A stretch of DNA of 43,113 nt from Bacteroidota bacterium (GTDB lineage Bacteria; Bacteroidota; Bacteroidia; NS11-12g; UBA955): the NCBI GenBank assembly GCA_018333525.1, contig JAGXTF010000029.1, forward strand, positions 1 through 43,113. The letters run 5' to 3'. The notes below the pieces were generated by a model. That model was not told the DNA's origin. It made no database searches and worked only from the letters and a program-made list of their open reading frames with translations. Position numbers and translations under genes: made by a program. Positions 1-43,113 of this stretch are shown here, piece after piece; within the stretch, counting starts at the first letter, position 1; each line of letters opens with the position of its first letter.

Positions 1-966
1 TAGTTTTTGGGTGAGAATTGTAATGTTTTTATCAGATTCCGCAATCAGTTTTTCCGTGTTTAATAATTCCAGATTTTCATTTTTCGCTTTTCGGTAATAT
101 TTGCTCGCATTTTCTGCGGCATTTAAATTTTTATCGAGTTTAATGCGAATCTGGTTTCCGGTATAAAAATCCGTCAGAAAGGCTGAATTGAGACCTGCGC
201 TGATCGTGTGCGCATAGGCCATTATAATATCACCGATCTCTTTATAACTCCTTCTGGTTTTGATATTTTCCGCTTTCAATATATTGTCTTTTTTTAAGCG
301 GATAAAGTGTTTTAATTGTTTCTCTGTTTTTTGAATTTGTTCTGCTTTGGAATCCAAAAACATTACGGAATAAATGAACTTATCCGCAAACAGGTCCAAT
401 GCCTTTAAGCCACAGCCAATGTCTGTTGCAGCAGCATTCTCTTTATAAAAAATAGACGGTAAATTTTCCGAATTGGACATAAATATATGTTGCTGCATGT
501 ATAAAACAGAAGAATTTTCCGATTGGCTTTTTTGGAATTCAAATTTTACATCGGCTTGAAGATTTTGGCGAAAAATCTGACAATTTTCAGCACTATTTTG
601 TGTCTGTAAAATGATATTCCCGAATCTGCCAAAACCCTTGAAAATTAATGTAAAACCGCCTTGGACAGCCATGTAGAATAATCTCTCATTGGCAACGGCA
701 TCCACTTTTTCCACACGCAAACCAATGATATTCTTAAACTGGCGGATGTGCTTGTTGGAATAGCGAATCCATGGCATATAAAAGCGAAAAAATAATTCCC
801 CATGAATAAATCTGCATTGAATTTGAAATACAGAGCCGTTTTGTAATTTAAATTGAATTACCAGTTCGTCTTTATCGGTGCTAAAGCATTCCGATATAAC
901 GGCCTGATCCAACAATGATCTTAGCTCTTCTGCAATAATTCCGTATGTAATTCTGTCTGAATACAA
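1..966 (-). CDS. NFACT-family protein (RqcH/FbpA-like), 3' end beyond window
   Basis: The minus-strand frame is open for 322 codons from a TTG at 966 to the window edge, so the C-terminal part is missing. The translation matches the N-terminal NFACT domain and coiled-coil region: an early segment SECFSTDKDELV, a motif YKEIGDIIMAYAH, and then DFYTGNQIRIKLDKNL followed by NAAENASKYYRKAKN, the family's hallmark block before the helical arm. Known family members bind ribosomes or tRNA in peptidyl-tRNA and stalled-ribosome quality control (RqcH adds alanine tails in Firmicutes); the role in Bacteroidota is less clear. No ATG lies near the expected N-terminus. The frame follows directly after the TAA of the upstream gene (1003-1005), and TTG at 966 gives the length expected from family alignment, so that start is inferred. 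It lies 36 bases after the preceding stop and may be the last gene of the long minus-strand unit. Confidence 0.85.
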   Translation of the reverse strand, partial: MYSDRITYGIIAEELRSLLDQAVISECFSTDKDELVIQFKLQNGSVFQIQCRFIHGELFFRFYMPWIRYSNKHIRQFKNIIGLRVEKVDAVANERLFYMAVQGGFTLIFKGFGRFGNIILQTQNSAENCQIFRQNLQADVKFEFQKSQSENSSVLYMQQHIFMSNSENLPSIFYKENAAATDIGCGLKALDLFADKFIYSVMFLDSKAEQIQKTEKQLKHFIRLKKDNILKAENIKTRRSYKEIGDIIMAYAHTISAGLNSAFLTDFYTGNQIRIKLDKNLNAAENASKYYRKAKNENLELLNTEKLIAESDKNITILTQKL

Positions 967-1002
967 ACGGCGAATTTCGCACAGGATAGGGAATACCAGA
1001 AA

Positions 1003-4000
1003 TTATTTTTCCCGGAGCAGAATAACGCTTCCCCTGGTTTGTTTGGTGTAGGTTTTTCTGCCCTTGTAAATCAGCATGTAACTGTAAACACCTTCCGGAC
1101 AAGGTTGTCCAATGTATTCACCATTCCAACCCTGTTTTGGGTCCGCAGACTCATAAACCAATTGACCCCAACGATTGTAAATGTATAACTGGTAAGTGTT
1201 AGCACCATTTGCTATGGCATAAAAAACATCATTCCGATTATTTCCATCCGGGGTAAAAGCATTTGGAACAAAAACCAAAACAGTATCTCTGAAGCAGATT
1301 GCAGTTTCAGTAGAATCCTTACATCCACCGGCGTTGAAAATTACCAGTTTTATTTTATAGGTATTTTGCTCGCCGTTGTACGTATGGCTTGGATTTACAT
1401 TGGGATCAAATGCTTCTGAACTGCCATCGCCCCAGTACCACATTCCGGTAACTGCGCCCTGACTTGCATTGAAAATTTTGAGAACAGGGAAAATATTGGT
1501 TACGCATTTTTCTCCTCCCTGAATGTTGAGAATCATTGCCGCCTGAATGGCTTTGAATCCCGGAATTTCCACGGATGTATCGCTTTGGCAACCTGTTCTT
1601 AAATTGGTTGCTGTAACCTTATAAAAATTACCTGCCGGTGCAGATATGCTGTCACCAAATATTGGTGGAGATACATCCCAGCGAAACTGGTAAGGGTCCG
1701 CATCCTTCATTTTTACTTTTGCAAAACCGTTGAGACCAAAACAAACAGGTATACTGGTTAAAGATGTAAACCATGGCTTTGGATTTCGTAAAATGTTTAC
1801 CACCGCGCTTGCAGGATCGCTGCAACCATCGGTTAGTGTAACGGTAAAGGATTCATTGGGCATTTTAGGGCTGACAAAAGTGCCGCTGCCGGTTTGGTTG
1901 TTGCTCCAAAAATATTGATAGCCATTGATGTCTCCACCGCTGCCAGCAGATCGCAACCAAACTGTTTCTCCGGGACAAATCGTATCCGAAGCAGGAGTGG
2001 CTTTCACTTTTAATGTATCTCCAACTCTCACATCCAAAGTTGCAATTCCATTGCATGTTCCGGATTTGAGGGTATAAGTGAGTTTGTGTTGCCCGGTTCC
2101 GGCTTTGTTGGGATTGAATGAATTTCCGGTTACACCTGCTCCGCTAAATGTACCGCCCGGCTGATTTACGGTAAGGATGAATGCCGAATCTTTAAAACAA
2201 AAGTCCGTAACAGTATTCGTAAAATACAAAATGGGCACCGTATCTACAGTTACATTAAAAGTCGCTTTACAACCATCTTTGGATGTATACGTGATCATCA
2301 CTGTTCCTTTTCCTGCAACAGCAGGACTAAACATGCCGGTAGAAGCATTTGTAATTCCTTTGCCTGCAAATGTTCCACCGGTCTTTTGCGCATAGCATTT
2401 AAATGGGGAAGAGGCAATACATACTGTGGTATCTGACTGAACCACCGGTTTCGGTCTAACATAGGCAAGAACAGTATCCGTGCAGTTGTTTTTGGTATAG
2501 AACAACATATGGATGCCATAACCGGCTGCACCTGGGGTAAACGTCTTGCCAGCGCTAACTCCGTTTCCTGTCCAGATTCCATTTTTGGGGGAGAGTAACA
2601 AAGGCAGTGTATTTAGGTTTACAGGCAGTGCTTCAAAACAATAGAACAGGGTATCCTTTTTACCAATTGAAGTAGGATAGAGGTATACATATTTGTTGCT
2701 TTTACAAACTCCGGAACGAATACTGACTGTATCTTTATAACTGGCCTTTCCGAGTCCAAAGAAAAAAGAAGGATCATAAATTGGTTGGGTTGGGTCAGTA
2801 ATCCCTTTTCCACTCCAAACGCCTCCTGAGGCGGGTCTAAAGCCTGTAAGCGTTCTGGAACCTGCAGATGGGCAAAATGTATCTGTAGGACCGGCATATG
2901 CAGCCAAGATGGTAAGCATGGTGGTGTCTTTACATCCACCGCCGTTCCAAATAATCATTCTGGTCCCGGGTCCGCCCATTGCGGAAGGATTAAACCATCC
3001 CCAATAGGAGTTTGTGAGGCCTACAAAATAATTGGGATAAATGCCATACGGCGAGAATTGAAGTGTATCCGAAGTCACACTTTCGCAGGTTGTATCAAAA
3101 GGCTTGGCATTTATTGCCTGCACCAACATGGTTTTAATACTGATACAACCTTTCCAGGTATAAGTATCTCTATAAGTTCCAGCTACATCCGGGTTAAATA
3201 TTCCATTGGAAGTGATTTTTGGCCCTGACCATTTTCCACCAGCGGGACCATACCACCAAACAGGTGCAGGAGCCGTACCAGGACAAAACTGATTTTCCAA
3301 ATTCCAGGGAACCGTTACATTTACAAACATGGTATCGGCACAAGATCCCACCTGATACCAGACTTTATTGTATCCGTAATTTCCAAAAGGTTTGTATTCT
3401 CCGGTAACACTGCCAATAATGCCTTTCCCATACCATTTTCCTCCAGCCGGTGTTGCTCTTAGAAAGAAATTTCCGGTATAGTAACAAACATCTGTATCTG
3501 CCATTGCCTGCGGGGGATCCAATACCACGATGTCCACTGTATCAGCACTGGGTATAGATATACCGTCAGTAACTCTCAGAATATATCTGGTGTTTACCGT
3601 GGGACAAACCCTGATCGGTCCTGCACCACTGAGGCCTGAAGGTGTCCAGGCATAAACATATTTGGCAGGATTACCACCACTAACAGCCGTTCTTAAATAG
3701 GTACAGGTGCCCTTGCAGATGGTATCGGCGTCTGCCGTTAAAACTACTTTCAGTGGGCAATCCGCGACTGAAAAATTAACACTGGATGTTAGTTTGTATA
3801 CAGAATCACAGTAATCCTTGTAATAGGTAACAATGGTAAAATTATACGTTCCATTTAGGTTTAACTTCCCATTTAAATTCACCTGAAACTTTGTAGCAGT
3901 GCCACCACTGCAATTTAGTGAACTTACCGAAACCGGTGAAATGGCTATAGGACCTGTAATCTTGGCGTTTGCCAGTTTAAAGCTATCACATGGAATCGCC

Positions 4001-4500
4001 TTGTTGGATACCACAGTTATGTAAGTATCATTGCATTTTGCCGATGGATTAATGCTGATGGTAGGAGCTACTGGTGGAATAATGAGCGTGGATACCACAG
4101 CCTCCCATCCGGTACATGCAACACTTTTATCGGAAATAAAGTGCAGGGTAATAAAACTGTCTTTACTGGTAATAGTTCCCGGACCCTTTGATCCGCTCCA
4201 GGTACCCATAAGGGTTGCGAAGGTGTCTTTACCATCAAAAATACGCAGAATATCGTTGTCCTTTTCAGTACAGAAGTTATTGAATTTTAATGTGATAGAC
4301 TTAGCACCCGGAACACTTAGTGTAAGTGTATAGTTTTCGTTATGGTCATAATCTCCTTTGGTTTTACCCAGGTCGCTATCGGTAATCTTTGCTTTACAAA
4401 TCCGCACCCGTCCATTGTGCATGGCAACAGTGGTCTGTGCCTCTGCCTGGGTTGCATAGAATAGAAAAAACAGCAATATGTACCTAAGTATGGTTTTCAC
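1003..4500 (-). CDS. Large secreted T9SS type B (gliding-associated C-terminal) protein with CUB-like and PKD-like domains
   Basis: This 1165-residue protein starts with a signal peptide (residues 1-22, ending TQAEAQ). Residues about 30-140 look like a CUB domain (Cys, aromatic and FDGKD-type pattern). The middle holds at least six repeats of the type GGxWxGxGI followed by a FxP motif and a Gly-Cys-rich tail, common in Bacteroidota surface adhesins. A PKD-like domain (WYWGDGS, about 1000-1065) precedes a gliding-motility-associated C-terminal domain at 1076-1165 with FVPNAFTPDGNNRNDVF and the YNRWGQLVYES core. That domain directs T9SS export and anchoring. The start is GTG at 4500, and its GTGA overlap with the upstream lipoprotein stop implies translational coupling. 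The exact ligand cannot be told; adhesion or structural scaffolding at the cell surface is likely. Confidence 0.9.
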   Translation of the reverse strand: MKTILRYILLFFLFYATQAEAQTTVAMHNGRVRICKAKITDSDLGKTKGDYDHNENYTLTLSVPGAKSITLKFNNFCTEKDNDILRIFDGKDTFATLMGTWSGSKGPGTITSKDSFITLHFISDKSVACTGWEAVVSTLIIPPVAPTISINPSAKCNDTYITVVSNKAIPCDSFKLANAKITGPIAISPVSVSSLNCSGGTATKFQVNLNGKLNLNGTYNFTIVTYYKDYCDSVYKLTSSVNFSVADCPLKVVLTADADTICKGTCTYLRTAVSGGNPAKYVYAWTPSGLSGAGPIRVCPTVNTRYILRVTDGISIPSADTVDIVVLDPPQAMADTDVCYYTGNFFLRATPAGGKWYGKGIIGSVTGEYKPFGNYGYNKVWYQVGSCADTMFVNVTVPWNLENQFCPGTAPAPVWWYGPAGGKWSGPKITSNGIFNPDVAGTYRDTYTWKGCISIKTMLVQAINAKPFDTTCESVTSDTLQFSPYGIYPNYFVGLTNSYWGWFNPSAMGGPGTRMIIWNGGGCKDTTMLTILAAYAGPTDTFCPSAGSRTLTGFRPASGGVWSGKGITDPTQPIYDPSFFFGLGKASYKDTVSIRSGVCKSNKYVYLYPTSIGKKDTLFYCFEALPVNLNTLPLLLSPKNGIWTGNGVSAGKTFTPGAAGYGIHMLFYTKNNCTDTVLAYVRPKPVVQSDTTVCIASSPFKCYAQKTGGTFAGKGITNASTGMFSPAVAGKGTVMITYTSKDGCKATFNVTVDTVPILYFTNTVTDFCFKDSAFILTVNQPGGTFSGAGVTGNSFNPNKAGTGQHKLTYTLKSGTCNGIATLDVRVGDTLKVKATPASDTICPGETVWLRSAGSGGDINGYQYFWSNNQTGSGTFVSPKMPNESFTVTLTDGCSDPASAVVNILRNPKPWFTSLTSIPVCFGLNGFAKVKMKDADPYQFRWDVSPPIFGDSISAPAGNFYKVTATNLRTGCQSDTSVEIPGFKAIQAAMILNIQGGEKCVTNIFPVLKIFNASQGAVTGMWYWGDGSSEAFDPNVNPSHTYNGEQNTYKIKLVIFNAGGCKDSTETAICFRDTVLVFVPNAFTPDGNNRNDVFYAIANGANTYQLYIYNRWGQLVYESADPKQGWNGEYIGQPCPEGVYSYMLIYKGRKTYTKQTRGSVILLREK

Positions 4501-4952
4501 TTGGTAATAGTGATTTCCGGGGTTGTAATTTTATTACTCCAATTGCCGGTTCGGTCGCGGAGGCGTATTTCCATATTGGTGGATTCTGCATTTCCGGTTC
4601 CCAATAAAAACAGGTTGCGAAGCTTAATCACCAATTCCCCTTTAATATGAATTTTACTACCCAGGGGTGCCTGGGGCGGCACATAATAAAAGTCGGGTTT
4701 GGAAAGTCTGGTATCTTTAATCTCCAGACTGTTGATGTCTGCATCTTCAAAGCCGATATCCCCATCGCCATCATCATAGGAAATGGTAATTTTAAGTGAA
4801 TCTGTAAATTGTTGAATGGTGGCCGGTTCCATTTTTACCAGTGCAATGGAAGGATTTGGATTTCCCGTACTGCTCTGGGTTTCCTTGGTGCAGGCACCCG
4901 GAATTACTACCAGGATAAATACCAATACAATATGAAATATGAAATTTTTCAA
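4497..4952 (-). CDS. Small lipoprotein of unknown function
   Basis: This 151-residue protein has an N-terminal hydrophobic segment ending in a lipobox (VIPGAC, Cys21) followed by TKETQ, so it should be lipidated. The rest is a compact beta-rich domain with a SYDDGDGDIGFEDAD stretch, an acidic, possibly calcium-binding loop found in many small Bacteroidota lipoproteins, and a C-terminal LRDRTGNWSN segment. The start is TTG at 4952, overlapping the upstream TGA as TTGA, and its own stop overlaps the next gene's GTG as GTGA. This double 4-base coupling ties it firmly to its neighbours. I do not recognise a named function. Confidence 0.82.
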   Translation of the reverse strand: MKNFIFHIVLVFILVVIPGACTKETQSSTGNPNPSIALVKMEPATIQQFTDSLKITISYDDGDGDIGFEDADINSLEIKDTRLSKPDFYYVPPQAPLGSKIHIKGELVIKLRNLFLLGTGNAESTNMEIRLRDRTGNWSNKITTPEITITK

Positions 4953-5890
4953 AGGATTCTGATAGCGAAATACTTTTTAAGAAAAAACATACTGTTGGTA
5001 TTGGGAAGCTGGTAATTCTGATTGCTTCCGTCTGAGCAGGTAATACGGAACCATATTACATCGTCCTTAACCAATCCGGAAGTGCTAAATGTGTAATACC
5101 AGCCGTAATCTGTGCTGGCGTTGTATAGTCCGGCCATGGTTTTAGTTCCCTGGATTAAGGGTTTTTCATTTCCCGGATCAAAATTTCCGGGATCGGTACT
5201 CCAATTGATGGTCATTCCGGTTAAGGAGCCTTGTGCAGTATGATCATCGCTCAAGCTGAACCAAAGGTCTATGTTGGCTCCCGGGTATGTATAAAACGGT
5301 TCATATTTACCGCCTCTGGGCAAGAAATTGCTGCCAGCCAAGGCTTGTACTCCTAAAATGGTGGGAGGGAAATCTGCCGGAACCGGTGCTTTCCCCTCAA
5401 AATCTTTAGCTCCATCGTTAATCCACTTTCGAATATTTGCAATATGCTGGTCCTTTTTTGTGGGGTAAGTACTTCCAGGGTCCAAAACCAAAGGCATGAT
5501 TCCACTATTGCCGCCCAAATCCACAGTCATGCGGTATATCAATATACTGCCATCTGCGCTGCCCGGAACTACTCTTGCACTAAACGTTCCAGCCAAATCG
5601 TTTTTGATTGGCTTTTGATTGACCAAGGAATTATAAGTGGATTGAACGGTTCTGAAATCCGGTTCAAAAGTGCCGTCATGACAACCACTATTGCTGCAAG
5701 TGGGTTTAAATAAATCGCGGTGCAATCCCTGAATGCTGGCGGGATCTGCGGTACTATCGGCATTTGGATCCACCGGTGGTGGTTTAATATTGGTATACGG
5801 ATTATCGACTTTACTGCCATCGCTCTTTTTGCAAGCCAATACCGAAATGGTGAGTAAAACGAATAATATGGATATGTAGCTAACCCTCAT
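4949..5890 (-). CDS. Lipoprotein with cytochrome c-like domain (CxxxxCH)
   Basis: This 313-residue protein has a lipobox (SVLAC, Cys20) and then a Pro/Asp-rich linker. Residues about 55-165 resemble the cytochrome c-like domain of DUF1549/DUF1553-associated proteins: CSNSGCH (Cys65, Cys70, His71), then VVPGSADGSILIYRM, GIMP (Met132, a plausible distal haem ligand) and an IRKWINDGA helix. The haem motif has four residues between cysteines rather than the usual two; such CxxxxCH sites do occur in some multihaem cytochromes. The C-terminal part (about 170-313) looks like a beta-sandwich of unknown type. It abuts the DUF1501-like gene with no gap and overlaps the next lipoprotein by 4 bases. Haem binding is inferred, not shown. 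Confidence 0.82.
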   Translation of the reverse strand: MRVSYISILFVLLTISVLACKKSDGSKVDNPYTNIKPPPVDPNADSTADPASIQGLHRDLFKPTCSNSGCHDGTFEPDFRTVQSTYNSLVNQKPIKNDLAGTFSARVVPGSADGSILIYRMTVDLGGNSGIMPLVLDPGSTYPTKKDQHIANIRKWINDGAKDFEGKAPVPADFPPTILGVQALAGSNFLPRGGKYEPFYTYPGANIDLWFSLSDDHTAQGSLTGMTINWSTDPGNFDPGNEKPLIQGTKTMAGLYNASTDYGWYYTFSTSGLVKDDVIWFRITCSDGSNQNYQLPNTNSMFFLKKYFAIRIL

Positions 5891-7234
5891 TTACATCCTG
5901 TTATAAAGACTCTGCGCAAGCGGATCGATATATCCGCTATTCATTACATCGTTATAAATTCCAAAAATATCCGCGATAGTGGGCACAATATCTGTGAGTC
6001 TGCCTATGCGATTGGTCTCACTTCCAACACTCAGTGTCGGAACTCCTTTGCCTTTCATTACCGTCCAAACGCGTAAAGCGTTGGCATCGCTATGGTCAAA
6101 TGCATACCAATCATTTTGATCTAAAATCGGATTGCTATCCAGGTTTCTGCCACATTCCGGTGCTACTATCATAATAGTTTTTCCGGCCATTTCCGGAATA
6201 TTGTTTTCTATATAATTCCAAAGCCAGCCTGTGGCGTGGTCCGCCCTGTGCATGCTTCGCAGATAGCCGGTAAAGTTGCTGTGGCAACCATCCACACTGG
6301 CCATATTAACAGTTAAAAATTTTGGCTTGAAATAACGCAGCACTTCCGCAGCATAAGAGATATTTACAGCGTCACCACCATCGGTTACCGGTGGTTTTAC
6401 AATTTGGCCTGCGAGCTGCCGTTGAAAAATCTGCCTTACAAATTCCTTGATTTGTGTGCGTTCCTGATCCGTATTTTTTATGGTGGTGAGTTGATCTGCA
6501 CTTAGCCCAAAACTCTGATCCAGGAAATTCTTCATAAAATACATAGGCTCCAGATCTGCCTGGCTGTATGGTTTTGCATTTCCGAGTATTTCCCGGCCAT
6601 AGCTGCCAAATGTTACCGGTGCCGCAAACATATTTCCCCCGTACTGCAGTCCGTAATCTTTGTTGTTACTGCTGTTCAGCAACGGATAGGAGTTTCCAAT
6701 AGTATTGCATACAAACCAGCAATCTGTGGCTTTAAAATTTGCGTGTTTTCTGAGGTATTCGAATATTGTGGGGTATCGGGGACGTACTTTTAATCCCTGT
6801 GCAGTTCCGGAACTACCGGTAATCAGCGTGTTTAAACCTACATAATGTCCGGCACTTTGCGCAAGTACTTCTTTAAATACCGTTCCGGATTCTTCCATAG
6901 ACTGGGACAAAATGCGCGGAATAGGCTCAGAACCTGCGGTTTGATTTCCCCCGGGGTCTGTTCCAAAAACGATTTTCTTGGTTGGGATGCTGCCTTTGAA
7001 CAGGTTAGGCATAATATTCCCTGCCGCACCTGTAACACCCTGACTGTCTTCCAGGTAGCGACCTAATATGGATTCCTGTTGGCGTACACCACCGGCAAAC
7101 ATTACCAAAACCACATATTCCGCTTTTGGAGTGTTGGTTTGCGCAAACAATCTGCCTGAAGGCAGAATATAAGGTAATGCAACGCCACCTGCTGCTGTAA
7201 TTCCCGCCTTTTTGAAAAACTCTCTTCTGTTCAT
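5891..7234 (-). CDS. DUF1501-like (sulfatase/alkaline-phosphatase fold) protein with Tat-type leader
   Basis: This 447-residue protein begins with a twin-arginine-like leader (MNRREFFKKAG, then a hydrophobic stretch ending SGRLFAQ). The body has features of DUF1501 proteins, which share the alkaline-phosphatase superfamily fold: an early VVLVMFAGGVRQQ segment, NMASVDGCHSNF, MHRADHATG, MIVAPECGRNLDSN, and a DHSDANALRVW block close to the C-terminus with GRLTDIVPTIADIFG. In Planctomycetes and Bacteroidota, DUF1501 genes sit next to DUF1549/DUF1553 or DUF1800 genes, and no enzymatic activity is established. Here the partners are cytochrome-like and DUF1549/DUF4214-like lipoproteins. It is 3 bases from the upstream gene's stop and abuts the downstream start, so co-translation is likely. 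Active-site residues differ enough that catalysis is uncertain. Confidence 0.8.
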   Translation of the reverse strand: MNRREFFKKAGITAAGGVALPYILPSGRLFAQTNTPKAEYVVLVMFAGGVRQQESILGRYLEDSQGVTGAAGNIMPNLFKGSIPTKKIVFGTDPGGNQTAGSEPIPRILSQSMEESGTVFKEVLAQSAGHYVGLNTLITGSSGTAQGLKVRPRYPTIFEYLRKHANFKATDCWFVCNTIGNSYPLLNSSNNKDYGLQYGGNMFAAPVTFGSYGREILGNAKPYSQADLEPMYFMKNFLDQSFGLSADQLTTIKNTDQERTQIKEFVRQIFQRQLAGQIVKPPVTDGGDAVNISYAAEVLRYFKPKFLTVNMASVDGCHSNFTGYLRSMHRADHATGWLWNYIENNIPEMAGKTIMIVAPECGRNLDSNPILDQNDWYAFDHSDANALRVWTVMKGKGVPTLSVGSETNRIGRLTDIVPTIADIFGIYNDVMNSGYIDPLAQSLYNRM

Positions 7235-7237
7235 GGT

Positions 7238-7738
7238 TTAATAGAAATTGTATTCATCACTGGCGGCAAATGCTGTGTAAACCATTTCTACGGTGACATT
7301 CGCATTTCGGCTGATGTAATTGTTAAAAAATGCCTTTTCACCCTCACTGGGGTAGCGCAGGTAAAAACGCTTGTATGTGTTTACAACAAAACTGTCAATA
7401 TTGCCTCGCATATCTGCATCTGCCGGAATTTTCAAACCGGAAGTATTGAAATAATTGCTTAGCACCAGCTCACTGGCAACATTGTGGTCGCCAATGCTGA
7501 ATATTACGTTTTGCGTTTTGTACAGCTGGTTGGGTGAAATTGGAGTTTGGTAAAGGTTGGTATATAAGATAGAAATGTATTCCGCATCCGTCTTTCTTTT
7601 GGTCTTTTTAGCCTTGTCTTCGTAAATGACTTCCGGTACCACGCCAAAAGTAACTTTCTTTTCCTTTGTACAGGAAAAAATACCCCCTGAGATGGCCACT
7701 ATACAAAGTACACTAACGTAGGAATTGCGCATATTCAT
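7238..7738 (-). CDS. Lipoprotein, DUF4214/DUF1549-like helical domain
   Basis: This 166-residue protein has a signal segment ending in a lipobox (GGIFSC, Cys23). The mature part is helical and includes the segment YKRFYLRYPSEGEKAFFN with a later TAFAASDEYNFY ending, resembling the helical repeat (LYxxxLxRxPxxxE ... SxEY) of DUF4214 and the C-terminal part of DUF1549/DUF1553 proteins. Its start lies 26 bases inside the end of the upstream lipoprotein gene, in a different frame. Its own lipobox argues that it is a separate gene, not a frameshifted tail. It sits 3 bases from the DUF1501-like gene. The function is unknown; a surface complex with the neighbours is inferred. Confidence 0.78.
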   Translation of the reverse strand: MNMRNSYVSVLCIVAISGGIFSCTKEKKVTFGVVPEVIYEDKAKKTKRKTDAEYISILYTNLYQTPISPNQLYKTQNVIFSIGDHNVASELVLSNYFNTSGLKIPADADMRGNIDSFVVNTYKRFYLRYPSEGEKAFFNNYISRNANVTVEMVYTAFAASDEYNFY

Positions 7739-8630
7739 CGGTTTTTAATATGGCAAGCTGAACCGCTGCCAGGTTTTTGGTTTTAGAATAGTTATTGAAC
7801 AGATTTATCACCTCCTGGGTGCTGGCTTCTCTTTGTAACAGCAAGTAATATTCCCACCGGATCTGTGCTTCATAAAATTCCGATGTGGTAGTCATTGCAA
7901 TTAAGAATTCCCTTTTGTTAGAAGCAGTAAGGCCGAAAATATCCCGCGGCAGGTTTTTGTCTATCACATCATAGGAGCGATTAAATTCTTCCTGGGTTGG
8001 CTTTCTGGTAAACAGGTCATCAAAGGCTGCATTAACAAAATTGAAACTCCCCATATTGATCTGATCATAAATAGCATTGTCAATCATGGGAACAGCCATA
8101 TCTGCATAGGTAATTTGTCCGAGCCTGTATCTGCGTTTGCTATGGATAATATCCTCATATCGTTTCTTTTCTGCCAAATAAGAATAAACCGCCACGCTGT
8201 CTCCGTCCAGTCTGGCAACCACAATGGCAAAATTCAGATTGCCAATAAACTGCCCAACTTCTCCATCCGTTGCGCCTTCTAAAAAACGCGCTTTGGAGAG
8301 GTCATAAATACGCTGGCAATAAGCATGGTGGTAAGAAGAATCACCATCATGGTAAGTGGTATCCAGTTGTAATTCCAGAATGATTTTTTCCCTGGCTGCC
8401 ATAGACAAGCCCTCCGCTTTCAGATAGTCTGTGCGGCTGTTTCTTTCATCGTTGGTGGCTTCCCTGCCTAAAAGATCAATAAAAAGACGGTTTACGTAAT
8501 TCTCTACCTTAATGGTTGGCACCGAATGATAGTCCGGCGGTGTGTTGCCATCTACAGTGAGCGATTCCGATTTCTTACAACCGAAAACCAAGAGAGGAAT
8601 AGCCAGTAAAAAAGTAATTTTTCTGATCAA
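7713..8630 (-). CDS. Lipoprotein, DUF1549/DUF4214-like, first gene of the surface operon
   Basis: This 305-residue lipoprotein (lipobox LVFGC, Cys18) contains YVNRLFIDLLGREATNDE near residue 45, which resembles the start of DUF1549/DUF4214 helical domains, and a second block DLFTRKPTQEEFNRSYDVID near residue 205. A final ATSEFYEAQ-like and KTDEYAQFLR ending repeats the 'S/T-E-Y' signature, suggesting two or three related helical repeats. The start codon is TTG at 8630, supported by a strong Shine-Dalgarno AAGGAGG five bases upstream. It is the first gene of the unit running down to 1003. It probably belongs to the same assembly as the DUF1501-like and cytochrome-like proteins, but its function is not known. 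Confidence 0.8.
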   Translation of the reverse strand: MIRKITFLLAIPLLVFGCKKSESLTVDGNTPPDYHSVPTIKVENYVNRLFIDLLGREATNDERNSRTDYLKAEGLSMAAREKIILELQLDTTYHDGDSSYHHAYCQRIYDLSKARFLEGATDGEVGQFIGNLNFAIVVARLDGDSVAVYSYLAEKKRYEDIIHSKRRYRLGQITYADMAVPMIDNAIYDQINMGSFNFVNAAFDDLFTRKPTQEEFNRSYDVIDKNLPRDIFGLTASNKREFLIAMTTTSEFYEAQIRWEYYLLLQREASTQEVINLFNNYSKTKNLAAVQLAILKTDEYAQFLR

Positions 8631-8635
8631 TAGCG

Positions 8636-8642
8636 CCTCCTT
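8636..8642 (-). promoter_or_regulatory. Strong Shine-Dalgarno that fixes a TTG start
   Basis: The minus strand reads AAGGAGG, five bases before the TTG at 8630. Strong Shine-Dalgarno sites are uncommon in Bacteroidota, so this one both supports the TTG start and suggests high translation of the first operon gene. Confidence 0.7.
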
Positions 8643-8704
8643 ATAAAGCGAAGTTACTAATTCTTAGTCATATATCACGAAAAATGGTTGCATTGCGCAT
8701 GTTT

Positions 8705-8732
8705 TTGGTGCTTAAGAAAAAGCTTAAATTTG
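8705..8732 (+). promoter_or_regulatory. Bacteroidota-type promoter for hmgA
   Basis: TTG at 8705-8707 is followed after 17 bases by TAAATTTG at 8725-8732, a full match to the -7 consensus TAnnTTTG. Transcription would start near 8737, giving a leader of roughly 57 bases before the ATG at 8794. Confidence 0.55.
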
Positions 8733-8793
8733 CATATCAGGAAACGAAAACCGAATTGTTTCGGCAAAAACACAACCAATAAAAATACATTCA

Positions 8794-9951
8794 ATGGCAT
8801 TTTACTATAAACAAGGTTCCGTACCACACAAAAGACATACCCAATATCGCAAGCCAAATGGCGATTTATATGCCGAAGAACTGGTGAGCACAGAGGGATT
8901 TAATTCTCTATACAGCCTGATTTACCATTGTCATCCTCCAACTCTGGTTAAGGATATTGCAGAGCCTTATAGTGTGGAACCACGCGTTGCGATGGCTAAA
9001 AACATGCAGAATCGGAGCTATATTACTTTTAATACACCAGCTCAGGATGATTATGCCGAAAGTAGAAAAGTGCTGCTTTTGAATAATGATCTAACCATTG
9101 GAGTTGCAGCTCCCCGCAAAAGCACCACGGATTATTTCTTTAAAAATGCAGATGCCGACGAGGTATTGTTTATACATGAAGGTAAGGGAAAACTGAAAAG
9201 CATCTATGGTAATATCCCCTTTGAGTATGGAGATTATCTGGTAATTCCGCGTGGTACGATTTACCAACTGGAGTTTGAAAATGAAAATAATAGAATACTA
9301 TTTGTAGAATCCTTTTCTCCTATTTATCCGCCAAAAAGATATCAAAACAGTATGGGACAATTGATGGAACATTCGCCTTATTGCGAAAGAGATATCAAAT
9401 TACCTGTTTTGGAAAATACATTCGATGAAATTGGTGACTACAAAGTATTGGTTAAAAAACAGAATATGATTTATCCATATACCTATGCCACACATCCATT
9501 TGATGCAATTGGCTGGGACGGATTTTTGTATCCTTTTGGTTTTAGCATTCACGAATATGAACCCATAACCGGCCGTGTTCACATGCCACCACCCATACAT
9601 CAGACATTTGAAGGCCGCGGATTTGTAATATGCAGTTTTGTTCCGAGGTTATATGATTATCACCCACAAGCCATACCTGCGCCTTATAACCACAGCAATG
9701 TAGACAGCGATGAAATTTTGTACTACGTTGACGGCGATTTTATGAGCAGAAAACACGTTGAACGCGGGATGATAACTTTGCATCCAAAAGGGATTCCACA
9801 TGGGCCACATCCGGGTACGGTTGAAAAAAGCATAGGAGCTAAAGAAACCAAAGAACTCGCTGTGATGATTGATCCGTTCCATCCATTGATGATCACCGAA
9901 GATGCAGTAAACGTGGAAGACAAAGGTTACTGGAAGTCCTGGGTAGAATAA
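8794..9951 (+). CDS. hmgA: Homogentisate 1,2-dioxygenase
   Basis: This 385-residue protein matches homogentisate 1,2-dioxygenase, the Fe(II) enzyme that opens the ring of homogentisate to maleylacetoacetate in tyrosine and phenylalanine breakdown. The C-terminal cupin holds the iron site: NHSNVDSDE (His300 and an acidic residue at 306/307) and the HPKGIPHGPHPG block (His336 equivalent to the PHGP histidine of the human enzyme). The N-terminal cupin shows VLFIHEGKG and GDYLVIPRGT. Length fits the bacterial form, and no signal peptide is present, so it acts in the cytoplasm. The usual partners (maleylacetoacetate isomerase, fumarylacetoacetase, HPPD) are not in this window, so the gene stands alone with its own promoter. 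Confidence 0.95.
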   Translation: MAFYYKQGSVPHKRHTQYRKPNGDLYAEELVSTEGFNSLYSLIYHCHPPTLVKDIAEPYSVEPRVAMAKNMQNRSYITFNTPAQDDYAESRKVLLLNNDLTIGVAAPRKSTTDYFFKNADADEVLFIHEGKGKLKSIYGNIPFEYGDYLVIPRGTIYQLEFENENNRILFVESFSPIYPPKRYQNSMGQLMEHSPYCERDIKLPVLENTFDEIGDYKVLVKKQNMIYPYTYATHPFDAIGWDGFLYPFGFSIHEYEPITGRVHMPPPIHQTFEGRGFVICSFVPRLYDYHPQAIPAPYNHSNVDSDEILYYVDGDFMSRKHVERGMITLHPKGIPHGPHPGTVEKSIGAKETKELAVMIDPFHPLMITEDAVNVEDKGYWKSWVE

Positions 9952-9995
9952 ATTAGTCATTTACTTATATCCGGTTTCGGGTATAAACCAATCCT

Positions 9996-10817
9996 ATGTT
10001 TCTAAAAATTAATGGCATTTTCTTTTGCCTTTTTATCTTTTCTATTTTTAAACCCGCAAAGGCATATGATAAGCCACCTATCTACCGGTTTACTGTAAAA
10101 TACCATGGTGAGATAGATGCGCTGCGTCAAAAATTACCACCTGAAGACTACATAAATTATGAAGCACTTTACAAAAAAATATACCAGGCTGCGCTTGAAA
10201 ACTACAAGCCAAACCAATACCATAAATCGGGGAAACTGGTTTTTAAATTTCATTTGGACAGTGGCAAAAATTTAGTTTGCACCGGCCTGCAAAAAGGATT
10301 TCATAACATTACCGACAGTGTTTTTCTGAAATTCGCCAGATCCGTTAAAATGGAAGGTAATGAAAGGGATGTAGACTTAGTACTCCCTTTGTATATCAAT
10401 GTTTCCAGGAGAAAGACAGATACAAAAGATACATTGGATCTTTGGTATTTAAGGCAATTTAATTCCCTGAAATTTCAAGACATGGAAATATTATATAATG
10501 CGGAACGCTGTGCAGAATTTCCGGGTGGAGAACAGCAAATTTCAAATTATATATCGGATGCCATTTTGGTTCCGGAAGAAATAAAATACAATGAATGGAC
10601 AAGCAAATTGACTGTAAAATTCATGGTAGACGAAAGAGGCATCGTTCTCAGTTCGCAAATTAAATGTATCGGAGTTATGTCGTCTGCCGATTCTATCTGG
10701 TTCCAGGAAATAAAGCGGGTATTGAAGGAAAGTCCAAGGTGGAGACCCCGAAGCTTCAAGGGAAAAAACCTGTACAGTTATCACCTGGTAACTGTGGCAT
10801 GTATGCCGGAGGATTAG
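9996..10817 (+). CDS. Secreted protein with TonB C-terminal-like domain
   Basis: This 273-residue protein has a signal peptide (residues 1-23, ending PAKA). Residues about 170-270 resemble the TonB C-terminal domain seen in many Bacteroidota proteins: CAEFPGGEQQISNYI, a beta strand SKLTVKFMVDERGIV, and ESPRWRPRSFKGKN near the end. Residues 30-150 may be an earlier, degenerate copy of the same fold (GKLVFKFHLDSGKNLV). It lacks the N-terminal transmembrane anchor and Pro-rich linker of real TonB, so it is not an energy transducer but a periplasmic protein with the same fold. It lies 44 bases downstream of hmgA on the same strand; a functional link is not evident. Confidence 0.75.
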   Translation: MFLKINGIFFCLFIFSIFKPAKAYDKPPIYRFTVKYHGEIDALRQKLPPEDYINYEALYKKIYQAALENYKPNQYHKSGKLVFKFHLDSGKNLVCTGLQKGFHNITDSVFLKFARSVKMEGNERDVDLVLPLYINVSRRKTDTKDTLDLWYLRQFNSLKFQDMEILYNAERCAEFPGGEQQISNYISDAILVPEEIKYNEWTSKLTVKFMVDERGIVLSSQIKCIGVMSSADSIWFQEIKRVLKESPRWRPRSFKGKNLYSYHLVTVACMPED

Positions 10818-10988
10818 GATTCTGGTCTTTGGGTAATTCGTTTGTACCGCACAGACGCATGCCGATACCGCGAATTTTTATTTATACCAATCGCTATAAT
10901 TATTGGGTACAATACACACCAAAAATCCGGTTTTGAAAATTTGGATGTGTTCATAAAAATACTACCACCGAATGATAAATAAATGCAT

Positions 10989-12320
10989 TTAAATTCCAAC
11001 TTGTAACTGAACGGTTACCATACCTTTTCTGCTGGTTACGCGGGCTTCTTCATCGGAATTTTTATGATAGACCGGTCTGTTTTGGTACATCAAGGATATT
11101 TTATTCCATGCATTTCCGGAGATATAATAATTCATTCCGGTTTGATACATGATCATCCTCTCATGCAGTGCCTGAAATCCGGCAATTTGAGTCCCCGCAA
11201 AAAGCTGAATTCTATCGTGGTTTTTTAATAAGTTTTTACCTGCCAAATAACCTACTTCTGCATATAAAATATTTCCGGTACCTATAGCCGGAAACCCATT
11301 TCCCGTGCCATTCAGGCTTGCATTTGCATTTACTCCGTTTAACGGATTCATTACACCGAGCATTCGCAAATGATTTTGTCCGAAATCAAATATGGAAAAT
11401 GCGGCATATGCAGTGATGGCATTTTCTTTTTCTTTATTCAGGGGTGCATCATAAAACACATCTACACTCCAAAGATTCATAGGGTGGTATATAGTATCGG
11501 AGTTCTTTCCGTTCTGCTGCCACATGGCTTTAGGTTGGTGTATAAAACCGGCTCCAATATTGAAAATTCTTCTCTTACCCAAATAAGTTCCGGCAAAATA
11601 TGGCAATTGGTTGCTCTCTTTATCCAGAAATTCCCATTTAAAATAACCCTGTGTTTGTAGCGAAGGATATCGGGCAGAAAAACTTGCAATTCCGGAATCC
11701 AAAGATGTGCTGTTAGCAACATTTCCCGTTTGCGCAGCCATAGGATGGGAGAGGGCAACACGATAATCCAGACGTGAGATTTTACCTTTTGCATACACGC
11801 TAAGTTTTCTAAGAAACTGATCGGTTACACCATTGGTAGCTTGTTGGTATAAAGGTGCATCCAGGGAAAGAATGGAACCAACAGCCGGAGATGCATATCT
11901 GGATAAGCCGCTCCAGCCTGTCAATCCTGCACCAATATTCATCCAATCTTTTCGGATCCGGAATTCTGCAACTGCATCGTGAAAAAAAGCACCTGTAAAT
12001 CTGTTTTGCATCCAAGTAAAATTGTTCAATCCGAACTGGGTATAAAGGAAGATTCTTTCATTTATCTGACCATACGCTTGCATGCGCAACCTACGAATGC
12101 CAATATCAAAAGAGTTGTTGACAGGATCGCCAAAAGCAGTAGAGCCGGGATTGTTTTGGGTATGTCGCAACCAAACCTGATTTACGCAGGTAAACTTGAA
12201 AAAATGAGTGCTGTCTTTATTGAAATTCCATTTTAACTCATTGGGTTTTTGTGCAAGTACATTTTCCATAAAAAAAAATGTAAAAACGATCAAAGTAAGG
12301 TTACGAAAAAAAGACGACAT
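10989..12320 (-). CDS. Phosphate-selective porin O/P-like outer membrane protein
   Basis: The start at 12320 gives MSSFFRNLTLIVFTFFF and a signal peptide ending NVLAQ; an upstream in-frame extension to 12440 would bury that signal and is rejected. The mature protein, about 420 residues, has the beta-barrel porin pattern of the OprO/OprP family: an early NSFDIGIRRLRMQAYGQI strand, YTQFGLNNFTW, an AVAEFRIRKDWMNIGAGLTGWSG block, and a final aromatic strand GMVTVQLQVGI. Such porins form outer-membrane channels for anions or small solutes, and the real substrate cannot be predicted. A convergent gene ends at 10817. A near-palindrome lies in its 5' region (12353-12368). Confidence 0.8.
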   Translation of the reverse strand: MSSFFRNLTLIVFTFFFMENVLAQKPNELKWNFNKDSTHFFKFTCVNQVWLRHTQNNPGSTAFGDPVNNSFDIGIRRLRMQAYGQINERIFLYTQFGLNNFTWMQNRFTGAFFHDAVAEFRIRKDWMNIGAGLTGWSGLSRYASPAVGSILSLDAPLYQQATNGVTDQFLRKLSVYAKGKISRLDYRVALSHPMAAQTGNVANSTSLDSGIASFSARYPSLQTQGYFKWEFLDKESNQLPYFAGTYLGKRRIFNIGAGFIHQPKAMWQQNGKNSDTIYHPMNLWSVDVFYDAPLNKEKENAITAYAAFSIFDFGQNHLRMLGVMNPLNGVNANASLNGTGNGFPAIGTGNILYAEVGYLAGKNLLKNHDRIQLFAGTQIAGFQALHERMIMYQTGMNYYISGNAWNKISLMYQNRPVYHKNSDEEARVTSRKGMVTVQLQVGI

Positions 12321-12352
12321 GAAGTTCGCAACTTTCGGTTTTAGCTCCTCGT

Positions 12353-12368
12353 TTGTCAATATTGGCAA
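12353..12368. promoter_or_regulatory. Near-perfect palindrome upstream of the porin
   Basis: TTGTCAATATTGGCAA pairs with itself at 14 of 16 positions and lies 33-48 bases upstream of the porin start. It could be a regulator binding site. No further copy was noticed in the window. Confidence 0.35.
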
Positions 12369-12538
12369 TTGTTTCATAACCACCATGCAATATTCTGTAT
12401 TTGAAATAATCAGGCAAACTTTTATAGAAGAAAATTTCATAAAATATGCCCGCTATTTTAATTTTTTGGTTAAAAGAATGAAATATAATTCGCTAAACAA
12501 TTCATTACTACAAGATTGGAACTCGAATTTTTTAGGTT

Positions 12539-12563
12539 GGGCAACCTGAATTTCAGGTTGCCC
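12539..12563. repeat. Perfect 12-bp inverted repeat (hairpin)
   Basis: GGGCAACCTGAA is followed, after one base, by its exact reverse complement. Neither side has a clear T-run, so a classical intrinsic terminator is not shown. It may be a REP-like or processed hairpin, and it sits directly beside the next inverted-repeat element. Confidence 0.6.
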
Positions 12564-12570
12564 TTCCGTT

Positions 12571-12668
12571 AAATAAGAATCCCGTTGGACAAAGGCGAAG
12601 TTTTCTTCCCATGATTCCTTGCCAGATTGAGATAGCGTTAATCTCACTATCCAACGGGAGTCTTAATT
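12571..12668. mobile_element. Candidate MITE-like element with 20-bp terminal inverted repeats
   Basis: The left end (12571-12590) and right end (12649-12668) share a 20-base inverted repeat with three mismatches, with TCCCGTTGGA as the identical core. The interior has a second small hairpin (TGAGAT ... ATCTCA) and no coding potential. The roughly 98-base size and AT-rich flanks fit a MITE or REP-like element, but no target-site duplication is certain. A structured RNA is the alternative. Confidence 0.4.
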
Positions 12669-12827
12669 ATTGAAATTGGTATATCAACCGGATACAACCC
12701 AATTCCCAATATGGTTTGTTGCTTTTGAGGTAAAGGCGTTTTTCATTCTTCTCATCAAAGAATGTAGATTCAAAAACGGCACAACATCCGGGTTTACCGG
12801 CAGTTTTTGAATGGTTTTAAATAAGTT

Positions 12828-13163
12828 CTAAATATTGTAGACACAGATAAATTCCCGTTTTAGCTGATTAAATGTAGCCAGGGAATTGTTGTCAAAAGAT
12901 TTTAAAGAGGCATAGAAAATGCAGGAGAAATTCGAAGATTTGGTCAAATGGCAGGCGATAAAGCCAATAAACGGAATCAAATTATCTTCATCCAATTCCT
13001 CGTTTTCAGCAGGATCCAATTGGCCAAGAACCAATTTTGATTTCTCCGAATGAATATTTTCTTTTTTGGAATTTTTACCAATTATAAAAGCACCAGGATT
13101 AGAATAACTTACCTGGCATATTAAACCCAGAGCAAGAAATAATGTAAAAAGGTGCTTTAACAT
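12828..13163 (-). CDS. Small secreted protein of unknown function
   Basis: This 111-residue protein has a signal peptide (MLKHLFTLFLALGLICQVSYS) and a short mature part with a charged EELDEDN segment and two cysteines late in the chain. No domain is recognised. Below its stop the sequence continues in another frame as an ATG-less ORF (12667-12816), so the gene may once have been longer or may be followed by a remnant. Confidence 0.55.
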   Translation of the reverse strand: MLKHLFTLFLALGLICQVSYSNPGAFIIGKNSKKENIHSEKSKLVLGQLDPAENEELDEDNLIPFIGFIACHLTKSSNFSCIFYASLKSFDNNSLATFNQLKREFICVYNI

Positions 13164-13314
13164 TTATGAAAAATGAAAAACAAAGTTCGGTTCTTTATTT
13201 TTAAAAACAAGTCACAACAATATGATTTTTTTACTGCTCATACATTTTTTACAAAATACGACAACAGCCGTATAATGGGGCTCTGGTAGTGGTAAACCAT
13301 AAATTATGGATAAA

Positions 13315-13349
13315 TTGGGAATCGCTTCACATATGAATACTTATTTTTG
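13315..13349 (+). promoter_or_regulatory. Putative promoter for the BNR T9SS protein
   Basis: TATTTTTG at 13342-13349 matches the -7 consensus TAnnTTTG, with a TTG at 13315-13317. The 24-base spacing is slightly long. The leader before the ATG at 13364 would be about 10 bases. Confidence 0.4.
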
Positions 13350-13363
13350 AATGGTAATACCAA

Positions 13364-16300
13364 ATGACAAAAAGGATATTCACTTTCGCCATTAGTTTAA
13401 TCTTACTGGCTTCTTTCGCACAGGCACAAAGCCCCAACCCAAAAAAATATGCCAAAACAGTTAGGCATATTGAGAAAAAACTCACCAAAAAAGCACTGAA
13501 ATCAGTGTCAAAAAGTGATGTAGATGAAAACAAAACCCCTGATCTTTATTGGATTCAGGAGTATATCGCAACCATGGATCCCGCGAAAAGAAGGCCTACC
13601 CCGGAAGTTCTGTTTGAGGTTATGGAAAAACTGAATCGGCAAGACTATACCCAATATGGGGCAATGCCGGGAACGAGTGTTACTCCATGGCAGGAACGCG
13701 GTCCAAATAATGTAGGTGGCAGAACCAGAGCATTGGCCTGGGATCCAACAGATGCAACAGGGAAAAAAGTGTGGGCCGGTGGTGTTACCGGAGGTTTATG
13801 GTATAATACCGATATAACAAGCAGTAGCAGTTCCTGGCAGCATGTCAGCAGTCTTTGGAGCAACCTTACCGTCTCATCCATTGCATTTGATCCTAACGCA
13901 CCCGGAACAATCTATGTTGGCACAGGTGAAGGTTATGGATCCAGCAGTTCCACAAGCCGGGGATTTGGCATTTGGAAAAGTACGGATTCAGGTAAAAGCT
14001 TTACCCAATTGAACAGCACCACAACTTATTACTATGTAAATGATATTGTTGTGCGAAATGAAAGCGGATCTTCCGTGGTTTATGCCGCGGTAGATGCCAA
14101 TTATTTTGGCGGTCAGTGGAATGGAACGTCCAGTTATGGACTATTTAGAAGCACCAATGGCGGAAGCACCTGGACCAATGTAATTGGAAATGCTGCCAAT
14201 GGTGCCAAATTCGCTATTGCAGACCTGGAACTTGCCTCTGATAATACGTTGTGGGCAGGAACCAGAAACAATGCCTTCTCCGGCAGTGACAAAGGTGGTG
14301 GAAGGGTTTTAAACTCCACAAACGGAACAACCTGGAATACGAAATACACACTTACCGGCCGATTGGGTCGTGTGGAACTCGCTTGCGCTCCTCAAAGTGC
14401 CGGTCTCGTTATTGCAATATTTGAATATAGCGGAAAGGCCGATACCATATTGGCAACTCACGATAAAGGCGCTAACTGGGCTAAAATAAATAAGCCTGTT
14501 GATGCAGATCAGGGCATATCCAAATGGGATTTTACCAGAAATCAGGGCTGGTATGATTTGATAATTGCCGTGGATCCAACGGATACCAATAAAATAGTGA
14601 TTGGTGGTATAGACCTTTTTCGCAGTACCAATGGAGGTAGCAGTTGGAGCCAGATTGGAAAATGGTCTAACAACAACAACTTGGCAGGTCTGAATTGCAG
14701 TTATGTACACGCCGATCAGCACCAGATAGCCTTTAAACCGGGAAGTTCCAATACCTGTATTTTCGGGAATGACGGTGGTGTCTTTTATACCAGCAATTTG
14801 TCTTCTGCAGCGAGTTCTAACGTGATTTTTGAAAGGACCAAAAACTATATTACAGCGCAGTTTTACTGGGGCGACCTCGCCGCAACTTCAGGATCCAATG
14901 TGTTAATAGCAGGTGCTCAGGATAATGGAACCACATTGATAACCAATGCAGGTGTTGCTACAGGAATCACTGTTGCAGGTGGTGATGGCGGATACTGTTT
15001 TATTTCTCCATCTTCGGTAAACAAACAAATTGCATCTTACGTGTACAATACATTCTATTACACCACCAATAGCTGGACCAACAGCAATAACCTGATATCT
15101 GATGGTACAACCGGGAAATTCATCAATCCTGCAGAATGGGATGACAATGGACCGGGATTATTTACCGGAAAGAGTACAGGTAATTTATACAGAATCAAAC
15201 TGACTACAACACCGGGAACATTGGAAACCATTTCATGGACCGCAAGTGGAGCGCCTTCATGCATCAATGCTGCAAAACTTTCCAATGGTAAATCCAGGTT
15301 ATTGTGTGGTACAGATGCCGGAAAAGTTTACATGACCAATGATGCCTGGGCAACCAGTCCAACTTTTAGTGATATAACCGGAACCATAAATGCAGGAAAC
15401 ATATCTGATATATTTAATCTCAGAGCCGGAGATACCATGGCAGTAGTGTTGTCTAATTATGGAGTGAGTAACATTTACGTGAGCTTGAATGGTGGATCCA
15501 GTTGGACTGCAAAAGACGGTAATCTTCCCAATCAACCTGTTTGGAGTGTTGTTTTAAATCCGGATAAATTGGGCGAAGCAGTAATTGCCACAGAAACAGG
15601 AGTTTATGGCACGAGCAATATTTTTGCCGGAAGTCCTACATGGAGTGCATATACAACAGGTATGGGAGCAGTGAAAATCGCTACACTGCGCTATCGTGCA
15701 AGCGATAAAATGTTGCTGGCCGCAACACATGGCCGCGGATTATTTACCAGCGATGCCTGGGCCAAAAACAATCCCATAGCCAGATTCGGTTCTTCATCTC
15801 AGGATGTTTGTACAAACACAGCAGTGCAGTTTACAGATAGCACTTTAAATGACCCAACCCAATGGCTTTGGGCATTTGCTCCAAATAATGTCGAATACTT
15901 AAATGGTACAGACAGCAGCAGTCAAAATCCGAAAGTCAGGTTCAAAACCGGTGGTAGTTATACGGTTACTTTAATTGCGGCAAATCAGTTATCTAACAGT
16001 ACTTTAACCAAAACCAATTTTATGTCGGTAACCGATACCATTGCCGGTATTATTACTCTCGGTGCAGATAAAGACACCTTGTGCAGCGGGGATTCGCTTC
16101 ATCTGCAAATTTCAAATGCTGGTGTATTAAATGGAACATTTACATCCATTAATTGGGACAGGAATGGAATATTAATTTCAGGCAATTCTGTTACAAATGC
16201 AGTAAAACCAAATGCCGGAGATATTTATGGTGTAACCGTGGTGAGTAACGCAAAATGTGTATCTCCCTCTACCATTATCAGCAATAAAATCACACCCATT

Positions 16301-17059
16301 GTGTTGAATAATATTAACGCGTCTGCAAAGTTGAATATTCCACAAGCATGCAGTGGCAAAGTATTGATGCTTACTGTTTCCGGCACCAATACGGGAAGCA
16401 ATCCGGTTTGGAATTGGTATGTAAACGATACCTTACAAACAGGTAATTTATCTCAATTTCAAATACAAACTCCTTTGCAGGGAACTAAGATATATACAAC
16501 AGTTTTTGTACCGGGAAAATGTATTCTGCCTTCAAATCAAATTTATTCAGATACCCAAATTCTTGCAGTAAATCCAACACCTGCTGCGCCAATGGTAAGC
16601 AGAAATTTTGATACCCTTTTCGCCTCTGCATCCGGCTCTGGTACCTATATCTGGTACAGATCAGGTGTGGCGGTTTCTTCAAACAAAATCTATAAAGCCA
16701 CACAGAATGGAAATTACGTTTGTGTGTATACAGAAAATGGTTGTAGTAGTGACAGTAGTAGTTTGATAGTGTTTAACAGTTTGTTTGCAAATGATCCGGG
16801 AATAGCAAATGAGGGAATTTGGCCTGTACCGGCTTCAGATAGAATATGGCTGCAAACGAAGCAGGCAGCAAGCGTCATAGAAATGTATGATATGCGTGGT
16901 GTTCAAATTGAAAACGGATGGAATATATTGCAAAAAAATATGGCTAATTCTAATGGTTTTGTTTCAGAAATTCGCGTTGAAAATTTGGCATCCGGACAAT
17001 ATTTCATTAAAATAAAATCCAATTCTGGGAGCAAAGAGTTTCGCTTCAATAAACTATAG
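13364..17059 (+). CDS. Secreted BNR/sortilin-type beta-propeller protein with PKD and T9SS type A domain
   Basis: This 1231-residue protein has a signal peptide (residues 1-21, ending FAQAQ). After a charged helical prodomain, residues about 115-800 carry BNR/sialidase-type repeats with Asp-box-like motifs (STDSGKSF, STNGGSTW, STNGGSSW, SLNGGSSW), the mark of a VPS10/sortilin or glycosyl-hydrolase-like beta-propeller. A PKD-like domain (about 805-890) and Ig-like modules with paired cysteines follow. The C-terminal 80 residues (WPVPASDRIWL ... LASGQYFIKI) form a T9SS type A sorting domain, so the protein is exported and attached to the surface or released. No catalytic residues are evident, so a binding role is as likely as glycosidase activity. 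The next gene starts with no gap. Confidence 0.88.
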   Translation: MTKRIFTFAISLILLASFAQAQSPNPKKYAKTVRHIEKKLTKKALKSVSKSDVDENKTPDLYWIQEYIATMDPAKRRPTPEVLFEVMEKLNRQDYTQYGAMPGTSVTPWQERGPNNVGGRTRALAWDPTDATGKKVWAGGVTGGLWYNTDITSSSSSWQHVSSLWSNLTVSSIAFDPNAPGTIYVGTGEGYGSSSSTSRGFGIWKSTDSGKSFTQLNSTTTYYYVNDIVVRNESGSSVVYAAVDANYFGGQWNGTSSYGLFRSTNGGSTWTNVIGNAANGAKFAIADLELASDNTLWAGTRNNAFSGSDKGGGRVLNSTNGTTWNTKYTLTGRLGRVELACAPQSAGLVIAIFEYSGKADTILATHDKGANWAKINKPVDADQGISKWDFTRNQGWYDLIIAVDPTDTNKIVIGGIDLFRSTNGGSSWSQIGKWSNNNNLAGLNCSYVHADQHQIAFKPGSSNTCIFGNDGGVFYTSNLSSAASSNVIFERTKNYITAQFYWGDLAATSGSNVLIAGAQDNGTTLITNAGVATGITVAGGDGGYCFISPSSVNKQIASYVYNTFYYTTNSWTNSNNLISDGTTGKFINPAEWDDNGPGLFTGKSTGNLYRIKLTTTPGTLETISWTASGAPSCINAAKLSNGKSRLLCGTDAGKVYMTNDAWATSPTFSDITGTINAGNISDIFNLRAGDTMAVVLSNYGVSNIYVSLNGGSSWTAKDGNLPNQPVWSVVLNPDKLGEAVIATETGVYGTSNIFAGSPTWSAYTTGMGAVKIATLRYRASDKMLLAATHGRGLFTSDAWAKNNPIARFGSSSQDVCTNTAVQFTDSTLNDPTQWLWAFAPNNVEYLNGTDSSSQNPKVRFKTGGSYTVTLIAANQLSNSTLTKTNFMSVTDTIAGIITLGADKDTLCSGDSLHLQISNAGVLNGTFTSINWDRNGILISGNSVTNAVKPNAGDIYGVTVVSNAKCVSPSTIISNKITPIVLNNINASAKLNIPQACSGKVLMLTVSGTNTGSNPVWNWYVNDTLQTGNLSQFQIQTPLQGTKIYTTVFVPGKCILPSNQIYSDTQILAVNPTPAAPMVSRNFDTLFASASGSGTYIWYRSGVAVSSNKIYKATQNGNYVCVYTENGCSSDSSSLIVFNSLFANDPGIANEGIWPVPASDRIWLQTKQAASVIEMYDMRGVQIENGWNILQKNMANSNGFVSEIRVENLASGQYFIKIKSNSGSKEFRFNKL

Positions 17060-17908
17060 ATGAAACTGAGATTGGGCGGAGTGCCCGAGCATTTCAATTA
17101 CATGTGGCATTTGCCAACCACAAGGGAAGTTTTGCGCAATTATGGTATCTATTTCGAATGGGGTGATTATGCCGGAGGTACAGGTGCCATGGTGCAGGCT
17201 CTGGAATTGGACGAACTGGATATGGCCATTGTACTTACTGAAGGTGCGATATCGGCAATCGCATCGGGGAAACCTTTGGAAATAATGTTTCCATTTGTGA
17301 TGTCACCTTTAATTTGGGGTATATTTTCAAAAAATAAACGTCAAAATTCGTTGCCGGATTCTTATTCGAAAAGCAAATTTGCAGTGAGCAGAATGCAATC
17401 CGGGAGCCACCTGATGGCATTGTTTCTGGCACAGCGTTTTAATGAAGAATTAAACGATTCCAATTTTATTATTTGCAACAATTTAGATGGTGCCAGAAAC
17501 AAAATAAAATCGGAAGAAGCAGATTATTTTTTATGGGAGAAATATATGACGCAACCCATGGTACAAAATGGCGAATTTGTTGAACTGGGACAGGTTTCCG
17601 CACCCTGGCCGGCATTTGTTTTCGTGCGCAAAAAATCCAATCCAATACCGGAAATGGAGTTATGGAAACAGGCTGTTTATGAATTCACTTCTGATTATCT
17701 GAATTTAAACAAATCCGACATCATACAGGGTATTTGTAAGGAATTTCAACTGCAGGAATCCGATGCAAAAAACTGGCTGGCAGATGTAAAATATTATGAT
17801 AACAATGATTACTGGAAAGACAGGCTTATGGCTGCTGTAATTATTATGCACAGCAAGGGAATGATAAGCACCAGGCCGAGTTTGAGGGAGTTGACGAATG
17901 GAGTTTGA
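17060..17908 (+). CDS. Periplasmic-binding-protein-like (type 2) protein without signal peptide
   Basis: This 282-residue protein has the type 2 periplasmic binding fold seen in NMT1/SsuA and Ca3427-like proteins: an early LRLGGVPEHFNYMWHLP strand-loop, the GDYAGGTGAMVQALELDELDMAIVLTEGA block (residues about 37-65), and a hinge segment SRMQSGSHLMALFLA. No signal peptide or lipobox exists, so it should stay in the cytoplasm, unlike ABC transporter receptors. No transporter genes are near. Its ATG (17060) follows the previous TAG directly, so it may be translationally coupled to the T9SS gene. A ligand cannot be assigned; cytoplasmic PBP-like proteins of this sort have been noted in fungi and Bacteroidota. 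Confidence 0.72.
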   Translation: MKLRLGGVPEHFNYMWHLPTTREVLRNYGIYFEWGDYAGGTGAMVQALELDELDMAIVLTEGAISAIASGKPLEIMFPFVMSPLIWGIFSKNKRQNSLPDSYSKSKFAVSRMQSGSHLMALFLAQRFNEELNDSNFIICNNLDGARNKIKSEEADYFLWEKYMTQPMVQNGEFVELGQVSAPWPAFVFVRKKSNPIPEMELWKQAVYEFTSDYLNLNKSDIIQGICKEFQLQESDAKNWLADVKYYDNNDYWKDRLMAAVIIMHSKGMISTRPSLRELTNGV

Positions 17909-17994
17909 GTTGTGAGTAGTCAAGTGGTTAGTGAAGAAGAGTAAAAGTGATAAGCTTTAAGAGAAATCCAATCTTAAATATTTAGAAAATCTAA

Positions 17995-18015
17995 GCTCGT
18001 GGCTCGAAGCTCGAG
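17995..18015. repeat. Short tandem repeat of a GCTCGNR heptamer
   Basis: Three heptamers, GCTCGTG, GCTCGAA and GCTCGAG, follow each other in the spacer between the PBP-like gene and the MORN gene. The block is also partly self-complementary. No function is evident. Confidence 0.45.
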
Positions 18016-18112
18016 GCCAATTCCCAATCAAGTCAGCAGCTTTGTTAATTCCCGGGTGGTAACATTTACATACAACAAGTAATATAATTGTATTTTCCCC
18101 GTTTATTCACTT

Positions 18113-21100
18113 ATGAAATTCTGTTTTGCATTTCTACTTGCCATTTTCTTTACAGATGGATTGTTTGCCCAAAACAACACGCTGAATTTTGAAGAAAAAA
18201 CTTATAAAATCTATCCGTATCGCATGGATGGGGTTAAATACTATTCTCTATATGAGGCTACAAATGCAGATATCCCATACTATCCCATGGAGTTGGAAGA
18301 TGGGAAATACGCGGTAATGTTTACCAAAAAGACAGATTTGTTAAGCCCTAAAAACAAGAAACAACTGGAGTGGTTTGAATCCTGGCCTGCGGCGATTTGC
18401 AATATTAAAAACGGGAAAAAGGAAGGTCCGGTTGTTTTCTATTCCAAATATTATAAAAAAGAAAAACACATTGTTTCAGGCAAAGGATACTACAGCGCAG
18501 GTAAAAAAGATGGAAGATGGGTGTTTTATACTATCAGCAGTTTTAAAGGTAACTATCTCGACAGTACCATCATTCATTTTAAAGGCGGTTTGCCGGAAGG
18601 AGAAGCTGTGCAGGGAATGCAGGGAAATATATATGAAGCTCATGGATATTATAAAAACGGAGTAAAATCGGGGCTTTGGAATATCCCTAAAAAAGCAGCG
18701 ATTTACTATGAGAATGGGTTAATACACGGAGCCAAGACAGACAGCAGTTTTCGCTCCGTAACTGTTACCCATTATTTCAAGGGCAATCCATTTGGGAATG
18801 TGGAATTTTATGATTTAAATGGAAGAAAAACCGCCGAAATTAAGGTGCTCGATACCAATGCTGCTTCTATTCCGGGATTGGAAGACAGTGCAAAATTCTA
18901 TGTTCGGTATTCTGAATTAAATGACAATACAGAAATGAGCAGTACAAATTTCACACCCGCCTATTTGCGTGCGCTGATTAACAATGCCTGTATTTTTAAA
19001 TCCAACTACAATTCAGATAATTGGTGGCAGGTTGCTTCTGATATTGGCCCGGACTGGCGGAAATATCTCTCACATAGCAAATATATAATTACCATGTATA
19101 AAACGGATGGAAGTGTGCTGTACGAATATCCCTGTATAGGTGCATTTATACGTGTGAAACCAGGAAATTATTTATTCGAGTACAAGAAGGGGTATTATGT
19201 TTATGAAGATTTAAATTATCCCTATTTGCCTGAAATAAAAGAGAAAAAGAAAATAAAATATGTTCCAAATCCCATCGAATATTCTGTAACCTTTGACAGC
19301 TCCGGGGCGGATCGCAGCTATTGGAAAATAAAATCGACCAGTTGGGACAGGAGTTATGAGAGAAGCCTTTTAATTCGCAATTACCGCTGGCAATATTTGG
19401 ATTATCATGGTCTGGACAGGGAGTATAATACAGAACGCTGGACCTGGTCTGGTCGCTATGTAGGGCAAAACATCTTGCTCGAAGATTCTACCGTATATCG
19501 TGCAATAGATGCAAAATATATCTGTTCTAAAGAATATAATTTAATATCCAAAAACGGTTGGACAAAAGTGGAGGTAAATTCAGGTAATCATCCGGATTTG
19601 GTGGCCAACCGGATTTTGAAGATTACCGGAAACCCCCAATTGTACAGCGTAGACAGTGGATGGGTTTTTCAAAGTTATTCCTCTATTACGAACAAGAAAC
19701 ACAGGGTTGAATTTATCACCACAGATACCATTCGACCAAATAAGAATTTCCATTTTTCTTTAAGTAATTTCAATAGAATTTATCCGCAGTTTCAATACCC
19801 GGGATCAACCATGCCATTGATATATCTGGATGGGGAATTATATACCGGTGAGGTTAAAATATTATCGGAATTTAATAAGGATAAAGATAAGGATAGAATT
19901 CAATTAAAATATATCATTCGCGATTTCTGGGGTTTTAAGGATACCAGCAAAGTATTGTCGTTAAAACGGGAGATTTACGGAGTGGACTATATCCGTTACA
20001 CTGCCAATAAAGGCCTTGTTTCAGGGATGTTTCAGAGTACCGAAAATGAGATGGTGAAATCCCAGTACTATACCCAAGGAATAGCAAATGGCGTTTACCG
20101 CCATCAAAATGGTCAGGAGATATTATTGTCTAACCAATATAAGAATGGTGTGCCCAATGGTCCCCAATGGATGTACTCCGGACAGCCGTCAAACGAGTAT
20201 GATCATAAGAATACCGTTATTTCAAAAAACACGAACTACCAACCCAGTCAACATTTCTTTGTAGACAGGGGAACATTGAATGGTCCTGCGATGCAAAGCA
20301 GCAACTCTAATATTGTAACTTATTTGAATTTTAAAAATGACAGTTTAAACGGCTTGTATTTAAAATATCAAAACGATTTGTTACTGGATTCTTTGAGTTT
20401 CGTTTCCAATCTTCCAAATGGGACATATCACAGTTACTATGGAAATGAAGAATTGAATTCCAAATTAAAACCCAGAGTTTTTGCCACATTTGATCATGGA
20501 AGAATTTCCGACTCCGTAATTGCATTTTTCAAGGATGATGGCATCAGTTCCATTGCCAGGTTAAACAGGAAAATACCCATATTTTCAGTTTCAGAAAATT
20601 GGTATGGAAATACTATTTTGAGGAAGGTTTCAACATCCGATTACTATGGAGAAAAAGATACTTTTATTCCAGAACTTATGTATCGGAATTATGGCAAAAA
20701 ACAATTGAATTACACGGTATCCGGTTCCAGCTTTTTGACCATTATTCCCGGGTTGAATTTCGATTTGGAGTCAACAAGAATTCTGGAATTCGAATACGAC
20801 TGGGATGCGAATTATACTTATTACTATAAGGGTGGAATTAAAAGTATGGAAGGGGAGATCCGCAACCAACAAAGGACAGGGTGGTGGCATTTTTATACCG
20901 AAAGCGGAAAAAAATACAAATCTATTTTGTACAATTTTAAAGATAGTATGCAGTCAATTCCTGAAAATGCCAAAAATGGAAAAGGATATTGTAAAGGTTT
21001 TGATGATTTTGGCCGGCTATCCTATGAGGGTTTTATAATGGATACCAAATTCACGGCAACCTGTGCCACAAATGCTACCCTGACCTTTGAGGATTTGTAT

Positions 21101-21598
21101 TATACCGGTGTTTATGACAGTATGGGAAACAATTTGCTTATGCAGAATAAACCGGTTAGGATTTCTGAAAAACACATTACAGGCGCTAAAAATTTTGATG
21201 GTTGGTGGTACCAGGGCAAACGCGACAGCATCTGGTATTTTTATAGCAGTAACGGCTTGTTGAATTCTGCGGGTAAATATCAGAACGGGGTAAAAGAGGG
21301 GCGTTGGATCAGTGGTGATTTAGCCGGTATTAATGCTCTGGACAATAGTTGTTTTGCGCCTGGAGAAGAATGGAGAATTATGGGTTTACTTAAAGAATTG
21401 GATTTTACCGAAACGTATTATGACAGCGGGGTGGTGGTATTTTCTAATTTTACCGAGGTACAAACCGATGGATTTACGCGCAATAACTACAGATTTCAGA
21501 AATTTAAGAAAGTGCAGAAACCCAGCAAGGTAAAGCGGATCTTTAAAAAGATATTTTCAAAGAAGCGACGTTATAAACACCATTATACTGACTTCTAA
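18113..21598 (+). CDS. Giant secreted MORN-repeat (MORN_2/YwqK-like) protein
   Basis: This 1161-residue protein has a signal peptide (residues 1-19, ending GLFAQ). It carries scattered MORN_2-type repeats of the form NGxxxGxWxxY: GKKEGPVVFYS, GKKDGRWVFY, NGVKSGLWNIP, NGVPNGPQWMYS, DSLNGLYLKY, NLPNGTYHSYY, QRTGWWHFYTESG, KRDSIWYFYSSNG and NGVKEGRWISG. The last repeats sit before a basic C-terminal tail (KVKRIFKKIFSKKRR), and no T9SS sorting domain is present. In Bacteroidota such proteins are secreted or periplasmic; MORN_2 repeats also occur in YwqK-like antitoxins, but this protein is far larger and no toxin partner is nearby. Its exact role is unknown. Confidence 0.8.
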   Translation: MKFCFAFLLAIFFTDGLFAQNNTLNFEEKTYKIYPYRMDGVKYYSLYEATNADIPYYPMELEDGKYAVMFTKKTDLLSPKNKKQLEWFESWPAAICNIKNGKKEGPVVFYSKYYKKEKHIVSGKGYYSAGKKDGRWVFYTISSFKGNYLDSTIIHFKGGLPEGEAVQGMQGNIYEAHGYYKNGVKSGLWNIPKKAAIYYENGLIHGAKTDSSFRSVTVTHYFKGNPFGNVEFYDLNGRKTAEIKVLDTNAASIPGLEDSAKFYVRYSELNDNTEMSSTNFTPAYLRALINNACIFKSNYNSDNWWQVASDIGPDWRKYLSHSKYIITMYKTDGSVLYEYPCIGAFIRVKPGNYLFEYKKGYYVYEDLNYPYLPEIKEKKKIKYVPNPIEYSVTFDSSGADRSYWKIKSTSWDRSYERSLLIRNYRWQYLDYHGLDREYNTERWTWSGRYVGQNILLEDSTVYRAIDAKYICSKEYNLISKNGWTKVEVNSGNHPDLVANRILKITGNPQLYSVDSGWVFQSYSSITNKKHRVEFITTDTIRPNKNFHFSLSNFNRIYPQFQYPGSTMPLIYLDGELYTGEVKILSEFNKDKDKDRIQLKYIIRDFWGFKDTSKVLSLKREIYGVDYIRYTANKGLVSGMFQSTENEMVKSQYYTQGIANGVYRHQNGQEILLSNQYKNGVPNGPQWMYSGQPSNEYDHKNTVISKNTNYQPSQHFFVDRGTLNGPAMQSSNSNIVTYLNFKNDSLNGLYLKYQNDLLLDSLSFVSNLPNGTYHSYYGNEELNSKLKPRVFATFDHGRISDSVIAFFKDDGISSIARLNRKIPIFSVSENWYGNTILRKVSTSDYYGEKDTFIPELMYRNYGKKQLNYTVSGSSFLTIIPGLNFDLESTRILEFEYDWDANYTYYYKGGIKSMEGEIRNQQRTGWWHFYTESGKKYKSILYNFKDSMQSIPENAKNGKGYCKGFDDFGRLSYEGFIMDTKFTATCATNATLTFEDLYYTGVYDSMGNNLLMQNKPVRISEKHITGAKNFDGWWYQGKRDSIWYFYSSNGLLNSAGKYQNGVKEGRWISGDLAGINALDNSCFAPGEEWRIMGLLKELDFTETYYDSGVVVFSNFTEVQTDGFTRNNYRFQKFKKVQKPSKVKRIFKKIFSKKRRYKHHYTDF

Positions 21599-21611
21599 AC
21601 ATACATACAAA

Positions 21612-21633
21612 ACTTTCAGAAACTATTGAAAGT
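21612..21633. promoter_or_regulatory. GbsR operator, upstream copy
   Basis: ACTTTCA (21612-21618) and TGAAAGT (21627-21633) form a perfect inverted repeat over an 8-base spacer. It overlaps the TTG (-33) of the gbsR-like gene's promoter, so binding would block transcription. A second, closely similar palindrome lies at 22181-22202. Confidence 0.65.
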
Positions 21634-21655
21634 TACGAAAATTGTATTATATTTG
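21626..21655 (+). promoter_or_regulatory. Promoter of the GbsR operon, predicted leaderless
   Basis: TTG at 21626-21628 and TATATTTG at 21648-21655 match the -33/-7 consensus with a 19-base spacer. The final G lies 5 bases before the GTG start at 21660, so transcription should begin at or next to the start codon. Confidence 0.6.
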
Positions 21656-21659
21656 AATC

Positions 21660-22166
21660 GTGAAACTCGATCAGGCAAAGCAGGAATTCTTACAGTTGTG
21701 GGGCACTTTGGGCAGCCAGTGGGGCATTAACCGCACCATGGCGCAAATACATGCCTTGTTGCTGATCGCACCTGAGTCGTTGAGTGCAGAAGATGTGATG
21801 GCCGAACTTGCCATAAGCAGGGGCAATGCCAATATGAACTTGCGTGAGCTGATGAACTGGAACCTGGTATACAAAGAACTGAAAATGGGAGAGAGGCGGG
21901 AGTATTTCAGGGCTGAAAAAGACATTTGGGAAGTAGCCAAACGCGTAATTCAGGAACGCAGAAGAAGAGAAATACAACCTGTAAAAGAAAGTTTAAAAGA
22001 CCTGGTGGATTTGGATCGGCCGAAGGAATCTGACGAATCCAAGGAATTTGTAAAAGTGGTGGGTGACATTGGGAAATTGGTGAACAAATTGGACAATACT
22101 GCGGATTTAGCTCTGAAAGCCGACCAGAACTGGTTCTTTAACAAACTGATACAGATAATGAAATAA
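21660..22166 (+). CDS. GbsR/MarR-family transcriptional regulator
   Basis: This 168-residue protein matches the GbsR-type branch of the MarR family: WGTLGSQWGINRTMAQIHALLLIAPE near the N-terminus, a winged helix with SAEDVMAELAISRGNANMNLREL (about residues 40-64), and an ERREYF wing. The C-terminal part is helical and charged, likely for dimerisation. The start is GTG at 21660, which matches the conserved N-terminus (MKL...). It probably represses its own operon through the palindromes at 21612-21633 and 22181-22202. The inducer is unknown. It precedes the DUF393 and TIGR01777 genes by 51 bases. Confidence 0.85.
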   Translation: MKLDQAKQEFLQLWGTLGSQWGINRTMAQIHALLLIAPESLSAEDVMAELAISRGNANMNLRELMNWNLVYKELKMGERREYFRAEKDIWEVAKRVIQERRRREIQPVKESLKDLVDLDRPKESDESKEFVKVVGDIGKLVNKLDNTADLALKADQNWFFNKLIQIMK

Positions 22167-22180
22167 TTTTTTTGAATATA

Positions 22181-22202
22181 ACTTTCAATAATTATTGAAA
22201 AT
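22181..22202. promoter_or_regulatory. GbsR operator, second copy
   Basis: ACTTTCAATAA is followed directly by TTATTGAAAAT, an inverted repeat of 11-base arms with one mismatch. The outer arms match the copy at 21612-21633. It lies 16 bases before the ATG of the DUF393 gene, where a bound repressor would block a second, internal promoter or transcription passing through. Confidence 0.6.
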
Positions 22203-22217
22203 AATGAAAGATAAAAT

Positions 22218-23048
22218 ATGAAACACAAAGATCTCAAAATCGTTTATGATGCCGATTGCCCAATGTGCAACTGGTACACCGGGCAATTTGTAAAGCACGG
22301 CTTTTTGGAAAAAGAGGGAAGGGAACCCTATCAGAATATTGGTCCTTATACCAAAACACAAATTGATATGGATAGAGCAAGAAACCATATTGCATTGTGG
22401 AACAAAGAAACCGGAAAGGTTACTTACGGATATGAAAGTTTGGTAGAGATACTTTCGCAGCGTTGGCAATGGATCAAAACTGTGGCCACATCCAAAGTGG
22501 TTGCTCCATTTATTTCCATGCTGTATGATTTTATCAGTTACAACCGAAAAGTAATTGCCCCATCAGCACCCAGGGGGTTTCTCAACTGCATCCCCGACAG
22601 GAATATTAAAATGCGCGTGGTATTTCTGGTAATATGCATGTTTGCGGTAGAGTACACTGCAGGAATGTATTTTGCAAGATACTTTTCCGGCGTTACCAGA
22701 TATGCTGATTTGCCATTTCGAGAGAGCATTTTATTTCTATCGCAATTGTTGTTTCAGGGTGTACTCGCCTGGTTCTGGAACCGAAATATGGTATGGGATT
22801 ATTTAGGAAATGTGGCATTTATTTCGGTATTGGGTGGAATGATGATGGTTGGTTTTTACCTTGTTTTACAGTTCCTGCCAATAGACACCAATACCTTGCA
22901 AATACTGGTGGGTGCAGGACTCGGAGCCGTGGTAATGTTTATGTTTCTGGAACATAACCGAAGAATTAAAATTGGTAATTTTAATAAAAATTTGAGTTAT
23001 TCCTGGGTAATATTCCGTATTCTTTTATTCTTTATCATCTTCAGATGA
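22218..23048 (+). CDS. DUF393/DCC-family thioredoxin-like membrane protein
   Basis: This 276-residue protein starts with the DUF393 motif VYDADCPMCNWY (CxxC at Cys14/Cys17), typical of the DCC family of putative thiol-disulfide oxidoreductases. After about 120 residues of soluble domain, the C-terminal half has four to five predicted membrane segments (around residues 135-155, 170-195, 200-225, 232-252 and 258-276), so the fused form is membrane-anchored. It sits between the GbsR regulator and the TIGR01777 gene; its TGA overlaps the next ATG as ATGA. Substrates are unknown. Confidence 0.82.
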   Translation: MKHKDLKIVYDADCPMCNWYTGQFVKHGFLEKEGREPYQNIGPYTKTQIDMDRARNHIALWNKETGKVTYGYESLVEILSQRWQWIKTVATSKVVAPFISMLYDFISYNRKVIAPSAPRGFLNCIPDRNIKMRVVFLVICMFAVEYTAGMYFARYFSGVTRYADLPFRESILFLSQLLFQGVLAWFWNRNMVWDYLGNVAFISVLGGMMMVGFYLVLQFLPIDTNTLQILVGAGLGAVVMFMFLEHNRRIKIGNFNKNLSYSWVIFRILLFFIIFR

Positions 23049-24001
23049 ATACCAGATTAAAAATTGTAATTGCAGGTGGAACGGGATTCCTGGGACAAAT
23101 TCTCGATAGAGAACTACGAGATAATTATGAAATAATTATTTTAAGCACGCATAAAAATAAATGTGATAATGGAAAAATAGTTTATTGGGATGGGATGAGT
23201 AGTATTGGTCTGGAAACCATTATGGATGGGGCTTATGCGCTAATTAATCTCAGCGGGAAAAGTGTGGATTGCAGGTATAATGAAAAAAATAAAAGAGAGA
23301 TTTTCGCATCGAGATTAAACAGTACAAAAGCATTAGGGAACGCATTGGGTAAATGCCAAAACCCGCCTGCTGTATGGATAAATTCCGCTTCTGCAACCAT
23401 TTACCGGCATGCAGAAGACATACCTATGAAAGAATCAGATGGAGAACCAGGTGAGGGTTTTTCTGTTGAAGTTTGCAAACAATGGGAGGCCATGTTTTTT
23501 TCATTTTCTCATTTGGGTATTCGGCAGGTTGCATTGAGAACTGCAATTGTATTGGGCAAAAGGGGAGGAGTAATGTTGCCATTTCGCAATCTTGCCAGAT
23601 TTGGTTTAGGAGGAAAAATGGGCAAGGGAACACAAATGTTCAGTTGGATTCATGAAAAAGATTTTGCTAAATCTGTAAAATTTATTTTGGAAAATAATAA
23701 CATAACCGGAATAATTAATATTGCTGCACCAAATCCAATTCCAAACGCAGAATTTATGAAATATCTGCGACGGGAAATGGGCGTAAACATTGGAATACCC
23801 TTGCCAAAAGCCCTTTTGGAAATTGGGGCTGTGCTCATACAAACGGAGACTGAATTAATATTAAAAAGCAGGTGGGTTTTGCCCGATAAATTATTGAATT
23901 CGGGATTTGATTTTCAATTTCCGAATATACAAAAAGCGCTAAAAGAGCTGCTCAATGTGTCATATGTGCATTACGCGCAACCGCCATTAAAATCACTGTA
24001 A
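23045..24001 (+). CDS. TIGR01777-family epimerase / SDR39U1-like NAD-dependent oxidoreductase
   Basis: This 318-residue protein has the Rossmann motif AGGTGFLG (residues 10-17), an INLSGKSV segment, VWINSASATIYRH with the substrate-site Tyr, an EVCKQWE helix and a C-terminal SRWVLPDKLLNSGFDFQFPN block, all typical of TIGR01777 (YfcH/SDR39U1). The cofactor is probably NAD(P); the substrate is not known. It overlaps DUF393 by 4 bases. Its last 50 bases overlap the convergent membrane protein gene. Confidence 0.88.
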   Translation: MNTRLKIVIAGGTGFLGQILDRELRDNYEIIILSTHKNKCDNGKIVYWDGMSSIGLETIMDGAYALINLSGKSVDCRYNEKNKREIFASRLNSTKALGNALGKCQNPPAVWINSASATIYRHAEDIPMKESDGEPGEGFSVEVCKQWEAMFFSFSHLGIRQVALRTAIVLGKRGGVMLPFRNLARFGLGGKMGKGTQMFSWIHEKDFAKSVKFILENNNITGIINIAAPNPIPNAEFMKYLRREMGVNIGIPLPKALLEIGAVLIQTETELILKSRWVLPDKLLNSGFDFQFPNIQKALKELLNVSYVHYAQPPLKSL

Positions 24002-24479
24002 CGGCCAGCAAAATTGCTATAAATCTGGCTGCTACAAACAGGCGATTTTGCAATCTTCCTAAAATGAGTTTTTGTTCATCGTTTGGGGGGTTGCCGGTTT
24101 CGGCAATCATGGCGCTAATTTTTTGAATTTTGGTAACGGTGGGCTTGCTCACCGTTAACCCAATTAAAAGTGCAATGGTGCCAAGCACACCACCGGTACT
24201 CAGGCTTATGCCCATGGGAGAGCCCATCCATGATTTACCGAAAACTTCGATGTTATGGTAAATTAAAATCCAGCCAACAACCACAGTTATTGTAGCGCTG
24301 ATAGTTAGCACTACAGGGAATTTATTTGTTCCTGTAATCGCAGCCATCATTCTGGGACCGTCCGGACCGGAATTTTTCACAGCAGGGATAATGTACCAGG
24401 CCAAAATCATGGCACCACCAGCCCAAAACACTCCGAAAGGAATGTGAATCAATCGTAAATAGAAGGAGTAATCGTTCAT
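23952..24479 (-). CDS. Four-helix membrane protein (DUF2269/CopD-like)
   Basis: This 175-residue protein has four hydrophobic segments (about residues 5-30, 52-75, 92-112 and 148-168) with a conserved His in the first helix (RLIHIPFGVFWAGGA), as in DUF2269/CopD-like membrane proteins. No ligand is certain. Its last 50 bases overlap the convergent TIGR01777 gene tail to tail, so the two stop codons lie within each other's coding region. Confidence 0.72.
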   Translation of the reverse strand: MNDYSFYLRLIHIPFGVFWAGGAMILAWYIIPAVKNSGPDGPRMMAAITGTNKFPVVLTISATITVVVGWILIYHNIEVFGKSWMGSPMGISLSTGGVLGTIALLIGLTVSKPTVTKIQKISAMIAETGNPPNDEQKLILGRLQNRLFVAARFIAILLAVTVILMAVARNAHMTH

Positions 24480-24528
24480 GACATTTGAATTGTAAGCAAA
24501 GGTTAAATAATTTGACTTAAAAAAGCAA

Positions 24529-24564
24529 TAAAAAAGGCCCGCTGGTTTGAGGCGGACCTTTTTC
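24529..24564 (-). terminator. Intrinsic terminator of the 867-residue T9SS gene
   Basis: AAAAAGG, CCCGC, an 8-base loop, GCGG and CCTTTTT form a stem with one mismatch and T-runs on both strands. It lies just after the minus-strand stop at 24586 and would also stop plus-strand read-through. Confidence 0.7.
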
Positions 24565-24585
24565 TCAAATGAACAATAACTGCCG

Positions 24586-27189
24586 TTACCGTTCTATCAT
24601 GATGCTACCGGTAGTTTCTTTTTTGCCGGATTGTATTCTGAACATATACACCCCTCGTGTAAGATCTTCAGTTACAATTTCATTCAATCCCTGACGTAAA
24701 ATAGCTGATAATACCAGAGCACCAGAAGGACTATACATTTCCAATACTGCTTTTTCGTTGAGTTTTGGAATTTGCACAAAGAGTAAATTTGCTGCCGGAT
24801 TCGGATAAATTCTAGCACCTGGCAGATGGTTAATTTTCACACCGCTATAATCCGGTACATAAATTTTGATGGTTTTCTCTGATTTACAACCGTTTTTAAT
24901 TACTGTGTGTTTGATACTTACAGAATCATTTTTGTTGGCAGAAAGATCTATACCAACAGTATGGCCAATCAGGCTGTCTGCACCAATTTTAAAGGAATGT
25001 GTTCCTGTGGTATCTGTAGCAGTAAATGTGTAATCGAATGAAGCATTGGTACTGCTGAAATTCGCATTTGGATTGGCAATAATATGGGTAGTGGTAATTT
25101 TACCCCCACCTGCACCAAAACAGCTGGAGGTGCTGGCACCTGCCCAAATTTGATCCCCGTCTGATACCGTATAGGTAAATTGATATTGCTGATAACCGGA
25201 ACCTACCACATTCCCATTTTTATAATAATACAAGGTATCAATGTTCGGATCCGCATTTACGGACATCAACACGGATGCCTGCCCGGTGCTGCTGCAAAGA
25301 TTAAGGTCAGCAGGCAGCGCACTGACAGGTGTACCAACTGTATCTTCCACTAAAGCGGCTTGCATGGTGGTATAACCACAGATTATTGCCGAAGAATCCA
25401 AAACAGAAATATCGTAATTTCTAGTGCCCAGATTTTGGATATTAAATGAGGTATCAGAGGATTTAAATACTCCATCTACCAATACCCGTATTTTTTTGCC
25501 CTTTAGCTGATGCAACACAACGGGAACATCAGAAAACAAACAAGAGCGGCTACCCGATGGCAATTGAACTGTAAAATTCAAAGCACTACAGCTTAAAGTT
25601 GTTGCTGTTATATCTGAAATTTCTGAATTGCTGCAAATGCCTGGAACAGTTGCATAAACCAGCACTTTCATGGTGTGGTTGCCTAGTAAACCGGTAACAT
25701 TATGGCTCAAACCGGTACTACCGCTGCTTGGGGTAATAAAGGTTTTACCGCTATCTATAGAAACCAAATATCCTGTAGCGTTTGAAACGGCATTCCAGTT
25801 CACTGTAAATCCGGTATAGTCCAAATTAGAAATGCTCAGTTGCGGGCCGGGAGAAGGGTTCTTAATATTCACTGTTGCAGAAGAACCAATGCTTATGCAA
25901 CCCTTAATATTTTTACCCCAAACAGTATAAGTTACAGGCCCGGCATCCAGGGTACGCATAATGGTATCCGATTTGGAAAAAGGCCCTGATTTTGAGACAT
26001 AACTAAAAGAATCTGCCGTGCCTGAAAGCACCAATGCACCCATGGAAAATGGCGTGGATTTGCAAATGGTATCTCCCGAAAATGATTTGATTATATTGAC
26101 AACCGGAAGAGGGGTACTAACAACTTTTTCAGGAGTAGAAATGCGATAACAACCATTGCTGTTTAATATTGCCTTCAATGTATAAATGCCAGTGTCCGCT
26201 GTTCTTATTGTCCTTGTGGTTTTTCCAGTAGGTGTCCATAAAAAGGAATGACCAGAAAGTGTGAGGGTTGGGCTCAGGGTTATGCTGTCTCCTTCACACA
26301 TGGTAGGAATAGGTGTAGCAATTTTCGGTAAAGACGCTCCGGTTTTTACAGTAAATGATAGGGTGTCCGGAAAAGAAACTCCTTTATTATTTTTTACTGT
26401 AAGAATGGCCTTATAAGTACCAGGCAAAGTGTACGTTATTTTGGGAGTAGATGATGTACTGCTGGAAGGACTATTCGTGGAACCACCAGGAGGGAAGGAC
26501 CATTGGTATGAAGTAGGATTGCCTGTAGAATTGGAGCCAGTAAAATTGATTGCCAAATTGGTACACTGGAATGTATCAGCCAATGCAGCTTTTGCTTTTG
26601 GAAGTAATGTTGAAGGACCAAAAGTGAATTGTTTCGCATAGATATTGTCACCAGTGTTTTGTCCATTTCCATCCGCCACATTCATGGTAATGTAGAAAAT
26701 AATATTGCCAATATTATTTGAGGGAGCTTTCCATGTAATTTTCCATGCCGCAGAATCCGTAGAGACTGCACCCGTTCCGGTGGAGGTATGCCCAAGGCTG
26801 TTTCTGGTATTACTCCCAATGGTATAGGAGTATTTTTGAGAGCGGCTGTCCGGTGTCGAAAAAGTTCCAGCAGGGTTGTTGTTGCTGGCCTGTAGCGCGG
26901 TTATTTGATAACCGAACTTGCTTTTTCCGGATTCTTTATAGGTGACATAAAAAGTGTAAGTAGAATCCGGAAGATAACCTCCACCCGTAAAATCGGTAAT
27001 CAGTTTGATTTTGTCATACTTGGTACCGCTGGTAATCAGGGAGCCGCTATGACAACCTGAGGTGTTACATGCAGATTCGCTTGGAGCGTTGGTGTAGCCC
27101 GAGCCTGGCCCGCTGACATTAGTCTGGGCGATAAAGATGATGAGAAAGAGTGTAGCAAAGACAAGTGTTCTCGGTAAAATTCTATTCAT
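24586..27189 (-). CDS. Secreted choice-of-anchor V (Reeler-like) T9SS type A protein with CxxxxCH motif
   Basis: This 867-residue protein has a signal peptide (ending FIAQT) and an N-terminal domain (residues about 28-195) with GPGSGYTNAPSESACNTSGCH: the choice-of-anchor V/Reeler-like domain, where Cys41, Cys46 and His47 form a CxxxxCH motif. PKD-like (about 210-285), Ig-like and fibronectin III-like (about 455-530) modules follow. The C-terminus (IYPNPAANLLFVQ ... TRGVYMFRIQ) is a T9SS type A sorting domain. Such proteins sit on the outer membrane surface or are released; whether the CxxxxCH motif binds haem c or forms part of the fold is open. The gene has its own promoter and terminator. 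Confidence 0.87.
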   Translation of the reverse strand: MNRILPRTLVFATLFLIIFIAQTNVSGPGSGYTNAPSESACNTSGCHSGSLITSGTKYDKIKLITDFTGGGYLPDSTYTFYVTYKESGKSKFGYQITALQASNNNPAGTFSTPDSRSQKYSYTIGSNTRNSLGHTSTGTGAVSTDSAAWKITWKAPSNNIGNIIFYITMNVADGNGQNTGDNIYAKQFTFGPSTLLPKAKAALADTFQCTNLAINFTGSNSTGNPTSYQWSFPPGGSTNSPSSSTSSTPKITYTLPGTYKAILTVKNNKGVSFPDTLSFTVKTGASLPKIATPIPTMCEGDSITLSPTLTLSGHSFLWTPTGKTTRTIRTADTGIYTLKAILNSNGCYRISTPEKVVSTPLPVVNIIKSFSGDTICKSTPFSMGALVLSGTADSFSYVSKSGPFSKSDTIMRTLDAGPVTYTVWGKNIKGCISIGSSATVNIKNPSPGPQLSISNLDYTGFTVNWNAVSNATGYLVSIDSGKTFITPSSGSTGLSHNVTGLLGNHTMKVLVYATVPGICSNSEISDITATTLSCSALNFTVQLPSGSRSCLFSDVPVVLHQLKGKKIRVLVDGVFKSSDTSFNIQNLGTRNYDISVLDSSAIICGYTTMQAALVEDTVGTPVSALPADLNLCSSTGQASVLMSVNADPNIDTLYYYKNGNVVGSGYQQYQFTYTVSDGDQIWAGASTSSCFGAGGGKITTTHIIANPNANFSSTNASFDYTFTATDTTGTHSFKIGADSLIGHTVGIDLSANKNDSVSIKHTVIKNGCKSEKTIKIYVPDYSGVKINHLPGARIYPNPAANLLFVQIPKLNEKAVLEMYSPSGALVLSAILRQGLNEIVTEDLTRGVYMFRIQSGKKETTGSIMIER

Positions 27190-27213
27190 TCGTTAGATAT
27201 TTGGTTTAACGAA

Positions 27214-27244
27214 CAAATTTTTGATAGAATTGACGTGTTTCAAA
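27214..27244 (-). promoter_or_regulatory. Promoter of the choice-of-anchor V gene
   Basis: Read on the minus strand, TTTG (27244-27241) is followed after 19 bases by AAAATTTG (27221-27214), one mismatch from TAnnTTTG. The TTTG lies inside a 13-base palindrome, which suggests regulation at this site. Confidence 0.45.
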
Positions 27245-27317
27245 CACTGGTCAAATTCCTTTGACGAAGGTCTGACAATATAATTAGTTGCGAATTTTCG
27301 AACTTTTGTTCGAAAAT
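27235..27317. promoter_or_regulatory. Cluster of three perfect palindromes
   Basis: Three exact inverted repeats lie in 83 bases: GTGTTT-C-AAACAC (27235-27247), GTCAAA-TTCC-TTTGAC (27250-27265) and ATTTTCGAAC-TTTT-GTTCGAAAAT (27294-27317). The last may end transcription of the 27403-29478 gene, though no long T-run follows. The first covers the -33 element of the downstream gene. Confidence 0.5.
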
Positions 27318-27402
27318 GCATACAGGTAAGAAGATTAGAAAACCAAATTGGTTATTTCAATAAAGTTAGCTGATAAAAAACTGACAATTTTTTGATGTTC
27401 CG

Positions 27403-29478
27403 TTAACGAATCAGTTCAATACTTCCGTTTGCGGATTTGTTATCCGCATTATCCCTGCCAAAAGCTTTTAATGTATAGAAATAGGCACCGGCCGGGCATG
27501 CCGTAAATTTGTTGTTTACCATGCCATTCCAATGTTCGCTATCCGGCAAATGATATTGATACATTACCTCACCCCAGCGGTTGGTTATGGTAACCTCTAT
27601 ATTTTTATATCCTTGAAATTTCACTTCCCAAATGTCGTTAAACCCATCATCGTTGGGTGTAAATACATTGGCAAGTTTCAATTCATACGCATCGCAATTA
27701 TCGAATTTAACCAAAACAGAATCCGAAGTGATACAACCGTTGGTATCTGTGGTGGTTACAACGGCATTTCTATCCGTAGAAATTGTTTGGGTAAAGGAAT
27801 TGCTCCCATTATCCCACAAATAGCTATACGCCTTATCTGTAGGCAATGTAACTCGATAATTCTTTCCAACACATAAACTTGTATCCGCAGGAAGTTGAAT
27901 TTCTGGCCCGTCTATTACCCGAATGTATCTGGAAACGGTATCAGGACACACGCCACTGCGTTGGTTCACCATTTGAACTTTGAAAAATCCGGTAGCATTG
28001 TATATGTGACTGGTATTTTGCCCATTTGCCATATTTCCATCGCCAAAATGCCATGAAATGCTGGTAAGACTGTCTCCCAATCCTTTAAAATCTATGGGTT
28101 CCGTCTTGTTGCATTGAATACCCGGATCAGCAATAAAATCAGACATCGTATTGGTAAATGAAGCTGCTGAGATCATGGCATAACTTTCCGCATCAGCCAT
28201 CCCATAGGTATATGCAATGAATCCGGTTTCAGATTCCAGCATATAGGTGTTATTAGCAGCCAGGCTAAGTGTTGCGGACCATATTGTTTTACCAAGAATG
28301 GTGGACGATTGAAAAGAGGAAGACGGAATAAGTACTTGATTAAAATAGATATCCGGAACCTGGGTCGTTTCAGAATAAACCACCAAATAGTTGGTGTATT
28401 TTGTATTGCGATATGCGGGAATTACAGCTTCAAAAGCCATTTGAGACAGGCCAGCCAGAGTTACCAGTGAAGGATCTCCTTGCCCAGAAATAGTTGCGCC
28501 ATTGCAACCGTTACTCAGCATTTCCTGACTGCAGAATACCGGCAAATCAGAAGAAATGAGAGTATTTCCAGTTTGCGGAATAATTTCAGTTTCACCTTTA
28601 TTTAACACTTTTACCAAAGTGCCATTGTTACTAACAGAAGTATTGTCAAACAACGCTACTACCTGAATGGCACTTTGTCCATTGGACGGTATTGCCGGGA
28701 CGAAAAACTCCTTATTGGCATATTCCAGCGGCCAATTCTGTTCGTAGATGGCATCACAACTGGTACAGCTGCCCGGAACCGGTAAACTGGCACATTTGGT
28801 ACCGGAGAAAACCGAAATTCTTTTACAATTACCATTTTTTACCTGAATATGCGTGCCACTGAGATCCTGTCCTGCAAGAGCCTGAATTACAAACACCTGT
28901 CCTTGTTTCAATTGTTTTTGAACCAGAGATCCTTTACCCTGTCCCGAAACCAGATCTGCAGAGAGCAGAATTTCGATATAGGTAATCCCCGTATCCATTG
29001 CTAAAATAGCGGCCTGGGCTTCTTTTCCGGAAGCTCCGGGAATACTGGTTATCACATATTCCCTGGCACTTTCAAGCAGATTTGCGGGCAGGATGGAGCT
29101 GCCATCGGCGCTTCCATCCAGCCGGTTCATGGCCTGAATTTGTACCGGCCTTTTGCTCGTAATACGAACGCCGGTATTTTGCGCTGCGAAAGAGAGGGGA
29201 CTATACCACAAATAGTTAAATTTTACGGCCACATTGTTTTGTTGGCCGGGTTTTACTGCGAAATATTCGGAGTAATTGAGCTGAGGATTGAATACGCGAA
29301 TGGTATCCGCAGCAGTTGGAGCCACAAGGAGATGTAACACGCCATCGGGTGGGGTGTAAACATTTTCCGTAAAGGTCATCCAAAACTCTGTACCCGCCAG
29401 TGTTCTTGTATTTTGAGAATAGGAGGGGTTTGTGTAGAGTATTAAGGCTGCCAGTCCAATAATACAGGTGTATCTCAA
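27403..29478 (-). CDS. IgGFc-binding-like T9SS type B protein with PKD domain
   Basis: This 691-residue protein has a signal peptide (ending NPSYSQ) and a large N-terminal region (residues about 25-445) matching the IgGFc-binding protein N-terminal domain: GTEFWMTFTEN, a VRITSKRPVQIQAMN segment and FFVPAIPSNGQSAI. A PKD-like domain (SWHFGDGNMANG, about 470-545) and an Ig-like module follow. Residues 602-691 are a gliding-associated C-terminal domain (FTPNDDGFNDIWEV, TNRWGEVMYQY). It should be a T9SS-exported surface adhesin; Fc binding itself is not implied. The start is TTG at 29478, about 5 bases from the predicted transcription start. Confidence 0.86.
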   Translation of the reverse strand: MRYTCIIGLAALILYTNPSYSQNTRTLAGTEFWMTFTENVYTPPDGVLHLLVAPTAADTIRVFNPQLNYSEYFAVKPGQQNNVAVKFNYLWYSPLSFAAQNTGVRITSKRPVQIQAMNRLDGSADGSSILPANLLESAREYVITSIPGASGKEAQAAILAMDTGITYIEILLSADLVSGQGKGSLVQKQLKQGQVFVIQALAGQDLSGTHIQVKNGNCKRISVFSGTKCASLPVPGSCTSCDAIYEQNWPLEYANKEFFVPAIPSNGQSAIQVVALFDNTSVSNNGTLVKVLNKGETEIIPQTGNTLISSDLPVFCSQEMLSNGCNGATISGQGDPSLVTLAGLSQMAFEAVIPAYRNTKYTNYLVVYSETTQVPDIYFNQVLIPSSSFQSSTILGKTIWSATLSLAANNTYMLESETGFIAYTYGMADAESYAMISAASFTNTMSDFIADPGIQCNKTEPIDFKGLGDSLTSISWHFGDGNMANGQNTSHIYNATGFFKVQMVNQRSGVCPDTVSRYIRVIDGPEIQLPADTSLCVGKNYRVTLPTDKAYSYLWDNGSNSFTQTISTDRNAVVTTTDTNGCITSDSVLVKFDNCDAYELKLANVFTPNDDGFNDIWEVKFQGYKNIEVTITNRWGEVMYQYHLPDSEHWNGMVNNKFTACPAGAYFYTLKAFGRDNADNKSANGSIELIR

Positions 29479-29487
29479 GATTTAATG

Positions 29488-29519
29488 CAAAAATAAAGCA
29501 ATTGCAGGCATATATTCAA
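29488..29519 (-). promoter_or_regulatory. Promoter of the IgGFc-binding-like gene
   Basis: On the minus strand TTG (29519-29517), a 21-base spacer and TATTTTTG (29495-29488) match the -33/-7 consensus fully. The start codon TTG at 29478 lies 10 bases after the -7 element, so the leader is about 5 bases. Confidence 0.55.
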
Positions 29520-29596
29520 GTTATTACCTGAAAATCTTCGATTTGATCGGTCATAATTCCGAAATTATCGCCTAAAAATCGGCTTTGGTCAAATCT

Positions 29597-29631
29597 TTGC
29601 AGAAAGCTTACACTCTTACTAATTAGATTTG
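29597..29631 (+). promoter_or_regulatory. Promoter of the M16 peptidase, predicted leaderless
   Basis: TAGATTTG at 29624-29631 is a full match to TAnnTTTG and ends 6 bases before the ATG at 29637. TTG at 29597-29599 is a possible -33 element with a somewhat long 24-base spacer. The mRNA would start at the ATG. Confidence 0.5.
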
Positions 29632-29636
29632 CATCG

Positions 29637-32570
29637 ATGAAGTTACAAAAAGCTCTCCTGGTTTATTCCCTCTTCGGGTTTTTAACGTATTCCGCTTCTG
29701 CCCAGGCCACTTTGGTTGAAAAAGTAGAGGCAGTTCCGGGCAAACTGGATATTCCTTATGAAAGGTACACACTTCCCAATGGTTTAACGCTTTTGGTAAG
29801 CGAAGACCATAGTGATCCGGTTACCCATTTGAATGTGACCTACCATGTAGGTTCTGCCCGTGAAATTCCCGGCAAATCCGGCTTCGCACATTTTTTTGAG
29901 CATATGCTGTTCCAAGGTTCAAAGCATGTTGCCGATGAAGAGCATTTTGAATTGATACGCAGATACGGCGGTGATGTAAATGGAAATACCACCCGCGACA
30001 GAACAGTTTATATTGAAACTTTTCCCAGTAATTTTACAGAAACCGCACTTTGGATGGAAGCAGATCGCATGGGTGTATTTCTGGAGGCTTTTACCAAAAA
30101 GAAATTTGAAATTCAGCGCTCCACAGTAAAGAATGAAAAAGACCAGAGATACAATGTGCCTTATGGATTTTTACAGGAAGTAAAAGACCAGAATCTTTAT
30201 CCAAGTGACCATCCATACAGTTGGTCTACCATTGGATATGTGGATGATCTGGACAGGGCGGACAGTAACGATTTGAAGAATTTCTTTTTGCGCTGGTACG
30301 GTCCGAACAATGCATGTGTAATTGTTTCCGGAGATGTAAATACGGCGGATGTAGTGAAGTGGGTAGAGAAATATTTTGGAACCATTCAACAATGTCCGGA
30401 AGTGCGCAAGCAACGTGTGCCCCCGGTAAAACTAAAAGAAAATGGCATTCGCAGTTATGTGGATCCCAATGCATACGTACCCTTGATTTATACCACATTC
30501 CCGGGCGCTCCGATAGTGCATGAAGATGCAGCAGCAATGGACGTATTGGCTTACCTGCTGGGCGGTACCAGAAATTCAGTGATATATAAGAAATTTATTA
30601 AAGATGAATGGGCTTTGCAGGCAAGTGCAAACAACAATCCTTTTGGTGATATTAATTCGGAATTGGCAGGAGAATTCAGCTTTTATATGGTTGGGTACCC
30701 ATGGAGCGATATCAAGCAATTGCAAAATATGCTCACCTCGGTAATTGACAGTTTTGAGTATAACAATTTTGCCGATGAAGACTTGAGCAGGGCTATAGAA
30801 AATATAGTAAGCAATTATTACAGCGGTTTGGAAGATGTTTCCAATAAAGCAAATTACCTGAGCACCTTCTGGTATTTGAATAATTTGAAGAAAGCAGATG
30901 GCAGCCGGTACAATCTGGAAGATGAAGCGAATCGCTACAGAAACCTGAAGCGCGAAGACATTATGCGCGTTTACCGCAAATATCTGAAAGGTAAATTCTC
31001 ATCTACAGTGGTAATTGAACCACCGGCAGAGGGAACCAGCCAGGAAGACAGAAAAAAACTCAAATATGTAAGTTTCAATCCAAATGCTTCGTATAACAAT
31101 GCTGTAGCAAATGCAGAATATGCGAATCTGAAATTAAGACCCACAGTGGATAATTTTGATCGCAGTATAAAGCCGCAGCCCAAAGAAGCAAAGCCTGTAC
31201 AAGTGCCTAAAATTTATCGCAAAACCCTTGAAAACGGTCTTGAAATTCTGGGAACAGAATTCAATGAAACGCCAATGGTAACCATTCAAATGAATATTGA
31301 AGGCGGACGTTTATTTGAGGGCACCAAAGAGATTCCATTTGCGACAGCACAGTTTATGGCAAGTGCAATGAACGATGGAACTGCAGTAAGAACACCTGAG
31401 GAATTGGAGAACGCCTTGGAAAAGCTTGGTGCAAGTGTAAGTATTGGCGCAGGTTCAACCTCCACATCCGTAAGTTTGTACTGCAAAAAAGACAAGCTGG
31501 ATGAGGCTTTGGCCATTATGGAAGAAATGATGTTCAAACCCCGCTGGGATGAAAAGGAATATAAAAAATCCAAGAAAAGGGCCAGAGAGAATGCCAAGAG
31601 CGGATTGACCAGCAGGAGTCAGGGTGCAAGTAATGCCTGGCGCTCGCTGATATGGGGAGATAATGTATTCGGTAAATATGTAGGAGCCGATGAATATGAT
31701 GCAGTTGAGCTGAGTCATTGTAAATTATACTACGACAGATACTTTACACCAGAAGTAACCAAGCTGGTTATTGTTGGACCGGTAAATGCCGATGAAGCAT
31801 TTTCTAAATTGGCATTTCTTAACAAATGGCAAAAGAAAAACATTACAGTTCCGAAGCCGACAGAAGGAAATAAATTTGAGACCAACCAGATATTTGGTGT
31901 GGAGTATATTGATGCTGAGCAAAGTGATATTTATCTGGGTTTCCGGAGTTTGCCATTTGATTATTCCGGAGAATTTTTCCAGAATACCATCATGAATTTT
32001 GCACTGGGTGGAAACTTTAACAGTCGTTTGAATTTAAATATACGCGAAGACAAAGCCTGGACTTATGGCATTCGCAGCGGATATCAGGCAGCCTATAAAG
32101 ATTTACCAGGCTCCTATGTGGTTTCTGCAGGAGTAAAAGCGGGCGCAACGGATAGTGCAATACGCGAAATAATGAAAGAATTGGAGCGCTACAGAAATGG
32201 CGGAATCACCAAGGATGAGTTCGATTTTACCAAACAGGCGCTTGTAGCCAGTGAGGCAATGGAATACGAATCCCTGTTTCAGAAATCACAGTTTTTGCTC
32301 ACCATGGCAATCAGAAACCTGCCTGAAGACTATCCACAGCAGCAAATGACCGTGCTGAAAGGCATATCTCAGGAAGACATAAACAAACTTGCAAAACAGA
32401 ACCTGAAAACCGATGAGGTAATCATTTTGGTTGCAGGAGATATGCTGCTTTTAAAAGAGCGTTTGGAAGATTTGGGATACGGTAAAATTCAGATGTTGGA
32501 TAAAACCGGAAAAGGAAAGATAAAAATTATCAAAGCGACAAAAAGTACGCACGATAAAAATTATAAATAA
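29637..32570 (+). CDS. M16-family zinc metallopeptidase, two-domain (pitrilysin-like)
   Basis: This 977-residue protein has a signal peptide (ending SASAQ) and a catalytic M16 domain (about residues 40-250) with the inverted zinc motif HFFEH (His85, Glu88, His89) and the distal Glu167 in KNEKDQ, at the expected distance. The second half (from about residue 520) is the inactive partner domain, lacking the zinc motif, with the family's R/Y loop (EDKAWTYGIRSGYQ near residue 805). The two halves close around unfolded peptides. It should act in the periplasm or at the cell envelope. The short Lys-rich tail (KGKIKIIKATK) is not part of the fold. The gene stands alone, with a promoter ending at its ATG and a terminator behind it. 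Confidence 0.93.
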   Translation: MKLQKALLVYSLFGFLTYSASAQATLVEKVEAVPGKLDIPYERYTLPNGLTLLVSEDHSDPVTHLNVTYHVGSAREIPGKSGFAHFFEHMLFQGSKHVADEEHFELIRRYGGDVNGNTTRDRTVYIETFPSNFTETALWMEADRMGVFLEAFTKKKFEIQRSTVKNEKDQRYNVPYGFLQEVKDQNLYPSDHPYSWSTIGYVDDLDRADSNDLKNFFLRWYGPNNACVIVSGDVNTADVVKWVEKYFGTIQQCPEVRKQRVPPVKLKENGIRSYVDPNAYVPLIYTTFPGAPIVHEDAAAMDVLAYLLGGTRNSVIYKKFIKDEWALQASANNNPFGDINSELAGEFSFYMVGYPWSDIKQLQNMLTSVIDSFEYNNFADEDLSRAIENIVSNYYSGLEDVSNKANYLSTFWYLNNLKKADGSRYNLEDEANRYRNLKREDIMRVYRKYLKGKFSSTVVIEPPAEGTSQEDRKKLKYVSFNPNASYNNAVANAEYANLKLRPTVDNFDRSIKPQPKEAKPVQVPKIYRKTLENGLEILGTEFNETPMVTIQMNIEGGRLFEGTKEIPFATAQFMASAMNDGTAVRTPEELENALEKLGASVSIGAGSTSTSVSLYCKKDKLDEALAIMEEMMFKPRWDEKEYKKSKKRARENAKSGLTSRSQGASNAWRSLIWGDNVFGKYVGADEYDAVELSHCKLYYDRYFTPEVTKLVIVGPVNADEAFSKLAFLNKWQKKNITVPKPTEGNKFETNQIFGVEYIDAEQSDIYLGFRSLPFDYSGEFFQNTIMNFALGGNFNSRLNLNIREDKAWTYGIRSGYQAAYKDLPGSYVVSAGVKAGATDSAIREIMKELERYRNGGITKDEFDFTKQALVASEAMEYESLFQKSQFLLTMAIRNLPEDYPQQQMTVLKGISQEDINKLAKQNLKTDEVIILVAGDMLLLKERLEDLGYGKIQMLDKTGKGKIKIIKATKSTHDKNYK

Positions 32571-32590
32571 ATCCATTTCATACATATTTA

Positions 32591-32615
32591 AAGGGGGCTG
32601 CAAAGCCCCTTTTTT
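32591..32615 (+). terminator. Intrinsic terminator after the M16 gene
   Basis: GGGGCT, loop GCAA and AGCCCC form a stem followed directly by a run of six T residues, with A residues before it. It lies about 20 bases behind the M16 stop and isolates gyrA from read-through. Confidence 0.85.
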
Positions 32616-32770
32616 ATTGGGTTCTCAGCAAAAAAGGGGAAATATCATTTACTATTTTTTTTGATAAAGTATTTATAAAGGAAATTGGTGATAATTCTGG
32701 GTATAAATTGTTGGAAATAGCCCATGGTTACTGCTCATTTCCGTTGTAAATTGCGGCTTGATTTTAAAGC

Positions 32771-35332
32771 ATGGATGATAATAACGAAATAAAGGAAAGA
32801 ATTGTTCCGATCAACATTGAAGATGAAATGAAGACGGCTTACATCGATTATTCGATGTCAGTAATTGTTTCAAGAGCACTGCCTGATGTAAGAGACGGAT
32901 TAAAGCCGGTTCACAGAAGGGTTTTGTACGGAATGATGGATTTGGGTCTTGCGAGCAACAGGCCTTATAAGAAATCAGCGAGAATAGTGGGAGAGGTATT
33001 GGGTAAATACCACCCGCATGGCGATAGCAGCGTATATGATACCATGGTTCGCATGGCCCAGGAATGGAGCTTGCGCTACCCAATGGTAGACGGACAGGGT
33101 AACTTTGGAAGTATAGACGGAGATCCGCCGGCAGCGATGCGTTATACGGAAGCCCGTATGCGCAAGATTGCGGAAGAAATGATGGCGGATATTGACAAAA
33201 ACACTGTTAATTTTCGCGCCAATTTTGATGAAAGTCTGGAAGAGCCAACCGTGTTGCCATCCAGAATTCCCAATTTGCTTGTAAACGGTGCCTCAGGAAT
33301 TGCGGTGGGAATGGCCACCAACATGGCACCACACAATCTCACTGAGGTTTGCAATGGTACCATTGCGTATATTGAGAACAACGAAATTACCATTCCGGAA
33401 CTGATGCAATATGTAAAAGGTCCGGATTTTCCTACAGGGGGTATCATATATGGGGTTGAAGGTGTAAAAGACGCCTTTGAAACAGGCCGCGGCAGGGTAA
33501 TGATGCGCGGAAAAGCGGATTTTGAAACCTCATCTACTGGCAAAGAATCCATCATTGTTACGGAAGTTCCTTATCAGGTAACTCCATCCCAAATTATCAT
33601 TAAAACGGTAGATCTGATCAGTGAGAAAATTATTGATGGAATATCGGCAGTTCGCGATGAAAGTGGACGCCAGGGGATGCGTGTTGTTTTTGAATTGAAG
33701 CGTGATGCGGTTCCCAATGTAGTATTGAACCAGTTGTACAAGTTTACCCCACTGCAAAGCAGTTTTTCGGTGAACAACATTGCATTGGTGCACGGCAAGC
33801 CGGAAATGTTGAATCTGAAAGATCTGATCAAGCATTATGTAAACCACAGGCATGAGATTGTGATTCGCCGCACCCAGTATTTGCTGGAGGAAGCGAAAAA
33901 ACGCATTCACATACTGGAAGGATTGCTGATTGCCATTGATCATTTGGATGAAGTTATTGCGCTGATCCGCGGAAGTCGCACACCTGACGAGGCAAGAGAC
34001 GGATTGATTACCAAATTCGGTTTGAGCGAGATTCAGGCGAAGGCAATTCTCGACATGCGTTTGCAGCGTTTGACCGGTTTGGAAAGAGACAAGATTCGCG
34101 ATGAATACAACGAAGTTTTGAAAGAGATTCTCCACTACGAAAGCATTTTATCTGATTCTGCATTGCAAATGCAAATCATCAAGGATGAATTGAAAGAAGT
34201 GCGCGATAAATTTGGTGATGAGCGCAGAACTCATATAGAGTTTAATGCCGATGAAATCAATATTGAAGACCTGATTCCGAATGAAGAGGTGGTGGTTACC
34301 ATTTCGCATATGGGTTATATCAAACGCACCCAACTAACTGAATACAGGGAGCAACATCGCGGAGGAAGAGGTCTTAGAGGAGTGAAACACAGAGATGAAG
34401 ATTTTGTGGAGCACTTGTTTGTAGCCAGCACCCATGATTATTTGTTGTTGTTTACCGAGCTGGGACGCTGTTTCTGGCTAAAAGTATACGAAGTTCCGGA
34501 AGGAGCGAAGGTTACCAAAGGAAGACCCATACAAAACATCATCAACATACCTTCTGATGATAAAGTGAGGGCATATTTGAACGTGCACAGCCTCTCGGAT
34601 GAAGAAACGCTGAAGAGCCACAATATTATTATGGTTACCAAAAAAGGTACCGTTAAGAAAACCCTTTTGGAAGCTTACAGCAGACCGAGAAGCAATGGTA
34701 TTAATGCCATTACTGTGAGGGAAGGGGATGAATTGGTGCAAGCCTGTTTGACCGATGGTAAAAGCGAAGTGCTGATTGCAAAAAGAAGCGGTAAAGCCAT
34801 TCGTTTTAGCGAAACCAAAGTGCGTCCAATGGGAAGAACTGCATCAGGAGTACGTGGTGTAACGCTGGAAAGCGCGAGTGACGAAGTGATTGGCATGGTT
34901 TGTGTAAATCCTGAAGATAAGGAAACCACCATACTCGTAGTGAGTGAAAAAGGATACGGAAAGCGAAGCGATCTGGAAGATTACAGGGTAACCGGCAGGG
35001 GCGGAAAAGGGGTAAAAACCATTAACGTTACCGAGAAAACCGGAAAACTTGTTGGAATTCTTTCCGTAAACATGGAAGATGGTTTGATGATCATCAACAA
35101 AAGTGGAATGACCATCAGACTCGCCGTGGAAAAACTCAGGGTAATGGGCCGCGCCACACAGGGTGTAAGACTGATTAACATCAAGGAAAATGATGAGATA
35201 GCCGGAATTACCACTGTGCCTCGTGAAGATGATGAGGAGGAGATAGAAGGCCTGGAACCGGGAGAAACCGGCATTGAATCTACGGATTTGGATGGGGCAA
35301 CTGAAGAAAACACAAACAATGAAATTGAATAA
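32771..35332 (+). CDS. gyrA: DNA gyrase subunit A
   Basis: This 853-residue protein is a full-length GyrA, the breakage-reunion subunit that introduces negative supercoils with GyrB. The N-terminal winged helix shows [16 protein letters not shown], the quinolone-pocket block [12 protein letters not shown] (Ser86 and Asp90, equivalent to E. coli Ser83 and Asp87, both the sensitive residues) and the catalytic Tyr125 in AMRYTE. The C-terminal beta-pinwheel has GyrA boxes ([10 protein letters not shown] and similar repeats). The acidic tail (EDDEEEIEG ... ENTNNEIE) is long. The last 14 bases overlap the start of the TPR gene. A fluoroquinolone-resistance mutation is not visible at these two positions. 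Confidence 0.97.
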
Positions 35333-36551
35333 AATCCGTTTGAATGTAGTTGGACTGGCACTGGTACTTGGATTTGCAAGCAGTGTTGCAGCTCAAAAAG
35401 GCAATGTGAGCAGTGCTGAATTGTCGTTAAGTCGTGGTGATGCTGAAAGTGTTTTAGAAGCCAAGACGTATATAGACAAAGCAGCATTGCACGAAAACAC
35501 CAAAAACTATTATAGAATGTGGTTGGTGCGTTCGATGGTGTATTCCCGGGTAGTAGAAAACAAGGCAAATCCTTTATTTAAAGGACTTACAGGCGGTGCC
35601 GGGTATGTTTCGGCTTATTCCATGGTAAAATTCTGGAACAGTCCGGATTTGAAGAAATACGACATGGAAACCGGCGCTACAGAAAGCAGAAATGCATTCG
35701 CTGTGGCCTATAATGAAGCCGAAGAAACCATTGCCGGTAAATTCTACGACAGCGGAGTTCATTACTACAAAATGCTTTTGTTTTTGCAGAGTAAAATGGA
35801 TACCGCAGACGCCAATGATTTTGAAAGGCAAGGTCTATCGCGCAAATTTCTGGTTGAAAGAATGGCGTTGGTTACTATGAACTGCAGTGACAACAAGGTG
35901 AAAGTAGAAGCTTTTAATGAGTTGATTGACGGAGGAAGCAACAGCCCGTTGGTATACGAAGGGTTGAGCAAGGCTTACATGGAACAGGGCGATACAGCTG
36001 CTGCAGAATCTATTCTTAAGAAAGGCGTTGAGAAATCTCCTGGAGATAACAATATGTTTCAGCTGCTGGTAAATTACTATCTGGTGCGAAATCGTGTGGA
36101 TCTGCTGTTTGATGATGTAAACAAACAAATTCAGGCCAATGAAAGCAGCAAGCTGTATTACATACGCGGTTATTTGTATGAAGTGCGCGGAAGCTACGAT
36201 TCATCCATTGCAGATTACAAAAAAGCAGTGGAACTGGACGAGTTTAATTACGATGCCAATTACAATCTGGGTGTGGGTTTGCTGAAGTACAAGAGCAAAG
36301 ATTTGTACGATAAAAAGATGAAAGCAAACGGCGCTGCGAAAGCGGAAATTGAAGCCCAGTTAAAACAATTGTTCCTGGATGCCAAGAAATATCTGGAAAT
36401 GGCAGCTGAGAATAAAGATTATGGAACCAAAGATCTGATGGATATTTATAAAGCATTGAGAGCTGCGTCACTGGAATTGGGAGACAAGGAAGGTGCAGCA
36501 ACTTATGATGAAAAAATAAAAGTACTGGAGAGTTTGGGCAAAGGGGAGTAA
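35319..36551 (+). CDS. Secreted tetratricopeptide-repeat protein, overlapping gyrA
   Basis: The ATG at 35319 gives [18 protein letters not shown] and a signal peptide ending SVAAQ; an upstream ATG at 35274 would lengthen it inside gyrA and is rejected. The mature protein, about 390 residues, has TPR-like repeats, such as [26 protein letters not shown] and [45 protein letters not shown], and further helical segments. It should work in the periplasm as a scaffold. The 14-base overlap with gyrA and the shared strand suggest joint transcription. This gyrA-TPR order is worth comparing across Bacteroidota. Confidence 0.87.
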
Positions 36552-36574
36552 GATCCAAAAGAAATTAGAATTAG

Positions 36575-36600
36575 AGGCGGAGTTTATCCGCCTTTAATTT
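36575..36600 (+). terminator. Intrinsic terminator after the gyrA-TPR unit
   Basis: AGGCGGA, a 5-base loop (GTTTA) and TCCGCCT form a perfect 7-bp stem followed by TTAATTT. It lies 24 bases after the TPR stop. Confidence 0.75.
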
Positions 36601-36715
36601 CATTCCATCTACTTAACATAATGTAAATTATATAACAAGCGCAGATGTGTAAAATCAAACCACACCAGGTTTTTATGTTTCATCTGATTGGATGCTTTAT
36701 GTCCAGAGCAATCAC

Positions 36716-37090
36716 CTATTCCAGTTTTAGGTGGTTACATTCCCAGGCATTTACTTTTATATTCCTGTATTCCAAAATATTTCCTTTCTGATCCTGAAGT
36801 TGGTAAGGAAATTCCTTCACCGAGTTTATGTCATCGAAGTTAATTAAACATGTTAGAACGCCGTTGGCACCACATTCCGGCTCTGCTCCATAATATGATC
36901 CTGCCGAAATAGATCCAATCCTTCGCCCGGCCAGAAATACAACCAATTCGTTAATCAGACCGTTCTTTGAATATTTGGTCGCCGTTTGCTTGTCTTGCCA
37001 AAACACAACATTTGCCTGAACCGGGACTTTCTTTTTGCAGGTTGAAAATATAAAAAGCCAAAAAATCCATAAAAAATGTGTTTTCCTCAT
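36716..37090 (-). CDS. Small lipoprotein of unknown function
   Basis: This 124-residue protein has an N-terminal hydrophobic segment with a lipobox (FSTC, Cys18) followed by KKKVP. Residues 30-124 hold three further cysteines (CGANGVLTC and a late C), and a strand pattern (VVFWQDKQTA, INELVVFLAGRRIGSI, VNAWECNHLKLE) that fits a small beta-domain. It stands alone between the gyrA-TPR unit and the M42 gene. No named family is recognised. Confidence 0.72.
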   Translation of the reverse strand: MRKTHFLWIFWLFIFSTCKKKVPVQANVVFWQDKQTATKYSKNGLINELVVFLAGRRIGSISAGSYYGAEPECGANGVLTCLINFDDINSVKEFPYQLQDQKGNILEYRNIKVNAWECNHLKLE

Positions 37091-37332
37091 TTTGTAAACT
37101 ATTAGAACAGAAAATTACATGTTTTCATGTTTTATTCCACTCGCTGCAGTTGATTCCTTTCACGAAAATTACAATTCGGTTCCTGAATTCCTTTAGGAAT
37201 GCTGTGCTTACTGAATCCTGTGAAGAATTTCATTTTCGTTACCAAACAATCATATTCCCTTCATTCTTGAAAATTACACTTTCTTCTACCTATTTCTTCG
37301 CATATTTATATACTGACAAGGTTGTGCTTTAA

Positions 37333-37340
37333 TATATTTG
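37333..37340 (+). promoter_or_regulatory. -7 element of the M42 gene, predicted leaderless
   Basis: TATATTTG is a full match to TAnnTTTG and ends 5 bases before the ATG at 37345. No convincing -33 TTG was found at the usual distance. Confidence 0.42.
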
Positions 37341-37344
37341 CCGC

Positions 37345-38412
37345 ATGCGCAAAGACTCCAGAAAATTCCTTGAAAGTTATTTAAACAATGCATCGCCAAC
37401 AGGCTTTGAATCCAGCGGACAAAAGCTTTGGCTGGATTATATGAAACCTTATATAGATGATTATATTGTAGATACTTACGGCACTGCCGTTGGTGTTATT
37501 AATCCGGATAAGAAATACAAAGTGGTAATAGAAGCCCATGCGGATGAAATCAGCTGGTTTGTAAACCACATTACCGATGATGGTTATATTTATGTGATTC
37601 GCAATGGTGGCAGCGATTTTCAGATTGCCCCTTCTATGCGCGTTAATATTTACGGGGAAAAAGGCATTGTGGAAGGCATTTTTGGCTGGCCGGCCATCCA
37701 TGTGCGCATGGACAAAAACCCTGAAACATCGCAGGATAACGTGTTTATTGATATTGGATGTGCTACACGTGAAGAAGTGGAGAAAAAGGGCGTGTTTATT
37801 GGTTCTGTGGCCGTTTTTCAGGATGAAATGACCTGGCTGAACGAAAAATACATTGTTGGGCGCGCTTTGGATAACCGTATGGGAGGATTTATGATAGCCG
37901 AAGTAGCCAGAAAGCTTCATGAGAACAAGAAAAAACTGCCATTTACCCTCTATGTGGTGAACAGCGTTCAGGAAGAAATTGGCCTGCGCGGTGCGGAAAT
38001 GATCAGTAGAAGGCTAAAACCCGATGTCGCTATCGTTACGGATGTAACGCATGACACTTGTTCCCCGCTCTATAACAAAAAGAAACAGGGTGACTGCAAA
38101 TGCGGCAAAGGCGCTGTATTAACCTGGGGACCTGCAGTACAAAACAATCTGCTTCAACTTTTATTGAAAACAGCCAAAGACAAGAAGATCTCATTTCAAC
38201 GCTCGGCGGTGAGCCGAAGCACCGGTACCGATACGGACAGCTTTGCATATAGCGCCCATGGCGTGGCTTCTGCCCTTATTTCGCTTCCTTTGAAGTACAT
38301 GCATACCACTGTGGAAATGGTGCATGAAGACGATGTGCATAGCTGCATTGACCTCATTTATGAATCTGTTTTACAGATCAAAGCAGGACAGGATTTCAGA
38401 TATTTTAAGTAA
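37345..38412 (+). CDS. M42-family metallopeptidase (glutamyl-aminopeptidase type)
   Basis: This 355-residue cytoplasmic protein shows the M42 layout with two-metal ligands: His65 and Asp67 (EAHADEI), Asp176 (RALDNRMGG, bridging), the catalytic pair Glu210-Glu211 (VQEEIGLRG), Asp233 (VTDVTHD) and His320 (KYMHTTVEM). A dimerisation-type insert lies between residues 75 and 165. These enzymes remove N-terminal residues from peptides and form large TET-like oligomers. The KKKQGDCKCGKG loop (about residues 245-256) with two cysteines is unusual. The acyltransferase gene follows 7 bases behind, so the two are probably co-transcribed. Confidence 0.92.
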   Translation: MRKDSRKFLESYLNNASPTGFESSGQKLWLDYMKPYIDDYIVDTYGTAVGVINPDKKYKVVIEAHADEISWFVNHITDDGYIYVIRNGGSDFQIAPSMRVNIYGEKGIVEGIFGWPAIHVRMDKNPETSQDNVFIDIGCATREEVEKKGVFIGSVAVFQDEMTWLNEKYIVGRALDNRMGGFMIAEVARKLHENKKKLPFTLYVVNSVQEEIGLRGAEMISRRLKPDVAIVTDVTHDTCSPLYNKKKQGDCKCGKGAVLTWGPAVQNNLLQLLLKTAKDKKISFQRSAVSRSTGTDTDSFAYSAHGVASALISLPLKYMHTTVEMVHEDDVHSCIDLIYESVLQIKAGQDFRYFK

Positions 38413-38419
38413 AACCTAA

Positions 38420-39292
38420 TTGTCCATCTGGTTTCGTATCCTGGTGTTGCCCTGGCTGTGGCTTATTTCTATTTTGCCATTTCCCATGCTTTACGGGTTT
38501 TCCAACTTCCTGTCCTTTTTGGTTTATCGGGTTATTGGATATCGCAAGGCTATTGTGCGCCAAAATCTGAAGAACTCCTTTCCGGAGAAAACCGAAGCGC
38601 AACTTCTCGCGATAGAGAAAAAGTTCTACCTGCACCTCACCGACTTAATTCTGGAGACTATAAAAGGGATGACCATAACTGCGAAAAGCCTTCAAAAGCG
38701 AATGCGCATTGCCAACCCTGAAATATTTTCACAGTTAAATAGCGATAAACGAAGTTCCATTGTAGTAATGAGCCATTGCGGTAACTGGGAATGGGTATGC
38801 GATGCAGCCCAAATCAGTGTTTCGCAATACGCCCAATGTGTGTACAAGACTTTACATAATAAAAGCTGGGATGCCTGGTTTCTGATGGTAAGAAGCCGTT
38901 TTGGTACCGACCCCTTCCCTATGGAGAAAACACTCAGAATTATGGCGGGACAAAAGGACCAGGTTACTACTACTGCATTTATTGGAGACCAAAATCCATC
39001 ATCCGGCAAGAATGCATATTGGACAAGTTTTTTAAACCAGGAAACCTGTTTTATGATGGGAAGTGAGAAGATTGCAGTGAAACTGAACCAAACTGTGCTG
39101 TATCTCGCAATTCACAAGGTAAAACGCGGATATTATGAATGCCATACGGAATTGCTTTGTGCCAATCCCGGAACTACCAAAGAAGGTGAAATTACAGAAA
39201 TGATTGCCAGTGCTACAGAGCGGGACATTTGCAGGCAACCGGAAAACTGGCTGTGGAGCCACCGCAGGTGGAAACATAAAAAACCGGAATAA
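38420..39292 (+). CDS. LpxL/HtrB-type lipid A acyltransferase
   Basis: This 290-residue protein has an N-terminal membrane segment (residues about 5-35) and the acyltransferase motif HCGNWE (His119 and Glu124, the HX4E/D signature) after FPEKTEAQLLAIEKKFYLHL, typical of late acyltransferases that add a secondary acyl chain to lipid A at the inner membrane. The later block GDQNPSSGKNAYWTSFLN and WLWSHRRWKHK near the C-terminus also match. The start is TTG at 38420, 7 bases after the M42 stop; the next ATG (residue 23) would cut into the membrane anchor. Acyl specificity cannot be read from the sequence. Confidence 0.87.
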   Translation: MSIWFRILVLPWLWLISILPFPMLYGFSNFLSFLVYRVIGYRKAIVRQNLKNSFPEKTEAQLLAIEKKFYLHLTDLILETIKGMTITAKSLQKRMRIANPEIFSQLNSDKRSSIVVMSHCGNWEWVCDAAQISVSQYAQCVYKTLHNKSWDAWFLMVRSRFGTDPFPMEKTLRIMAGQKDQVTTTAFIGDQNPSSGKNAYWTSFLNQETCFMMGSEKIAVKLNQTVLYLAIHKVKRGYYECHTELLCANPGTTKEGEITEMIASATERDICRQPENWLWSHRRWKHKKPE

Positions 39293-39295
39293 CCA

Positions 39296-39326
39296 TTGTG
39301 TTATAGCGATAAAGCTATTATTTTTG
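39296..39326 (+). promoter_or_regulatory. Promoter of the ArsR-type regulator
   Basis: TTG at 39296-39298, a 20-base spacer and TATTTTTG at 39319-39326 match the -33/-7 consensus. The leader before the ATG at 39351 is about 20 bases. Confidence 0.55.
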
Positions 39327-39350
39327 CAGCTTTAAGAATCTTAATAACCG

Positions 39351-39686
39351 ATGAAAGCCACGCAAGCCGCACAATTCGACGACAAATTAAAATCCCTGGC
39401 ATCTGCAGCAAAAGCCATTGCCCATCCTGCAAGGATTGCCATTCTTCAATTTCTTATTGAAAACAACAACCAAACCTGCAAGGACATTGTTGAGAAACTT
39501 CCATTCTCACAAAGTACAGTAAGTCAGCATCTTGCGGAGCTTAAACAAGCCGGATATATTGAAGGAAAGAGCTTTAAAACCAGCACTATTTACAGTATTG
39601 ACCAAACCGCATTGACAGAATTCAGGTTGGCATTTGAAGAGATCTTTGGAAGTTCCAGAGACAAGCGCCAGCTCAGTCTTTTTTAA
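39351..39686 (+). CDS. ArsR-family winged-helix regulator
   Basis: This 111-residue protein has the ArsR pattern: KAIAHPARIAILQFL, then the recognition helix LPFSQSTVSQHLAELKQAGYIEG (about residues 48-72) and a wing SFKTSTIYSID. No metal-binding cysteine box (CxC) is seen in the expected helix, so it may sense something other than metals. It has its own promoter. It ends 15 bases from the convergent XRE gene. Targets are unknown. Confidence 0.85.
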   Translation: MKATQAAQFDDKLKSLASAAKAIAHPARIAILQFLIENNNQTCKDIVEKLPFSQSTVSQHLAELKQAGYIEGKSFKTSTIYSIDQTALTEFRLAFEEIFGSSRDKRQLSLF

Positions 39687-39701
39687 AAGGAAATTTTAGG
39701 T

Positions 39702-40049
39702 TTAAAACTCTGAAACCCGGTTTTTCAGGATGTTGATTCTGGATGTTAAGTTATTGTAATTCAGGTCGTTTAACAGCTTAACCTCATCCAGTAATTTATC
39801 TACTTCTTTCCAGCGATCATCGCTGCCCCTCTCCCGTTTCATATCTCCTGTTCCAAGCAGTAACCAATCGGATGAGATATCCGGAAATTTCCGGAGGCAT
39901 TCCACGATCATTTCCATTCCCGGATTATTCCTTCCGCTGTTGATATGCGAAATTACCCCCTGGGAAACGTTTAGTTTTTGGGCAAATTCTCCTTTGCTAA
40001 GGCCGGAATCCTCCATTACAAGCAGCAATCGCAGTCCGACGTCTTTCAT
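39702..40049 (-). CDS. XRE-family helix-turn-helix regulator
   Basis: This 115-residue protein has an XRE-type HTH in residues about 5-58 (SGLSKGEFAQKLNVSQGVISHINSGRNNPG), a segment SSDWLLLGTGDM typical of phage-like and Bacteroidota Cro/CI regulators, and a short coiled-coil C-terminus (VDKLLDEVKLLNDLN). It is probably autoregulated: four TTTACAnnTGTAAA-type sites lie immediately upstream (40051-40121), and the first overlaps its -7 element. The -7 element ends 6 bases before the ATG, so the mRNA may be leaderless. No phage genes are seen. Confidence 0.86.
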   Translation of the reverse strand: MKDVGLRLLLVMEDSGLSKGEFAQKLNVSQGVISHINSGRNNPGMEMIVECLRKFPDISSDWLLLGTGDMKRERGSDDRWKEVDKLLDEVKLLNDLNYNNLTSRINILKNRVSEF

Positions 40050-40050
40050 C

Positions 40051-40121
40051 TATACAAATGTAAAATCGCCTTTTACAACTGTAAAAACAAGTTATTTACA
40101 TTTGTAAAACACAAATGTAAA
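40051..40121. promoter_or_regulatory. Array of four TTTACAnnTGTAAA operator sites
   Basis: Sites are centred at about 40057.5 (TATACAAATGTAAA), 40078.5 (TTTACAACTGTAAA, perfect), 40101.5 (TTTACATTTGTAAA, perfect) and 40114.5 (one good half). Centre spacings are 21, 23 and 13 bases, so the first three are on about the same face of the helix. They sit directly upstream of the XRE gene. Confidence 0.72.
40055..40062 (-). promoter_or_regulatory. -7 element of the XRE gene inside operator site 1
   Basis: The minus strand reads TACATTTG, a full match to TAnnTTTG, ending 6 bases before the ATG at 40049. The same element is the half of operator 1, so repressor binding would block it directly. Plus-strand TACATTTG at 40097-40104 is a second such element pointing away. 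Confidence 0.5.
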
Positions 40122-40470
40122 ACACAGCAAACACTGCCATGCTGACAGATGGAAATTGACTTGAACCTGTATAAATTTATGCTTTAGGTAGTATGCTATA
40201 AATACCTCATAATTAATACGTTAGAATATGTTATGTATGCTCTTTGACTTGTAATGAGTAAGGGATAGGAAAGGCAAGTTGGTTTATGGGAGAGTTTATA
40301 TAGGGCAATGATATATAAAGTTACACCAATAAAAATAGCAGGTTTGAAAGCTAAACAATGCTAAAGCGTTGAAGGTGTTCAGTGATATTGAAATTCCATC
40401 TGGAGTGTGTTGAACTGGGATTTACCATTCAAAATCCTGAATAAGAAGTCTTTGAATATTAATATGCCAT
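40122..40470. other. Non-coding stretch behind the operator array
   Basis: I see no ORF, RNA gene or strong hairpin here, although a plus-strand -7-like element (40097-40104) could drive a transcript into it. It ends at the stop of the repetitive T9SS gene. Confidence 0.4.
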
Positions 40471-43113
40471 TCACTCCACTACCACCCATTGGCTACCGTG
40501 GCTATCGCCGGAGGTGATTTCAAATAAATACAAACCTATAGCCGGCAAACGCACACTGGCATTTCCGCGGTTCAGATGTCCAAACACCACTACCCTGCCA
40601 CGGCTGTCCAGAATGCGGTATGTGGCATTTTGAAGGTTACTTTGAATATAGACTTCCGATTCCGGATCCGCAGGATTTGGATAAATTCGGAAACGGCCCT
40701 TTACCAGAGTCTGAGTTGCAGTGGTTTTAATTGCATGACAAGCAGAGGTATCTGTACAATATTGATTCTTTACCTCTACGGCAAAATTTCCTGTTTTACC
40801 CGGAGTATAAGCTTTGGAAGTTGCACCTGGAATTTTGGCATAGGCATTATCACAATCGAGCCATTGGTAAGAAACCCCGTTGGCATTGGATTGCAAGGTT
40901 GTTGCATTCATTCGGGTTACAGAAGTATCTATGTTATAAATGGTCAGATTCACCGTAACAGCTGTATCACAACCTGCACTTCCCTTTACCGTATCGGTAT
41001 AGGTACCATTGGATGTCCAAACCTTTTTACCGCCCGGTAAACGATACGCGTTGCATGCAGAAACATTCACGGTTTTTTTCAATGGCGGATTGATCGTAAG
41101 ATTCAATTGAATGACAAAGTTGCATCCATCCGAATTTGTAAAGTACTGATAATATGTGCCCGTTTGGGTATATGTAGTTCCGTTTACTTCAATACTTCCG
41201 CAGGCGGTTGAGTTTATCACCTGTAAGGTGCTGTTCTTTATGGTAATGTTGAGATATACATTGCTGTCGCAGCCATATTTGTTTTTCTTTTTAGAAAAGT
41301 ACACACCATTACTGTGATAGGTTACGTTTTGATAAATAACACTATCACAGCCGGTTTTATAAATCGTAGTATCGGAATGTTTCAGAATGGTGGCTTTAAT
41401 GGTTAAAATGCTGTCGCATCCTTTTGCCGAAGTCAACGTTTGGGTATAGGTTCCGGAAGCAGTGTATTTCACCTGATTCACCATTAAGCTGTCGCACTGG
41501 GTAAGATTAAGCTGTGTCGATTTTGTTTTATTTATGGTTAAAGAAAGTTGAAGGAGACTGTCGCAACCTTTGTAATTGGTCAGGTGCTGCGTATAGTTTC
41601 CTGTATTATAATAACTATTTCCATTTAATCGGAAACTATCGCAAGCAGTGCGGGATATTGAAGAATTACCGGATTTATTTACGATAAGATTTAAAAAAAC
41701 CACACTATCGCAACCTTTATATGTACTGAGTTTCTTCTGGTATTTGCCGCTGGTTTTATAGGTGTTTCCGTACCATACCATACTATCGCATACTGTACTG
41801 TTTACAGTAGAATTTTTGGTAGTATTTAAAGTTATTTTCAGGTTAATGGTACTGTCGCAACCCGCTTTGTTGGTGGTTTTCTGATTGTAATTGCCACTGC
41901 TAAAATATTTGGTACTTCTGAAAGAAATACTGTCGCAACCGTTTAAATTAATGGTTGTATCCGAGCTCTTTTTAATGGTGAGATTTAAGGTAACCACACT
42001 ATCACAACCCACGCTGTTGCTGTATTTTTTGGTATAGGTTCCGGAAGCTTTATATGTGATTCCAAAATAAATTGCACTGTCGCAAGAAGATGAAGTAATG
42101 GAATTTGCAGATGATTTTTTTACTGTTAAATTCAGCGTTACAACACTATCGCAACCTTTATAGGTAGTAAGTTTCTTCTGGTAATTGCCGCTGGTTTTAT
42201 AGGTGTTTCCATACCAAACCATACTATCACATACTGTACTGTTAATTGCAGAATATTTGGTAGAATTTAAAGTTATTTTCAGGTTGATTGTACTATCGCA
42301 ACCCGCTTTGTTGGTGGTTTTCTGCGCATAATTGCCACTGCTGAAATATTTGGTACTTCTGAAAGAAATACTGTCGCAACCGTTTAAATTAATGGTTGTA
42401 TCCGAGCTCTTTTTAATGGTTAAATTTAAAGTAACCACACTATCACAACCCAAGCTGTTGCTGTATTTTTTGGTATAAGTTCCGGAAGTTTTATATGTTG
42501 TTCCGAAATAGATTGCACTATCGCAGGAAGATGCAGAAATGGAATTTGCAGATGACTTTTTTACCGTTAAATTCAGCGTTACCACACTATCACAACCCTT
42601 GTAGGTAGTGAGTTTCTTCTGGTAATTGCCGCTGGATTTATAGGTGTTTCCATACCAAACCAAACTATCACAAACGGTACTGTTAATTGCAGAATATTTG
42701 GTAGAATTTAAAGTTATTTTCAGGTTGATTGTACTATCGCAACCCGCTTTGTTGGTGGTTTTCTGCGCATAATTACCACTGCTGAAATATTTGGTGCTTC
42801 TGAAAGTAATACTGTCGCAACCGGTTAAATTAATGGTTGTATCTGTACTCTTTTTAATGGTTAAATTTAAAGTAACCACACTATCACAACCTGCGCTGTT
42901 GCTGTATTTTTTGGTATAAGTTCCGGAAGTTTTATAAGTGGTTCCAAAATAAATTGCGCTGTCGCAGGAAGATGCTGTAATGGAATTTATAGTTGACTTT
43001 TTTACCGTTAAATTCAGCGTTACCACACTATCACAACCCTTGTAGCTAGTAAGTTTCTTCTGGTAATTGCCGCTGGTTTTATAGGTGTTTCCATACCAAA
43101 CCATACTATCACA
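40471..43113 (-). CDS. Repetitive T9SS type A surface protein, 5' end beyond window
   Basis: The frame runs off the window edge at 43113, so only the C-terminal 880 residues are seen. They consist of about 15 modules of 49 residues, each with CDS near the start, a YxxSGxY core, a GCDS motif near residue 27 and a TLNLTxKKS-like end. The first nine visible modules fall into three types (CDSMVWYGNTYK, CDSAIYFGTTYK, CDSISFRSTKYF) that recur in fixed order; later modules diverge. After the modules a short Ig-like part and a T9SS type A sorting domain (FRIYPNPADPESEVYI ... GLYLFEITSG) close the protein. The module fold is probably a small disulfide-linked beta-domain. A stalk or adhesin role is inferred. 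Confidence 0.88.
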   Translation of the reverse strand, partial: CDSMVWYGNTYKTSGNYQKKLTSYKGCDSVVTLNLTVKKSTINSITASSCDSAIYFGTTYKTSGTYTKKYSNSAGCDSVVTLNLTIKKSTDTTINLTGCDSITFRSTKYFSSGNYAQKTTNKAGCDSTINLKITLNSTKYSAINSTVCDSLVWYGNTYKSSGNYQKKLTTYKGCDSVVTLNLTVKKSSANSISASSCDSAIYFGTTYKTSGTYTKKYSNSLGCDSVVTLNLTIKKSSDTTINLNGCDSISFRSTKYFSSGNYAQKTTNKAGCDSTINLKITLNSTKYSAINSTVCDSMVWYGNTYKTSGNYQKKLTTYKGCDSVVTLNLTVKKSSANSITSSSCDSAIYFGITYKASGTYTKKYSNSVGCDSVVTLNLTIKKSSDTTINLNGCDSISFRSTKYFSSGNYNQKTTNKAGCDSTINLKITLNTTKNSTVNSTVCDSMVWYGNTYKTSGKYQKKLSTYKGCDSVVFLNLIVNKSGNSSISRTACDSFRLNGNSYYNTGNYTQHLTNYKGCDSLLQLSLTINKTKSTQLNLTQCDSLMVNQVKYTASGTYTQTLTSAKGCDSILTIKATILKHSDTTIYKTGCDSVIYQNVTYHSNGVYFSKKKNKYGCDSNVYLNITIKNSTLQVINSTACGSIEVNGTTYTQTGTYYQYFTNSDGCNFVIQLNLTINPPLKKTVNVSACNAYRLPGGKKVWTSNGTYTDTVKGSAGCDTAVTVNLTIYNIDTSVTRMNATTLQSNANGVSYQWLDCDNAYAKIPGATSKAYTPGKTGNFAVEVKNQYCTDTSACHAIKTTATQTLVKGRFRIYPNPADPESEVYIQSNLQNATYRILDSRGRVVVFGHLNRGNASVRLPAIGLYLFEITSGDSHGSQWVVVE
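41770..43113 (-). repeat. 441-bp higher-order tandem repeat within the surface gene
   Basis: Identical marker blocks recur at 41770, 42211, 42652 and 43093, exactly 441 bases (147 residues, three modules) apart, and continue beyond the window. Adjacent copies are nearly identical in nucleotides, including silent positions, which points to recent tandem duplication or gene conversion. Confidence 0.85.

Follow-up and report, generated by a model that had tools for sequence, protein, structure and literature searches.

Gene clusters that combine DUF1501 and PSCyt proteins are common in environmental bacteria, and we know of no function that has been assigned to them since their discovery in Rhodopirellula. 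In the bacterial class studied here, canonical representatives (loci L195, L197, L198, L199 and L201) run in the order PSCyt1-PSCyt2-PSD1, DUF1501, PSCyt1. DUF1501 proteins also occur in DUF1800–DUF1501 pairs, in which a Tat-type DUF1501-like protein follows a helical protein. The passages on PSCyt clusters in a study of Verrucomicrobia (PMC5615132) call their function unknown and suggest carbohydrate metabolism, a carbohydrate link being proposed there for PSCyt genes with carbohydrate-binding modules, and the part of PMC5122149 that concerns DUF1800/DUF1501 links these genes to chitin synthase loci. No description of the six-gene module reported below was found in those portions of the DUF1501 literature that were covered.

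This module lies in a window of 43,113 nucleotides, i.e., the whole stretch of DNA that was analyzed, and its genes are named A to F in the order of transcription (Table 1). The succession A/B, C, D parallels that of the canonical clusters of the same class. As in the PSCyt clusters of Planctomycetes and Verrucomicrobia, the products are exported and a DUF1501-related protein stands between an upstream protein with helical units and a downstream PSCyt1-type heme protein. Unlike those clusters, however, the module has neither the PSCyt2/PSD1 core nor the second heme, its scaffold consists of two small lipoproteins, its heme domain stands alone on a lipoprotein with a CxxxxCH motif, it adds gene E and the T9SS cargo gene F, and its gene C product lies below the reach of Pfam. 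The placing of a Tat-type DUF1501-like protein after a helical protein is shared with the DUF1800–DUF1501 pairs, whereas these pairs contain no cytochrome and no lipoproteins. The best reading of this comparison is that the module is a distant, split and rearranged counterpart of the PSCyt1-PSCyt2-PSD1/DUF1501/PSCyt1 clusters. By the likeness of its parts it should work like the PSCyt/DUF1501 kind, although strict family cut-offs do not make it a member.

Table 1. Features of the six-gene locus and of related short genes (L056–L058, coordinates within each locus)
Feature	Coordinates	Strand	Description
Gene A	7713-8630	minus	TTG start, 305 aa, lipoprotein; three DUF4214/PBS-linker-like helical units
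Gene B	7238-7738	minus	166 aa, lipoprotein; DUF4214-like unit at C-terminus
Gene C	5891-7234	minus	447 aa, Tat-type, DUF1501-related; predicted alkaline-phosphatase superfamily fold
Gene D	4949-5890	minus	313 aa, lipoprotein; predicted PSCyt1-like c-type heme domain and Ig-like domain
Gene E	4497-4952	minus	TTG start, 151 aa, lipoprotein; Y-x-DGDGDxG and DR-GN-SN motifs conserved
Gene F	1003-4500	minus	GTG start, 1165 aa, T9SS type B cargo
Intergenic region, divergent	8631-8793		between gene A and plus-strand neighbor
Short C-like protein, L056	8384-9427		between HgmA-like and NFACT genes
Short C-like protein, L057	8574-9662		between HgmA-like and NFACT genes
Short C-like protein, L058	5203-6300		between HgmA-like and NFACT genes

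Gene organization and conservation

The starts, overlaps and gaps of the six minus-strand genes agree with the original prediction to the base in the ORF coordinates: A and B overlap by 26 bp, B and C are separated by 3 bp, C and D by 0 bp, and D/E and E/F overlap by 4 bp each (TTGA and GTGA, respectively). A strong SD-like AAGGAGG was found upstream of the TTG start of gene A, in the intergenic region. The plus-strand neighbor is served by a promoter at 8705 that matches the Bacteroidota type (TTG-N-TAnnTTTG) exactly; for the operon or inside it, no exact promoter of this type was detected and near matches were not above chance, and generic sigma-70 and terminator scans gave matches at chance level only. 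The plus-strand neighbor (8794-9951) encodes a homogentisate 1,2-dioxygenase-like (HgmA-like) protein, which is kept across the own family, also in genomes without the module. On the other side, a truncated NFACT_N (Rqc2/RqcH-like) gene (1-966, minus strand) lies 36 bp downstream of F.

The order A-B-C-D-E(-F) was found again in about 80 loci from 22 family-level groups, all of one class, with median gaps of −20, 9, −1, −4 and 1 bp from A/B to E/F. The original prediction had named a search for this gene order in relatives as a check and lack of conservation as the outcome that would speak against it; the set is conserved, so this objection fails. In the own genome and its near relatives, gene C homologues occur in 41 of 57 genomes, and, a few cases apart, all contigs of sufficient length keep the order and strand of A to F. 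A wider search of 395 genomes of the class found 116 with a C homologue, weak matches included; the phylum-level sample comprised two genomes only, and the distribution counts hold for the class. Of 41 strong D matches in 119 class genomes, 39 follow C immediately and on the same strand; of the other two, the one in G172 has C and D on different contigs. Gene C was missed by ORF calling in L100 and L104, where open frames are nonetheless present. The HgmA-like and NFACT (Rqc2-like) genes flank the module in the own family, and other genes do so in other families; since the flanks vary between families, the A–F block itself is the conserved unit. With this recurrent order and tight coupling in about 80 loci, the six-gene set is more than a chance assembly, and the data support its description as one conserved, transcription-unit-like module.

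In a maximum-likelihood tree, the C sequences fall into groups of 62 and 19 rows (split support 100/100). In the 62-row clade, F closes every locus on a sufficiently long contig except for three or four from which it appears to be absent, whereas in the 19-row clade F is absent and the other five genes, A to E, are all kept. Several genomes carry both versions, so that the split between the F-containing and the F-less version is an old duplication. In three own-family relatives without the module, one shorter C-like protein (347–365 aa) occupies the same place (Table 1), and these solo proteins retain the D..H, (E/D)xGR and DH motifs.

The gene C product

The description of C as a DUF1501-like, Tat-type protein stands with respect to its kinship, its motifs and its N-terminus, but not as a family match. 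Neither Pfam nor NCBIfam gave a DUF1501 match for the window protein, and among its homologues 2 of 39 match DUF1501 (PF07394) in Pfam, the best at E 0.0032, which leaves C outside the family by the curated cut-off. A profile–profile comparison (hhalign) with 16 DUF1501 proteins of the same class, in contrast, gave E 1.1e-6 in the C-terminal part, and a side-by-side alignment places the DUF1501 motifs GG, D-x(1-2)-H, E-x-GR and DH in C in the same order; where DUF1501 proteins paired with DUF1800 have GGxD, C has GGxR. The N-terminus is Tat-like, with RR in 59 of 81 homologues and RR, RK or KR followed by x and F/M/L in 79 of 81. The gene C product is thus, as judged from profiles and motifs, a very distant DUF1501 relative.

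The AlphaFold model of C (pLDDT 86.6) matches structures of the alkaline-phosphatase superfamily throughout, the best being PafA (5too; Z 26.7, rmsd 3.7, 297 residues aligned), so that a confident model assigns C the predicted fold of this superfamily. Pfam matches to Phosphodiest (10 of 39) and Sulfatase (8 of 39) were obtained for its homologues, and a profile search found no sequence relative of C in the PDB. Eight residues are invariant in 39 sequences from both paralogous versions (H130, D315, H318, E360, R363, D380, H381 and D383). C resembles PafA, the sulfatases and the NPP phosphodiesterases in its predicted fold (Z 23–27) and in the D..H and DH motifs. However, its identity to them is 11–19%, and, although D315/H318 and D380/H381 are invariant, a full two-metal site cannot be assigned from the sequence, and two features of true alkaline phosphatases, the third His and the Asp/nucleophile at the first metal, could not be recognized in it. 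C may consequently lack catalytic activity or work by a different chemistry.

The predicted heme protein D and the lipoproteins A, B and E

The claim of four lipoproteins was borne out by homologue alignments of A (n = 55), B (n = 50), D (n = 57) and E (n = 60), in each of which the lipobox Cys is invariant (Cys18 in A and Cys23 in B). For D, the claim of a separate, cytochrome-like CxxxxCH lipoprotein likewise holds. Its first half (about 50–165) aligns with the PSCyt1 region (hhalign probability 96, E 2.4e-9), and the heme motif, the Met ligand and the C-terminal WI..GA pattern of PSCyt1 (PF07635) are in register. The heme motif is C65xxxxC70H71 and the predicted Met ligand is M132; C65, C70, H71, M132, P133, W156, I157 and G160 are invariant in 57 members. 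All 81 D homologues carry CxxxxCH and none of them CxxCH, and none of the 57 members has a Pfam match to PSCyt1 (PF07635), so D departs from the canonical CxxCH pattern as well as from the family model. The CxxxxCH spacing also occurs in tetraheme cytochrome c3, by analogy with which heme attachment to D is plausible. The second half of D (172–313) is a predicted Ig-like domain according to the model and its fold matches; the fold search returned partners for this domain only, so that its outcome bears on the Ig-like part of D, and a viral library yielded nothing informative. Multiheme extracellular electron transfer was considered and rejected, as there is one heme motif in D and none in A, B or E. 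Elsewhere in the same genome (L209, contig C118, 6524-7583), two adjacent genes encode small heme-motif proteins of 233 and 126 aa, one of them with both CxxCH and CxxxxCH; a 314-aa gene comes after them, and a similar set is present in L210.

The helical units of A lie at about 44–75, 160–250 and 255–305. Among 55 A homologues, Pfam recognizes DUF4214 in 41, PBS_linker in 17, PSCyt2 in 11 and PSD1 in 6, and the A profile matches the solved phycobilisome linker Glr2806 at E 1.7e-8. DUF4214 is recognized in 34 of 50 B homologues. The DUF4214/PBS linker unit is thus seen in homologues of both, whereas the window's own A and B are below cut-off (for B, DUF4214 at 18.7 bits against a GA of 23.2); the Pfam and NCBIfam matches of the window's B and D are all below threshold. 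A and B align with each other (hhalign E 2.3e-6), mostly in the N-terminal part.

The original prediction had taken A and B for a split DUF1549/DUF1553 partner, an assignment that was rejected. The matches to the PSCyt2 and PSD1 models are partial (positions 19–69 of 209 and 218–243 of 244, respectively) and B does not match either model past its signal peptide; because the matches are confined to the positions of the short helical unit, the DUF1549/DUF1553 core is absent from A and B. CxxCH is found in none of 78 A and 81 B homologues, and both proteins are closer to DUF4214 and the phycobilisome linkers. A weak match of A to DUF1800 (E 0.0017) was likewise not accepted as kinship. For E, neither a Pfam family nor, by profile search, a sequence relative in the PDB was found; its Y-x-DGDGDxG motif suggests a beta domain with Ca.

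Gene F, type IX secretion and localization

The original assignment of F as a T9SS type B protein of 1165 residues was confirmed by its sorting domain, which is above cut-off in both CHU_C (57.5 bits, GA 27) and Bac_Flav_CTERM (48.2 bits, cut-off 35). F consists of an N-terminal CUB domain (above cut-off), Cys-rich middle repeats, a PKD-like part and the CHU_C sorting domain, and its length is kept in 53 homologues (1085–1194 aa, median 1165). PorP/SprF is the partner type of T9SS type B cargo, as in SprB/SprF. F resembles this system in ending in CHU_C and in being followed by a PorP/SprF gene in five distant relatives (L098, L102, L104, L113 and L128), the assignment resting on Pfam in four of them and on sequence likeness in L113. 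However, no PorP/SprF gene lies beside F in the window, where the next gene is NFACT, and five additional genes make up the conserved unit. Near the F-less paralogue, T9SS type B-like proteins of about 705–710 aa are encoded in L115, L119 and L132 (CHU_C by Pfam in L132), while most F-less loci have no adjacent T9SS cargo. Because the five-gene core also occurs without F, display is not essential.

The name "surface operon" fits F, by virtue of its sorting domain, but is not borne out for the lipoproteins. Among residues +2 to +8 after the lipobox Cys, acidic and basic residues are about equal in A, D and E, and B is more basic; there is no excess of acidic residues that would mark an obvious surface-export signal, although such signals vary between genera. 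A periplasm-facing position of the lipoproteins is therefore equally open.

Other loci also touch on T9SS cargo. In L202 (1720-7127), a CHU_C protein with lamin-tail domains directly precedes a DUF1800–DUF1501-like pair, which is a second link of type B T9SS cargo to DUF1501. In the own genome (L207, contig C90), a DUF1800–DUF1501 pair occupies 3482-5140 and 5152-6723, and its DUF1501 protein carries a Por_Secre_tail T9SS domain. Further T9SS cargo in the window is encoded at 13364-17059 (PKD), 24586-27189 (Reeler and PKD) and 27403-29478 (IgGFc_binding and CHU_C).

Proposed function and alternative explanations

The explanation that we favor, with moderate confidence, is an envelope-bound metallohydrolase/heme module in which the lipoproteins hold C in a complex, D is its heme partner, C is an ester hydrolase or transferase, and F is a displayed binder; most of the doubt falls on the last step. 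The four lipoproteins would hold C in a single complex at the outer membrane, with A and B as a helical scaffold and E as a small beta subunit, perhaps Ca-binding. The heme of D would pass or sense electrons beside the active site of C, which would most likely hydrolyze or transfer an ester group of phospho-, sulfo- or comparable type, and F would be displayed outside, where it may bind a target. The target of C would be an envelope or extracellular polymer. This explanation draws on the conserved gene order and spacing, on the folds and motifs of the parts, and on the carbohydrate links proposed for PSCyt and DUF1800/DUF1501 genes. Points that weigh against it are that the operon contains no glycan gene, that the active-site set recognized in C is incomplete, that the A–E core also occurs without F, and that the lipoproteins show no clear signal for surface export.

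Several of the observations above can be read differently. A to E may form an assembly or display pathway for T9SS cargo that modifies, folds or anchors F or another CHU_C protein, C then acting on F or on an anchoring lipid or sugar and not on an outside polymer. Such a pathway would agree with the position of F as last gene in 53 loci, with its conserved length, with the PorP/SprF genes that follow it in five relatives and with the type B-like proteins near three F-less loci. However, the well-separated F-less clade retains the other five genes, mostly without adjacent cargo, and we consider this explanation unlikely. C could also be a pseudo-enzyme whose phosphatase fold serves as a binding or structural subunit, making the module a redox sensor or an adhesion complex. 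That neither a nucleophile nor a complete two-metal set can be recognized in C, and that GGxR stands in place of GGxD, points in this direction; D315, H318, E360, R363, D380 and H381, however, are invariant in both clades, which is typical of a retained metal site, and the shorter solo proteins keep D..H, (E/D)xGR and DH. We consider this explanation unlikely as well. Finally, the six could be unrelated envelope genes that travel together without a joint function, but about 80 loci with differing flanks, from both paralogous lineages, share the order, and D adjoins C in 39 of 41 cases, which makes this highly improbable.

The module matters in several respects. Its parts are split into separate small genes, which opens them one by one to expression, deletion and assay; its invariant residues and its predicted alkaline-phosphatase superfamily fold can be put to the test; and it ties the DUF1501/PSCyt kind to a surface-displayed protein. 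A farther-reaching and speculative possibility, to which we attach little weight, is that of a class-wide, undescribed envelope system: a phosphatase-fold hydrolase and a CxxxxCH cytochrome with a single heme, on lipoprotein scaffolds that resemble phycobilisome linkers and in one of two ancient versions coupled to a displayed T9SS adhesin, would carry out redox-linked surface-polymer chemistry by a new mechanism.

Other features of the window

Two large ORFs in the window, at 18113-21598 (1161 aa) and 10989-12440 (483 aa), have no Pfam family at E 1e-4. Near-identical stretches of 30 bases at 41891-41920 and 42332-42361 lie within an ORF of 877 aa, suggesting an internal repeat.
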